DNA from: Symbiodinium sp. CCMP2592 | Taxonomy: Eukaryota > Sar > Dinophyceae > Suessiales > Symbiodiniaceae | Length of the DNA stretch: 64,000 nucleotides | Assembly (NCBI GenBank): GCA_905221615.1 | Contig: CAJNDT010003824.1 | Location: forward strand, 447,001 to 511,000 | Direction of reading: 5' to 3' | Shown: positions 1 to 64,000 of the stretch, one piece after another | Position numbering within the stretch: the first letter of the stretch is position 1 | How the letters are laid out: the number at the start of each line of letters is the position of its first letter | The notes under the pieces: generated by a model | The model's database searches: none | Told to the model about the DNA's origin: nothing | What the model saw: the letters and a program-made list of their open reading frames with translations, nothing else | Program-made: the position numbers and the translations under genes

Positions 1-3000
1 TTCCACGACTGGTAGGAACTCCGTGCTCCACGGTTCCTCTTCATCATATGTTTCTACGTGCTGTAGCACGCGTTGTGTAAACTGGCCGGCTGCTTCTACC
101 GTTGCATCGATAGAGCTGACGTGTCTTGCTACTATGTTTCGGCACGTAACGTTAATTGCCTGGCCTTGATTGGCTTCGTCAAGTGCAGCGTCTGCATAGG
201 TGCAGAGTCCACTGTTGTGGGCTTCTCTAGCTGCCTTTCGTTGAATGCGCCGATTTTGACCTCCTCTTCTGGTAGGACCTTTTGGTCTTGGAGGATCAGA
301 AGGTACTGTTCCTTTCGCCTTTGGCGGAGGACTCTTAGGTGGAGGTGATATGTTTGCCTTGTTAGGCCCTGGTGGCATTGCCTTGGGCGCTGATGACGAT
401 GCGGCACTTGAGAGTGCAGATGTACCTCTGGCCTTTGCCGAGGATCCCTTGGGGATCGATGTATAGGTAATCTGCATGGCTTCTTCGGCCATTTGTGCAT
501 GCAAGGCATCCTTGAATAATTGTGTCATGTGAGGAGTGTTACTTGCATCATCGTAGGTCTGGAAGCGCTCAATGTCTCTTTCGGTGCCACGTGGTCGTGT
601 ATCACCTCTTTGGAAAGGATCGTTCCTGCGAATCTCCGCAACTTGTACTGCATGGAGGCAGTTTTTGCACAGCACCTTCTTGCAAACATCTCTTGCTTGC
701 TTGAGCTGGTAACAGCTGTCTGAGAGATGGTAGACTTCGCTTCGGGAAGTATGCCAGATAGGTCGCAGATCAGTTGTTTCTCCGGAATTGACCCTGTTGG
801 GTCCTAAAGGTTCACGCGTCTGCGGTTCATCCTCGGGTTCGAGGAATGGAACTCTTTGGTTCGCTGCTGCTTTTGATTTTGGTTGTTGGCGCTCCATACA
901 TCTGATAGGAGGCCTGGTAATCTGCTTCCACATCCAGTGTAAGCCCATTAGCAGCAGGAACACATTCCACGCGATGCTGAAGACGGAGAAGTCCTGCTCA
1001 CTGGTTAGTGAGTTTGGAAGTGAAGTTTCATCAGTCTTGGTAGACTCTGCGTTCGCTCCACCTCGGTTGCGGTGTCCGAACCAGCCCGACAACCCCGCTG
1101 CTGTAGCAGCTGTTCTGAGTGCCTTGCCGCTCGGAGCAGACGGTGGACGCGATGCCTTCCTTCTTCTCCTCCGGCTTGAGGATTCGTCCTCTTGTTCCTC
1201 TTCATCTCTCTGAGCAGACATCAAGTTTGATGTTTCTCTTTCGTGTTCTTCGATGTCACTTTTTGTTGGTGACGGTTCTTCTTCTAGTCCATCCAGCTCT
1301 TCCAAAGACATGTTGAGCTTGTCAACAATATTGGTTCTTTGAGGCCTGGACCTTGATCTTGGTAGATCTTGTTGTGAAGAGGACGATGATTCCTGGTTCC
1401 TTCTTGGAGGAGGACCTTCAGGCTCGCTGGGACGTTCAGGCTGTGGCCACTCCCAGAATCTTCCATATCTGTGATGGCTACCTGATGGTTGCGATTTGTC
1501 GTACCAGCTGTTGCCGGATGAGTAAACGAATGAATCGTTGTAACCCCAGTATTCAGCATTACGCTGCTTGTAAGCCTTTCGCTTGTCAGCGATCTTTTGG
1601 ACCTGGGCATCTGACCGGTTGTGTTTCCCTTTTGTAAGGATTGGTTGAATCGTGAAGCCCAAAGGGCTGTGCCAATCTTTGTCAGAGGGACTCAACCATA
1701 GGTCAAGGTTAGAAAAAGTTGAATAGTACTGCTTGACTGAGACAAACAGACGGATATCAATATCCCTGTTGTTGTTCGTGTCCTGCCACATATCTGAGAT
1801 TCGTTCCCAGTATGTTCTTTCAGCGGCAGGTGTGACCTCTCTTGGACTAGGTGACGCCGTGTGCGGCGTTTTACTCCAGTCAAGGATATAACTGTTGATA
1901 CAGTCAAGGTCAGCAACTTTCTTCGCCGGGTCCGCCGGTAGACGATCTGCACGTGCCAGTCTGTGCTGGTCGGAGTTGTTCAAGCAAAGATGTCGCACTT
2001 GTGAGTGCCTTCCTGCTATTTTGTTGAATGCTGCAAGTTTCTTCTCCAGGTATAGAGAAAACAAACTGTTTCGCGGGTGAACGTCTCCACCTTTTAAGGT
2101 GAGCCTCGACGCAATATTATTGAGATCTCCCGCTATTACATCCGGTTTAAAAGGGAGAATCTCGTTGAGGAACGCGTTCACCAGTTCGCGTCTCTGTTCT
2201 TCCTTATGAGTCATGAACGAGTTGAAATGGACGATCGCGATGGTGATGACCTTGTAAGGCCCTTTTGTACACCACATCTCGTCAAGATCGTTCGATGCTT
2301 CTTGTGAGAAGATCTCTGCGTATGACTCAAAGTCTTCCTCTGGTGGCTCATCACCCTCGACATGGCCGTTCCATTCACAGAGAATCGGCGAGGGGTCGAG
2401 GTTCGACAGTGTCAGGCACGCCTCTGGTGAGAGGTAAGAGCCATCAGTGGGTCCATCCTTGTCAGGATTTTTGCCCTTGAGTGGGTCATATCCGATAATC
2501 TGCATGAACTCGTCTCTCGTCATCCTTTGGCCAGAATATGGGTGGACCCATTCTTTTGCCTCTGGTATGGTACTGTGGTACCCAAAGGTGAGGCGGCATA
2601 CCGCACCGTGGCATGCCCACAGTCGCTTCTTGGGACCACCATTCTTAGGCTTCATTGTTCGATGACGGTAAAAGTGGTGGACGAGAGCGATGTCTGTTGT
2701 TGGGTCACCCTTGACTCCAATATACATTGAGGGTGCCTCAGGCTCCTTGGGAGGAGAATGGATTAGCATCCCCCTGTATTCATGTTGTCGCATGGTTGCG
2801 ATTGAATACTCTGACGCAAGTGCTCCTGCCTCGAGTACGAGGGTAATATGAGCTGAATTGTTGAAGCACATGTCAATAAGAGGGTGATAATCGAATCCCT
2901 TCTCAGGTTTGAGCTTCTTTTTGGGATTCCCTGCGGGCACCGGCGCTCGATCCATATTTCCCCAGTTGAATACCACTAGGTTTAGCGATACGCTGTCTGG

Positions 3001-6000
3001 GTTTGAGCCTTCAATGTATTCTCTCTTCTCGTTAACACCGGCCATCCTATTGCGAACTATCTCGTAATGTGCGTCGAGCACCAGTTTGTCTTCGTAGCCA
3101 GTAAGAGAGAGAAAAGAAGCCGGGTGGCTTGTTCTAGAGTCCTTGATATTGATGTGACTCTTGTTAATGCTCTTATATTCCTCCAGGGTTGGAGCCTCTG
3201 TGGAGCTGTCATACGTATTCGGAGGATTGTTCCTAATATCATCAAGGCTGCATGGATCAACGCCTGGATGGTCCTTTTCGAACAGACTTCTTGCGTGTTC
3301 GCAATACATGTTGATTTTCTGGACTGCCAAATCTACGTCCTCATGTGTGAGGATGGCCTCGTATAAAAACTGACGCTCTTCTGAGGTCATTCCTGCTCTC
3401 ACTTTGGAGGTCTCAAGGCAATCGATTGGCAAGACGCACTCGCACATCCGTTGTTTACCCTGTGGGGTAAGTCGACAGTCTGCACATACAATCGTTCCAC
3501 AGGAATAGCAAAAATAGCCTGTAGGCTGTTTGCAGAGATCGCAGAGAGGATTGTCTGGTCGAGGCAACATTCGTATCCTTTGGTTAAGGCTCATGGCTGT
3601 CCTGCGTACTCCTACAAATCTCTCCTTGTTAGGAGGTGCAGAGGAGGAAGATGCCGACTCTCTGGGTCTGTCCCACTCCTCTTCGTCAGGAGCCTCAGAA
3701 TCTTTGATCATGAGTGGACTTCGGATTTTTCGATTCCATCGACTAACCCAGATTCTCTCTTGCATTTCCTGTTGCATAGCCGGGTTAGACGGTGACTTCG
3801 AGATTCGGTGCTTGGTATTTTCTCGAATTCGAGCGCTGATGCGCTCATGTTCTCTTACGAGGTCTTCCTCATCAGCAGGCTCCTCGTATTCGAGGTTGAG
3901 CTTGCTTCTGTTGACTCGATAATAGGTTTCTGTTTCAGGATCGAAGAGAACTAGGAATTTTTCCTTCTCCTTTTTAGGAGATTTTGGTTTTCTTGGCTCT
4001 TCGTCTGAGCTCTGAACATATTCCGTTTCAGGCCTTGGTTGGTCAAGTTTGACCTTCTCAAGTTTCTCTGTGATCTCTTCCGTGGGAGATTCTTTCTTCT
4101 CCTCTGACGCTGCAGGTGCAGAGTTCGTCTTGTGAGACGGATTAACATCAACTCGGAGTTCTGAGGATGACGAAGATTTTGAGCTCTTTTCGCTCTTCTC
4201 GCTCTTTTCGCTTGATGCCGACTCAACGTCTGATTCTTCGTCACAATCCTGGTTAGGATCTGGTTCCTCAGGTTCCGTCTCTGTTCCAGAAGATTCTTCC
4301 TTGGGAGGAACTACGTTGGCAGAAGTATCCTGGACAGGTTCTGGAGGTTTGTGACCTGTCGTTATCTTAAGAACTTCAGTGGCGCTTCTGGTGCCGTCGG
4401 AGTTCCAGAGCTGTCCCATAAGACTGTCCGGATCCTTGTCGGCCTCGGCCTGCCGGGCGAGCTTGGATCTCGGATGGATCTCCTTTGCAGTAGTCTCCGT
4501 TTTCGGAGGTACTTCACCTGCAGAAGCGGTTTGCTCCAGGTTTGGAGCTGTGTCAGTCTCTGTATTTGGCAGAGAGAAAGACTTCTTGTGAGAAGATCTA
4601 GCCTTGGGAGGCTCTGGAGGCAGATTTCGCCTTGACATCTTGCGAAGTGTCGATTCGATCTCTTGGCCGTAATTTGAGCACCATTTCTTCGACTCGTAAG
4701 TCGCTGACGGCATCTGTTCGGAGCAGTGGTCTGCCCACCATGGTCCGATGCTCTTGAGCTCATCGTATTGCGATGATACCCAGAGTGTTTCAGAGGGTGC
4801 AAATACGGCGCTAAGAGTACGGGCATGCACTACCTCTGGTGTAGCAAACATCCCTGCTTGCGACTGCCACATGTTTGTGACTTCGTTCACTACGTTATTT
4901 GCGTCGAATACTAGAAGCAGTGCCTTGTTGGCACGCAGCAAAGTCGGATTAGGATTCGCCAGGTTTAGCGTTGAAAACTGAACAGTGTCCCTGTTGGAAC
5001 GACTGTTTTCATTCACGAGAGCTTGAAGACCTGGTGAGGTAACCACCTGCGATAGGAGGTTTGATGGTACCAGACCATGCCTCAGGATTGAGGATAATGC
5101 CTGTAAGTCCGTGGCATGCATGATGTAACAAGGGTTGTTCTGTCGAACAAAATCTTCCATGCCTACGGGCCTTGGCGCGTTAGTGGAGAGACGCTGTGCA
5201 TGGGACTGCACAGGATTGCTCCCCGTTGCCATGAAGTCTGAGATGGTCATGTGTGACCTTGGCCTCTCTTCTTCAGGATCTGGTTCTTCAGCTCTTGGTA
5301 GAGTTCGTCGTGAACCGTGTCCTCCCACTGCCGAGAGGAAAAGTTTGGTCATGGTCAGCACATTTGCATCCGATGGGATGGTAACGGCGGCATCTGTTGT
5401 TTCGGCCTTGCCATCTTGGTCATAAACCATAGTGACCACGAACCTGGACTTAGTGTTAAGGAGGACACCAAGCGCGATCTCTTGTGGTGTATACTGTGCG
5501 AGCTCTGCATCGGCCAACTTGGACATATCCAGAAGATAATTGTGTTGGCCAGCAAAGAGATCTTGGCGCTGGTTCTGAAGGTGTCTTGTTGAGTGTGCCA
5601 ACCACCTTCCGACTCTGTTGGTCTTGGAAAGAATGTGGAAGCACATCTCTGGTGAGAGACCTGTTACCTCTGTCAGTCTTGGCACTGAGGAGGAATAGTC
5701 ATATTCTCCTGATGCATCAAGACTCACACATTGTTTTACCTCCTGTGGGAGGCCAGTCTGAAGGTGATGTGCAAGCATCGTACAAAACTGGCGTGGATCA
5801 CGAGCGTGATTACCCACGTTGTTATCCCAGTATAAAAGGGGACTGTTGTCCCATGGTCCTTGAAGGACTCCTTCGTAGAGCCTGACTCCATGTCTGGAGA
5901 TTGGAGTGAGCCTTGCTCGACTCGCATGGCCACATCGTAAGATCAGGTCAGCAAGATCTCTTGGACGCGGATTGAACACCTGTTGGTGACCCATGTAAAT

Positions 6001-6189
6001 GTATGGAGGCTCGTTATTTTTCTCACGTTTGTGAAATCGGTGTCCACCGTGTTCGGTGTGTCGACGTGATGCTTCCCGACGAGACTCGGGGTACGAGCTA
6101 TCCATGTGTGGATGTCGCTCATGGTACGCCTGTACTGCCCTGGGTAGGGCGTGTCCATCACGGCTACGGAAGTTTGATCGTGTGCTCAT
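1..6189 (-). CDS. Giant second ORF of the retroelement: ART/Tpt1-like, RING-like and EEP-nuclease-like regions (C-terminus off window)
   Basis: I read this frame codon by codon: the ATG is at 6189-6187 and no stop occurs down to base 1, giving at least 2,063 codons. Residues 356-460 carry H358-A-T, RHGLVP (370-375), RDTVQFS (400-406), LLLVFDANNVV (424-434) and MFATPE (447-452). This spacing recalls the C-lobe of Tpt1/KptA RNA 2'-phosphotransferases (ADP-ribosyltransferase fold). An acidic, Ser/Glu/Lys-rich linker follows. Residues 883-925 hold a cysteine cluster like a RING or treble-clef finger. Residues 1068-1515 resemble an exonuclease-endonuclease-phosphatase domain: FNWGNM with N1075, LEAG with E1120, IVHFNS, GDLN (1354-1357) and a final DWHSP with H1507. 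A hydrophobic segment lies at 1734-1754, and C1826/C1836/C1841/C1844 form a further Cys motif. The tail is Pro/Ser-rich. The frame is conserved in copy 2 up to the gap. The ORF is certain; the domain calls are inference. Confidence 0.8.
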   Translation of the reverse strand, partial: MSTRSNFRSRDGHALPRAVQAYHERHPHMDSSYPESRREASRRHTEHGGHRFHKREKNNEPPYIYMGHQQVFNPRPRDLADLILRCGHASRARLTPISRHGVRLYEGVLQGPWDNSPLLYWDNNVGNHARDPRQFCTMLAHHLQTGLPQEVKQCVSLDASGEYDYSSSVPRLTEVTGLSPEMCFHILSKTNRVGRWLAHSTRHLQNQRQDLFAGQHNYLLDMSKLADAELAQYTPQEIALGVLLNTKSRFVVTMVYDQDGKAETTDAAVTIPSDANVLTMTKLFLSAVGGHGSRRTLPRAEEPDPEEERPRSHMTISDFMATGSNPVQSHAQRLSTNAPRPVGMEDFVRQNNPCYIMHATDLQALSSILRHGLVPSNLLSQVVTSPGLQALVNENSRSNRDTVQFSTLNLANPNPTLLRANKALLLVFDANNVVNEVTNMWQSQAGMFATPEVVHARTLSAVFAPSETLWVSSQYDELKSIGPWWADHCSEQMPSATYESKKWCSNYGQEIESTLRKMSRRNLPPEPPKARSSHKKSFSLPNTETDTAPNLEQTASAGEVPPKTETTAKEIHPRSKLARQAEADKDPDSLMGQLWNSDGTRSATEVLKITTGHKPPEPVQDTSANVVPPKEESSGTETEPEEPDPNQDCDEESDVESASSEKSEKSEKSSKSSSSSELRVDVNPSHKTNSAPAASEEKKESPTEEITEKLEKVKLDQPRPETEYVQSSDEEPRKPKSPKKEKEKFLVLFDPETETYYRVNRSKLNLEYEEPADEEDLVREHERISARIRENTKHRISKSPSNPAMQQEMQERIWVSRWNRKIRSPLMIKDSEAPDEEEWDRPRESASSSSAPPNKERFVGVRRTAMSLNQRIRMLPRPDNPLCDLCKQPTGYFCYSCGTIVCADCRLTPQGKQRMCECVLPIDCLETSKVRAGMTSEERQFLYEAILTHEDVDLAVQKINMYCEHARSLFEKDHPGVDPCSLDDIRNNPPNTYDSSTEAPTLEEYKSINKSHINIKDSRTSHPASFLSLTGYEDKLVLDAHYEIVRNRMAGVNEKREYIEGSNPDSVSLNLVVFNWGNMDRAPVPAGNPKKKLKPEKGFDYHPLIDMCFNNSAHITLVLEAGALASEYSIATMRQHEYRGMLIHSPPKEPEAPSMYIGVKGDPTTDIALVHHFYRHRTMKPKNGGPKKRLWACHGAVCRLTFGYHSTIPEAKEWVHPYSGQRMTRDEFMQIIGYDPLKGKNPDKDGPTDGSYLSPEACLTLSNLDPSPILCEWNGHVEGDEPPEEDFESYAEIFSQEASNDLDEMWCTKGPYKVITIAIVHFNSFMTHKEEQRRELVNAFLNEILPFKPDVIAGDLNNIASRLTLKGGDVHPRNSLFSLYLEKKLAAFNKIAGRHSQVRHLCLNNSDQHRLARADRLPADPAKKVADLDCINSYILDWSKTPHTASPSPREVTPAAERTYWERISDMWQDTNNNRDIDIRLFVSVKQYYSTFSNLDLWLSPSDKDWHSPLGFTIQPILTKGKHNRSDAQVQKIADKRKAYKQRNAEYWGYNDSFVYSSGNSWYDKSQPSGSHHRYGRFWEWPQPERPSEPEGPPPRRNQESSSSSQQDLPRSRSRPQRTNIVDKLNMSLEELDGLEEEPSPTKSDIEEHERETSNLMSAQRDEEEQEDESSSRRRRRKASRPPSAPSGKALRTAATAAGLSGWFGHRNRGGANAESTKTDETSLPNSLTSEQDFSVFSIAWNVFLLLMGLHWMWKQITRPPIRCMERQQPKSKAAANQRVPFLEPEDEPQTREPLGPNRVNSGETTDLRPIWHTSRSEVYHLSDSCYQLKQARDVCKKVLCKNCLHAVQVAEIRRNDPFQRGDTRPRGTERDIERFQTYDDASNTPHMTQLFKDALHAQMAEEAMQITYTSIPKGSSAKARGTSALSSAASSSAPKAMPPGPNKANISPPPKSPPPKAKGTVPSDPPRPKGPTRRGGQNRRIQRKAAREAHNSGLCTYADAALDEANQGQAINVTCRNIVARHVSSIDATVEAAGQFTQRVLQHVETYDEEEPWSTEFLPVVE

Positions 6190-6413
6190 TACGGCACGAT
6201 GACCAAACAGGATCAGGAATGCTTGGTTAGCTCAAAAGGCTGATTGCTGTGAGGCTCGAGGCTGAAAGCGGCTGCGGATGATACAGAACATATAGTTCTC
6301 ATGAACATGTCCGATCTTGATGAAAACGCAGCCTGCAGACACAAATTTTCTTTTAGACGAAAAACAGTCTAAATAGAAAATCCAGCACATGGTTGTGCTA
6401 CCAGCAAACAAGA
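6190..6413 (-). other. Spacer between pol stop and second ORF
   Basis: This 224-base interval separates the pol stop (6414-6416) from the second ORF's ATG (6189) and is almost identical in copy 2 (26958-27181). I see no convincing spliced-leader acceptor, ribosome-entry or promoter motif. How the second ORF is expressed (spliced, separate transcript or re-initiation) cannot be told from the sequence. Confidence 0.5.
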
Positions 6414-9400
6414 CTACCACCATGTTCCTTGGCAGTAAAATAATCGGTAAATCTCTGTTGAGACATCAATTCCAAGGAAGGCTACCGCTGTAGCGGCATT
6501 CCTAAGGTTGTCTATGATCCACCGAACAGTGAAAGCTTTATGTTGAAGAAGTTCACGGAAGGGTGGATGAATGTCTGTTTCTGGTAAGTTTCCTGTTTCC
6601 AGAGCCTTGATAAGCTCATCAGGTTGTGCCGAATGCTTTGTTAATGCATCAGCTAGGCAGTACTTCGAGCTTACATGAGCTAGGTCATCTAAAGATCCAG
6701 AGTTGGATTCCTTACGAAGCATCTGTATAAGATGGTGAGTTTCCTTTTGCTCTGGAAGGTGTGTCGTGCCTGCTGTTGTCACAAGATTGTTCGCATCTGT
6801 TCTGATATGTATAGGTACGGTCTCTGATGAGAGATCTGCCCAAAGTCCCTTGAGGAACAGGCAGGTACCAAAGCAACGCATCAGTGCGTTAAGCTCTGCC
6901 ACTGTTGTGGACATTGTGGTTGTCGTAATCTTGTGAGACTCATAATCCACCAGGCTACCTCTCGAGGATGTTTCCTTAATAGAGGATTCAGAGAAATCGT
7001 TCTTCTTGGAAGAAGCAGCTGCTGCTGATTGTTTCATTCCTTTTAGCTTTGGATTTCGATCTTCAGCAAGGAAAATAACATGTGCTCTCTGAGATGATTT
7101 GTCATCATTGTTCCTGTAGGAAGCATCAGGGTAACCGAGGATTCTGAGATTTCCTTTCAGCGGCCAAAAACGCAATTCTACTTCGGTAGACTTCAAAATC
7201 CTAACAAGTTTGTTCAATTCTCGAATATCACCGATAGTAGGCTTGGCAGCCTTGCTCGCACACCGACTGAAGCGATAACAGATGTGAGCTTGAGTCCGGC
7301 TTTGTAGCCAGTTGATCTGTCCTAAAACACTTCTATAAGCAGTGTGCTGCTGTGGTGTGCATTGTTGCTCATTGTTGAGCTTCTTATCAAAAACAATTTC
7401 TTCTAGAGCTTCAACAGCTAGGTTCTGATTTACTGAGATATGTGCTGGCACTGATGCTGTAGCATCCTTCCAGACTAATCTCTGTCCTACAAACATAATA
7501 TCATTCGTGTCTTCAGAACCTACTGCAAATTCCTTTTTGATCGATTCAATCACGGCCTTACGAAAGGTGTCATCACCGGCCATGCACAGGTCATCTACAT
7601 GCAAACAGACTACTCCATGTACCTGTCTACCCTTGGCATTGTTGCCTGCTATGGGATCTAGGAGATAGTCAATCGCTGATTCCATGGTCTTTGGCTGAGA
7701 CTTCTTGAGCTCAGCATCTGCTGTTGCAGACTTCTTACCATACAGAACATATGTACAGCGATCCGCACGGGTTGGCACCAGGCCATAAGACAGGAGTGCC
7801 TTATCAACGATGTTCCACCATCTTCGAGGTGCATCGTTAAGTCCATAAGCGGGTTTCTTCATCCTCGCTGCAATGTAGGGAGGATAACCTGCTTCAGGAG
7901 GAATCTGACAGATTATGTCTCTCGACTCATCATAGGCTTCACCCTGCAGGAAAGCAGTCTTTAGGTCGATGTGTGTCAGATTCCACAGCTTGTTAGCTGC
8001 TAGTTGAATCGCTAAGCGGAAACCTGGGCGACTCGCAGCAGGACTATCAGTTTGCTGAATGTCCTTCTGTCGATCCTGGAAACCTCTCAGGACCCATCGG
8101 GCCTTGCACTTAAGGAAGTTTCCGTCCTTGTCTCTTTTTAGAGTCAGGACCCATCGACCAGTGACATAATTTCGGATGTTTCCGAGTTTCCGTGTATCGA
8201 CGAGCTCAAAGACATCATTGTCTAGCCAGCTCTGATATTCTGCTGCTTTCGCTTCATCAAACTGTTTCTTCATCTCACGCTTTTCCTTGGCGGTTGCCTC
8301 CTTCCGTTGTGCCTTCTGGGTTAAATTCGCTGAGTTCCTGGGGGAACTTAGAGATAAGGCCTTGTCCTCTTCCGTGAGAAGATCGTACTCTTCACGAATG
8401 TCAGATCGGAACCTTTTGGTGGGTTTATACCGTGTTCGGTCTGACCTCACTCTTGATGTTACCTCTCTGATGTCTACGGGTCCGCCATGCATGTACCGAG
8501 GCATGGAGAAAGAACCTGTGTTACTGCACAGTTTCTGTTCTTCTGTGAGAAGGACCCAGTCCTTCTCATCTACGACCAAGTCACCTTCCTCATCAGAGTA
8601 ATACCTTGTGTTTTCTGACTCGGCATCGCTCTCCGGTTCTGGTGAACCAGAAGTGTGAGGAGGAGCGGACGGTTGTCCGGGGTCGTCTGGGACCAGTTCT
8701 TCTTCAGTGTCTTCTTCATCTTGTTGTAACGGAAGAATGGGTCCCTGTGGATGTGCCTTCGGTTTAGGTTTTGGTGTCGGCACCTGTGAAGGTGATTTCT
8801 GTTTGTGCGGCGAAACTTTCCTTTCCGATGAAGACCTTGGCGACACATCACCCCCCAGACGCCGAGGAGACGGAACGCGAGGAGGCGGATGCACGCGAGG
8901 CTTAGCCCGAGCAGGAGCCACGGGCTCATCGGAGGAAACGGCCGGTAGTCGCGGTGGAGGTATGGGAGGAGGAGGACGCGACGGCGGCGTGCCGGGAGGC
9001 ATCGGCTGATCTGGTTCCGGCATAGAAACATCGTCAGATGTGATCCGTGAGCGATTAGTGCTCATTGGTTCTGACGGGTCTGACGGCGAAACCTCTTCGT
9101 CCGACATGATTACATCCGGCGGTGTTCGCACGGACGGTGAAGTCTTGCCGCCTGTCATCTGGAATAGCACCCCCGAGAAGGTTGATGGGTGTACCTTGTT
9201 CCAGGAAACCTGGTGCGGCAAGCAACACGTCATAGTCGAATTGGGCTTCTTCTTGTTCCAGAAGACAAGAACGCCATCAGTTACACTGGTGAGTGCTTTA
9301 CTGTTCCAAATGTACCTCTGTATAGAGTACACTGTTCGAAACCAGACCCTGGTAAGAGTCTTGATCTAAGGCGAGTAATGTCTGACACCAAGGCATCAAG

Positions 9401-12400
9401 GGACGGTGATGGTTTGGAATGATGCAATGGTAATTCAGTTTTACTCGATAAAGAATTTACTCTAGCAACAAGTGATCTGATTTTCGGATCTTGCAGGAGT
9501 TTTGAATCCTTGAGAGGATTTGTTGTCAAAAGTGAATACTCCTGATCAAGAAGTTCCGAAAGTCCCTGGAGGCATTCATCTCCAGAGTATTCTAGTATGT
9601 CTGTGACTAAAGACAGATGAGATGCATACGCATCTCGCTTCAGGAATCTTGCCAAACACGAGGCAAAGGTCTCACAGAATTCATAAGGATACACTTGTGC
9701 GAGTTTCGTTTTAAGACCGTAGCCTTGAATACCCTTTTCGTCTCCTGGTGGAGATGTTGGAGATTTCGTTTTGGCAGAATGCCTCTGGAGAGGAATTAAA
9801 ACTTGCGGTGGCAAGTTGTGCATAAAAATCGAGGATTTCGATTCATAGTATCCTGTTGGATCTTTCATGCCATAGGCCTGTAGGTTACAGACCTCATAGC
9901 TGATCTTATGATTAGAAAACAGGCGTTTTGCTTCTGGTGAAGACCAGAGCCTGCTGTAGTATGGGTTCTCAAGAACAAAGTAACGTCCGAGCTTCATTTG
10001 GTGGTCTGCGACCGATTCACAGAATTTTAAAACAGAAAGTCTCTTGGCAGAGCCTTTCTTCCACTGTGAGTACCAGCTAGACCACTGAGAATGGTCCGGT
10101 GACATAACAATAATAGTAGGTTCTTGTTCCTTGATGATCCTAAGAAGATTGGAGCGACCTTGCGGTTGCTCAAGATCTAGACCGCTACGCAAATCGACTG
10201 GCTGACCTACTCGAAGACCTGACAGGGCAGCTTTGTGACTCATGCGGGGAGATCCGCCGTAGAGTTCTAGGAAGTCAATCTTCCCAGTGCTGGTGACCTG
10301 CCAGTGACACTCTTGATGTGGAACCGTTAGGTCTGTCGACTGCAGGGAAGCATCGAAGGTGACCATGCAACTTGCGTGGTCAGAACCTTCTGACGTCAGA
10401 GTTTCCTCATCAGGCGCGAGAGGAATCTCCACATCAGATGTTATGTCATAATTTTTCCTCAGTTTTGAGATATTGACGCGGACGATGCGTGTTCCAAGAT
10501 CCACACCTACCATGGATCCTCCGAGTTCGGAGATCACCTTTCCTTTTAGCCAAGATCCATGTTTGGACCCAGTGGATCCAATCTTAGACTTATCTTCTGA
10601 CCAGTAGAAAACCTTATCTCCCAAAGAGAAAGGTCCTTGGGTCATTGACAGTCTGGCTGCAAGATCTCTACGCAGATCATCAGATTGGCGTGCCTCTTGG
10701 TAAGCCCTGTTGGCAAGCTCCTTAATGGCTCTCGCAGTGACTTCCGTATCAGTTGGATTACCTGTCAACTGATTGGGATCAGCGTTCTCTGGTGTTATAA
10801 CATCTCGAGGACGCCTTCCAAAGGCCATTTCTAAAGGAGTAACTCCTCCGTAGGTAATCGAAGAGTTTCTTGCCAAACATGCTTGGCGAACGAGGTTGCC
10901 ATACTTCATGGTGATTCCGTTATACTGCGGGTCACCATCCTTCAGGATCTGAAGTATGAGCTTAATCTGATGCTTCAGCAATCTTACAGCAGCTTCGGCC
11001 CTGTTGGGCCATGGTGTTCCAGGTCCTGTTGCCACAGGCTTGATATTCTGCCGATTGTAATAAGCCTCCATTTTTGGAGTCATGAATGCTTGATCTCCAA
11101 CTACAACCTTTGGGTTGATCTGAAATTTCTCAAAGTAGTCATTCATAATCGACATTGTAGTATGTTCTTCTTTATCCTGGACTACTTCGGCAGTCAACAA
11201 GTTTGTTGCTCCATCATAGAGAATAAGAAATACTAAGCGACTATCCTTGCCGGGAATTGGAAGCTCACCGTGATCTACGAAGGTGAGATCACCGAAAGTC
11301 TCTGATCTTAGACCAGAAATCTTCGCTCTCGAAGGAGCTCTCACATGTTCCTGGCAGGCTGAACACTTTTTGACCAGTTGGTCATATAGCTCGTAGATCT
11401 CCTTTGGGATCTGTAAGGCTTTTGTGCGTCGCTTGAACTGATCCGTACTCATATGACGGTGCTTAAGGTGAAGCTTATAGAGTTCTACAGGGTCCTTAAG
11501 CTTCTCATGAATCCTGCGAAGAGCAATGGGAAGAGATGGCGATGGTTCTGCGACAATCTCTTCACCTGTAGGTGAGTCTGTACCAGGAGCCGGGTATTCT
11601 CTTGACTCAAGTGGTCTTACCTCCGTCCCGTCATCAGCTCCTGGGACCTTAGACTTCTCTTCAACAGGAGATTTAACCGCATATTTGCGGGATTTCTTCA
11701 GAAGGTTTTTAAGACCCTTTGGAGTCTTTATCTTCGCAGGTGGAACCTCAAGTCTTTCTTCTTCTGGAGGTTCATGTGGTGCAGAGGATTCTGCAGGTTT
11801 GTCCCTAGAGCCTGATGATGGTTCCGATGGTCCGGAAGGCTCAGGAACATCACCAGATGGTTCTGGTGGATCAAGTTTCTTGGCAGATGATTCTGCCGGA
11901 TCAGATGGAAGAGGCTTCTTTTTACCTGAAATCCTCTTCGGTGGTGGATCAGCTGCTCCCTCAGGTGCTTTGTCACAACCCTTAAGGTACGTGTGAGCCT
12001 TTTTCTGTCCGGCACAGGCTGGACAGCGACCTTCCGGTATCCTAACATAAGGCTTATTGGCTCCTAGAGCAGTCTCCGTCGCACTGAACGACGTACCTGA
12101 CTTAGGGAGGTACTTCCTGGTGGAAGTAAAGCCTAGAAGGTCCAATACCAAATGGTTATTGGTACTAATCGGAAGAGGGGTTTTATACAAACCGAAAGCT
12201 TCACACGTTGCTAGGTCAGCTGTGGGACTACACTCGAGGGTCATTCTTAAATTCCTCATCTGTTCGATGGAAAACAAAATGGGGACTCTCCCCTGATCCA
12301 AAACTTCTATGGTTGTATCTCTTCTTGGAGTTGTGTTGAACCATAGAGTTACACGCTCCTTGATAAGAGCTGTTTCACTATCTGCGAAAGAGAACTTCGT

Positions 12401-14279
12401 GTTCGAAGGTGAAAAAGTGAAATCAATCATGCCTGGGGCATGTTGCTTCACGGCCTTGATAAGCCTGTTCACCGCATAGCGGGAACCCATAGCCCTAGTA
12501 CAACCAGAGTCAAGTATGACAAAGGTAGGGCTCTTATCAAGATTGATCCGCTCTGTGAGAGCAGATAGGACGGTGTGCTGCAACGGAAACACTGCTGTTG
12601 CAGTCTCCACACCTTGCCCCTCGGATGGTTCAAAGACCTGGGGCACGTAACTCACTGATGAGTTGTACACGGGTTCTTGGTGCGCGCTCGGATCTGTGCC
12701 TCTACCTGATGATCCTGCTTGATTTCTTCTCTTCTTTCTCCGTGTCTTTCTTCGTGAGGCTTGTGATGCATAGTATGTATAAGACGTTTGATCGTCATAA
12801 GCGGCATAATTCCAACTGGAGTCAGTATAATAACTGTCCTCATACCATGAATCCCAGCTCGGTGCGGTGGAACTTTCATAGGCCTGTGGAGATCCAGTTT
12901 GGTCTCCTTGTAAGGAGGCAGACTTAGCTGTATCCTTACCTTTGCCTTTTGATTTTGTACCCTTGAAGGAGCTTCCTTTATCTCCTTTGTCCTTTCCTTT
13001 TCCTTTGCCTTTTCCACCTTTTCCTTTTTCTTTTCCTTTACCTTTACCGAAATAGCTGGAATCAGTTGGATCATGTTCTGCCTGGTTGGCTCTCCCTTTT
13101 CCGCGGTATGACCTAAAACGGCCACGTCCTTTTCGCTTGCCACCCTTTGCTCTTCCCGGTGATCCGGGACGCATTCTTGGTCTTCTTCCCTTTTTGAATC
13201 TCCTTGCAACGAAGGCTTCATGGTCGTCAACTGTCCAGAAGACAGCTTCTTCATCCTCGGCGGCAAGAAAGCCTTCCTCAAGGGTGTCTTCGTCTTGGAG
13301 CCAGAATCCATCGACTCCGTCGTATTCACCCTGATCGAGGATGAGGAAGTTTCGACCTCCGCGTTTGCGGCGTTGGTCTCTCCTTCCATGGCGGTCCTTC
13401 TTGTGAGAAGAGTGCCGAATGTTGGGATCCTGCAGACCAGTTCTGGTCGTTGAGAACTGATCGAACATGGTCTGCCGTACCACAGGGTACGTGTAGGTCT
13501 CAATTCGGTGACCTTGGTTGGTCAATGCTGTTACCAACCTCTCACGTTGCATCTCATTTAGGTCGGACTGCACTAGGAAGAGGAGAGCTAGGAGATTATC
13601 ATTTAGAGGAAACGCTCTTCGATGATTATCAAGGCGTTCCTTGTTCCATGTTTCGAAGAAACGTGCGGCGTATGTGTCTCTCTCGGTTGCATCCTGTAGG
13701 CGCAAGAAGGTTTGATCTGCCTGCACAGCCTGCATGAAATCTGGATGGGCATCTTCCAGAGCTATCTCTGGTAAGAGATCCATCCATGAGTTTTCACGCG
13801 CTGTAGCACGATCTCAAACTTAGCAATCCAAGTCACAAAGTCTTGGTTGCCCTTCCATGCCTTGAATAGGCCGAGGAAACGCCACAGGAAAACGTACTGT
13901 TCTCCTTTCACGAAAAATGGACGCATCTTCTTCTTGAAGTAATCTACTCCATCTGGGGCTGCAAGCCTTTCTCGGTTAGTGATTCTTTTTGTACTGCGGC
14001 CAATCCGGAGAGCCTCGTCTTGAGAGACGGACCTCTTTTGGTGTCATCCAGCGTTGTTATGTCGCACCAGTCGTCAATCAACTGTTCATACTCAAACCAC
14101 GAGGTGGTGCCATCATAGGCAGGCGCGATCTTGGGCGTTATGCCTAATGATGCAAGCATGCGGTCAGATGTTGCATATGACTGTGCGACATAAGTAGCTG
14201 GACCTTGGGAGGTCTCTTCGTTCTCATATCCCCCGGAGGATTGGGAACTGCCGTCGGCTTCGCTATGCGAGCTCGACAT
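6414..14279 (-). pseudogene. copia-like gag-pol polyprotein, copy 1, disrupted by three 1-base deletions
   Basis: Start ATG is 14279-14277 and the stop is at 6414. Domains in order: a gag-like alpha-helical N-terminus; a basic Gly-Lys repeat (about 13010-13060) in place of a zinc knuckle; a copia-type aspartic protease with ILDSGCTRAMGS; an integrase with an HHCC finger (HLKHRHMS...CSAC) and D,D,E residues in FVDHGE, VVGDQAF and NRAEAAV; a methyltransferase-like segment; a copia reverse transcriptase with DLKTAFLQG and LHVDDLCMAG; and RNase H (PDASYRN, AELNAL, RTDANN). Compared with copy 2, single bases are missing near 13977, 13793 and 9300. This leaves open pieces of 111, 1500 and 972 codons. 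The full-length frame would be about 2,620 codons, unusually long for copia. Confidence 0.88.
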
Positions 14280-14375
14280 TGTGCTGCCTCTTATCCGCTT
14301 GGTTAAGCGTTCGGCGAGGCCGACCGCTGTAGCGGACTTTGTGAGGCGGGCGGCCCTTTCCGGGCTCCGCTACCA
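14280..14375 (-). other. gag-pol leader, copy 1
   Basis: About 100 bases between the candidate primer-binding site and the gag ATG. It contains CCGCTACAGCGG, a perfect small palindrome that could form a leader stem. It is identical in copy 2. Confidence 0.3.
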
Positions 14376-14631
14376 GAAAACTGTGCCGATACACCCACAA
14401 GGGAATACTCCTTGTTAGGAGGTGTATGACCAGTTTATTCCCTAAGGATCAAAGGGCAGCGCCCTGCACACGGACAGTAGTTGTTTTGTCTTGCTACGCA
14501 AGGAGAGCTTGTCTTGTCTCAATATGGTAAAACCACTGTGAGCCAATGGGCAGCGGAATGTATATGTATGAGCATGCAGCCATTGCTGTAGGTACCTGTT
14601 AGAGCTACCCCTTTAGAGGTTTATGGTTTCA
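14376..14631 (-). repeat. Candidate 5' LTR and primer-binding site, copy 1
   Basis: On the minus strand this stretch begins TGAAACC at 14631, and a GGCACA that could be an LTR 3' end lies near 14382. About 6 bases further comes TGGTAGCGGAGCC (14375 downward), which could be a primer-binding site because it starts with TGG, the complement of a tRNA CCA end. The same layout is present in copy 2. No second copy (3' LTR) lies in the window, so calling it an LTR is inference. It carries several small differences from copy 2. Confidence 0.35.
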
Positions 14632-14864
14632 CCCCCCCCCCTCCCCCCTTCCCTCCCGCCCCTCCTCCGCTCGCTGACAGGTGCGAGTTTTGTGGAGTTT
14701 TCGACGACACGGGACTGCAATGTAGCATCTTTATGTGTTGAAGCTCGCCTTTAAGGCTGCAGTACCAAGCGAGTTTCAAACCTGAAATTCTAACCCTACT
14801 GCAGATAGTAGCCACTCGCCGCATGCGCGTACAGCCGGGCCGAGGCGGACGACGCGCAGCGTTT
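14632..14864. repeat. C-rich tract plus ~180-bp interspersed repeat (copy a)
   Basis: A C-rich tract directly abuts the retroelement 5' boundary. It is followed by about 180 bases (from GTGGAGTTTTCGACGACACG to GCGCAGCGTTTCAA) that recur almost unchanged at 25063-25242, also after a C-rich tract. I do not recognise it. It may be an independent short repeat or part of an element terminus. Confidence 0.6.
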
Positions 14865-16290
14865 CAATTATAGTTTTAGCTGTTTCTTAGGGATTATAAT
14901 AACCAAAAACTAACAATTAATCTCTAAGTACCCTTAAGTAAACCCTAAACCTTGCTCAAGCCCCTTTCTTATGCACCTCCATGAAGAGAACGTTGCTGTC
15001 GCAGGACACGTTTGCCTCAGAAATCCACCCTTCACTCTGACTCGCAGGCGAGGTGTCAAGCCGGGTCTACTTGGAGGTTCATGGGTAGTTATAAGGGTTC
15101 CTTTAAGGGTCCCTTCAAAGGGATCTGTAGGGATTCTATAAGGGTATGCTTTAGGGTCTACTTGGAGGTTCATGGGTAGTTACAAGCAGGGTTATAAGTA
15201 GCGTAACTGTACGTATAACCCATATTAGGGCACTTATAACCCCCCTTATAACTACCCATGAACCTCCAAATTGGTATTATAGGGCATGCATGATGAGTTC
15301 CATGCTGGTGAGGAATCCACGGGGGAGATCTGCACTACGGGGCAACATGGGGTTCCTGACGCTAAACCCCGGCAAACCCTAATCATAACATACTTCAATC
15401 TCAAAGTTTGCAAACTAGACCACCCATCCAGCCCGATACGAAGCCCTTCAAAATCGAAGCGTGTTTAAGCCCTGAGCCCTAATCTCCAACTCTTTAACCC
15501 TCACTCTGAAGCCCTGCTAACCCCCCCAAGCCCCAAAATCACCAAAACCCCGAAATCCTGAATACGCCCAAAATCCCCAGAACCCTAAAATCCTCAGACA
15601 AACCTTTAGGAACGCCTGAAAAAGGAACCCTTGAAAGGAACCCTGGAAAAGGAACCCTTGAACCCCTCAACCCTAAACCCCTAAACCCTAACCCTAAACC
15701 CTAAACCCTTGAAAGGAAGCCATTGAAAGGAACCCGTGCACGGTTTCTTTGAGACAGGGGGCTGCTCGGAAGACCGGAGACATCTCGTGCTGGCCGGGGG
15801 CCACCTTCGGGCTCCCTTTAAAGGGGGATCTATAGGGGGCTTTGAAGGATCCTTTAAGGGCTCCTTGGAAGGGCTCCTTAAAGGAACCCTTAGAGGGATT
15901 AGAGGGATCTACAAGGGGTCTTGTAGGGCTTTGGGTTTCGGCCTGAACAAGACAGGGATCTATAATTAAGGTGTCTTTTAGGGCTTTGGGTTTCGGCTTG
16001 AACATTACAGGGATCTTTTAAGGGGTCGTTTACAAAATCCATACTCTGAATGGTTTTTGGACTAGTATTTGGGTACTTGGACCCCCCCCCCAAGCCCCAG
16101 CCCCAGCCCCAAGCCCAAACCACCAAAAAAGCCAAAAAGCTAAACTCCAAAGCCAAAAAGCTAAACCCAACCCCCCCAAAAAACACTACTCAAAGGCTAT
16201 TATATACCCAATCTATAGCCCATTATAGGAACCCAGGGGTCCCCATCAAGGGTCCCTCCTTTTCCCCAATGAACTATGAACCTCAAGCTT
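14865..16290. repeat. Repeat-rich non-coding stretch with CCCTAAA motifs and CCTTTAAGGG-type low-complexity runs
   Basis: The stretch holds scattered CCCTAAA motifs (densest 15470-15720), runs of CCTTTAAAGGGATCTATAAGG-like sequence (15095-15150, 15805-15930) and a family A hairpin at 15161-15269. A lone family A arm lies at about 15065-15085. I see no gene I can support. Confidence 0.6.
15161..15269. repeat. Hairpin element, family A (copy 1)
   Basis: The arms CTTGGAGGTTCATGGGTAGT and ACTACCCATGAACCTCCAA are inverted repeats flanking about 70 bases that are themselves partly palindromic. This is MITE-like: short, with no coding capacity. Confidence 0.75.
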
Positions 16291-16505
16291 CTCTGGCTTC
16301 CGATAGGCCTCGTTGTGCTTCACGGCCATCGGACAGCCGACCTTGATCATCTGCGCCTGTACCCTGTCCAGCAGGAGCCTGGCTTAGGGGTTATAGGGTT
16401 TATGGTTTAGGGTTTAGGGTACAGCTTCGGATGCTTTTGGGCTCGAGTTTCAAGCTTTCGGGTTTAGGGGTCTCCCACACCACAAATCAACCGTCCTGCG
16501 TTTTA

Positions 16506-18050
16506 TTACATGCCCTCAAGCCCGTCAAGCGGCTGCACGTTGCCGGGCATGGGCTGGAAGTAGTTCAAATCCCCCTGCTGGTGGCCTGGATTTGAAAGGG
16601 TTTAATCACTGGGTTCTTATAATAAAGAATCCGTACAATTTGACATAGATCCCTATGATGGTAACTTAAATGGAATCCCAGAACAAGAACCCAGCTTAGG
16701 ACTCGATTGTCAAGGCGCACAATCAAACGAGGCTTTTTGCGGGTTGGTATTGATGAGCTTGCTTTCCATAAGACTGAAGGCTTACGGCGCTGATGCTCAT
16801 TTCGAGGAGCTGCGTAGTTCATATGCAACCCGAACCCTAAACCCTAAACCCGAAAGCAGGCAGGACCAACCCGAGTGCTCGTTCAGGGTTTCAAGGCTCG
16901 GGGTCCAGGGTTCAATCGGTTGCGACTTTGCATTTAGAGTGTAACGGTTCTGTTGGCATGATGACTGCTGCAACTGCACATAGTTGGAGTTCATGACAAA
17001 AGTCGCGTTTGGGGCAGGGTGCCGGGCTTTGATAGAGTAGGTTGCGAAGCGGATTTAGGGGGCATGGGGCGCTTCGATTTGAGAACGATTTGGCAGAGCT
17101 TGCGGCGTTGGTTCATTTGTTGGGGGCTTTTAACGGGGTCTAGATGCCCCTACTTGGAGGGTCGGGGGACTTAGTAACTGGCTATTTTAGGGACTTATAA
17201 GTACCATAACCCCAATTAGGGTCCCTTTTAGGGTACTTATAAGTCTACTTACTACCTACTTACTAAGTCCCCAAGTAAACCCTAAACCGCATGCACGCCA
17301 CGCTCAATTTCAGAATGCCCCATCTGAAGGCTCATCACACCTACTACAGCCTCGACCTGTTGAACTTTTCATAGCTAGAGCAGGGTACTGAGTGTATATA
17401 GAAGGACCAAAAGGTGATTTTATTGCTACCATAGGGGCCTTGATAGTTTGAATATGGTTTCGGGGGCTCCTTATTAATATAGAATACCACCAAGCCCTAT
17501 TCTAATTGATTATTCAGGCCCCTACATTAACATTGCTACTCCGACCCTTTCTTTGACCCCCTAAACGGTGAAAGAGGCTTCTCTTCGCGTCGGGCGACGA
17601 GTGGGGAGCTTGCCGAAGAGGGTCCGGCCGGTGTTGACCAAGTCAGGACGGGCCTCTCAGTTAGGGTTTAGGGGTTTAAGAATTTAGGGTTCAGGGTTCA
17701 AGGGTTTAGGGGTGTAGGTTTTAGGGTTTGTAAGAGTTTAGGTTAGGTGTGTCGGGCCTTGCACTGTGCAGCTGCTGGCAGGTTGTACTTGAGGCTACGC
17801 TGCTGACGAAGCTCCAGGCATTCAACACCCCAAACCCTGAGCCCTAGGCCCGAAACAACCCAAGCCACACCATGCCCCAAAATCCCAAACCCCAAATTCA
17901 GACTTAAACCCTTGACTAAACCCTCAAATCCTAAACCCTAAGTCCTAATACCCGAATCCCTAAACTCAAAGCCTTAAAGAGCTCGGCTTTGACCACGAAG
18001 AACTCCTGCTCCCAGCCGAGGTAGCCTGGGATCAGAGGAGTTGTCGGGTC
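16506..18050 (-). CDS. 3' exons of a multi-exon host gene encoding a Gln-rich protein (tentative)
   Basis: Minus-strand islands with protein-like reading and AG acceptors stand out between repeats. They lie at 18050-17975 (TPLIPGYLGWEQEFF...), 17835-17745, 17660-17573 (LVNTGRTLFGKLPTRR..., followed by a GT donor), 16994-16933 (NYVQLQQSSCQQN, then GT), 16809-16729 (LLEMSISAVSLQSYGKQ...) and a last exon 16587-16506 (QQGDLNYFQPMPGNVQP...) ending in TAA TAA. The acceptor of the last exon reads AATCCAG/G. Introns are filled with CCCTAAA motifs and a family A hairpin. The Gln-rich tail resembles that of some RNA-binding proteins, but no domain is recognised. Exon phases were not all checked, so joining them into one gene is inference. 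Confidence 0.35.
17151..17277. repeat. Hairpin element, family A (copy 2)
   Basis: TACTTGGAGGGTCGGGGGACTT pairs imperfectly with CTTACTAAGTCCCCAAGTA. The centre contains paired TTATAAGT runs. Confidence 0.65.
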
Positions 18051-18209
18051 TAGGGGTTTAGGGTTTAGGGTTTAGGGGTTTAGGGTCTAGAGTATAGGCT
18101 TTAGGGGTTTGGATTGTTTAGGGTTTAGGGCCGTCTAGGGATTAGCGATTCGGGTACACGTATTGTACATGGTCATATACATATATATATATATGTTTAC
18201 ACACACATA

Positions 18210-18240
<31 letters not shown>

Positions 18241-18260
18241 TCCGGATGAATCCCAAAACG
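17660..18260. repeat. TTTAGGG-type tracts and (TA)n/(CA)n microsatellite
   Basis: Degenerate runs of TTTAGGG (17655-17745 and 18045-18135), CCCTAAA runs (17830-17960) and a TA/CA microsatellite at 18178-18240. These interstitial telomere-like repeats are interrupted by exon-like islands. Confidence 0.7.
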
Positions 18261-18340
18261 TGAACCGCGAATGCGACCTAAAGTCCTGCACCATATAACT
18301 CAATCCGTAAACCCGGAACAGGGGTCCTAGAGTCCTATGT

Positions 18341-18468
18341 CATACTTGGAGGATCATGGGACTTAGTAAGTAGGGTAATAAGTACCTTAATTGGGCTTAT
18401 AAATAGATATAACTATAGTTACCTTACTTATAACCCTACTTACTAAGTCCCATGGTCCTCCAAGTATG
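18341..18468. repeat. Hairpin element, family A (copy 3)
   Basis: CATACTTGGAGGATCATGGG and CCCATGGTCCTCCAAGTATG are near-perfect terminal inverted repeats, extended inward by ACTTAGTAAGTAGGG and its complement. Confidence 0.8.
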
Positions 18469-19054
18469 CCGTAGAGTCTTACAGTCTGTAGTCCCAGAGG
18501 CGATGGGAGAACCGCAACCCCCAACCCCAACCTGACACCTGAACTCGCCGGTAAACACCCTACCTTAACCTACAAGAACCTGCTTTGTTGCGGGGTCTCT
18601 ATAAAATTCCATATTCGGGTTTATAATCAGAACCTACAGAAACCTAGGGTTTGGTAGGCTAAGGTAGACATTCGTACGTGCTGTTCTTGGAAGCCCTTCT
18701 AGACAAAATAAGGAGTGAAACCTCTCAACTTCGTATGTGCATCTTTGGTTACACACATAAACAGATATGCATACGTACAGTCATACATACCTATAGGCAT
18801 ATACGAGACGAGACAAGCAGACAGTCACATACACCTGTATGCATGTATGTGTGTATGTATGTCCAAAAGCTTAGAGTTGGAGTATAATTACTTGTCCAAA
18901 AGCTTAGAATCGGAGCATACTTGGGATCCCTATAGACCCAAACTCTCGTAAAGCTTCAACGAAAGAATATTGAACCCAGTACAATGCGTGAACAACCTTG
19001 AACAACTGCAAGAGAGCCTTGCTGCAAAACCTCATAAAACACCCTCAAACCCTT

Positions 19055-19142
19055 ATGGCGACCGCAGAGCTGTGAATGGTCTGCGCATCCTTCCCGAGTC
19101 CAGTAGCCTTCAACAGCCGCAGTCCTCGGATAACATAGCGGC
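19055..19142 (-). CDS. Exon-like island (tentative)
   Basis: The minus strand reads RYVIRGLRLLKATGLGKDAQ followed by TIHSSAVAI, with no stop for about 28 codons and a plausible boundary near 19055. The family is not recognised. A 30-base tandem repeat starts directly upstream. Confidence 0.3.
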
Positions 19143-19164
19143 CTTGATAGTGATAGTAGTAAAC

Positions 19165-19370
19165 TATGAACATAGTATAGTAGTAAATTTTTATTGCGGG
19201 AATAGCTCAGTAGTAAATTCTTGATGCAGGTATAGTACATTAGTAGACTATGATGCGGGTATAGCATGGTGGTAAATTATTAATACGGGGAGAGTATAGT
19301 AGTCAACTGTTAATACGGGTATAGTATAGCAATAAAGTGTCAATCAGGGTGTAGTATAGTAGCAAATTAA
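19165..19370. repeat. 30-bp tandem repeat, about 7 units
   Basis: Diverged 30-base units of the form ATAGTATAGTAGTAAATT-nTTnATGCGGGT follow each other from about 19165 to 19370. Third-position drift and small gaps show it is old. Confidence 0.75.
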
Positions 19371-19604
19371 TGACAAACAAGGAACTCGAAGCAATAATTC
19401 AAGTGAGACGAACCGCGGACTTCGAAAAGGCGGCTGCCGATATACTCTAGTCAGGCCGGTCTAGCAGGGCACCAGGGTGACTACGGGGGCTTAAATAAAT
19501 AATTACAGATGCTGTTTTGGGGGATCCCTATTTATGATTATAGTATAGTATAGTGGGCCCCAAAACCCTATTCGAATTATTAAAGGCCCTATAAACAAAA
19601 ACGA

Positions 19605-19830
19605 TTTGGAGCAGAAGCAGGACGAGCTGGAGCAGAAGCAGAGATGAGCTGGAACAGAAGCAAAAACGAGCTGGAGCAGAAGCAGAAACGAGCTTGAGGC
19701 AGAAACAAAAACGAGCTGGAGCAGAAGCAAAAACGAGCTCGATCAGACGCAACACGAGCTGGAGCAGAAGCAAAACGAGCTGGAGCAGAAACAAAACGAG
19801 CTGGAGCAGAAACAAAACGAGCTGGAGCAG
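19605..19830. repeat. 21-24-bp tandem repeat (GAGCTGGAGCAGAAGCAAAAC)
   Basis: About ten copies of a GAGCTGGAGCAGAA-containing unit. The last four are exact 21-mers that read NELEQKQ on the plus strand, a heptad, and LLLQLVL-like on the minus strand. No full gene surrounds it. Confidence 0.75.
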
Positions 19831-20545
19831 GATAGTGGCAGGCAAACGCTAGCGACGACCTGCTGCCTCGCCGCTAGCGAGGTCGACCACGATGTTGCAA
19901 ATCGGTGATAAATAGAAATTGCTCGAAACCCGAAGTACCCCATAAAGAAACCGGTGTTCATGGCGACGTTTTGCAGCACGGCTGTCGGTTCATGCTTGCA
20001 AATGCGTCATTGTAAGTGCATGCGCTATGCCAAGTGGCACGTACAACACTTACACCCTTGTCATGCTTACATACGTGGGTCAGCCGAAGCAACAAGCCGA
20101 TGACATCGATGAAGCAGTTGTGGTAAGTACGCGTTCAGAGTCGAGATCTTCACGCAGAGTTCGGCTAAGAAATGGGCTCATGTTCCTCGCCGCCTGGGTA
20201 AGTCAGAACGCGAAGATAAAGCGGCAAATTATAAAACATCGGATACTGGTGGTATAGGCTTTCCTACATCTCCACGTGTGTGAAGCAGATGTGCATCCGC
20301 ACCCTTATCCTAAGGGTCCATGTAATCAAACAGTATACACTTTGGTCGTAAAGCAGTCGCCATATAGGTATAGGGCCAGGGAGTCTCCAACTCAGGGTAC
20401 ATGGACCCTCAGGGTTAGTTTACTGGACTTTGAAGTAACCAGGGAGAAAAAATTATAGACTTTCATTTCATAATGGCTCCTTTAAGGAACAGGTACCCCA
20501 AACAAAGTATTCAAGTAGGGTACTCCAAACCCAGGTTTAGGGAAC

Positions 20546-20895
20546 TCCCTGACTGAAGTCTCGCGCGAGTTCGAACTGCCTGTCTGATTGCTCAGAGGAC
20601 CATGGGACATAGGAAATAGGGTTATAAGTAAGGTAACTGAGAGTTGTATCTAGTTATAACCCCAATTAAGGTACATATAACCCGACTTACTAAGTCCCAT
20701 GATCCTCCAGGTGCTGTATCGGCATTGCGAAGGACTTCCAGGCTAATTATTACGGCTGAAGGTATAAATCCTGCATTGCCCATTATAAGGAATATACCAC
20801 AATTCCCATAGCTTAGGGTCCTTAGGATAATGCAGGATTTATATCATCAACCGTAATTAGTTCGGAGCTTTTGCTTAATGATACCCCTTTCTCAG
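20546..20895 (-). CDS. Coding stretch interrupted by two hairpin introners
   Basis: Minus strand: an acceptor GGCTGAG precedes AAAGGGGTATCATTAAGC at 20895. The reading continues to TAATTA, is interrupted by family B element 20750-20853, resumes through 20743-20711, is interrupted by family A element 20596-20707, and resumes from 20592 to about 20546. Removing each element with one copy of its flanking duplication (TAATTA; CAG) gives one open frame: KGVSLSKSSELISLEV, then LRNADTAPEQSDRQFE, then LARDFSQ. The fit at both junctions supports coding and intron status. No canonical GT-AG lies exactly at the element borders, so splice sites are presumably non-canonical. The protein is unrecognised. 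Confidence 0.55.
20596..20707. repeat. Hairpin element, family A (copy 4), candidate introner
   Basis: AGGACCATGGGAC pairs with GTCCCATGATCCT. CAG occurs immediately on both sides (20593-20595 and 20708-20710), a likely 3-base target duplication. Removing element plus one CAG rejoins a minus-strand reading frame (see 20546-20895). Confidence 0.75.
20750..20853. repeat. Hairpin element, family B (copy 1), candidate introner
   Basis: The arms TATAAATCCTGCATT and AATGCAGGATTTATA are perfect inverted repeats, with outer arms ACGG(C/T)TGA less exact. TAATTA flanks both sides (20744-20749, 20854-20859), a likely target duplication. It interrupts a minus-strand coding stretch. Confidence 0.8.
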
Positions 20896-21064
20896 CCAGC
20901 AGGTATGTTTGCTAACCGAAAACTTACGAAATTTAGGAGTCATTTTGCAGCCGGGGTTGTTGGGAGTTAAGACCAATACGCTAAACCCTAAACCCTGAAT
21001 CCTACTCTGAGCCTGTGCTCGGATCTGATGCTTCCTGAAACTCCCAGATAGTAGCGCCCGTCAC

Positions 21065-21266
21065 TCTGGTCTTGCGAAGAATGTTGTCAGCAAGGGAGCC
21101 AGGCACCAGGGGATGTAGGTTTCATCCAAGTTCAGCAGAACCGGTATCTTCGACCGCAATTGTCGCAACCGATAGGATTGCGCATCCATTTCGGTGTCTG
21201 CGTCTTTACACTGCACTGCAGAGCCATCGTCATCTCCCACATATGTATGCCGCAGCATGCAACCGT
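21065..21266 (-). CDS. Exon-like island encoding an acidic segment then hydrophobic end
   Basis: A pyrimidine-rich tract and AG (CTACACCCCTTCCAAG) precede the island, and a GTGACG donor follows it. The open frame reads GCMLRHTYVGDDDGSAVQ, CKDADTEMDAQSYRLRQLRS, then KIPVLLNLDETYIPWCLAPL. About 67 codons are open, and the composition looks like real protein. It may belong to the same transcript as 20546-20895, but this is not shown. No family is recognised. Confidence 0.45.
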
Positions 21267-21470
21267 CTTGGAAGGGGTGTAGAAGATTTACAGTTTAAGA
21301 GCTCCGAGTTTAGGGTTTTAAGTTTTCATTTCAGGAACAGAACTACATTGAAGGGTCCAGGTAAGTTGCAGGGGGCTTAGCGTGGGTACATAGCGGATTT
21401 CTGGCTTCTGGCTACCATCTACACCTCCAGAGAGGCGGGCTTCAACCAGATTCAACAAAACCCCAAACCC

Positions 21471-21593
21471 TACTTTGAGGTTTATGGGTAGTTATAACTA
21501 TAAGTGGGGTTATTATAAGTCCCCTAAAATGGGTCATAAGTGTAGTTACCCTACTTATAACCCTATTTATAACTACCCATGAACCTCCAAGTA
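21471..21593. repeat. Hairpin element, family A (copy 5)
   Basis: TACTTTGAGGTTTATGGGTAG pairs with CTACCCATGAACCTCCAAGTA. TTATAA-rich paired inner arms are present. Confidence 0.75.
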
Positions 21594-21814
21594 AGACCCA
21601 ACTCTGAACTGTGCACTCTAAAATGCGCATGCTCAAACCCTAGCGCCCTTAACCCTGAATCGCTTCAGCGTGGAGTCTTAGGCCACCAATCAGAAACGAA
21701 GAAAACCCGCGGCTGACTTCTGCGTAATATCGGGGCCGAATTTCGAGCGGGGTTGTGGGGTATACGCCACTACTCTGACTTTACCATGGTTGTAACCAGG
21801 AACCCCAAGAAATG

Positions 21815-21926
21815 GTACTACTTAGAAGCTGCCCCCACCCTGTAAGGCTATAAGGATTATATTAGGGCCCTGTTATATTCCTATTATACCACTATTACAG
21901 GGTGGGGGCAGCTTCTAAAGTACTAC
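21815..21926. repeat. Hairpin element, family F (copy 1)
   Basis: GGTACTACTTAGAAGCTGCC and the right arm GGCAGCTTCTAAAGTACTAC are inverted repeats around a TATTAGGGCCCTGTTATA core. A second copy is at 56330-56430. Confidence 0.8.
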
Positions 21927-22099
21927 TGATTATTTCGACCCCCTGTATTACGTTGATACAAGGAATCCTTCACATGGGAGCACGCGCTAAAACATGTAGG
22001 CAACATGCTTAAAACTATAAATACAAAAACAAGGGATCTCTCACAAACCCAAACCCTATACCCTAAACCCTCAAACCCTAAACACTCTATAAACCCTGG

Positions 22100-22172
22100 C
22101 CCCTTTTTGGGATATTAAGTGCCGTATTATAATAAGGACCCCAAATAGGGACCTAATATTGACAACCACCCG
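22100..22172. repeat. Hairpin element, family C, fragment
   Basis: The right arm and core of family C are present (CCCTTTTTGGG ... ATTGACAACCACCC), while the outer left arm is missing. Confidence 0.6.
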
Positions 22173-22417
22173 TATGAGTCCTAACCGCTATGGTACTACT
22201 GGGCATCCTGGACTTACTTCCCCAATAAGCCAAGGAAATAAAAGGTTAAACTTTCAGATTACTACTAAAATCTATAAACCCAAAAAATTTGGAAAATCTA
22301 TAAACCCAAAAAGTTTAAAGGTTGGGTATTGGAGAGCTAAGTAGACTCTGGCTCTGTGAATTCGGCTTCAGCTCTTCCAAGAAGCCGGGCTCAGGTTAAA
22401 CGATTTAAAGGGAACTC

Positions 22418-22501
22418 CAGAAAGTTGGAATATGGTTTCAGGGTAGGATACCCTATAGTTTACCATAAAGGGTTTTAGGATAATCATATTCCACTTTCTG
22501 G
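22418..22501. repeat. Hairpin element, family G (copy 1)
   Basis: CCAGAAAGTTGGAATATG pairs with CATATTCCACTTTCTGG. A second copy, more diverged, is at 57022-57115. Confidence 0.75.
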
Positions 22502-22554
22502 CTTTTACTTTAGGGTTTTGCTTTTGCTTAGCTCCTCTTCTCCAGTGCCCCCGA

Positions 22555-22715
22555 AAGGTCCGAGTGGTTTAGGATTTAAGGTTTTGGGTTTGGGGTTGAC
22601 GGGTTCAGGGGTTTTGGGGGTTTTGGGGTTTTGGGGGGCTAGAGTTTAGGGGTTAATAGTTAGGGTTTATAGGAGTTAGGAGTTTAGGGTTTAGGATTTA
22701 AGGTGCTCGGTTTGG
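22555..22715. repeat. TTTAGGG-type tract
   Basis: Degenerate TTTAGGG/TTTTGGGG runs without coding potential, between hairpin family G and the exon-like island at 22718-23197. Confidence 0.65.
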
Positions 22716-22717
22716 GG

Positions 22718-23197
22718 TTACCTTCTGGCCTCTAGGATGGACCCCAAATAGCTCCTTGCTATCAGCTCGTTGTAAAGTTCTGGGAAAGGCAGGGTGGTTG
22801 GGACCCAGGTACACACGATGGCCAGGAGTAGGTGATGACAGCATGTTTGAAAAGCCAGCGATATCCTACTCCCAACAAGATAAGTCATGGCCCGGTATCC
22901 GTGAGTCTTCACAGCGTCCATCGAACGCAACAGAGGCGTCTTCTCATCGATGCACTTCCCAAAGTGGGTGATGAAGGCACCTGAACCAATCTCACTCAAC
23001 CCGAACCACAAACCGCAAGACAACAGTTGAAAGACATGGGTGGTTGTCAAAATTATGATCCCTTTTTGGGTACCCTGAATATATGGTGCCGTATTCTCAT
23101 AAGGACCCAAAAAGGGACCCTAATTTTTGACAACTACCCACATGAAGATCACCAGCCACACCCCCACGAGCCCCTAAAGCCCCGACCTGGTCAACAG
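22718..23197 (-). CDS. Membrane-protein exon, possibly TLC-domain-like, split by a family C introner
   Basis: The minus strand reads from an acceptor (TTTTTCCCAG) at 23197, then VDQVGALGARGGVAGDLH, then hairpin 23039-23139. After it come VFQLLSCGLWFGLSEIGSG, AFITHFGKCIDEKTPLLRSM, and on through TYLVGSRISLAFQTCCHHLL to a stop near 22718. Excising the hairpin plus one ACATG joins CATGT to C in frame. Hydrophobic helices with an LSEI-like element and a later Arg recall TLC (TRAM-LAG1-CLN8) proteins, but this is a weak resemblance. The 3' boundary may lie before the stop, because an exon end is possible. Exon status is fairly well supported; function is uncertain. Confidence 0.45.
23039..23139. 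repeat. Hairpin element, family C (copy 1), candidate introner
   Basis: GGTGGTTGTCAAAATTATG and TTTTTGACAACTACCC are inverted arms, and ACATG is duplicated on both flanks (23034-23038 and 23140-23144). Removing element plus one ACATG (106 bases) restores an open minus-strand frame across the site. Confidence 0.85.
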
Positions 23198-24115
23198 CTG
23201 GGAAAAAGGTACGTAATATAGGGGCCTTTAATAATGAAACATAGGGTTTTGGGGCCCAAAAGACTCTAATCGAAATAAGGAACCCCCCCAACATAGCATA
23301 GGTAATTACTAAGGCCCCTATATATTAGGATTGAGGATCCCTTCTGCTTACCTGCATCCCACCTTTGGAGGCCCTTTCTGTCTGGTGCGCAGTGGAGAAT
23401 GGGGGCATGGATTATGGAGACTATCATTGGGGATTACATAACGACTACTACAGGGATCCATTCCCCCATTCCCTACTAAGAACCAGACAGTTCTTCTCCC
23501 GAGGCCGGCGCAGGGGATGTACAGCGTCTTGTTCCTCGGATGGAGACAACTATACTGAACTTAGAACCCTAGTTTCTTAGGGATTATAATAACAAAAAAT
23601 TCAAACTTATTTCTAAGTACCCCTAGGACAAGGTTTTAAGTTTGGGGTTTACCTTGACCCCCAACTACCCCGTATTGTAGCCCCCTAATGGGAAAATTTG
23701 GAGCCCTTTAAGGGAGTATTTGGGGGTGCTGATGGGGGTTTGGGATTTAGGGTTCTACGGTTTAGGGTTTAGGTTTTAGGGTTGGAAAGTTGGGGTGGAT
23801 CTACTTTTAACTAAGGCCGTGATAATTGGAATAGGATTCTTTGAAAGGGTTCTATAAAGGGTACTTTCAGGGTGCTAGGGGCCTTATTGATTGCAATAGA
23901 CTTTTGGGGCATACTATACTATAACCATAGCAAGGAGCAACAACATTGCTACTTGTTTCGACACCTTTCCATGCCCGAAAGCCGTGAGTGTGGCGGGTGC
24001 AGGGCTCAGGGTTTTGGGGTGTGCGTGATGGTGATGGGTTTAAGGTCCTGCCTGTGATTCCGAAGAGGTTGTAAGAGACTCCTGATCCCAAAACTTGAAA
24101 TGCCAGCCTTCAAGT

Positions 24116-24213
24116 GGGTAGTTGTCAAAATTATGGCCCCTTTTTGGGCACCCTAAATATTAGGTGCCGTACTATATTAAGGACCCAAAAAGGGACCACA
24201 GTTTTGACAACCA
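24116..24213. repeat. Hairpin element, family C (copy 2)
   Basis: GGGTAGTTGTCAAAATTATGG and TTTTGACAACCA are the arms. TTCAAGT is repeated exactly on both sides (24109-24115 and 24214-24220), a clear 7-base target duplication. Confidence 0.85.
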
Positions 24214-24216
24214 TTC

Positions 24217-24390
24217 AAGTGTGTAACGTTTCGTTTTGGCTAGAACCCCAGAGCTTTCGGAGAACTCGTGGAAAGAACATACGCCACTTCGAAGTTGCGC
24301 ATAATAGTGTATACAGAGGTTGCTTCGTTTCCAAAGCCGAAACTACTGAGCTCCTGATGGTAGGGGCAATCAAAAACACTAGACCGGAGT
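24217..24390. other. Open island next to family C hairpin, strand unresolved
   Basis: Several frames are open on both strands for more than 45 codons. For example, the plus strand reads NVSFWLEPQSFRRTRGKNIR and the minus strand reads WRMFFPRVLRKLWGSSQNET. It is likely an exon, but the sequence alone does not settle which strand is coding. Confidence 0.3.
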
Positions 24391-24477
24391 TTCCGAAAAT
24401 TAGGGGTACCTTTAAAGGGATCTATAAGGGCTCCTTTAAAGGGATCTATAAGGGTTCTATAAAGGGTTTAGGGTTTA

Positions 24478-24566
24478 GAGTTTCCGAAAAATTAGGGGTA
24501 CCTTATTTCGGGGGTTCTTATACTAGGAATCCTAGTATTTAGGGTCGCCTGTTTTCGGAAACTCCC
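24478..24566. repeat. Hairpin element, family D (copy 1)
   Basis: GAGTTTCCGAAAA and TTTTCGGAAACTC are the arms. Further copies are at 41833-41932 and 56165-56265. The inner sequence GGGGTACCTTATTT recurs in all three. Confidence 0.7.
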
Positions 24567-25029
24567 AGACCGCAGAGTAACCTAGGAATAAAAAGGGTGC
24601 CCTTTTTGGGTTAAAGTGGGTTATAAGGTAACCGAAACCCTGAAAAAGGGAATAAGGGCCTACTCTGGCTCCTCGTGCACGAGCAAAAATGCATAAACGG
24701 CAATCCAAACAATCCGACCAAAATTTACACACGCCAACGCCTGGCATAGCACACCTCGACGCGTTTGCCCTAAACTATCATAATCAATTCGCCTCGGCCC
24801 GGGCCGAAGCGGTCAGAGGTTCCTATTCGGATTCCTCTATTCCCCACCTCTTTATCCCCTCCCCAGTGACCCACCCCCAAAAAAAGGGTGCCACCCCCCC
24901 CACCCCCCTAAAAAATGGAAACGTGTCGATGAGCCCCAAGGTCCGGCGGTGAATTTTCGCCTTCTCCAGTGGATTTTGGTCTTCTGTAGGCAGTCCCACC
25001 CAATTTTCTTCGTTTCTGGTTGTTGGCCG

Positions 25030-25242
25030 GCCTTCACCCCTCCCCCCCCCCTCTCCTCCCGCCCCGTGGAGTTTTCGACGACACGGGACTGCAATGTAGC
25101 ATCTTTATGTGTTGGGGCTCGCCTTTAAGGCTGCAGTACCAAGCGAGTTTCAAACAGGAAATTCTAAGCCTACTGCAGATAGTAGCCACTCGCCGCATGC
25201 GCGTACAGCCGGGCGGAGGCGGACGACGCGCAGCGTTTCAAA
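25030..25242. repeat. C-rich tract plus ~180-bp interspersed repeat (copy b)
   Basis: Second copy of the repeat at 14632-14864, in the same orientation. It lies about 500 bases beyond the assembly gap, on the 3' side of retroelement copy 2. Differences from copy a are a handful of substitutions. Confidence 0.6.
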
Positions 25243-25536
25243 TTAAACCCTATAGTAAACCCATCCTCGCACCCACACCCGCACAACACTCTTAAACCCT
25301 GTTACTAAATCCTAGCCCCTACGAAACCCTCAACACTAAATGAAACTGCCGGAGCACGTCACAAAGGGTGGGCTTGCACGGTCCCAAGTGGTGAAAGCCG
25401 CGGCCGAGTGCGTCACACGAAGTCCTGCACGGAGGGTTCAGCAAATGGAGGTCCAGGGCTTACAATGGCGGTTTAGGGTTTAGCGGCTTGTAAAGTTTGG
25501 GGTTTAAGGGGTTCCAAATATAGTGCAGACCAGAAA

Positions 25537-25732
25537 GAGGGGAGCATGCTGATCCTGTCCGCCAAGTCGTTGATCAGGCGATGGCATAGGTCCCAGGTGA
25601 CAGTGCCACGAAAATCGGTCCCTGAGTCAAAAAACCGCCGGAGTACCAGGAGGAGATGCCTTGATCCTGGGCCAAATGCAGCGTAGGTCGGACCAACAAG
25701 CCTTGCTGCACTCGGACCGGCACTTCATAGGT
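25537..25732 (-). CDS. Host exon abutting the assembly gap
   Basis: The minus strand from the gap edge is open for over 60 codons: ARLVGPTYAAFGPGSRHLLL, VLRRFFDSGTDFRGTVTWDL, CHRLINDLADRISMLPSFW, followed by GTCTGC as a possible donor. This frame does not match the retroelement's second ORF in copy 1, so the gap joins host sequence to the element. No domain is recognised. Confidence 0.5.
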
Positions 25733-25832
25733 NNNNNNNNNNNNNNNNNNNNNNNNNNNNNNNNNNNNNNNNNNNNNNNNNNNNNNNNNNNNNNNNNNNN
25801 NNNNNNNNNNNNNNNNNNNNNNNNNNNNNNNN
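25733..25832. other. Assembly gap (100 N)
   Basis: Exactly 100 unknown bases, the usual placeholder for a gap of unknown size. Sequence to the left is host exon-like and sequence to the right is the retroelement's second ORF. Any frame reading across it is an artefact. Confidence 0.95.
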
Positions 25833-26957
25833 TGGTACCAGACCATGCCTCAGGATTGAGGATAATGCCTGTAAGTCCGTGGCATGCATGATGTAACAAG
25901 GGTTGTTCTGTCGAACAAAATCTTCCATGCCTACGGGCCTTGGCGCGTTAGTGGAGAGACTCTGTGCATGGGACTGCACAGGATTGCTCCCCGTTGCCAT
26001 GAAGTCTGAGATGGTCATGTGTGACCTTGGCCTCTCTTCTTCAGGATCTGGTTCTTCAGCTCTTGGTAGAGTTCGTCGTGAACCGTGTCCTCCCACTGCC
26101 GAGAGGAAAAGTTTGGTCATGGTCAGCACATTTGCATCCTGTGGGATGGTAACGGCGGCATCTGTTGTCTCGGTCTTGCCATCTTGGTTATAAACCATAG
26201 TGACCACGAACCTGGACTTAGTGTTAAGGAGGACACCAAGCGCGATCTCTTGTGGTGTATACTGTGCGAGCTCTGCATCGGCCAACTTGGACATGTCCAG
26301 AAGATAATTGTGTTGGCCAGCAAAAAGATCTTGGCGCTGGTTCTGAAGGTGTCTTGTTGAGTGTGCCAACCACCTTCCGACTCTGTTGGTCTTGGAAAGA
26401 ATGTGGAAGCACATCTCTGGTGAGAGACCTGTTACCTCTACCAGTCTTGGCACTGAGGAGGAATAGTCATACTCTCCAGATGCATCAAGACTCACACATT
26501 GTTTTACCTCCTGTGGGAGGCCAGTCTGAAGGTGATGTGCAAGCATCGTACAGAACTGGCGTGGATCACGAGCGTGATTACCCACGTTGTTATCCCAGTA
26601 TAAAAGGGGACTGTTGTCCCATGGTCCTTGGAGGACTCCTTCATAGAGCCTGACTCCATGTCTGGAGATTGGAGTGAGCCTTGCTCGACTCGCATGGCCA
26701 CATCGTAAGATCAGTTCAGCAAGATCTCTTGGACGCGGATTGAACACCTGTTGGTGACCCATGTAAATGTATGGAGGCTCGTTATTTTTCTCACGTTTGT
26801 GAAATCGGTGTCCACCGTGTTCGGTGTGTCGACGTGATGCTTCCCGACGAGACTCGGGGTACGAGCTATCCATGTGTGGATGTCGCTCATTGTACGCCTG
26901 TACTGCCCTGGGTAGGGCGTGTCCATCACGGCTACGGAAGTTTGATCGTGTGCTCAT
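25833..26957 (-). CDS. Second ORF of retroelement copy 2, N-terminal 375 codons
   Basis: The ATG is at 26957-26955 and the frame is open to the gap. The product is nearly identical to residues 1-375 of the copy 1 second ORF, including CYIMHATDLQ and SSILRHGLVP at the gap edge. The N-terminal 340 residues are not similar to anything I recognise. They contain NHARDPRQFCTMLAHHLQTG and a Pro/Glu/Arg linker (LPRAEEPDPEEERPRSH). Conservation of the frame, with only scattered substitutions, argues that it is a real gene of the element. Confidence 0.8.
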
Positions 26958-27181
26958 TACGGCACGATGACCAAACAGGATCAGGAATGCTTGGTTAGCT
27001 CAAAAGGCTGGTTGCTGTAAGGCTCGAGGCTGAAAGCGGCTGCGGATGATACAGAACATATAGTTCTCATGAACATGTCTGATCTTGATGAAAACGCAGC
27101 CTGCAGACACAAATTTTCTTTTAGACGAAAAACAGTCTAAATAGAAAATCCAGCACATGGTTGTGCTACCAGCAAACAAGA

Positions 27182-30100
27182 CTACCACCATGTTCCTTGG
27201 CAGTAAAATAATCGGTAAATCTCTGTTGAGACATCAATTCCAAGGAAGGCTACCGCTGTAGCGGCATTCCTAAGGTTGTCTATGATCCACGGAACAGTGA
27301 AAGCTTTATGTTGAAGAAGTTCACGGAAGGGTGGATGAATGTCTGTTTCTGGTAAGTTTCCTGTTTCGAGAGCCTTGATAAGCTCATCAGGTTGTGCCGA
27401 ATGCTTTGTTAATGCATCAGCTAGGCAGTACTTCGAGCTTACATGAGCTAGGTCATCTAATGATCCAGAGTTGGATTCTTTACGAAGCATCTGTATAAGA
27501 TGGTGAGTTTCCTTCTGCTCTGGAAGGTGTGTCGTGCCTGCTGTTGTCACAAGATTGTTCGCATCTGTTCTGATATGTATGGGTACGGTCTCTGATGAGA
27601 GATCTGCCCAAAGTCCCTTGAGGAACAGGCAAGTACCAAAGCAACGCATCAGTGCGTTAAGCTCTGCCACTTTTGTGGACATTGTGGTTGTCGTAATCTT
27701 GTGAGACTCATAATCCACCAGGCTACCTCTCGAGGATGTTTCCTTAATAGAGGATTCAGAGAAATCGTTCTTCTTGGAAGAAGCAGCTGCTGCTGATTGT
27801 TTCATTCCTTTTAGCTTTTGATTTCGATCTTCAGCAAGGAAAATAACATGTGCTCTCTGAGATGATTTGTCATCATTGTTCCTGTAGGAAGCATCAGGGT
27901 AACCGAGGATTCTGAGATTTCCTTTCAGCGGCCAAAAACGCAATTCTACTTCGGTAGACTTCACAATCCTAACAAGCTTGTTCAATTCTCGAATATCACC
28001 GATAGTAGGCTTGGCAGCCTTGCTCGCACACCTACTGAAGCGATAACAGATGTGAGCTTGAGTCCGGCTTTGTAGCCAGTTGATCTGTCCTAAAACACTT
28101 CTATAAGCAGTGTGCTGCTGTGGTGTGCATTGTTGCCCATTGTTGAGCTTCTTGTCAAAAACAATTTCTTCTAGAGCTTCAACAGCTAGGTTCTGATTTA
28201 CTGAGATATGTGCTGGCACTGCTGCTGTAGCATCCTTCCAGACTAATCTCTGTCCTACAAACATAATATCGTTCGTGTCTTTAGAACCGACTGCAAACTC
28301 CTTTTTGATCGATTCAATCACGGCCTTACGAAAGGTGTCATCACCGGCCATGCACAGGTCATCTACATGTAAACAGACTACTCCATGTACCTGTCTACCC
28401 TTGGCATTGTTGCCTGCTATGGGATCTAGGAGATAGTCAATCGCTGATTCCATGGTCTTTGGCTGAGACTTCTTGAGTTCAGCATCTGCTGTTGCAGACT
28501 TCTTACCATACAGAACATATGTACAGCGATCCGCACGGGTTGGCACCAGGCCATAAGACAGGAGTGCCTTATCAACGATGTTCCACCATCTTCGAGGTGC
28601 ATCGTTAAGTCCATAAGCGGGTTTCTTCATCCTCGCTGCAATGTATGAAGGATAACCTGCTTCAGGAGGAATCTGACAGATTATGTCTCTCGACTCATCA
28701 TAGGCTTCACCCTGCAGGAAAGCAGTCTTTAAGTCGATGTGTGTCAGATTCCACAGCTTGTTAGCTGCTAGTTGAATCGCTAAGCGGAAACCTGGGCGAC
28801 TCGCAGCAGGACTATCAGTTTGCTGAATGTCCTTCTGTCGATCCTGGAAACCTCTCAGGACCCATCGGGCCTTGCACTTAAGGAAGTTTCCGTCTTTGTC
28901 TCTTTTTAGAGTCAGGACCCATCGACCAGTGACATAATTTCGGATGTTTCCGAGTTTCCGTGTATCGACGAGCTCAAAGACATCATTGTCTAGCCAGCTC
29001 TGATATTCTGCTGCTTTCGCTTCATCAAACTGTTTCTTCATCTCACGCTTTTCCTTGGCGGTTGCCGCCTTCCGCTGTGCCTTCTGGGTTAAATTCGCTG
29101 AGTTCCTGGGGGAACTTAGAGATAAGGCCTTGTCCTCTTCCGTGAGAAGATCGTACTCTTCACGAATGTCAGATCGGAACCTTTTTGTGGGTTTATACCG
29201 TGTTCGGTCTGACCTCACTCTTGATGTTACCTCTCTGATGTCCACGGGTCCGCCATGCATGTACCGAGGCATGGAGAAAGAACCTGTGTTACTGCACAGT
29301 TTCTGTTCTTCTGTGAGAAGGACCCAGTCCTTCTCATCTACGACCAAGTCACCTTCCTCATCAGAGTAATACCTTGTGTTGTCTGACTCGGCATCGCTCT
29401 CCGGTTCTGGTGAACCAGAAGTGTGAGGAGGAGCGGACGGTTGTCCGGGGTCGTCTGGGACCAGTTCTTCTTCAGTGTCTTCTTCATCTTGTTGTAATGG
29501 AAGAATGGGTCCCTGTGGATGTGCCTTCGGTTTAGGTTTGGGAGTCGGCACCTGTGGAGGTGATTTCTGTTTGTGCGGCGAAACTTTCCTTTCCGATGAA
29601 GACCTTGGCGACACATCACCCCCCAGACGCCGAGGAGACGGAACGCGAGGAGGCGGATTCACGCGAGGCTTAGCCCGAGCAGGAGCCACGGGCTCATCGG
29701 AGGAAACGGCCGGCAGTCGCGGTGGAGGTATGGGAGGAGGAGGACGCGACGGCGGCGTGCCGGGAGGCATCGGCTGATCTGGTTCCGGCATAGAAACATC
29801 GTCAGATGTGATCCGTGAGCGATTAGTGCTCATTGGTTCCGACGGGTCTGACGGCGAAACCTCTTCGTCCGACATGATTACATCCGGCGGTGTTCGCACG
29901 GACGGTGAAGTCTTGCCGCCTGTCATCTGGAATAGCACCCCCGAGAAGGTTGATGGGTGTACTTTGTTCCAGGAAACCTGGTGCGGCAAGCAACACGTCA
30001 TAGTCGAATTGGGCTTCTTCTTGTTCCAGAAGACAAGAACGCCATCAGTTACACTGGTGAGTGCTTTAACTGTTCCAAATGTACCTCTGTATAGAGTACA

Positions 30101-33100
30101 CTGTTCGAAACCAGACCCTGGTAAGAGTCTTGATCTAAGGCGAGTAATGTCTGACACCAAGGCATCAAGGGACGGTGATGGTTTGGAATGATGCAATGGT
30201 AATTCAGTTTTACTCGCTAAAGAATTTACTCTAGCAACAAGTGATCTGATTTTCGGATCTTGCAGGAGTTTTGAATCCTTGAGAGGATTTGTTGTCAGAA
30301 GTGAATACTCCTGATCAAGAAGTTCCGAAAGTCCCTGGAGGCATTCATCTCCAGAGTATTCTAGTATGTCTGTGACTAAAGACAGATGAGATGCATACGC
30401 ATCTCGTTTCAGGAATCTTGCCAAACACGAGGCAAAGGTCTCACAGAATTCATAAGGATACACTTGTGCGAGTTTCGTTTTAAGACCGTAGCCTTGAATA
30501 CCCTTTTCGTCTCCTGGTGGAGATGTTGGAGATTTCGTTTTGGCAGAATGCCTCTGGAGAGGAATTAAAACTTGCGGTGGCAAGTTGTGCATAAAAATCG
30601 AGGATTTCGATTCATAGTATCCTGTTGGATCTTTCATGCCATAGGCCTGTAGGTTACAGACCTCATAGCTGATCTTATGATTAGAAAACAGGCGTTTTGC
30701 CTCTGGTGAAGACCAGAGCCTGCTGTAGTATGGGTTCTCAAGAACAAAGTAACGTCCGAGCTTCATTTGGTGGTCTGCGACCGATTCACAGAATTTTAGA
30801 ACAGAAAGTCTCTTGGCAGAGCCTTTCTTCCACTGTGAGTACCAGCTAGACCACTGAGAATGGTCCGGTGACATAACAATAATAGTAGGTTCTTGTTCCT
30901 TGATGATCCTAAGAAGATTGGAGCGACCTTGCGGTTGCTCAAGATCTAGACCGCTACGCAAATCGACTGGCTGACCTACTCGCAGACCTGACAGGGCAGC
31001 TTTGTGACTCATGCGGGGAGATCCGCCGTAGAGTTCTAGGAAGTCAATCTTCCCAGTGCTGGTGACCTGCCAGTGACACTCTTGATGTGGAACGTTAGGT
31101 CTGTCGACTGCAGGGAAGCATCGAAGGTGACCATGCAACTTGCGTGGTCAGAACCTTCTGACGTCAGAGTTTCCTCATCAGGCGCGAGAGGAATCTCCAC
31201 ATCAGATGTTATGTCATAGTTTTTCCTCAGTTTTGAGATATTGACGCGGACGATGCGTGTTCCAAGATCCACACCTACCATGGATCCTCCGAGTTCGGAG
31301 ATCACCTTTCCTTTCAGCCAAGATCCATGTTTGGACCCAGTGGATCCAATCTTAGACTTATCTTCTGACCAGTAGAAAACCTTATCTCCCAAAGAGAAAG
31401 GTCCTTGGGTCATTGACAGTCTGGCTGCAAGATCTCTACGCAGATCATCAGATTGGCGTGCCTCTTGGTAAGCCCTGTTGGCAAGCTCCTTAATGGCTCT
31501 CGCAGTGACTTCCGTATCAGTTGGATTACCTGTCAACTGATTGGGATCAGCGTTCTCTGGTGTTATAACATCTCGAGGACGCCTTCCAAAGGCCATTTCT
31601 AAAGGAGTAACTCCTCCGTAGGTAATCGAAGAGTTTCTTGCCAAACATGCTTGGCGAACGAGGTTGCCATACTTCATGGTGATTCCGTTATACTGCGGGT
31701 CACCATCCTTCAGGATCTGAAGTATGAGCTTAATCTGATGCTTCAGCAATCTTACAGCAGCTTCGGCCCTGTTGGGCCATGGTGTTCCAGGTCCTGTTGC
31801 CACAGGCTTGATATTCTGCCGATTGTAATAAGCCTCCATTTTTGGAGTCATGAATGCTTGATCTCCAACTACAACCTTTGGGTTGATCTGAAATTTCTCA
31901 AAGTAGTCATTCATAATCGACATTGTAGTATGTTCTTCTTTATCCTGGACTACTTCGGCAGTCAACAAGTTTGTTGCTCCATCATAGAGAATAAGAAATA
32001 CTAAGCGACTATCCTTGCCGGGAATTGGAAGCTCACCGTGATCTACGAAGGTGAGATCACCGAAAGTCTCTGATCTTAGACCAGAAATCTTCGCTCTCGA
32101 AGGAGCTCTCACATGTTCCTGGCAGGCTGAACACTTTTTGACCAGTTGGTCATATAGCTCGTAGATCTCCTTTGGGATCTGTAAGGCCTTTGTGCGTCGC
32201 TTGAACTGATCCGTACTCATATGACGGTGCTTGAGGTGAAGCTTATAGAGTTCTACAGGGTCCTTAAGCTTCTCATGAATCCTGCGAAGAGCAATTGGAA
32301 GAGATGGCGATGGTTCTGCGACAATCTCTTCACCTGTAGGTGAGTCTGTACCAGGAGCCGGGTATTCTCTTGACTCAAGTGGTCTTACCTCCGTCCCGTC
32401 ATCAGCTCCTGGGACCTTAGACTTCTCTTCAACAGGAGATTTAACCGCATATTTGCGGGATTTCTTCAGAAGGTTTTTGAGACCCTTTGGAGTCTTTATC
32501 TTCGCAGGTGGAACCTCAAGTCTTTCTTCTTCTGGAGGTTCATGTGGTGCAGAGGATTCTGCAGGTTTGTCCCTAGAGCCTGATGATGGTTCCGATGGTC
32601 CGGAAGGCTCAGGAGCATCACCAGATGGTTCTGGTGGATCAAGTTTCTTGGCAGATGATTCTGCCGGATCAGATGGAAGAGGCTTCTTTTTGCCTGAAAT
32701 CCTCTTCGGTGGTGGATCAGCTGCTCCCTCAGGTGCTTTGTCACAACCCTTGAGGTACGTGTGAGCCTTTTTCTGTCCGGCACAGGCTGGACAGCGACCT
32801 TCCGGTATCCTAACATAAGGCTTATTGGCTCCTAGAGCAGTCTCCGTCGCACTGAACGACGTACCTGACTTAGGGAGGTACTTCCTGGTGGAAGTGAAGC
32901 CTAGAAGGTCCAATACTAAATGGTTATTGGTACTAATCGGAAGAGGGGTTTTATACAAACCGAAAGCTTCACACGTTGCTAGGTCAGCTGTTGGACTACA
33001 CTCGAGGGTCATTCTTAAATTCCTCATCTGTTCGATGGAAAACAAAATGGGGACTCTTCCCTGATCCAAAACTTCTATGGTTGTATCTCTTCTTGGAGTT

Positions 33101-35049
33101 GTGTTGAACCATAGAGTTACACGCTCCTTGATAAGAGCTGTTTCACTATCTGCGAAAGAGAACTTCGTGTTCGAAGGTGAAAAAGTGAAATCAATCATGC
33201 CTGGGGCATGTTGCTTCACGGCCTTGATAAGCCTGTTCACCGCATAGCGGGAACCCATAGCCCTAGTACAACCAGAGTCAAGTATGACAAAGGTAGGGCT
33301 CTTATCAAGATTGATCCGCTCTGTGAGAGCAGATAGGACGGTGTGCTGCAACGGAAACACTGCTGTTGCAGTCTCCACACCTTGCCCCTCGGATGGTTCA
33401 GAGACCTGGGGCACGTAACTCACTGATGAGTTGTACACGGGTTCTTGGTGCGCGCTCGGATCTGTGCCTCTACCTGATGATCCTGCTTGATTTCTTCTCT
33501 TCTTTCTCCGTGTCTTTCTTCGTGAGGCTTGTGATGCATAGTATGTATAAGACGTTTGATCGTCATAAGCGGCATAATTCCAACTGGAGTCAGTATAATA
33601 ACTGTCCTCATACCATGAATCCCAGCTCGGTGCGGTGGAACTCTCATAGGCCTGTGGAGATCCAGTTTGGTCTCCTTGTAAGGAGGCAGACTTAGCTGTA
33701 TCCTTACCTTTGCCTTTTGATTTTGTACCCTTGAAGGAGCTTCCTTTATCTCCTTTGTCCTTTCCTTTTCCTTTGCCTTTTCCACCTTTTCCTTTTTCTT
33801 TTCCTTTACCTTTACCGAAATAGCTGGAATCAGTTGGATCATGTTCTGCCTGGTTGGCTCTCCCTTTTCCGCGGTATGACCTAAAACGGCCACGTCCTTT
33901 TCGCTTGCCACCCTTTGCTCTTCCCGGTGATCCGGGACGCATTCTTGGTCTTCTTCCCTTTTTGAATCTCCTTGCAACGAAGGCCTCATGGTCGTCAACT
34001 GTCCAGAAGACAGCTTCTTCATCCTCGGCGGCAAGAAAGCCTTCCTCAAGGGTGTCTTCGTCTTGAAGCCAGAATCCATCGACTCCGTCGTATTCACCCT
34101 GATCGAGGATGAGGAAGTTTCGACCTCCGCGTTTGCGGCGTTGATCTCTCCTTCCATGGCGGTCCTTCTTGTGAGAAGTGTGCCGAATATTGGGATCCTG
34201 CAGACCAGTTCTGGTCGTTGAGAACTGATCGAACATGGTCTGCCGTACTATAGGGTACGTGTAGGTCTCAATTCGGTAACCTTGGTTGGTCAATGCTGTT
34301 ACCAACCTCTCACGTTGCATCTCATTTAGGTCGGACTGCACTAGGAAGAGGAGAGCTAGGAGATTATCATTTAGAGGAAACGCTCTTCGATGATTATCAA
34401 GGCGTTCCTTGTTCCATGTTTCGAAGAAACGTGCGGCGTATGTGTCTCTCTCGGTTGCATCCTGTAGGCGCAAGAAGGTTTGATCTGCCTGCACAGCCTG
34501 CATGAAATCCGGATGGGCATCTTCCAGAGCTATCTCTGGTAAGAGATCCATCCATGAGTTTCTCACGCGCTGTAGCACGATCTCAAACTTAGCAATCCAA
34601 GTCACAAAGTCTTGGTTGCCCTTCCATGCCTTGAATAGGCCGAGGAAACGCCACAGGAAAACGTACTGTTCTCCTTTCACGAAAAATGGACGCATCTTCT
34701 TCTTGAAGTAATCTACTCCATCTGGGGCTGCAAGCCTTTCTCGGTTCAGTGATTCCTTTTGTACTGCGGCCAATCCGGAGAGCCTCGTCTTGAGAGACGG
34801 ACCTCTTTTGGTGTCATCCAGCGTTGTTATGTCACACCAGTCGTCAATCAACTGTTCATACTCAAACCACGAGGTGGTGCCATCATAGGCAGGCGCGATC
34901 TTGGGCGTTATGCCTAATGATGCAAGCATGCGGTCAGATGTTGCATATGACTGTGCGACATAAGTAGCTGGACCTTGGGAGGTCTCTTCGTTCTCATATC
35001 CCCCGGAGGATTGGGAACTGCCGTCGGCTTCGCTATGCGAGCTCGACAT
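27182..35049 (-). pseudogene. copia-like gag-pol polyprotein, copy 2, one frameshift
   Basis: The ATG is at 35049 and the stop at 27182. It reads as 1337 open codons (gag through integrase), then a missing C near 31093 shifts the frame, and a 1318-codon piece carries the methyltransferase-like segment, reverse transcriptase and RNase H. Gag (residues 1-190) is followed by a GKGKGKEKGKGG basic stretch. Protease ILDSGCTRAMG, integrase D,D,E, a post-integrase SH3-like region (SLGDKVFYW...), RT LHVDDL and RNase H motifs are all present. Copy 1 is intact at this frameshift site while copy 2 is intact at all three copy 1 break sites, so the damage is independent and recent. The protein may be made in trans from other genomic copies. 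Confidence 0.88.
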
Positions 35050-35399
35050 TGTGCTGCCTCTTATCCGCTTGGTTAAGCGTTCGGCGAGGCCGACCGCTGT
35101 AGCGGACTTTGTGAGGCGGGCGGCCCTTTCCGGGCTCCGCTACCAGAAAACTGTGCCGATACACCCCCAAGGAATACTCCTTGTGAGGAGGTGTATGACC
35201 AGTTATTCCCTAAGGATCAAAGGGCAGCGCCCTGCACACGGACAGTAGTTGTTTTGTCTTGCTACGCAAGGAGAGCTTGTCTTGTCTCAATATGGTAAAA
35301 CCACTGTGAGCCAATGGGCAGCGGAATGTATATGTATGAGCATGCAGCCATTGCTGTAGGTACCTGTTAGAGCTACCCCTTTAGAGGTTTATGGTTTCA
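35050..35399 (-). repeat. Candidate 5' LTR, primer-binding site and leader, copy 2
   Basis: Homologous to 14280-14631 with a few small indels. TGAAACC starts the minus strand at 35399, and TGGTAGCGGAGCC follows after the putative LTR end. See copy 1 for limits. Confidence 0.35.

Positions 35400-35441
<42 letters not shown>
35400..35441. repeat. Poly-G run (~42)
   Basis: An uninterrupted run of about 42 G directly outside the retroelement 5' boundary. It could be real homopolymer or a polishing error; long G runs are often misassembled. Confidence 0.9.
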
Positions 35442-35442
<1 letters not shown>

Positions 35443-36960
35443 GTGTTTTGTCCCCCCCTCCCCTCCCCTCTCCCCCAAAAGCAGAGCCAACGCCGCCCTG
35501 CACACTGCTCCCCCGGTCACTAGCAGCACCATCACCGCGCCACGACTCCAACCAACCAGTTTACAAACCTCACCGTACTGCAAGTCTTACACATTGACAC
35601 ACTGATACGTTAACTGGATTTTTGCCACGTACCGGTTCGTGTGGAATAGACCAAGACCTTGTTTGATTGAGAAAACTATGAAACCCCTGGTATTTACTGT
35701 GTTTCTGCGTATGGGAAACACAATGTTATGTGGTTGGTTGTTGATAAACACCTGGCCTTGTTTATAAACAACAGAGCTGTCCATAAACACAGGGCTCACA
35801 ATATTGTACACATATGCGTATACCTGTCTTCCCGTGTAAACACAAGTGTTGTTGCTACAAGCTGAGAGGTCCAATCTTTGCCACCTTTATAACCTTAGAG
35901 GACCAGAAGGATATGAAAGGATTGATTGTATATCAAACACTTATCAAACCAAAAGAATTTCTGATACAGGTATTTGTGGACATGAAGGCCATGCAAGATC
36001 ATGCAAAGGCCTGGACCACGACGGTTCGTACAGCTTTATCATTCCCCAGGCGAGGCTTCAGCGCGAGCGGCCCCATAAAACCAACTGTCCGGCTTCAGAA
36101 TTCATATTGATCCAGATGCTCGCTATTTTGGATTGTAGACTGTGGGTAACCAAAGCGATAGTACCTACAGCAGCCAGCAGGACATGAACAAGCGCAAACA
36201 GGATTTGAGTCATCTTCGACAAGTAGCAGACTGACTTGTTAGCCACAGGCAGCTTTCATTATTCCTTGGTTCCTTGAAAGTCACACACGCTAATACATAA
36301 GTTGAACTCACACGAACTTGTTGACATGCCATAACATATTTAAAGCACTGACCTAAACACTTATTTCGAATCCTGTGCACTTTTCCAAATAAGTACGCTA
36401 ATTCAATACCTACAGGTTCTCCAACAACCGAACACTGCATGCCAAAGCAGATGATGCAATGGTTCTGGTGTTGGGTGGATTGGCTTGATAGAATGAAGAG
36501 TCTTGCAGGGATGAGATAAAGGCTCCGTGTCGCACGTGTCGAGTCTATGTGGCCTGCCCCAAGACTTGGTTTGATAAAGTGCAGAATACACGGTATTTAC
36601 GGTGTTTCCTGCCTGTGATAGTTGTTGTGGGAAGAACTTTGAATACGTAGCCACTCAAAGCCTACATGTCGTACCCGTTGACGTCTGATTATACACAGGC
36701 CAAGCCTGACCCTGAATACATTACTCAGGAAAAGAAGTGTACGGGACTTTGTGGTGTAATGCTGCGTGTACCTTTCAAGTGCTTGAAGTTGTTTGAATGT
36801 AAATATGATACAAAAAATGGTCTGCAAAAACCCAGGCCCCACAGCAACCTGCTCTCTATATATACATGAATAGACACAAATACACCCACACATATTTACA
36901 GACATGCAAGCACAAATGAATACCTGTGTGTATACATCCTACGCATGCGTGCTACTAATG
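35442..36960. other. Stretch free of hairpins and TTTAGGG motifs; no supportable gene
   Basis: About 1.5 kb of more AT-rich DNA. It contains diverged duplicated segments (for example GGTATTTACTGTGTTTCTG near 35690 and GGTATTTACGGTGTTTCC near 36593) and TA/CA-rich parts (36850-36930). Open frames up to about 110 codons occur on both strands but none looks convincing. Confidence 0.45.
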
Positions 36961-36999
36961 GCAACCCATGGGCTGGATGCACCCAATATGGTTACCCAG

Positions 37000-37079
37000 A
37001 GGCTCCATAGTAGTTCCTTTTTGGGGTTCATATATAGAATCCTATAGGGTAATCCCAACAAGGAACTACTATGGAGCCT
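37000..37079. repeat. Hairpin element, family J
   Basis: GGCTCCATAGTAGTTCCTTT and AAGGAACTACTATGGAGCC are inverted arms around a short AT-rich core. It is 80 bases long with a single copy in the window. Confidence 0.75.
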
Positions 37080-37543
37080 ATGGTTAGAACCGAAAGGAGG
37101 TAGATAACAATTAACTCGAGGGTTCCGCTCAGAATGGAACCCTAAAGGTCGAGGTTAGGGTGGCTGGGGTGGGAAAACGAGCTATGCATAGTGAGCGCAA
37201 ATGGTGAGGGCCGGCGTTAAAGCAGTATCGGAAGCCGGCCCGTGAAGGACGCGCGAACGGACACAACGCACACCCTAAACCCTGAACCTCCCCTTCCCCC
37301 TCTTGGAGGAATCCTAAGCCCTAAACCCTCCTTTCCCCCCCTTGGAGGACTCCTCGCTCTGTGCCCTGCTGGCAGCCAGCACTGGCATTCCCAGCTGGAC
37401 GATGCCAGAAGCTCAGGTCTTGCACACCGAAAATGGGGGCTGTGATGGTAGATTTTTCTTGAACTGGGGAAGGGAGAGCTACATGTATGTTATATACAGT
37501 TACTTATGGACTACAAGGGAATATTGTTACTAATCGCTCCAAC

Positions 37544-37870
37544 CCCTTTCCTTGAAGCTTGAGCCCACATCAGCAAGTTGTTCACCGTTTGAGTAGGTCT
37601 CTAGATTAGGCTCCGAATTTGGAGAAGCTACCCATTTTTCTCCTGTCAGCCAAAGACACCTTCTGCTCAAAGCCTTGTGAAGCTCAACACAGGCGCCCGC
37701 ATCATTACCGCTACTATTCCACAGGTTCTTAATTAAACCATGGTATTATTGTATGCCGCAAAACCTGGTCCGATTATTAATGTTAAGAACCCCTGAGTGG
37801 AGAGCTTTGTGGCTTCTGGGTCATGGGATGTTATGGCATTGTGAGGCTTTGGGGGCAAGTTGGTCGTAAA
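37544..37870 (-). CDS. Two exon-like islands joined across a 68-base hairpin intron
   Basis: Minus strand: acceptor AACCTCTAG, then FTTNLPPKPHNAITSHDPEA and TKLSTQ (37870-37793). After hairpin 37725-37792 comes LWNSSGNDAGACVELHKALS, then RRCLWLTGEKWVASPNSEPN, then LETYSNGEQLADVGSSFKER, ending near 37544 before a GTTGG donor. The two parts are in the same frame once the 68 bases are removed. The second island alone has 60 open codons of protein-like composition; the antisense reading is shorter and broken. No family is recognised. Confidence 0.5.
37725..37792. repeat. Short hairpin intron-like element, family K
   Basis: GTTCTTAATTAA and TTAATGTTAAGAAC flank about 40 bases. It separates two minus-strand coding islands that read through in frame when these 68 bases are removed (see 37544-37870). 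Confidence 0.55.
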
Positions 37871-37888
37871 CTAGAGGTTTTAACCCTA

Positions 37889-38010
37889 ATGTAGGGGCCT
37901 AAATAAATACCTATACTATTGTGGGGGCTCCCTATTGTGATTGCCGTATAATGGGCCCCAAAACACTATTCGAGCTCAAGGACCCTATTCTACTTCTCAA
38001 GGCCCCTATA
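37889..38010. repeat. Hairpin element, family E (representative)
   Basis: The left arm TAGGGGCCTAAATAAATACC and a right side ending in AAGGCCCCTATA flank a core with GGGGGCTCCCTATTGTGATT and GGGCCCCAAAAC. Related copies lie at about 17434-17520, 19484-19589, 23216-23325, 44343-44452, 50450-50525, 55783-55882 and 57858-57957. It is the most numerous and most diverged family here. Confidence 0.65.
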
Positions 38011-38299
38011 TTAGCCCGACGGTTCGAAAGCCTAATCCCGAGACCCCAAAGCCCGAACCGCCCTAGGGTCGAAACAAGAAGCCCCAAGACCCGAACGTGT
38101 GCAACACGAGCCCTACACCTGAAAATCCTTATCTTTAGGGTTTAGGCCCCAGGGTTTAGGGTGTAAACCTCTTCAATTGTCACTTGTCTAATACCAAACG
38201 AGACCCGGCACACCCCCCCTCCCCGTTTTAACACCCTGTGTTGAATTTGCATTCCGTCAAGCCCTTGTTGGCTATTCGGTAGGGGTTTCTAGCGGCCTC

Positions 38300-38331
38300 T
38301 TATATATATATATATATACACACACACACAT
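38300..38331. repeat. (TA)n(CA)n microsatellite
   Basis: TATATATATATATATA followed by CACACACACA. Confidence 0.9.
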
Positions 38332-38495
38332 GACATACATCTGGTCTAAGCGTTTTGGTTTGAGTGTTTAGGATTTAGGTTTTGGGGTTTAGCATCTGGG
38401 ACTTGGACCCAGACTCAGGTGTTGAATTCAGCTGTAGAGTCATGGCTTGTCGATGGTTGCCAAAAGATCCTGTAACTAAACCCTAAACCCTAAAC

Positions 38496-38615
38496 GTATT
38501 CAGTGGCAAGGTCGGGGTACCTCCACGTGGACCAGCTGATTGTCGAAGAGGCTGATAGCATGGGCCAGAACTCAGCAGCGGGGCCCCTCGGCAGCTGTTG
38601 GATTGATTGTGGCTT
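38496..38615 (-). CDS. Exon-like island
   Basis: Acceptor GTTTGGAGGCAG, then KPQSIQQLPRGPAAEFWPML and SASSTISWSTWRYPDLATEY, then a GTTTAGG donor. It has 40 open codons and lies just downstream of 38653-38904 on the same strand. A second frame is also open, so phase is not settled. Confidence 0.4.
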
Positions 38616-38652
38616 CTGCCTCCAAACATACGGCTACTCTGAGTGGTGTCAC

Positions 38653-38904
38653 CGTGTTTTATGTTGTCGTCCCTGAAAGAACTGCATTGGGGAATTAAGC
38701 ATGTTTTTCAGGGCGGAGGCAGGAGATGTTGCTGAAGTCCAGGTATCACCTGTCTTTCGCAGGATTCTTGTCGTTGGTGGCACTGGGGCAACTGTGCTTC
38801 TGCTGTTAGTTAGTTTAACTGCTCGCTTATCTGTCGCTGCTTGTTGTAATGGTGTTGTAATATTCGGGTTGTCATCATGTGTAACACCATGATTCGAATG
38901 AGCA
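38653..38904 (-). CDS. Exon-like island with a microsatellite polypyrimidine tract
   Basis: A (CTC)n run on the minus strand precedes the acceptor GATGTGGTACCAG. The exon reads AHSNHGVTHDDNPNITTPLQ, QAATDKRAVKLTNSRSTVAP, VPPTTRILRKTGDTWTSATS, PASALKNMLNSPMQFFQGRQ and ends at CACG/GTGACA. It has about 84 open codons, hydrophilic and Thr/Ser-rich, and is the longest host exon-like island on the minus strand here. It is probably part of the same gene as 38496-38615. Family unknown. Confidence 0.5.
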
Positions 38905-38924
38905 CTGGTACCACATCAGCACGA

Positions 38925-38972
38925 GAGGGGGAGGAGGAGGAGGAGGAGGAGGAGGAGGAGGAGGAGGAGGAG
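38925..38972. repeat. (GGA)n microsatellite
   Basis: About 15 GGA units. On the minus strand it is (TCC)n just upstream of the splice acceptor of the 38653-38904 island. Confidence 0.9.
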
Positions 38973-39283
38973 TCCGCTGATAATCCTCATTGAGGGAAGG
39001 TGTGTTGAGCATTTGGCAGAATTTGTTAGCAATAGTACTCTCTTTTGGTACAAGTCCCCCAATAGAAACAAGACCCCTTTGTGGGTGGTTGCCAGGGTCT
39101 CTTTTGGGTTCCCAAGCTATAGCGTGCCGTATTGGAAAGAGAATCATATAGGGTTCCCCAAAAGGCACCATGATTTTGACAGCTACACCGAAATATTTAG
39201 CAAGCGCATGCCCTTATAGTCTCAATACAATTACCGCAAAAATCCCTGTTCGAATTGCCAAGGCCCCCGAACCCCAAACCCCT

Positions 39284-39392
39284 CATACTGCTGATGGACA
39301 AAATCCTGCATGACCCTAAGGGCTCTAAACTATGGGAACTATGGTATATTCCTAAAAATGGGTAATGCAGGATTTTGTCCATCAGCAGTATG
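39284..39392. repeat. Hairpin element, family B (copy 2)
   Basis: CATACTGCTGATGGACAAAA with TCCTGCAT matches its inverted copy ATGCAGGATTTTGTCC-ATCAGCAGTATG over 28 bases without mismatch. This is the most perfect long arm in the window, suggesting a young insertion. Confidence 0.85.
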
Positions 39393-39545
39393 GTTCATCA
39401 GAGGTCCGCATTCGCTGTGTCACCGCCCCAGTAGGCTTCATCTCGCGCAGCTGCACAAGATAGATAACTCTACCTGTACGTGAAAAAGCCTGCGCTTTTG
39501 GGGCCCCTAGTTATTATCAGTCTGTTTTGTTCTTTTAATGTGGTT

Positions 39546-39546
39546 T

Positions 39547-39585
<39 letters not shown>

Positions 39586-39623
39586 TTATTTATTTATACA
39601 TATGTGTGTATATATACATACAT

Positions 39624-39654
<31 letters not shown>

Positions 39655-39657
39655 TAA
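39546..39657. repeat. TG/TA microsatellite
   Basis: GTGTGTGTGTGTATATATA followed by a long mixed TA/CA tract. Confidence 0.9.
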
Positions 39658-41040
39658 ATCCGTAAATACATGTTCAGGGTTTCGGGTTTGGGGGATTAGG
39701 GTCTGTCTCTGAAGGAGTCTGACTGGGAACCGACTATTCATGCTCTCCAAAAAAAGGTCGGGTCATTAATCAGGGATCTACATAAATTTACGATGATATA
39801 CCATGATATATTACAGTACAGTGTAATACAGTGTAGCATTGCAGAACATAGTACATGAACGATCGTAGGCGGGAGCATCGACGTTGCTTTCTACGCTGGC
39901 TATGCGCAATGCTATGCGAAAGCTATGATCGCTGTGTTCTCAAGTTTTGGGTTGTGTAAGGTGCAGCAGGCAAGTCTTAGTCCTGGCATGGAGTGTAACT
40001 GACATGTTTGCGTGTCAGTCTTCACGAGTTGCTCATGTTGGAATATGGTTGAGCTACAAGATGCGGGATGTCCTCCCTGCTGCATGTTGGAGCGTAGAAA
40101 CCGTACGGACACTTGTGCAGAACCCTTACAGAGCCCCTCATGTCGACCCTTATGGAACCGCTTAAAATGATGCCCATAGCTCAGGCAATGGCTGCAGCAG
40201 CATACACCGTCCAGCCCGACCAGCCAACTCTTGCCACTTTGATGACTGATAGAGCGGCAAGTCAGAAAGGCATTATTCCTTAGGGCTCCTTCAACCTACT
40301 GTTTAGTATATAATTACCATGATATACCCCGAAACCCTCTTCCAATAAGCTCACTGAGAGATGAGTTCCAAAACGCATCGATCTGGGAACCCTGACTGAG
40401 AAGTACTGTGGCCTTTAGGAAGCCTGAAAGAGCTCTTAACCCTTATAGAAACCATGAAAGCCCCAGATCCCTGACCCGCCAGCACCCTCGCTCCCCCTTC
40501 GAAACAAAGACAACCAAAGTCCTCGAGGTATTTGACAATCCGCGGCATCCGCCTGAACAGTGCTCTTCCGGCTGGCAGCGAACTCCGTTTGCTGGCGCCC
40601 CCAGGCCACGCCTACCGGGCCTACTGGTTGCGGGTTAAACCCTAAACCCTAAAACCGGTAAACAAAGTCTTACACCCTGAGCCTTAGACCCCAACCTTTG
40701 AACCCTTGCACCCGAAACTCACAGCGTGCGAAAATCCCGACCGCACTGCAAAGCCGGATAAAACACGGGACCTAATAAATTAAACAGTGTTCCGGGGTAA
40801 TACTATGCTGTTGTTAGAGGCAGCCGGTTCATACCCCGTGCCGGAACTAGTCTCACGGTCAGGGTTCAGCGTTTTAGGGTTGTTCTGCATAGGGTTTGGG
40901 GACTCACATCCCTGAACTTGAAAGTGGCTAGGAGCCCTGCAAGGAATAGATCTTCCTCCATGGACGGGTAATGTAGAAGCTCAGTAAATACATTTATACT
41001 GTTCCGAACGATAGTAGCAGAACCCACCCCCAACCCTATC
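39658..41040. other. Mixed stretch with ambiguous exon-like islands
   Basis: Sparse CCCTAAA motifs. Open islands lie at about 40150-40275 and 40490-40640, where both strands read like protein. For the second, the minus strand gives FRRMPRIVKYLEDFGCLCF and the plus strand gives TIRGIRLNSALPAGSELRLL. The coding strand cannot be decided from the sequence. Confidence 0.3.
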
Positions 41041-41097
41041 GATACTAATCATTACGGCCCCTTAGATACTGGAAGCCCTAGGCCCTAGACCCACATG

Positions 41098-41197
41098 GGT
41101 GGTTGTCAAAATTATGGTCCCTTTTTGGGTCCCTATTATAATACGGCACCTAATACTTAGGGTACCCAAAAAGGGACCCTAATGTTGATAATCACCC
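41098..41197. repeat. Hairpin element, family C (copy 3)
   Basis: GGGTGGTTGTCAAAATTATGG pairs with the right arm TTGATAATCACCC. CAT flanks both sides. It abuts a minus-strand exon-like island at 41198-41310. Confidence 0.8.
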
Positions 41198-41310
41198 GCA
41201 TCCCTAAGTCCTCTGTGTTGTTGGGGTCTTCAATGGCGAAGGCTACAGCTTCCGTCAGCCCTTCGACGCGTCCATGGTACTGGCGAGTGGATTGCCGGTG
41301 ACTCCGACCA
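41198..41310 (-). CDS. Exon-like island next to family C hairpin
   Basis: The minus strand reads RQSTRQYHGRVEGLTEAVAF followed by AIEDPNNTEDLGM, then hairpin 41098-41197. Removing the hairpin with one ATG gives GMWV and a stop codon, so this could be a C-terminal exon. The plus strand is also partly open (VVGVFNGEGYSFRQPFDASM), so strand is a judgement. Confidence 0.3.
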
Positions 41311-41334
41311 GGTTTTGGGGTGCGGATCCGGGGT

Positions 41335-41470
41335 CGGACGGTTTAGGGGCTAGGGGTTTAGGGTTTAGGGGCTTAGGGGTTTATAGGGTTTAGGAGCTTA
41401 GGGGTTTAGGGGCTTTGGGGTCTAGGGTTTCAGGGTTTAGGGGTTAAGGGTTTAGGGTTTATGGTTGGAA
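41335..41470. repeat. TTTAGGG-type tract
   Basis: About fifteen degenerate TTTAGGG units mixed with GGGGCTTAGG. Confidence 0.75.
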
Positions 41471-41564
41471 GATTCAGGTGATTAGGACATGATTGGGACA
41501 TGAAGAATGCCATGTGGCGAGGCTCAATGATAGACTGCCGAGTTCTGCAGCATGGTAGCTTGAG

Positions 41565-41671
41565 CTACTGTTGATGATATGAATCCTGCATTACCTTAAG
41601 GACCCAAAACTATGGGAATTATGGTATATTCCTTATTATGGGTAATGCAGGACTTATATCGTCAACCGTAT
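41565..41671. repeat. Hairpin element, family B (copy 3)
   Basis: GTTGATGATATGAATCCTGC and its inverted counterpart (GCAGGACTTATATCGTCAAC) flank an AT-rich core with TATGGGAATTATGGTATATT. Confidence 0.8.
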
Positions 41672-41832
41672 GTCTAGTGAGTATAGTGTTTATGAAGGAA
41701 GTCCGGTTGTAACTTAAAAAATCTCTGCGAATGGGGAGCCTGCGCATGTGCACCACACACACACAACAGCATCAAGCCCCCAACCATGCAACCACCAACC
41801 TCAAAAAGCCTTGTAAAGCCCTAGAGCAAGAT

Positions 41833-41932
41833 GGGAGTTTCCGAAAATAGGGGACCCTAATATAGTACCACAAATAGTAGGATCCTTACTAAACGGACCC
41901 CAAATAAGGTACCCCTAATTTTCGGAAACTCT
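41833..41932. repeat. Hairpin element, family D (copy 2)
   Basis: GAGTTTCCGAAAATAGGGGAC pairs with CCCCTAATTTTCGGAAACTC around a GATCC-containing core. Confidence 0.8.
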
Positions 41933-42182
41933 AAACCCTAGAGACCCTTTATAGAACCCTTATAGATCCCTTTAAGGAACCCTTTAAGGATCCCTTTTCC
42001 TTAATTTTCGGAAACTCCCAGATATCCAAAGGATTTCGGGCCCTCGGCCCCCCATGGCCCCAAGCCAGTAAAGCTCGGCCCCAGACCTATCTTGGAGGTT
42101 CATGGGTAGTTGTCAGGAATCTCCTTTAAGGGTCCCTTTCAAAGGGATCTGTAGGGATTCTAGAAATTTATAGGGTTTAGGG

Positions 42183-42295
42183 TACTTGGAGGTTCGGGGG
42201 TAGTCATAAGTGGGGTTATAAGTCCCTTAATAGGGGTTATAACTATAGTTGTCTTACTTATAACCCCACTTTTGACTACCCCTGAACCTCCAAGT
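42183..42295. repeat. Hairpin element, family A (copy 6)
   Basis: TACTTGGAGGTTCGGGGGTAG pairs with CTACCCCTGAACCTCCAAGTA. A lone family A arm lies about 90 bases to the left (near 42092), suggesting nested or partial insertion. Confidence 0.78.
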
Positions 42296-42600
42296 AAGCA
42301 GGAGAAGCCCTAAAGCTCACGCATGCTCTCATCGCAAAGGCACTGGACTTGTCCCGCTGCCGCACTGAAGAGCAGCTGATGGTGCTGGCTTTTCAAGGCA
42401 AAGCAAGATTCCGGGTCGAGGATGGGTTTGAGGTTTAGGGCTTAGGGTTCTGTGTTTAAGCCTAGGGTTTGGTCTTATGGTTCAGCCGCAGTAGGATCTG
42501 CAGAACATTGGCGGCAATTGCAGCAAGAGTAGTGATGAATAGTAGCGGTGGTCAGTTTAGTTTTCAGCTGCCCAAAGAGGTAAGCCCCTGTTTTCGATGT
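42292..42600. other. Two exon-like islands, strand unresolved
   Basis: 42300-42420 reads ALKLTHALIAKALDLSRCRT on the plus strand and is also open on the minus strand. 42485-42590 reads AYLFGQLKTKLTTATIHHYS then CCNCRQCSADP on the minus strand, and ARVVMNSSGGQFSFQLPKE followed by GTAAGC on the plus strand. Confidence 0.3.
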
Positions 42601-42601
42601 C

Positions 42602-42708
42602 CCAGAGACTCCAATATCCCTTAATTAAGGAATATTCCTTAAATCATATTAGGGGTCCTATTATCATTTAAGGAATATTCCTTAATTAAGGGATATTGGA
42701 GTCTCTGG
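42602..42708. repeat. Hairpin element, family H (copy 1)
   Basis: The arms CCAGAGACTCCAATATCCCT and AGGGATATTGGAGTCTCTGG are perfect inverted repeats, continuing inward through TAATTAAGGAATATTCCTTA. This is a near-perfect hairpin. Confidence 0.85.
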
Positions 42709-42830
42709 GGTCTAGAAGTGAGAGTCTGGTGTCTCGACCTAGCATAGATACGGAAAGAAGTATCGTGTCTTCAACGTGTCCAGTAATGCTCACCCCTGAT
42801 TCATAAGCCTCCTTTCTGTCAGGTCCTTGA

Positions 42831-42935
42831 TACGGTTGATGATACAAATCCTGCAGTACCCATCATAAGGAATATACCATAATTCCCATAGTCTCGGGTC
42901 CTGAAGGTAATGCAGGATGTTTATCATCAACAGTA
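42831..42935. repeat. Hairpin element, family B (copy 4)
   Basis: TACGGTTGATGATACAAATC pairs with GATGTTTATCATCAACAGTA. The core is shared with the other family B copies in reverse order. Confidence 0.8.
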
Positions 42936-43107
42936 TACAAGGGGCGGGTTGTCAAGCAGGAGATCTAAGCCCAAAACCTTAAGCCTCGAAGGTCTGCAGT
43001 CCTTGGAAATGTGGTTGCGAGGAAGCCTAAAGCAACGTTTAGGGTTTATGCCTTAAGCCCCAGCCCTAAATGACAAAGCAACAGGTCCAGGATTGCTGCA
43101 GACTGCC

Positions 43108-43197
43108 TTACCTTTGGTTAGTAGGGAGTGGAGAAATGGGGCACAATTATAGCTACTTTTACTACCATTCTTCCATTCCCTACTAACCAAAGGTAAG
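43108..43197. repeat. Hairpin element, family I (copy 1)
   Basis: TTACCTTTGGTTAGTAGGGA and TCCCTACTAACCAAAGGTAA are perfect 20-base inverted arms. A related, diverged hairpin lies at about 23378-23490. Confidence 0.8.
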
Positions 43198-43246
43198 TTA
43201 TCGGATTATTAGAGTACCCCTATAGTAACCCTTATAGACCCCTTTA

Positions 43247-43319
43247 TAAGGCTAAAGTATGGGAATTATGGTATATTCCTTATTATGGGTCATGCAGGGT
43301 GTGCATCATCAACCGTAGC
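43247..43319. repeat. Hairpin element, family B, one-arm fragment
   Basis: Only the right half of a family B element is present (TATGGGAATTATGGTATATT ... CATCATCAACCGTA). The left arm is missing, so this is a truncated or recombined copy. Confidence 0.65.
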
Positions 43320-43814
43320 TCTTCATTGGCTTCTGGACCCCAGCTAGTTTCATAGTTGCAGTTACTCAGTGTCTCTTCTCTTTTCGTCGGCCTTCCCCTA
43401 AGCCCTCAACGGTTGAAGGTATCAGGTTGGCTTTAGGGTTCCAGATTTTTAATGACCCTAAACCTGAAATTACCTGAAATATGTAGATCATCTAAGAAAG
43501 CACAGTAAGATCTTCGTTCTCTTTCTTTGTGAAATAGTAAAGGCGTGAACATAGATCGTAGGGCTATTTTCCTTGTCCTGAAAAGATCCCTAAAGTAGCA
43601 TCCTTACTTAAAGAAGCACCCATATGAACAGAGTACGGTAATACAACATGAATAACTAGTAATAAATACTCTTCCTGCGGGTTACGTACTATCACCGCGC
43701 CAGTTCCGAAGAACCCTATTCTAATTGTTAAAGCCCCCGTAGCTCTTGTTGAACCAATTTACATGAAGACCCGTTAACATAACGAGACCCAGTTCTCATC
43801 ATTCAGGCGTCTCT

Positions 43815-43895
43815 AGGTCCTCCCTCAAACCCCTAAACCCCTAAACCCCTAAGCCCCGAAACCCCTAAACCCCTAAACCCTACACCCCTAAACCT
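43815..43895. repeat. CCCTAAA array
   Basis: Tandem CCCCTAAA/CCCTAAA units. Confidence 0.85.
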
Positions 43896-43993
43896 GATTC
43901 AGAGAGGGGACCTCAGCGGCGATGATGGTGCATTGGACCTTTCCGCCACGAGAGCTGCAGTTCTACCGCTTCACAGTCCATGAATAGCTATGG

Positions 43994-44098
43994 TACGGTT
44001 GATGATATGAATCCTGCATACCCATAATAAGGACTATACCATAATCCCCATAGTTTTCGGTCCTTAAGGTAACGCAGGATGTATAGCATCAACCGTAT
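43994..44098. repeat. Hairpin element, family B (copy 5)
   Basis: TACGGTTGATGATATGAATC pairs with GATGTATAGCATCAACCGTA. The same core as the other copies is present. Confidence 0.8.
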
Positions 44099-44586
44099 AG
44101 ATAACAAACACCATGATAGTAGTCGTAATGATAACAAGAAACACCGATCATACTGATGGTCAAAGCAATAACGCGGACAATAGTTTCAACAACGAGACCA
44201 TCCGGAACCCCTTTGTTGGTGGTCCGTGTTGAGTTTCTTGCAGTTCGGTTGAGGAGTTGTCTATGCTCTGCTTGGGTAGTGGCGTTTATGTTTGTCATTG
44301 CATAGCCCACGAGGCCAAGGGCTTTCTAAACATAAACAGAATGTAGGGGCCTAAATCATTACCTATACTGTTCTGGGGGGGGGGTTCCTTATTATGATTC
44401 TAGTATAATCGGCCCCAAGACAGTATCCTAACTATTAAGGCCCTGTAGTACTGCTGTTATGATGCGTCTGCAGAGGCTATAGACTATGTTGATTCGGATT
44501 GTTGAGTGTTTGGTGTTGCATAGCGGCATAGTATTGAGAGTTTCAAGTCATCTGTCGTAAGTGGGACAGGAATATGGATATCATAT

Positions 44587-44684
44587 GGGTGGTTGTCAAA
44601 ATTATGGTCCCTCTTTGGGTACCCTAAATATTAGGTGCCGTACTATATTGGGGACCCAAAAGGGGACCCCTTTGACAACCACCT
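44587..44684. repeat. Hairpin element, family C (copy 4)
   Basis: GGGTGGTTGTCAAAATTATGG pairs with TTTGACAACCACC. ATAT flanks both sides. A diverged relative lies at about 39080-39180. Confidence 0.8.
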
Positions 44685-44779
44685 ATATATGGGTTGATTG
44701 AAGGGGGGGGTGCCTGAAGAACTACGAAGGCAGTTTGTTTAAGAAGAGAAAGAGGGTTTTAGCATGGAAGCAGTCTAAG

Positions 44780-44812
44780 TAGGAGTAGCAGCAGTAGTAG
44801 TAGTAGCAGCAG

Positions 44813-44851
<39 letters not shown>

Positions 44852-44852
44852 C

Positions 44853-44885
<33 letters not shown>

Positions 44886-44962
44886 AGTAGTAGTAGTAGC
44901 AGTAGTAGTAGTAGTAGTAGTACTGGTACTTTGCAGAAGTAGTAGCAGCAGCAGCAGCAGTG
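44780..44962. repeat. (GTA)n trinucleotide array
   Basis: About 55 GTA/GCA triplets with few interruptions. It gives meaningless long frames (poly-Tyr, poly-Val, poly-Ser) that should not be annotated as genes. Confidence 0.9.
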
Positions 44963-45082
44963 GTAGTACAGTAGTAGGTCCTCATCGTAGCACTAGTGCG
45001 GACGAAGGTGGTGGCAGAGGGCCTGGCGCCGACGGCAGAGAGCCGGGACACGGAACCCTGGAAGTGCTCCGGTGATGATTCA

Positions 45083-45175
45083 GGGTTTAGGGTTTAGGGT
45101 TTGGGGTTTTAGGGTTTAGGTTTTAGGATTTACATAGGGTTTGGGTTTTAGGGTTTAGGATTTAGGGTTTAGATG
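45083..45175. repeat. TTTAGGG array
   Basis: Tandem GGGTTTA units with TTTT expansions. Confidence 0.85.
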
Positions 45176-45430
45176 GGGTGCACGGGACATGTCGGACCTT
45201 TCAATTCAAACATGCGGAAAGTGAAGTGAAGCCGTATGGATTGGTTTATGGTGTAGATGGTTCACTAAACTCTACATCAGGGTGTTTGCGAGTGGGGGTC
45301 ACTTGATTCGGGGCATATACTATGAAGAATGTGATGGGTTTAATTAGGGCCACGGGTTTAGGGTTGACTTGCCCATTTTTCCCTATCGGACTTCCTTGCG
45401 GCTTCATGAACCTTTGCGTTGGGCTTGTGC

Positions 45431-45733
45431 AGCTTTGAAAGGGAAGAGCAGGGCTGGACCATACACCTTGAAGGTTTGGGGACCGTGGCCGAAGATGCGC
45501 TCAAGCTAGCTCAGAAAGGGTTGCTGAGGACTACTAGATACAGGGCTGACACTAAACCAAGCTACGAAGTGACATCTGTCGACATGACGTTTAAGGGCAA
45601 GGCTGCTGACATGTGCTGCAAAATGCCAAGCGATGATGGAACGCAGGTTGGAGACGCGGTCGGTGACCGGAAGAGTACTCGGAGTGCAAGGCAACGGCTT
45701 GAATTCAAAGAGTCCGCGGGCCTCATCGACTAG
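45431..45733 (+). CDS. Exon-like island, hydrophilic protein segment (tentative)
   Basis: After GGGCTTGTGCAG the plus strand reads SFEREEQGWTIHLEGLGTVA, EDALKLAQKGLLRTTRYRAD, TKPSYEVTSVDMTFKGKAAD, MCCKMPSDDGTQ and on to a stop at 45731-45733. A GTTGGAG donor is possible at 45647. The opposite strand is also open for about 75 codons, so coding strand is not certain, but the charge pattern favours plus. No domain is recognised. Confidence 0.35.
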   Translation, partial: SFEREEQGWTIHLEGLGTVAEDALKLAQKGLLRTTRYRADTKPSYEVTSVDMTFKGKAADMCCKMPSDDGTQVGDAVGDRKSTRSARQRLEFKESAGLID

Positions 45734-45839
45734 AATAGGACGTTCTGGCGATTGTTCAAGGATACCACCGTGTAGGCATCACAGTGACACACTAGATATG
45801 CAAGCGAGCACAACGGGCAGACCTAGGCCCACCTAGGCT

Positions 45840-47020
45840 TTCAGGGTGCAGGGTTTTGGTTTGTTTGCAAACGGTTGTTTTGAGCGGTTAATGGCGGGAC
45901 CGCGAGGGTTCATGCGCCCTACACCGTAAACCCTAACTCCAAGGCCAGAAGCTGAACCTGTGTGTCAGGATCCTAGCTGGCGGGGGTGACGGTCTTGGGC
46001 TCAAGGTTTAGGGTCTCATCATGAAGAAAACCAGAAGATTTCGGCCATGCAGCCCTTAGACGGCCAGTCCGGTGGAGGTGGAGTCTTAGACAAAGCCTCT
46101 CCAAAGCCATCCTTGCCGCTATCCCCCCAAAAAAAGTAGGCCTCAAGCCCATAAGAGCACGGAGTCCAGCGCCCTAGAGCTTGAACCCTACGTCAGGCTT
46201 GCTTGTGGTCTTTGCTTGTCCCTAAACCCTCAACGGCCCTAAACCCTAAATCAACCGACTCCGACAAGTATGGAAGAATTTCAGAGCTCGCAGTCGGATA
46301 GCTGGAGTTACTTGTACAAGATCTTGGCCGAGCCTCACCGAACTCAAGCCTTAGCCTTAGGGTTTAGGGTTCCGGGTTTAGGGTTTAGAGTGGCGCCAAA
46401 AAGCCATGCACCTTTCTCAAAGGCTCTTAGGGATAATCCCACACAGAACCAGCCATCTTTTTAACATGCTCAACAAATCAGTCCATGTCTCCTCGTAACC
46501 CTATAGGGCGTTAAGCACATTTTACAAGTTCTTCAGTAATTAACCCTGAACCCTAAACCCAAGAAGCCTGTCGGCCTTTGTCTGACAGACTGGATTGCTG
46601 GGTGAAAAAGGGGCTCAAAAAAACAAGAAGCCCTTAACTCAACCCGGAACTCCACCAACCTAAGCTAAACAACCCTAGAATCTATAACGTACCCTAACAC
46701 GAACTCCTTAAACCCCAAACCCTAAACCCAAAGGGCATTCAAAAAAGATTAAACCTCAAACCCTCAACAGAACGAGCAGAGTTCGAGGGAACCTCGGTGG
46801 CTTCGACCGGCCCTCTCCCTTCGACTTCCTCGTGGTGACTCGGGCGCCATTGGAGTTTCACAAGCTGGGGAGCCCCTTCAGGTTAATTTTATGTGCTAGG
46901 AATTGGGTCTTTAAGTCTTTGCGGATTTGCGGGGGGTTTTAGTGTATTTGGGGCTTGAGGGCTGTAGTGTCTTAGAGCAAGTAGGGCTTTAAAGCTTTAG
47001 GATTCGAGGATACGGCGCTT
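45840..47020. other. Non-coding stretch with CCCTAAA motifs and short open islands
   Basis: Scattered CCCTAAA and TTTAGGG motifs. An open island at 46770-46879 reads GGFDRPSPFDFLVVTRAPLE then FHKLGSPF on the plus strand before a GTTAATT donor-like site, but the minus strand is open too. Confidence 0.3.
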
Positions 47021-47029
47021 ATGGCGGTT

Positions 47030-47180
47030 TAGGGTTTAGGGCTGTGGGAGGCTGGAGAGTCCCGTAGGATCCCCAATCGTTTCTAGGGGTTTAGGGTTTT
47101 GGACTTTAGGGTTTAGGGTTTTGGACTTTAGGGTTTAGGGTTTTGGACTTTAGGGTTTAGGGTTTTGGACTTTAGGGTCT
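47030..47180. repeat. 22-bp tandem repeat built from TTTAGGG
   Basis: Four exact units of GGGTTTAGGGTTTTGGACTTTA lie at 47085-47175, preceded by other TTTA(G)n runs. A telomere-type motif has been incorporated into a longer satellite unit. Confidence 0.85.
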
Positions 47181-47883
47181 TTTGGGTTTGAAGTTTAGGT
47201 GTTAGGAGTTGGGGCTTTACGGCCTCAGGGTCTCAAGGTTTGGCGTGTTTCGGAGTTCAGCACTTTGCGGTTTTCGATTGGAGGGATTAGGGTGGGAACT
47301 GTAGGGATTCGGATTTTGGTGTTTAGCGTTTGCGGCTTTAGGCAGGGTTTGGCGTGCAAGGTTTCGGGCCGTGTCGGCGTAGGAGGCTGGGGGATTTTGT
47401 AGGAACCCAACCCTTTCTAGGGCTTTGTGGTTTTGGTGTTGAAAGCATGAGGAGGGTCTTAGGGTGTAGGGTTTAAAGGCAAGGCTTGGGGTGTGGGGTC
47501 GTTGCGTGTGCAAGATCTGAAGTGGGTCCTTACACCGGGCCTGTTGGTACCAAGACACCCTTTGGGTTTAGGGTTGGCTTTACGGCTTAGGGTTTTTGGG
47601 TCCCTCTCTGAAGAAGCTTAGTTGTCAAATGCCAGGAGTTGATCTGTTCGGAAAATTGAAAGTATTACGAGTTTAGTGAGTTTAGTGTACCTAAACAACC
47701 CAAAACCCTAACCCCCAACTCCAACTGCCCGGAGAGCATTGATGGAACCTTCTATACGAGCCTACAAAGCCTTAGAAAGAAGCGTGGAACTTATAAACCC
47801 TGGACTGTTTCCCTGCAACCTTAAACCGCATCCCTTGAAGGCAATCAAGAGCCTTTCTGATGAGTTTGAAAAAACCCTGAACC

Positions 47884-48004
47884 CAGAGACTGCAACATCC
47901 CTTAATTGGAGAATATACCTTAAACTGTATAGTAGGATCCCTAATATGATTTAAGGCATATATTCCCTAATGGCGTAGGCCTAACTAAGGGATATTAGAG
48001 TCCC
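47884..48004. repeat. Hairpin element, family H (copy 2)
   Basis: Same design as 42602-42708 but diverged (AGAGACTGCAACATCCCTTA ... TAAGGGATATTAGAGTCCCT). It is directly followed by a CCCTAAA array. Confidence 0.65.
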
Positions 48005-48125
48005 TAAACAACCCCTAAACCCTAAGCCCTAAACCCCTAAACCCTAAACCCTTAAACCCTAAACCCTAAGCCCCTAAACCCTAAACCTTAAGCCCTAAAC
48101 CCTAAACCCCTAAACCCTAAACCTT
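48005..48125. repeat. CCCTAAA array
   Basis: Some sixteen CCCTAAA/CCCCTAAA units directly beside a family H hairpin. Confidence 0.9.
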
Positions 48126-48749
48126 TTAGAGTCTCTGGGAACCCCGAAGTTGAACTGAAAACCCCCCAGGTGACGGCCGCCACAGCCGCGCCTGCCGGTG
48201 CGGTCTTCGATCTCGCTGTGACTTGGAAGAGAGAGCGCAGGAAGCTTGGGGTTCTGTTTGGGGTTTATAGGGATTAGGGATTATAAGGTTTTGGGTTTAG
48301 GGTTTAGGGATTAATGTTGAGGTCGCTCTACTAACCCCCCCCTGAGGTTGTTTTGCACGGGGGTCTCTTGGGGCAGGGTTTGAGTTAGGGTGGTAATTAG
48401 TAAACGTCGGGCCGTGTCCGGGGATTGTAGTACTAATAGTAGTAATGGTAACAATAGTAGCAATAGTAGTAATAGTTAGTTACTTAGCCTGGAACCTAAT
48501 TTTTTTTGGGGGGATTTGGGGCCCGAAATATTTTTTTGTCGCCCCTTAAACGATTGCGACCCCGCCCCCCACCTTCCAACATCATTTCTTTGGGCAGGTT
48601 GGCTGCGCAATTAAGATGCCTCTTCCGCCCGGATATTCGGCCCCGGGCATATTTTAATTGTCACCGCGTTTAATATGAGCGACGGCTTTTATTTGCGTTT
48701 ACACTACAGCACTTTGAAACGAGATACCTCCGTGCAGTATTTTTGTTGT

Positions 48750-48905
48750 GGGAACTAGCCCTACTAGGGGAACGAGATAGGGGCACCGCTTCAAACGAGA
48801 TCAAGTATATCTAGTACTAACGATACTTGAACTAGATCGACTTTTTCTGCCAGTACTTAACATGATGAAACGAGATAGGGGCACCGCTTCGAGATAGCGT
48901 AATTA
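48750..48905. repeat. Repeated AACGAGATAGGGGCACCGCTTC segment
   Basis: AACGAGATAGGGGCACCGCT occurs at about 48770 and again at about 48867, with palindromic CTAGT/ACTAG sequence between. It is not assigned to a known element. Confidence 0.55.
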
Positions 48906-51880
48906 GCCCAAGCAATAAATAAACGCAGTGGCTCATACAGTGGCCGCAACATTACTAGGCAGGCCTTTGGGACATTTCATATTTTCCTTTATTGGGCTTA
49001 ATAGGACCCTATATATTAATATTTTCAGAGGCTTTAAGGGGCCAACCTGGATTAGGGTTTAGGGATTGGGGTTAAACCCTAAACCCTAAGCTTGAGGGTT
49101 TAGGGTTTAGGGGGTTCGCGGGCTTCAGGGTTGCCCCAGCCCCTAGAGAACCTACTTGTTCAAGTACTGATGGGGTTTAGGGTTTAGGGTTTCTGATACA
49201 AGGAAATCATCATCAGGAGCCGTAAAATGTGGGTCTCGGAGGGTCCGGGTAGGATTTAGGGTGGCAATGAGGGTTTGGAATGATACGGGTTCCGCAAGGC
49301 CGGTATAGCAAAGATCCGATTTTGAGTGAGGATCCATTTGAGAGTTTCCTAAACCCTTTCAGGGTTTAGAGAGGGTTTAGGGTTTAGGGTGCCCTCTAGT
49401 TTTTGAGACTCCATTGTGCAAGCAGGAATGCAATCCTTCAGAAATCCGAACGCCTTGAACCAAGCCCGCCCGACCCCAAGCCCTAAACCCGGGGTTTACC
49501 AGGGAGGCCTTTTGGGGTTCACCCAATGATCTTAGAAGTAAGCCTCAAGAAGAGATCTCGCAAACCTGACAGCTGCTTAAGAAAGGAAGTTGCCAGGCCG
49601 ACAGACTTAAAGGCTGTGCAGTCAAGGGGTTATTGGTTTTCTCCTTTTCGGGCTTTGAGACCTTTTGGCGGCGCTACAAGGGGCTGGGCTAGTTTATGTT
49701 GCTTGAGGGTTTTTTTCCAGGCGCGGGTTGGAGAACTTTGAGGTCCGAAGAAAGCTGTACCGGATGCACCTACCGCGGGCCCGAGTAGATAGTAAGTGAC
49801 ATCCCTTTACGTTTTTTTGTTTAGAGTATACCCCAACCCGACCCCAGTCTAATCATGAAGGCCCACATATTCCCTATATATTTAACCCACAAACCTGTGT
49901 TCAAGTCCTTCTAGCACAGTACTTAAAGTGTCACCTTGCGCTGAAGCCGCTTATATTGGACCGTAGACTTGCCGTAAACAATTAGCCCTTGTAGTAGCCC
50001 CTTACCCTAGACCCTAAACCCTCAAAATCAAAACCCTAAACCCAAACCATTAGTAGTCATTCGTAGTCCCGTGCCCCAACCCTCAAATCAAAGTAGATGA
50101 CAGATCCTGCGAGGTGTTCTTTGCAATGCCAGAGGCCTTCACGCTGCCAGGAGGCACGTTGAGGGCTCGTCCTATAGGGGATAGGTAGTTTGGGTTTGGG
50201 CTCGTCCTTCGGGGCGCCTTCGCCTCAACCCTGAAAAGTTTAGGGCTTCAGGGGCGGTCACGGTTTAGGGTTCGAGCTGAAGGGTCTGGGTTTCTGAAAA
50301 ACCGCAGGCGAGGAGGGCTGGTCGATAATGCCAGCACCCCACATGCTGAAAAGATGATATACTGGTCGGTGTAATGAGTTCTACGTAGTATTCCCTTATA
50401 GCCCCAAATGAGGCTATGACGTACCTCCAAGCCCTATTTTAACTATTGTGGCCCCTGTCATATAGGGGCCTTAATAATTGAAATAGGGTTTTGGTGCCCA
50501 TTATACTATAATCATAACAAGGAACCCACAAAAGTAGAGGTAGTTCTTGAGGCCCCCAAATAATTCTAGTACTAGTAATAAGAATACTATTAATTATGCG
50601 CATATTAATAGTGCTAACAAAAGTATTCATATAAATAATACTGTTTTGTTCAACCTGTATCAAACTCCAAAATGTAGCTTATATGTAGTTTTGTAGGTTC
50701 AAAGGTTTGTTTGTGTTCCTTTGCATTCTCTCTTACTATAATGTGTTCTGTTCGTGATCACTGTGGTTTGGTGCCGTCATAGTTTCGCCGTGTGTTTCGA
50801 GTCCCCTACCGAACTAGAGCTGTAGTAACTTCTGTTTATTTAGTTCTTGAAGAACTGCCCGAACCGACCAGGGGTAAATGCACCTGTGTGCTACTTGCGT
50901 GCACGATGTGCTCTTCACACAACCGAAATGCTTACAACACTCTTCTTGAGCACAAAACCCCTTTTTTCTAGCTTCCCTATTAACAACCCAGGGGTTGCGA
51001 AAATTAGCATATAGAACCCTTATAGTAGGCCCTTCTTTAAAGCAGCCCTAGACTATTTCGGCCCCTGTTTCAGGCTCCCTGCTTCGCCTCCGCGCACCCC
51101 TGGGCGTGGCTTTCGCTACTGGAGTCACCGGGCTTCCTCTTCCCGCCAGTGCTGCAGGCCTCCAAAAGGGACTTCGGGTTCCTTTTAAGGGATCCTTTAA
51201 AGGGTTCCTTAAAGGGATCTATAATAGGGTTTAGGGTGGTTAGGGTTTAGGGGTTAGTTTAGGGGTTTAGAGACTCGAGCGGGTGGGGTTTAGGGCTTTT
51301 GGGTTCAGGGCTATAAAGGTTTGAAACATGCCTTTTAGGGGCAGTCTGGTAGGATTATGTAGGGTTTAGGGTTTAGGGTTGAGATGACATACCTGAAATC
51401 CCGAACCCTCGCCAGGCGATCATGGCTGATTTCATTTTTATGTTTTCAACCAGCCCCTCGTTAGGTGATGGCGGCTGATCACATGTCTTGAACCCCGCCT
51501 CCTTATGGCGGTTGATCGCATTTCTTCCACCGGGCAGCCCAACCCCGAGCTTACAAAGACAATCCTCGAACGACCGGCTCGGATAGGCGAGGGCCTTAGG
51601 GGGTTGGGGCTTTGGGTTTGCGGTTGCAATTTCTGGGACTTTTGGTGGGCTCGGAGAGGATTCTTAAAGTCGACTCTTTCCCTGGGGAGCGTACGCTGTA
51701 ACGTTTAGCGGTTTAGCCTTCAGGGTGTCGGGTTTTGCGGTAGGGCTTACGGTTGGCTGGCATGATCTGGAGCGCGGGTTTAGGCTTAAGCCTCGCATTG
51801 CTAGCTGCTCCACGCGCCCAAACCTAAACCCTCGGAACTGAAGCCTTCTAGTCTCAGGGAAGCGCCGATAACGACGCCAT
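48905..51880. other. Repeat-rich stretch upstream of the FNIP gene
   Basis: TTTAGGG/CCCTAAA runs (49050-49115, 49360-49400, 51210-51265, 51355-51390), a partial family E hairpin (50450-50525) and small open islands (50105-50160, 51070-51175) open on both strands. No promoter element is recognisable before the FNIP gene. Confidence 0.4.
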
Positions 51881-51907
51881 GGCCGATTGCATGCGTCCGA
51901 AGGTACC

Positions 51908-54022
51908 ATGAACTGCATGAACCAGAACTTGATCGTCCAGCAGCCTGCAGAGGTTGGTCCTAGCAGGACCGTCAATGTTCGTAATAGCCTCACAGGTTCC
52001 AGCTTTGAGCTGGACGTCAACTCTGCCGAAACGGGGCAGGAAGTAGCGAAACGCATCGCAGCCAAAGTTGGCCACAAAGGTCTACTCGTGCTGACATCCG
52101 ATGATTGTCTCATCGATCAGTGCCAGCTGCTGCTGCATCAAGTCCAGCACTACGAGATCTCGTACCTGGCGCGGAAGCTTGGAGCGGGTGGTGTCGCGAT
52201 GCTTTGGGAGCGGCTACTCGAGGGGAAGACTCTGTCTGATGTAGATGTAGCTGCCCTGAACGAGACGATGTCCCTCACACATTGCAACCAAGAGCTCATC
52301 CAGGGCATCCAACTTGCCAGCAGCCTGCAGATTTTGACGATTGGCTCAGAGTTCAACCAGAGTTTGGACGGCATCCGCCTTCCCAGCAGCCTTCAGAGTT
52401 TGGAGTTTGGCGAGAAGTTCAACCAGAGCTTGGATGGCATCCGCCTTCCCAGCAGCCTTCAGAGTTTGGAGTTTGGCGAGAAGTTCAACCAGAGCTTGGA
52501 TGGCATCCGCCTTCCCAGCAGCCTGCAGAGTTTGACGTTTGGCTGGGAGTTCAACCAAAGCTTGGAGGGCATCCAACTACCCAGCAGCCTGCAGAGTTTG
52601 GAGTTTGGCTGTGAGTTCAACCAGAGCTTGGATGGCATCCAACTACCCAGCAGCCTGCAGAGTTTGGAGTTAGGCGGGAAGTTCAACCAGAGCTTGGATG
52701 GCATCCAACTTCCCAGCAGCCTGCAGAGTTTGACGTTTGGCGGGAAGTTCAACCAGAGCTTGCATGGCATCCAACTACCCAGCAGCCTGCAGAGTTTGAC
52801 GTTTGGCTGGGAGTTCAACCAGAGCTTGGATGGCATCCAACTACCCAGCAGCCTGCAGAGTTTGGAGTTTGGCTGTGAGTTCAACCAGAGCTTGGATGGC
52901 ATCCAACTTCCCAGCAGCCTGCAGAGTTTGACGTTTGGCCACGAGTTCAACCAAAGCTTGGAGGGCATCCAACTACCCAGCAGCCTGCAGAGTTTGGAGT
53001 TTGGCTGTGAGTTCAACCAGAGCTTGGATGGCATCCAACTACCCAGCAGCCTGCAGAGTTTGGAGTTAGGCGGGAAGTTCAACCAGAGCTTGGATGGCAT
53101 CCAACTTCCCAGCAGCCTGCAGAGTTTGACGTTTGGCGGGAAGTTCAACCAGAGCTTGCATGGCATCCAACTACCCAGCAGCCTGCAGAGTTTGACGTTT
53201 GGCTGGGAGTTCAACCAGAGCTTGGATGGCATCCAACTACCCAGCAGCCTGCAGAGTTTGGAGTTTGGCTGTGAGTTCAACCAGAGCTTGGATGGCATCC
53301 AACTACCCAGCAGCCTGCAGAGTTTGGAGTTAGGCGGGAAGTTCAACCAGAGCTTGGATGGCATCCAACTTCCCAGCAGCCTGCAGAGTTTGACGTTTGG
53401 CGGGAAGTTCAACCAGAGCTTGCATGGCATCCAACTACCCAGCAGCCTGCAGAGTTTGACGTTTGGCTGGGAGTTCAACCAGAGCTTTGATGGCATCCAA
53501 CTACCCAGCAGCCTGCAGAGTTTGACGTTTGGCGGGAAGTTCAACCAGAGCTTGGATGGCATCCAACTTCCCAGCAGCCTGCAGAGTTTGACGTTTGGCT
53601 GGGAGTTCAACCAGAGCTTGGATGGCATCCAACTACCCAGCAGCCTGCAGAGTTTGGAGTTTGGCTGGGAGTTCAACCAGAGCTTGGATGGCATCCAACT
53701 ACCCAGCAGCCTGCAGAGTGTGACGTTTGGCTACGAGTTCAACCAGAGCTTGGATGGCATCCAACTTCCCAGCAGCCTGCAGAGTTTGACGTTTGGCCAC
53801 GAGTTCAACCAGAGCTTGGATGGCATCCAACTACCCAGCAGCCTGCAGAGTGTGACGTTTGGCTACGAGTTCAACCAGAGCTTGGATGGCATCCAACTTC
53901 CCAGCAGCCTGCAGAGTTTGACGTTTGGCGTAAAGTTCAACCAGAGCTTGGAGGGCATCCAACTACCCAGCAGTTTGCGAAGTGTCGCTACTGCACGGGG
54001 TTTTTGTGTAGCCACGTTCTAA
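51908..54022 (+). CDS. FNIP-repeat protein with ubiquitin-like N-terminus
   Basis: The start is set at ATG 51908. The frame is open from a stop at 51869, but no earlier ATG exists. Stop TAA is at 54020-54022, giving 704 residues. Residues about 18-75 (RTVNVRNSLTGSSFELDVNS, then AETGQEVAKRIAAKV) look like a ubiquitin-like beta-grasp domain. After a ~75-residue helical linker come 25 tandem 22-residue units of the form FNQSLDGIQLPSSLQSLTFG plus two residues, preceded by one degenerate unit. This matches the FNIP-type leucine-rich repeat known from Dictyostelium and abundant in protists; it folds as a solenoid and usually mediates protein binding. There is no signal peptide or membrane segment. 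Units vary mainly at residue 6 and the last four residues. Exact function unknown. Confidence 0.85.
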   Translation: MNCMNQNLIVQQPAEVGPSRTVNVRNSLTGSSFELDVNSAETGQEVAKRIAAKVGHKGLLVLTSDDCLIDQCQLLLHQVQHYEISYLARKLGAGGVAMLWERLLEGKTLSDVDVAALNETMSLTHCNQELIQGIQLASSLQILTIGSEFNQSLDGIRLPSSLQSLEFGEKFNQSLDGIRLPSSLQSLEFGEKFNQSLDGIRLPSSLQSLTFGWEFNQSLEGIQLPSSLQSLEFGCEFNQSLDGIQLPSSLQSLELGGKFNQSLDGIQLPSSLQSLTFGGKFNQSLHGIQLPSSLQSLTFGWEFNQSLDGIQLPSSLQSLEFGCEFNQSLDGIQLPSSLQSLTFGHEFNQSLEGIQLPSSLQSLEFGCEFNQSLDGIQLPSSLQSLELGGKFNQSLDGIQLPSSLQSLTFGGKFNQSLHGIQLPSSLQSLTFGWEFNQSLDGIQLPSSLQSLEFGCEFNQSLDGIQLPSSLQSLELGGKFNQSLDGIQLPSSLQSLTFGGKFNQSLHGIQLPSSLQSLTFGWEFNQSFDGIQLPSSLQSLTFGGKFNQSLDGIQLPSSLQSLTFGWEFNQSLDGIQLPSSLQSLEFGWEFNQSLDGIQLPSSLQSVTFGYEFNQSLDGIQLPSSLQSLTFGHEFNQSLDGIQLPSSLQSVTFGYEFNQSLDGIQLPSSLQSLTFGVKFNQSLEGIQLPSSLRSVATARGFCVATF
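52286..53999 (+). repeat. 66-bp coding tandem repeat, 25-26 units with higher-order structure
   Basis: Each unit is 66 bases with almost identical codons, so the array evolves by recombination. The order of variant units (LELGG, LTFGG, H-variant LTFGW, LEFGC) recurs three times as a 264-base block at units 5-8, 11-14 and 15-18, the last time with a changed fourth unit. Confidence 0.9.
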
Positions 54023-55000
54023 GCAATGATGCTCCAGGTTGGCTCCTTCTTCAACATCGACTGGGTCGAATGTTTTAGTCCTCAGGGCGGCTCGTCTCGC
54101 CGATACCACGTTGTCGCTCCTTGATGACTTAAACCCTAAACCCTAAAACCCTGACTGTTCCAGCAGAGGTTCAGCAAATCAAGAAGCCCACGTCCCGATG
54201 CCGCGCAGAAAAAATCGCTGAGTTTTGCAAACTGTGGGCCTAAAGGGTTGATTTGGACAGAGGCCTGTTTATGGTGCATGCTTCCAGGAAGCAAGCGCTG
54301 GAGCAGCGCAGCGGATAATGGGCTATGGGTCTTAAACAAAGCCCTCAGAACCTAGACAGCCAAATTGAAAGCTATGCATAACCTAGGCTCAATTTTTGAA
54401 CCCTACATCCTGAACCTTAAACCCGAGCCTAACCCCAAAGGCCTTGAAACCAACATCCTAGTCTAGCTGCCGATTACTACTTGTACTGCCATGACTGTAG
54501 CTATAGCATTTGATAGCTATCAGTATACTATTACTATTGCCAGAAGCCTCAAACGGCACCGCCTACAGGCCGCCTGAGAGATCCGCGCCTTCTTTCGGCA
54601 TCTGGGACTTCGGTACGGAACAACTTTTGGGTTTAGGGTTTAAGGTTTAGCGTCCAAGGGTTTCTATATAGCGGTCTTGGTGCTAGTGTTTTTCTTTGGC
54701 CATAGGAGTTAAGCTGTTGCGGGTATGCGGGGATCTTGGGGTATGGGATTTAGTGCCTCCCCGTCTGCAAAGGTTTTTTGGGAGCCCCTAAATGACAGGC
54801 TCTTAAGCTTTGCTTGCAGTAGAAACTAGGGAGACCTGACCTCAGGTCCTGCAACAGGAAGAGTACTTACTCATAATGATACTGGTGCACTAGCAATAGC
54901 AAGAATATACTTACTCATAGTGATATCAGTATACGAGTAGACCGCCCTAAACCCCTAAACCCTAAATCCCTAAACCCTAAAACATAAACCCGACTACAGC
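54023..55000. other. Stretch after the FNIP gene; one ambiguous island
   Basis: CCCTAAA motifs and AT-rich sequence. At 54160-54335 the minus strand is open for about 60 codons (LLQRLLPGSMHHKQASVQIN) and the plus strand reads PAEVQQIKKPTSRCRAEKIA and then a stop at about 54240. The strand is unresolved. Confidence 0.3.
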
Positions 55001-55150
55001 AGCAACAGCGACAAGCGTTAGTGGTCGGGGAGTCGCTGCCGGCGCCCCGCAAGAACTGCGAGGGTTACACTGGAAGGAATCCGAAGAGTGTAGGCACAAG
55101 TTGCGCGGGTTTACGGGGTTCGGTTCTCATCTGAGGGTGCTAATCTACTG
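55000..55150 (+). CDS. Terminal exon-like island
   Basis: After acceptor CCCGACTACAG the plus strand reads AATATSVSGRGVAAGAPQEL, RGLHWKESEECRHKLRGFTG, FGSHLRVLIY and a TGA at 55148-55150. About 50 codons are open with protein-like composition. The upstream exons are not identified and the family is unknown. Confidence 0.4.
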
Positions 55151-56164
55151 ATACTAAGTTATACGTTGTATCGATATCGAGAATCGTAAGAACAGCAATG
55201 TTGTGAGCAGTGATAGCGCAGACTCCCAGCACGACGATCGTGGCCCAGTCGCGGCCAAAACCCTACCCCCTTAAACCCGCGATAAATACACCCTCGAAGC
55301 TGCACCTAAAACCCATGAACCCCTAAACTGCTGAAATCCATAGATCTCTGCAGCCCTCAACTTCGAAGCTCACCCAATACCCTGATTCATGGAACCATGA
55401 AAGCCCGAACTTAAACCTGAAGCCCATATCACATCATGAACCCCGAGACACCCTAAACAACCCCCGAGCCTTCCAATCCCGCCCCGCCCCCTATATTGCC
55501 ACTTCAAAACTTGGGCCCGAAAGCCCTAAGCCCGGACCTCCGACCTCCTCAGCCCGCAAACCCCCCAGAACGCCCAAAGCTCTACACCCAACAGAGGTCC
55601 GGCCGATGCCTTCCTCTTCTTTCCTCGCCAGTGAGGATGTTAGGAGCTTGAAAAGGGGGCCTAAATAATATGGGGCTCCTTGAAAGGGGTCTGCTATTAG
55701 GGTTCAGGGTTTAGGGGCCTAAATAACATGGGGCTCCTTGAAATGGGTCTGCTATAAGGGGAGATTATAAGTGTTCCATATTGGGGCCTTAACGTTTACC
55801 TATACTATCGTGGTGGTTCCTTATTGTATGTACTGTTTAATGGGCCTCAAAACCTTATTCGAAATATTAAGGCCCCCATATTGGACTAGGGTTCCACACA
55901 CGGGTTCCATGGGGGTCACTTTGATGGATCTGATGCGGGTTACTCATGGGAGGGAGGGGGTTGTTTTGTTTCGTTTCGGGGTTGTTGGTTTTAGGGTTCA
56001 GGGTTTAGGGTCCCTGGGCTTTCTTAGAGCCTTAGGGCTCCTTTTCATACAAGTATAGCATCATGTGTCCTGAAACGCTATTCTATCTAGTAGGGCTCTA
56101 AAGGTGCCAGAGCAGTTTGTCCACCAGAAACTTCGTGCTTGTCGAAGTTTCGCGAGACGACTAT

Positions 56165-56265
56165 GGGAGTTTCCGAAAATAGGGGACCCCAATATGGTAC
56201 CCTAAATAGTAGGATCCTTATTATAAGGACCCCAAAATAAGGTACCCCCATTCTCGGAAACTCCC
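56165..56265. repeat. Hairpin element, family D (copy 3)
   Basis: GGGAGTTTCCGAAAATAGGG pairs with CCCATTCTCGGAAACTCCC. The core is nearly the same as at 41833-41932. Confidence 0.8.
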
Positions 56266-56329
56266 CTATAGCACAGGGCCAAATTTGATCGTTTGAATTC
56301 ACCTCATGGTTGGTTTATGTTGGATACTG

Positions 56330-56430
56330 CCCCCACTCAGTACCAGCTGGATAATATTCATAATATAGATATATGAGACCCTTAATAGTAGCCCTATTAT
56401 AAACTGTTACTGTATGGGGGCAGTATCCAA
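56330..56430. repeat. Hairpin element, family F (copy 2)
   Basis: TTGGATACTGCCCCCA and TGGGGGCAGTATCCAA are perfect terminal inverted repeats of 16 bases around an AT-rich core. Confidence 0.8.
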
Positions 56431-57021
56431 GGTTTATGTTTGACCGGTCAGGGCGGGTCAATCATGAGCACGGGGCCATGTAGAGGAAACAAGCAGTGCC
56501 GTGGAGCGTTTGCGGTTTAGGGCTTAGTGAGTTTAGGCTTTGAGGTTTGGGTCGCATGGAGTCCAAAAACCCTAAACCCAAAAACCCCTAAACCCTAAAC
56601 CCAAAGCCCCTCAACCTTTGAAAAAACCCAAGCCCCACTAAGACTTTGACGATCACCCTGGGCCTCCGCGGCTTAATGCAAGGTGCAAGTTACGCCGCTC
56701 GGATGTAGATATTTCAGGGTTCAGGGTATCGAGGAGAGTGTTAAAGTTTAGGGCTTTAGGCATCAAGGTTAGGGTTTCGGGTTTGTAGTAGGGATTGGGG
56801 TTCCTTTAAGGGTTCCTTTAAGTTCCTTTAAGGGTTACTATAAGGGCTACTGTAAGGGTCATACTATAGGGGTTTAGGATTCTTAGTAGGGAATGGGTTT
56901 GGGGTGTCCGCGGTTTTTCGGATGTGAGGGTGTAGCTTCGTAGTCCTCCAATACCCAACCTTCCAGCTTTTAGGGACCCTCGGGCACATTCGGAGTGGGC
57001 CTCAATAGGTGCTTATGAAAC

Positions 57022-57115
57022 CCAGAAAGATGGAACATGGATTTAGGATGACTAGTGCTGGGATCCCCTATACTTTACCTCAAGGGCATGAGGGCAATTG
57101 CGTTCCAACTTTCTG
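57022..57115. repeat. Hairpin element, family G (copy 2)
   Basis: CCAGAAAGATGGAACATGG pairs with GCGTTCCAACTTTCTG. The core CCCTATACTTTACC is shared with copy 1. Confidence 0.65.
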
Positions 57116-57379
57116 TCTTCTACTTTAAACTGTGTTGGGGGGTTTAATAGAAATTCCTAGTTTATAGTACCACGCCATCCAAAGCCATGAGTCCCTGAGC
57201 CTGAATCCCATAACCGCCATAACCCAAACCCTGAGCTCCTAAACCCTAAACCCTAACCCCTAAACCCTCAAGAGCAGGATAAATTCGAAATTGTGCGAAT
57301 TTCGCTTCAAACTGCATCTTCATCAGTTTCAAATGTTCATTACACGTATCCAATCAAATTCCAGCCTAAGCCTCCAAGG

Positions 57380-57475
57380 CCCAGCCCCATCCCCACCACC
57401 AAGCCCGGCCCAGCCAGCCAGCTGCAGCCCCCAGCCTCCCAGCCAGCCCAACCCAGCAGCCCAGCCCAGCCAAAA
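57380..57475. repeat. CCAGCC-rich low-complexity tract
   Basis: Degenerate CCAGCC/CCCAGC units. The long Pro/Ala/Gln or Gly/Trp frames here are composition artefacts. Confidence 0.7.
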
Positions 57476-57697
57476 CTCCGAACTGACAAGTAAAAAACAA
57501 AACGTGTCGGTCAACACTTTCCGTCAACACGTTTCGCTCAAAACCCCGGACCCAAACCCTATACAATTTCTATAAACTCCTAAACCCTAAACCCCTAAAC
57601 CCTAAACCTCAAGCTACCCCGACAGCACCAACCCCCCGAAGCCTTAAAGCCTGGGCCGGTGAGAGTCGTGGAGCGAGCGCTCCGATAGGGCCCATAA

Positions 57698-57798
57698 TAC
57701 GGTTGAAAATCCTGCATCACCTTAAGGACCCTAAACTATGGGAATTATGGTATATAGCGCATATTATGGGTAATGCAGGATTTATATGAGCAACCGTA
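57698..57798. repeat. Hairpin element, family B (copy 6)
   Basis: TACGGTTG...AATCCTGCAT pairs with ATGCAGGATTTATATG-AGCAACCGTA. It is slightly shortened in the left arm. Confidence 0.75.
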
Positions 57799-58678
57799 GT
57801 AGCACCCTTTCTACAGAAAAACCCTCAGCCCCAAACCTTGCTTCAAGACCGCTTCTTCTAATATAGAGGCCTTAATAGTTACCTATACTATTTCGGGGGT
57901 TCCAATAGTTGTAGCATAATGGGTCCCAAAATCCTCTCCCAATTATTGAGGCTACTAACTAAACCCTTACAGTAACCCTTATAGACCCCTTGAAAGGAAC
58001 CCTATTCTACTTATTGCGGCCCCTACACTGATATGTTAAGGCCCGCATTTTCGGGGCGACACAGGCTTTCCAGTGGCCGGCCCAGCGACGTGTGGGCCAA
58101 GAGGCCGGAGGTAGGGTTTAGGGTTTAAGGGCTTTTACCTCTATGGCACATATGAAGTTTAAGGGTTTAAGGGTTTTGGGTTTAAGATTTAAGGGTTTAG
58201 GGTTTAGGGCTTAAGGGTTTTTACCTCTAGGGTTTAGGGTTTAGGAACCAGTTACGTAGTTAGCAGTATTCTAACCCATGTAACATAATAGAGTGTGTGA
58301 AGAATGCGCTTTGTGACCTTACTTACTTATCAAATTTTTAGTTATAAGTCAGAAAAAGATTTGCTGTCATTAAGGTCGGTGCCAACACCCAACTCCAAGC
58401 CCATGCCATGCCCCGCGGGGACGGGCCTGGTCTGGGCACGGTTTGGGCTTCAAGCCATCCTAAACCCCCCGCCCCCCGCCCCCTCACTAGCCCAACGTAG
58501 AGCGCAAGCCGACCTCCCCAAGCAAAATCACCCCTCCCACGACACAACATGGGCCCCAAAAGTCAGAGCAAAAGCAGCCATAAACATCAGCAGGTCAAGT
58601 GGAAGCTACCGGGATCATCGTTGCCTGTACTTGATAAGGGCGCGGTGCAATGAACCGATGAACCCTAAGGCCTATCCA
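57799..58678. other. Repeat-rich stretch before the 58.7-kb exon
   Basis: Family E hairpin (57858-57957), TTTAGGG runs (58110-58240) and a C-rich segment (58460-58500). A short open piece at 58593-58655 (VKWKLPGSSLPVLDKGAVQ) could be a plus-strand exon. Confidence 0.35.
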
Positions 58679-58934
58679 AGGCCGGGGCTTTGAAGTCGTC
58701 AACATCAACCCTGATGAGGAAGCCGTGCACGAGCTCTGGAGTGTTTGTTTCGGATGTCAACTGGCTGATTACGGATGCCGGACATTGTGTGGCTCCTCGG
58801 GGCAGGCTTCCAGCAACTCTGGGCCCCAGACTCCGACAGTGCAGCGACAGGCTTCACCCTGGAAAAGCCAAATTGGAACAGCCCACATGGTGTTTTTTTC
58901 GTTGAACCCAGTGCCAGGACGTGACCAGCCATAA
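58679..58934 (+). CDS. Terminal exon-like island with Cys-rich start
   Basis: After CTATCCAAG/G the plus strand reads GFEVVNINPDEEAVHELWSV, CFGCQLADYGCRTLCGSSGQ, ASSNSGPQTPTVQRQASPWK, SQIGTAHMVFFSLNPVPGRD and a TAA at 58932-58934. About 85 open codons make it the longest host exon-like island on the plus strand besides 45431-45733. The pattern CFGC-x6-C-x3-C suggests a small metal- or disulphide-bound module. No family is recognised. It lies a few hundred bases upstream of the LINE element. Confidence 0.45.
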
Positions 58935-59316
58935 TCAGCGAGAAGATGGGGGTTACGGCTTCGGGCTTTATGCTGTAGGTGTTAGATTTTGGTTTGCGAT
59001 TCGCAAAATCGGAGGCCGCAAATCCCGAACCCTCACAGAGCCCTCATTCTAGAGAACCCCTCATAGAGACAAGTCTCAAATCCCAGTCCCCCCGGCCCTG
59101 GTCAAAAGTAGCTCTTGACTGCTTCTGTGTGCTTCGTCGAAGTCCTCTTCACATTTTTGCTTATCAACAAAATCCAACGTTCAATATGGTGGTATCATGG
59201 GTCTAGGGGGCTTGCAGACTTCATTGCTTGGGATACTTAACACGGGCTACAAGGCTGGTGCAGGGCGAAATAAGGTTGCTGGCTCTCGTCGCAAGCCTCC
59301 ACGAGCTGCAGTATAG

Positions 59317-59811
59317 GTGGGTGGGAGGTTACTGCATTTGGGCGAGTCAGGGCAAACCCTGTTTTGTGTTGATGTACTGACAGTGGTTGCATCCGGGGGC
59401 CAAGCCATGCACTCTCCGGAGTGTGCGCCTTCGTTAGGCGACAGTTTTGATCACTCGTTGTCGGCGCGGCAGCGACACCCTTCGGCTAACGCTTCTTTTT
59501 CCTCTTCAGTGTTTGCCAGTGCTCTTACAGAACGGGACGGTTGGGGCCCTGGGCTCTCTACCCGTACTCTGTTGGGCCCGAAGGTCCCCCCTGTGTCTGA
59601 CCAACATGGGGGTTTTGCTTCTCCTGTGCCTGCTCTGGTTGGTCCACAGATGCAGAGTGTATCCCACCTCAACGTCAGTTCGCGGTCGTCTGGGGGTTTT
59701 TTCCAACTTGGGGCCCGCTTCCCTTTTTCTTCTCCTCCTCCTCCCTCTCCCCTCCCTCTCCCTCTCCCTCTCCCCTTTCTCGTTCTCCTTCTATCCAGGT
59801 TGCGTCCGTAA
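59317..59811 (+). CDS. Possible N-terminal part of the LINE protein, in another frame
   Basis: A plus-strand frame reads SFDHSLSARQRHPSANASFS, then SDQHGGFASPVPALVGPQMQ, and runs into a CCCTCTCC low-complexity tract (59735-59785) where it stops. The main LINE frame opens in the same place. A length change in the tract may have split one N-terminal region. There is no clear ATG. It could instead be unrelated leader sequence. Confidence 0.3.
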   Translation: MGGRLLHLGESGQTLFCVDVLTVVASGGQAMHSPECAPSLGDSFDHSLSARQRHPSANASFSSSVFASALTERDGWGPGLSTRTLLGPKVPPVSDQHGGFASPVPALVGPQMQSVSHLNVSSRSSGGFFQLGARFPFSSPPPPSPLPLPLPLPFLVLLLSRLRP

Positions 59812-62800
59812 GTCAGTCGGAGCTGGAGTTTCCAATTGCACCGGGAGTACCCACTGAGGCATCAGCACAATCGTCGGGTGGAGTCGATGCGGTGAAGCTT
59901 TTTACCTCGTTAGGTACTTGGTTCAGCTCAAAAGGCGGGCGTGTCGCTTTCGTGCGGTGGTTAATGGAGGAGTGTGAACATTCCTTAGACTCGGGTTGGC
60001 GTCAACTGGACCCTGATGATGCCTGGTCACAGCTCAATGATGCTGGTTGGAGCACACAAACGGAGGCTATTTTGGAGGGCAGCAACAATTGTGTAGAAGC
60101 CGTTATCCAACAACTGTATGGTGTGATGCGTGAGGCGCAAGCACTACCGTGGTTGGCTGGTGGAGTTAGCCGGGTCTCAAAGCGGAAGCACAAGTATGTC
60201 GTCACCTCCAATATGGATTACTCTCTATCCAGATGTCAGCGTCGGAATATCGCGAAGAAAATGTCGCGTCAACTCAAACGCAAAAGGAACGTGAAGGCCA
60301 AACGTCGGCTTGCGTGTTTTAGGGCTTTGGGTCCTTCCCAGACTCGTAAACGAGGCACACTTGTGATAGGCACGTGGAATACCAGAGGCTTAGGTGCCCC
60401 AACGGGCAAGGACGTGGATGGTAAATTTAGATCTCTATTCACGGTCATGATAGAGCGCCATTGGAATGCGGCCCTGCTCACTGACGTTAGATTCGACTAT
60501 GATGGAGTGTCACAAACAACAGTAAAGGGTCGTAACTGGTTGATTGTTCATTATGGCAAGACAGCAGTTGCCCTGGATGAATGGTTAGCGGCCAGGTGGC
60601 GTAAAGGGGGATCAGTCCTCACGCGTGTTAAAGGTTGGCAGGATGGTGAACGTTGCTTCGGACTTCGAATCCCCGGCGAAGGTTGGAGACCTGGATTATT
60701 GTTAGCGCCGGTATATGCCCCTGTGGTCACCAGAACTCGAGTTGAACAACGCGATCGCTTCCGGGAATTGGTGAGTTCGGTTATTGAATCTGCCTCGTAC
60801 AACTGCCGCTTGTTGCTTGGGGGAGATTTCAATGGTGAGGTTGGCGCTACGAAGGATGCGTCTTGGAGGCATGTCATGGGTCCATACGGCGACTCCAGAA
60901 GAACCGTGGGGGGCGAAGAGCTACTGAAGTTCTGTGAGCAAGAAGGGCTGGTGGTTGCTGACACTTTTACTTGTCAACGTCGTAAGGCAACCTGGTATCA
61001 CTTCAAATATGGAACCGGGCACAAGCTTGATCATTTTCTTGTTCCGTCGTCTGTGCGTCGTTGGGCTAAATCGGTCGTTACTTTGAAGTTTTCGGCTTAT
61101 CAGAAAACGTCGTCTAGAAGCGTGCAGGGTCGTCCTCCTCATCTGTCGGGTGCTTCTTGGTTGGCACACACGGATCATGATCCGGTTGAAATGCACATCG
61201 AGATGGGTCGCGACTGGAAAGGAGAGGCCGAGGCTCAGCAGACACAACATGGTAAACCTGATGTTTCACGTTTCTTGGGTAGTTCATCGGAAGCGGCTAA
61301 CCTCCGACAAATCTACGCGTCAACTGTCACTGCGGAGTTGAACTCCCTGGAGGGTTTGTTCTTAAGCTGGGACGTGGTGGCTGATTTACTCAAGAGGGTT
61401 GCTCTCCGGGTTGTGGGTCCAACTCCCAAAAGAGATCATCGTCCGTGGCTCAGAGGAAAGGAATCGGAATTACGCGGTTTGGAATCCCGAGTGCATGAGG
61501 CGGAACTACGTTGGAGAAAAGCTAGAAGTCGTAACGCACCTGATGCTGACGAGGCACTCAAACAACGAAGGACAGCCTCTTCAGTCCTTAGAGCGGCCAA
61601 ACGTAGGTGGGAAGCATGTTGGTGGGACGATCTAGCTAGCAAAGCCAACGAGGCGGATGAAAGTGGGGACTCGTTTGCCTTTTGGCAAATTTGCAGACAG
61701 TTGGGGTTCAGGGAGTGTCTCCGTAGGCGTACCGGGTGCAGAGCTTCGGTGGCTGATGTTGCACACGAAAGGGAAGCATGGAAGTCGTTCCTGTCGGAAA
61801 TCCAGTCGGGGGAGGGGCAGGTTGATGCCAGCGTGTGGCGTCATGTTCCCATGGCTGATACGGTGGCGGTAGAACTTAAGAGCCCCCCTAGTTGGGTTGA
61901 GTTTGAGTCGGCACTCAAAGCCATGAAGTTTGGGAAACGCGGAGGCATGGATGAGGTTTGTGTTGAGCTCATTCGTTTTGGTGGGCCAGTGTTACACCAC
62001 ACAGTGTTCAACATTGTTTGTGATATGTGGGAAACGGCACAACAAGCTGAAGTTGGGAATGAGGCGCAAGACTGGTCAGAGTTGGTCACTACGGGTATTT
62101 GTATTCCTATGTATAAGAACAAGGGGGATAGAAATGACAAGTCGAATTACAGGAACTTGGTGATGCTTTCAGTTGCAGCTAAATTAGTAGCTCGCATTGT
62201 TGCATCCAGACTCAACCGTTGGGCTTCCAACTTTTTGTCGGAGGAACAGAATGGGTTTCGTGCGGGCCGTGGTATTGACGACGTTCAGCAGCTCACTCGT
62301 CGGGTCTTGGAGGAGATTTCGGTAGCTGCGGATGTGGAAGCGGGTCACGAGGATAGAGTTGGTGTCACCTGCTTTGATATCGTTCGTGCATACACTAGAG
62401 TTTGCCGTTCCGCTTTGTGGGAGCTTTTGGTGCGTATGGGTATTCCGGAAGAGTTCTTGGCCGTACTCCGGGCGCTTCATGATCATACTCGGTTCATGGT
62501 GTTTGTACACAATGGGTACTCGGAGGCCTGGTTCACGGATCGTGGGCTTAGAGAAGGTTGTCCTTCGTCGCCGATTCTCTTTAGTATATTCCACCACTGT
62601 GTCCTCCTCACCTTTCGCGCTCGCCGGTCCGAAAAGGCCTCTGCTTTGGGTCTGCCTCCTGGTCTGCCATGGGCCTACAAAGTGGATGGTCGTCTTACCC
62701 GTCCTGGTCGTGCCAAACGTTTCTCGCGTGGTGTGGAGCATGCAGTTCTAGGGGACACAGAATATGCGGATGACACTGCTTTAATTGGCTTCTTGGATGA

Positions 62801-64000
62801 ACTGAAGGTCGCAGAACAAGTGTTCGTCCAAACCCTCTTGGATTGGGATCAGAAGGAACATCCAGGCAAAAGGGAAAAGTTGGTCGTGGCGGTGGGTGGT
62901 AGACAGCGTATGGAAGTGCTGAATCAGTTTGAAACCAGAGCGTTAAAGCACCTGGGATCTATGTTAACTGAGAATGCGGATCAATGGAGGGAGACGAACC
63001 GGGTGATACAAGCTGGTTTTTTCGCTGTCAAACGTTTGGCGAAGATTTGGTCGCTTGGCACTCCTCGTGGCAGGGGCTCTAGTGGCGGTCTTACCACTGC
63101 GAGGAAACTCAAGGTTATGCGCGCGGTCCTTGAGGGTACGCTCCTTGCGTGTGGTAGAACAAGGGTTTGGAATCAGGCACAGGAAAGAAAGGCCAATCAG
63201 GTGTTAGCCAGGGGTATCCGCCGTTGCCTGGGCTTGGACGTGTTTAACATGAGTGAAAACAACTACAATGACGTTTCCCTAAGGAAGATGGTTTGCTGGG
63301 ACAGTTTTTCCACTCTCATACATCGTCAGGTTCTTAAATGGGTTGGACATGTGGCGAGAATGCACACCAGCCGTGCCCCTAAGATGGCATTATTCGGTTG
63401 GCCGTTGAATATGGAGTCGCATCGCTCAGCACGCTATACCTTTCCACAGTGGGTCGCGTGGTTGTTGCAGAAATATGGTGTTCCGGAAATGGATTGGTTT
63501 CGATTGGCTCAGAAGCCCACTGGAAATTGGTTGCAGATCCTTGATCGGGCCCTCCCAAGATCAAAGCCGTCACGACAGCACCAGTCCTCACTGAACTCGT
63601 GGAAGGTTGGAGACGTGCCCCTTTCTCCTCCACAAAATGCTGCCTCCACTCGTCGACTCGTTACTGGAGAACCCAATCCCCTGAAATGCCCGGTCTGTGA
63701 CTTTGTGGCTGACACGGCGCGAGGCTTGCAGGTGCACTATGATGGTCAACACGCAGTTGGTGATGCCTCTCTCCTCACGGTGGGTCATAGTCGATGTCCG
63801 CTTTGCTCGCAGCTGTTCGTGTTTGGTCGCGATGCGAGGAAACACCGTTGTCCCGCCAAAATTCACACACTTGACGCTCTAGAAAACAGTAGATCTGACA
63901 CACGAGTGCATTGTCCACCAGACTTCGATACGGACAGACTTGCGGGTTGGTCACTCTTTGTGGATGGGTCGGGTCCTCATGATGACATCGTCAACGCCGG
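59601..64000 (+). mobile_element. LINE-type non-LTR retrotransposon (5' end approximate, 3' end outside window)
   Basis: A single plus-strand frame carries an EEP endonuclease, a LINE-type reverse transcriptase, C-terminal zinc fingers and the beginning of an RNase H, which is the layout of I/LOA-type LINEs. The 5' limit is unknown. Open, Ser/Pro-rich sequence continues upstream to about 59317 in another frame. Confidence 0.85.
59964..64000 (+). CDS. LINE polyprotein: EEP endonuclease, reverse transcriptase, zinc fingers, RNase H (partial)
   Basis: The first in-frame ATG is 59964; the frame is open from 59601 to the window end, at least 1,345 codons from that ATG. EEP motifs are GTWNTRG, LLTDVR, APVYAP, GDFN (D at 60825, about residue 288), LDHF and HTDHDP. 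The usual catalytic Glu of QE appears as Asp. Reverse transcriptase motifs are KNKGDRNDKSNYRNL, SEEQNGFRAGRGIDD, FDIVRAYTRV (motif A Asp at 62376, residue 805), GLREGCPSSPILF and YADD (62763-62774, residue 934). Two CCHH/CCHC-like fingers follow (CPVCDFVADTARGLQVH and CPLCSQLFVFGRDARKH). SLFVDGSG at 63951 begins an RNase H. No stop or frameshift was found within this frame, so it may be intact. Confidence 0.85.
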   Translation, partial: MEECEHSLDSGWRQLDPDDAWSQLNDAGWSTQTEAILEGSNNCVEAVIQQLYGVMREAQALPWLAGGVSRVSKRKHKYVVTSNMDYSLSRCQRRNIAKKMSRQLKRKRNVKAKRRLACFRALGPSQTRKRGTLVIGTWNTRGLGAPTGKDVDGKFRSLFTVMIERHWNAALLTDVRFDYDGVSQTTVKGRNWLIVHYGKTAVALDEWLAARWRKGGSVLTRVKGWQDGERCFGLRIPGEGWRPGLLLAPVYAPVVTRTRVEQRDRFRELVSSVIESASYNCRLLLGGDFNGEVGATKDASWRHVMGPYGDSRRTVGGEELLKFCEQEGLVVADTFTCQRRKATWYHFKYGTGHKLDHFLVPSSVRRWAKSVVTLKFSAYQKTSSRSVQGRPPHLSGASWLAHTDHDPVEMHIEMGRDWKGEAEAQQTQHGKPDVSRFLGSSSEAANLRQIYASTVTAELNSLEGLFLSWDVVADLLKRVALRVVGPTPKRDHRPWLRGKESELRGLESRVHEAELRWRKARSRNAPDADEALKQRRTASSVLRAAKRRWEACWWDDLASKANEADESGDSFAFWQICRQLGFRECLRRRTGCRASVADVAHEREAWKSFLSEIQSGEGQVDASVWRHVPMADTVAVELKSPPSWVEFESALKAMKFGKRGGMDEVCVELIRFGGPVLHHTVFNIVCDMWETAQQAEVGNEAQDWSELVTTGICIPMYKNKGDRNDKSNYRNLVMLSVAAKLVARIVASRLNRWASNFLSEEQNGFRAGRGIDDVQQLTRRVLEEISVAADVEAGHEDRVGVTCFDIVRAYTRVCRSALWELLVRMGIPEEFLAVLRALHDHTRFMVFVHNGYSEAWFTDRGLREGCPSSPILFSIFHHCVLLTFRARRSEKASALGLPPGLPWAYKVDGRLTRPGRAKRFSRGVEHAVLGDTEYADDTALIGFLDELKVAEQVFVQTLLDWDQKEHPGKREKLVVAVGGRQRMEVLNQFETRALKHLGSMLTENADQWRETNRVIQAGFFAVKRLAKIWSLGTPRGRGSSGGLTTARKLKVMRAVLEGTLLACGRTRVWNQAQERKANQVLARGIRRCLGLDVFNMSENNYNDVSLRKMVCWDSFSTLIHRQVLKWVGHVARMHTSRAPKMALFGWPLNMESHRSARYTFPQWVAWLLQKYGVPEMDWFRLAQKPTGNWLQILDRALPRSKPSRQHQSSLNSWKVGDVPLSPPQNAASTRRLVTGEPNPLKCPVCDFVADTARGLQVHYDGQHAVGDASLLTVGHSRCPLCSQLFVFGRDARKHRCPAKIHTLDALENSRSDTRVHCPPDFDTDRLAGWSLFVDGSGPHDDIVNA

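Follow-up and report, generated by a model that had tools for sequence, protein, structure and literature searches.

The window analysed here, a stretch of 64,000 nucleotides from the coral-symbiont alga Symbiodinium CCMP2592, carries on its minus strand two copies of a ~15.9 kb element with the order LTR, gag-pol, ORF2, LTR (Table 1). Reading from position 6189 to position 1 gives 2,063 codons without a stop. ORF2 begins with an ATG at 6189 and, when followed leftward past the window edge, reaches its stop at 2,307 codons; a 3' LTR of 248 bp lies downstream of this stop, placing ORF2 between pol and the 3' LTR. The initial annotation had claimed a stop-free minus-strand frame of more than 2,060 codons and advised a leftward extension to find its stop and the 3' LTR, and both the frame and its expected end were borne out. 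The remaining five frames of the same stretch contain 52-117 stops each, with a longest open run of 159 codons, and the probability of encountering zero stops by chance is ~3e-43 if bases are assumed to be independent.

Table 1. Coordinates of the element copies and of ORF2 features within the window.
Feature	Position	Strand	Remark
ORF2, first 2,063 of 2,307 codons	1..6189	-	remaining codons left of the window
Hydrophobic, possibly transmembrane segment, residues 1734-1752	934..990	-	hydropathy
EEP-nuclease-like motifs in order, residues 1075-1444	1858..2967	-	by eye only
Cys-rich, B-box-like motif, residues ~879-918	3436..3555	-	Pfam zf-B_box and by eye
Tpt1/KptA-like stretch, ORF2 residues ~342-454	4828..5166	-	hhalign E 6.3e-7, probability 92%
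Spacer between pol and ORF2, 224 nt	6190..6413	-	found in at least 40 places in the genome
gag-pol, copy 1	6414..14279	-	broken by small indels
5' LTR, copy 1, 250 nt	14382..14631	-	
G-run immediately before the copy 1 5' LTR	14632..14641	-	
Copy 2: 5' LTR, gag-pol, first 375 ORF2 codons	25833..35399	-	then a gap of 100 N at 25733-25832

Copy 1 has LTRs at both ends, as expected of an LTR retrotransposon; these measure 250 nt (5') and 248 nt (3') and differ by two substitutions and two one-base gaps. Its gag-pol contains an RVT_2 reverse transcriptase (PF07727, 65.1 bits vs a cut-off of 31.6), while an rve (integrase) match in the frame upstream of the reverse transcriptase scored 15.5 bits, under the cut-off of 32.6. 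A stretch behind the 5' LTR resembles the complement of initiator tRNA-Met and is a candidate primer-binding site; a scan of the window with ARAGORN gave no tRNA gene for comparison. The initial view that a second, very large coding frame accompanies a copia-type element is supported, the frame being kept in many genomic copies and under purifying selection (see below). The element can be classed as an LTR retrotransposon in which an additional, enzyme-like ORF follows pol. Copy 2 is 98.98% identical to copy 1 and, as had been noted, maintains the same frame up to the assembly gap. The 933 bases left of this gap match neither the ORF2 end nor the 3' LTR of 20 fetched copies, their sole match being DNA outside the element at locus L025; because of this, the remainder of copy 2 is either concealed in the gap or lost.

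We assessed the state of ORF2 across additional copies. The full 2,307-codon frame was present in 16 of the 20 fetched copies, one more had 2,306 codons, and two carried shortened frames. Residues 1-2063 were free of stops in all 23 scored copies, the top scorers among 11,328 first-look candidates, and copies full of stops, named at the outset as evidence against the frame, were therefore not seen in this sample. Likewise, 33 of the 34 best-scoring matches listed for query P0003 in the same genome lacked a stop. The piN/piS ratio of ORF2 was 0.092 in 19 copies, 0.20 over the C-terminal 244 codons in 17 copies (a less biased sample, since these codons were absent from the search query), and 0.20 in nine copies picked via the non-coding spacer, three of which bore frame-shifting indels within the first 666 ORF2 codons. 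These three samples indicate purifying selection, contrary to the ratio near 1 that the initial annotation had named, together with a lack of transcripts, as its second possible refutation. Because of the ratios in the 19 copies and in the nine spacer-picked copies, ORF2 is, as judged from sequence, very likely a selected gene of the element.

The proposal that ORF2 is intact where gag-pol has decayed was not supported as a general pattern, because pol is conserved in other copies. In copy 1, small indels break gag-pol near 13,980, 13,790 and 9,300, whereas in copy 2 the reading is broken near 31,090; the breaks differ between the two copies, each being private to its own. Overall, pol was likewise constrained (0.05), and its 3' end was open in 8 of the 9 sequences compared. 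Non-synonymous change between two subfamilies was about ten times faster in ORF2 than in pol, and ORF2 residues 1-130 displayed a dN/dS of ~1.2 between two subfamilies. Relatives of ORF2 at 53-69% identity, found also in other Symbiodinium, conserve its domain order; in two of them, the S. microadriaticum proteins P0007 and P0010, the gene model joins pieces of ORF2 to pieces of the same pol. A search of genome-contig and viral-contig collections with the ORF2 protein P0001 returned no relative.

Profile comparison related one stretch of ORF2 to the Tpt1/KptA RNA 2'-phosphotransferases (E. coli KptA, human TRPT1). With hhalign, the match to KptA proteins alone reached E 1.5e-4 (probability 51%), and the values listed in Table 1 were obtained after a Tpt1 of the same genome was added. 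The alignment covers the C-lobe, leaving the N-lobe unaligned. As in these enzymes, His358, Arg400 and Arg419 of ORF2 fall on invariant columns, such that three of four invariant C-lobe columns (His101, Arg136, His140 and Arg156 of P0013) are kept; unlike them, ORF2 has Gln404 in place of an invariant His and scores under the Pfam cut-off. PF01885 gave 12.8 bits for P0001 and 15.1 bits for P0002 against a cut-off of 26, with no listed match in seven of the nine ORF2 proteins scanned and none of the nine above the cut-off. A PDB profile search found nothing, and an AlphaFold model of residues 1-540 had a pLDDT of 35. A likeness to the N-lobe was seen by eye alone, and there Gln144 stands instead of an invariant Arg. 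It is likely that selection maintains ORF2 as an element gene and that it contains a true Tpt1-like region.

Other parts of ORF2 gave fainter signals, and no domain exceeded its cut-off anywhere in the protein (Pfam, PHROGs, NCBIfam, PDB). The zf-B_box match over residues 879-906 scored 21.7 bits, under the cut-off of 24.1, with additional Cys residues recognized by eye. For the EEP-like motifs, Pfam listed no PF03372 match to E 5-10 (E 1 in one scan), and a PDB profile search of the stretch returned no match. Alignment of residues 864-1530 to the LINE-like ORF of the window by hhalign gave E 0.48 at a location other than the motifs, and the AlphaFold model of these residues was uninformative (pLDDT 33). 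The initial suggestion of enzymes for RNA processing is partly supported: a Tpt1/KptA-like stretch is seen, by profile comparison only, and the nuclease-like stretch is unproven.

The flanks of the element revealed a preference for G-tracts. G/C-rich five-mers occurred in 18 of 18 readable 3' flanks, compared to 1.7% of background positions, and all nine copies read at both ends displayed a five-base repeat (GGGGG in eight, AGGGG in one), in keeping with the short target-site duplication of an LTR retrotransposon. Target-site duplications inside G-tracts are individually weak, and the flanks of copy 1, with G before and C after, do not fit a five-base duplication. This preference, together with the nuclease-like motifs seen by eye, would be expected if ORF2 steered integration by binding or cutting G-tracts. 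However, integrase alone may pick the target, the motifs are without profile support, and the preference is known here from the ORF2-bearing family alone, making a role in steering decidedly unlikely.

An envelope-like or membrane-targeting gene, a role proposed for additional ORFs downstream of pol in certain LTR elements, would agree with the position of ORF2, with its fast-changing N-terminus, and with one hydrophobic segment whose hydropathy of 1.56 over 19 residues is the maximum of the protein. We nevertheless consider this highly unlikely: the protein is large and charged, the single hydrophobic segment is borderline, and the stretch of clearest similarity is Tpt1-like. The sampled copies are young (18 other copies show 25 to 41 differences from copy L009 in 6,189 nt), so a neutral frame could remain partly open, and ORF2 might then be a passenger host gene or fragment, or a chance frame, with no role for the element. 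The piN/piS values of 0.09-0.20, the diverged relatives and the near absence of stops among the listed P0003 matches render this scarcely credible; a chance open frame in particular was rejected on these ratios and the stop counts in the other frames.

We favor instead a model in which a Ty1/copia-type family of Symbiodinium CCMP2592 bears ORF2 as a third large gene maintained by selection. A message of its own, putatively trans- or cis-spliced, may yield ORF2 as a multidomain accessory protein, and its divergent Tpt1/KptA-like region would most likely act on element or host RNA. It could, for example, remove 2'-phosphates after RNA ligation, yielding RNA fit for reverse transcription, or alternatively ADP-ribosylate RNA ends or host factors. 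Since selection keeps the frame and an enzyme-like piece is present, ORF2 probably does work for the element instead of being a frame left open by chance; on sequence grounds, an RNA-directed function is possible, if doubtful. Frames of 665 codons with a clear Tpt1 form a highly repeated family in Symbiodinium. By eye, none of the matches listed lay within 15 kb of a listed copia reverse transcriptase, for which 150 of 5,766 candidate RVT_2 places were scored. Two recruitments of Tpt1/KptA-type domains (RNA 2'-phosphotransferase or ADP-ribosyltransferase) are proposed, one of a clear Tpt1 by the 665-codon family, a putative mobile element, and one of a divergent domain by the copia element, which inserts almost only into G-tracts. 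That Symbiodinium mobile elements recruited such domains more than once, to repair or disguise RNA against host cleavage, is a tentative and rather unlikely suggestion.

The initial description of the ORF as very unusual needs tempering, because other LTR elements are known to carry additional ORFs in the interval from pol to the 3' LTR, and some of these encode enzymes, according to excerpts of PMC5408684, PMC7264820 and PMC9289625. Bdelloid rotifer LTR retrotransposons carry an enzymatic ORF3, a GDSL esterase/lipase or DEDDy exonuclease, besides gag and pol (PMC5408684, in excerpt); these extra ORFs are family-specific, and they involve other enzymes and another host group than the 2,307-codon Symbiodinium ORF2 with its Tpt1-like stretch. 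Orchid Ty3/Gypsy elements are similarly large, at 25 kb, and encode an RNA-modifying domain, an AlkB-type RNA demethylase, in an added ORF (excerpt of PMC9289625). Demethylase activity was demonstrated in vitro for the orchid protein. The Symbiodinium element is copia, not Gypsy, and its ORF2 is known from sequence. Sense ORFs in plant LTR retrotransposons share the position and orientation of ORF2, but are discussed as env-like in the quoted part of PMC7264820, whereas a Pfam scan showed no env resemblance in ORF2. Within the genus, LINE and DIRS elements have also taken up an enzyme, cytosine methyltransferase, which differs from that of ORF2 as the element class does; Copia is said there to be without any DNMT domain (PMC5890265, in excerpt). 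A heat-activated Ty1-copia was reported in S. microadriaticum (Chen et al. 2018, as cited in an excerpt of PMC11453091).

Extra genes of LTR elements reveal what elements need beyond gag and pol. The G-tract preference is a testable property that predicts the landing sites of new copies. If true, a conserved 2,307-codon accessory gene with a Tpt1-like stretch would connect the chemistry of RNA 2'-phosphate or ADP-ribose with retrotransposition, and through this young-looking copia family the conflict between element and host in coral symbionts could be put to the test.

Read on the minus strand from 6189 to 1, the window contained a single open frame of 2,063 codons, whereas each of the five other frames of this interval contained 52 to 117 stops. 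The second, uninterrupted ORF of more than 2,060 codons that the initial annotation had claimed for a copia-like element was thus borne out. When the frame (ORF2) was read past the window's left edge, as that annotation had suggested, its stop followed after 2,307 codons, and the 3' LTR came next. The same length was found in 16 of 20 copies fetched from this assembly (1.098 Gb, 5,383 contigs); one other frame had 2,306 codons, two were shorter (2,115 and 2,067) and one reached Ns. An excerpt of the genome paper names the strain S. tridacnidorum CCMP2592 (PMC8045281).

Coordinates of features in and beside the window
Feature	Position	Strand	Remark
5' LTR, copy 1	14631..14382	minus	
3' LTR, copy 1	end 1,290 bases left of window		248 nt
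FLELYGG and SPDHSQW stretches, copy 1	~10,100-10,280	minus	in pol
FLELYGG and SPDHSQW stretches, copy 2	~30,870-31,045	minus	in pol
Repeat of 176 bp (96.6%)	14692-14867		just outside copy 1
Same repeat	25066-25241		left of copy 2's gap
711-codon frame	51887-54022	plus	~22-residue repeats (FNQSLDGIQLPSSLQSLTFG), DNA period 66 nt
1,369-codon frame	59892-63998	plus	still open at window end

Arithmetic on the LTR positions gives an element of ~15.9 kb, in which gag-pol (~7.9 kb), a 224-nt spacer and ORF2 follow one another between the LTRs. Pol gave a copia-type RVT_2 match (65.1 bits), and behind the 5' LTR lies a putative primer-binding site for initiator tRNA-Met. Neither window copy has an unbroken gag-pol; since the breaks differ in place, gag-pol was probably a single frame in the ancestor. 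Between integrase and reverse transcriptase, pol carries the FLELYGG and SPDHSQW stretches, reminiscent by eye of a DNA methyltransferase fold, in a part where Pfam listed no match. Two annotated gene models, P0004 and P0005 (one named BSL3), fuse ORF2 pieces to other coding sequence, P0004 with pol pieces also, and are probably annotation artefacts. Of the two plus-strand frames in the table, by eye the shorter appears leucine-rich-repeat-like and the longer has the look of a LINE-type endonuclease and reverse transcriptase.

The initial annotation had raised the prospect of other copies full of stops. None were seen: residues 1-2063 lacked a stop in all 23 scored copies (the best-scoring of 11,328 first-look candidates), and no stop was present in nine spacer-picked copies over 666 codons projected onto the reference frame, of which six were indel-free and three (L032, L033 and L036) carried frame-shifting indels. 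The open frame was exactly 2,321 codons in 18 of the 23, 14 of these codons lying upstream of the ATG; copies picked by protein score are a sample biased towards intact frames. The proposed dN/dS check, run as piN/piS, gave values not near 1: 0.092 for 19 gap-free copies from the intact-biased sample (the 20 fetched minus L012, dropped because of an indel), where 125 codons varied synonymously and 37 non-synonymously; 0.20 for the less biased C-terminal 244 codons, a region absent from the query, in 17 copies (the 20 minus L011, L018 and L022); and 0.20 over the 666 codons of the spacer-picked set, likewise less biased, the first nine of 40 listed matches to the non-coding spacer outside the first set. 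The last 421 codons of pol, including the stop, gave 0.049 (eight copies and window copy 2), with one indel among the nine sequences. Across 375 ORF2 codons, copies 1 and 2 differ by 8 synonymous and 9 non-synonymous changes. In the spacer search, printed identity was 100% in all 40 matches scored (best 40 of 742 first-look candidates); at least 40 copies therefore exist, and the genome likely holds hundreds of spacer copies.

Related proteins extend the family. P0002 and P0003 are 57% and 56% identical to ORF2 over 88% and 72%, respectively, of P0001, the window copy's protein; others include P0007, P0010 (S. microadriaticum) and P0008 (Symbiodinium sp. KB8). P0007 and P0010 each combine pol and ORF2 pieces in a single gene model; against P0007, 212 of 228 ungapped positions were identical in the best piece of pol, and 275 of 396 in ORF2. 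With P0003 as query, the window's own genome (best 32 of 6,686 candidates scored) yielded at least 34 matches with 56-65% identity to P0003; 33 of the 34 were stop-free, and 24 of the 34 had frames of 2,391-2,402 codons. One such place, on contig C180 (3 kb read), is a sister subfamily of the window element, sharing 92.6% identity with it in ORF2 (residues 1-500) and 99.3% in pol (424 codons). Between the two, dN/dS was 0.035 in pol; in ORF2 it was 0.32 over residues 1-500, with 1.2 for residues 1-130 and 0.14 for residues 341-500. This contrast indicates that the ORF2 frame and core are kept, with non-synonymous change ~10 times faster than in pol, although recombination swapping ORF2 between elements could also account for the difference in rate.

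Insertion into G-tracts and five-base end repeats were observed in the flanks of two sets of loci (L009-L028 and L038-L050), all of the ORF2-bearing family. Twenty copies were retrieved along with their 3' side; the LTR end was visible in 18, and all 18 were followed by a G/C-rich five-mer, exactly GGGGG or CCCCC in 16; over 31,688 non-element window positions the respective frequencies were 1.7% and 0.42%. Nine of 13 fetched 5' ends were readable, each preceded by a G-run, and in all nine the five bases behind the 3' LTR were repeated at the 5' end (eight GGGGG, one AGGGG); since the surrounding tract consists of G anyway, a single GGGGG repeat is weak evidence of duplication. The flanks of copy 1, a G-run ahead of it (14632-14641) and a C-run behind, misfit simple duplication; copy 2 is preceded by a C-run. 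At L046, another element's LTR end sits a short G-rich stretch ahead of the 5' LTR. A narrow literature check found no such G-tract preference.

Within ORF2, profile evidence points to a Tpt1-like stretch. PF01885 (Tpt1/KptA) scored below cut-off in two of nine ORF2 proteins scanned with Pfam (P0001, 12.8 bits; P0002, 15.1 bits), and a PDB search with a profile of three ORF2 proteins returned no match. Set against E. coli KptA plus three relatives, that profile gave E 1.5e-4 (probability 51%); adding P0013, which comes from the window's genome and is clearly a Tpt1 protein (PF01885 E 2e-40), to the Tpt1 profile gave E 6.3e-7 (92%) at ORF2 residues ~342-454. His358, Arg400 and Arg419 fall on invariant Tpt1 columns, and the fourth, a His column, is Gln404. 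The Tpt1 N-lobe was unaligned to ORF2 in this comparison; residues 135-196 appear N-lobe-like by eye, with Gln144 against the Arg of Tpt1 proteins. The changed residues are compatible with altered activity or a binding-only role. Elsewhere, ORF2 has a B-box-like zinc motif (21.7 bits, below the cut-off of 24.1) and one hydrophobic segment. Residues 1075-1444 carry NWG, LEA, VHF, GDLNN and a late His, by eye in the order of exonuclease-endonuclease-phosphatase domains, a reading that none of the profile searches supported. AlphaFold gave no usable model of ORF2 for lack of depth.

A clear, human-TRPT1-like Tpt1 is carried by a highly repeated family in the same genome. PF01885 had at least 152 matches genome-wide (best 150 of 1,550 candidates scored; e.g. 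C890:314972-315535), all over cut-off among the matches listed and many inside a 665-codon frame; on some contigs (C890, C5312, C980 and C459) copies are spaced ~10 kb apart.

An ORF beyond gag-pol is common to the window element and to LTR elements described, in the portions available, from bdelloid rotifers, enzymes included (PMC5408684), plants (PMC7264820) and an orchid, where a Gypsy element bears AlkB (PMC9289625). The available text of another paper reports methyltransferase capture by Symbiodinium LINE and DIRS elements, with Copia there lacking any DNMT domain (PMC5890265). Literature searches listed no match on Tpt1 in retrotransposons, and no title or abstract start listed for dinoflagellate copia elements and extra ORFs described ORF2. 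On these searches, the element is a new variation on a known type, the LTR element with an extra ORF.

Since 224 nt separate the pol stop from the start of ORF2, the latter probably needs a message of its own. Spliced-leader trans-splicing is a natural route in dinoflagellates, and a CAG in the spacer is a candidate acceptor. A Tpt1-like enzyme could strip the 2'-phosphates left by religation of broken RNA, so that reverse transcriptase passes; alternatively, it could attach ADP-ribose to RNA ends or to proteins of the host. The fast change of ORF2 between subfamilies is consistent with a host-facing role.
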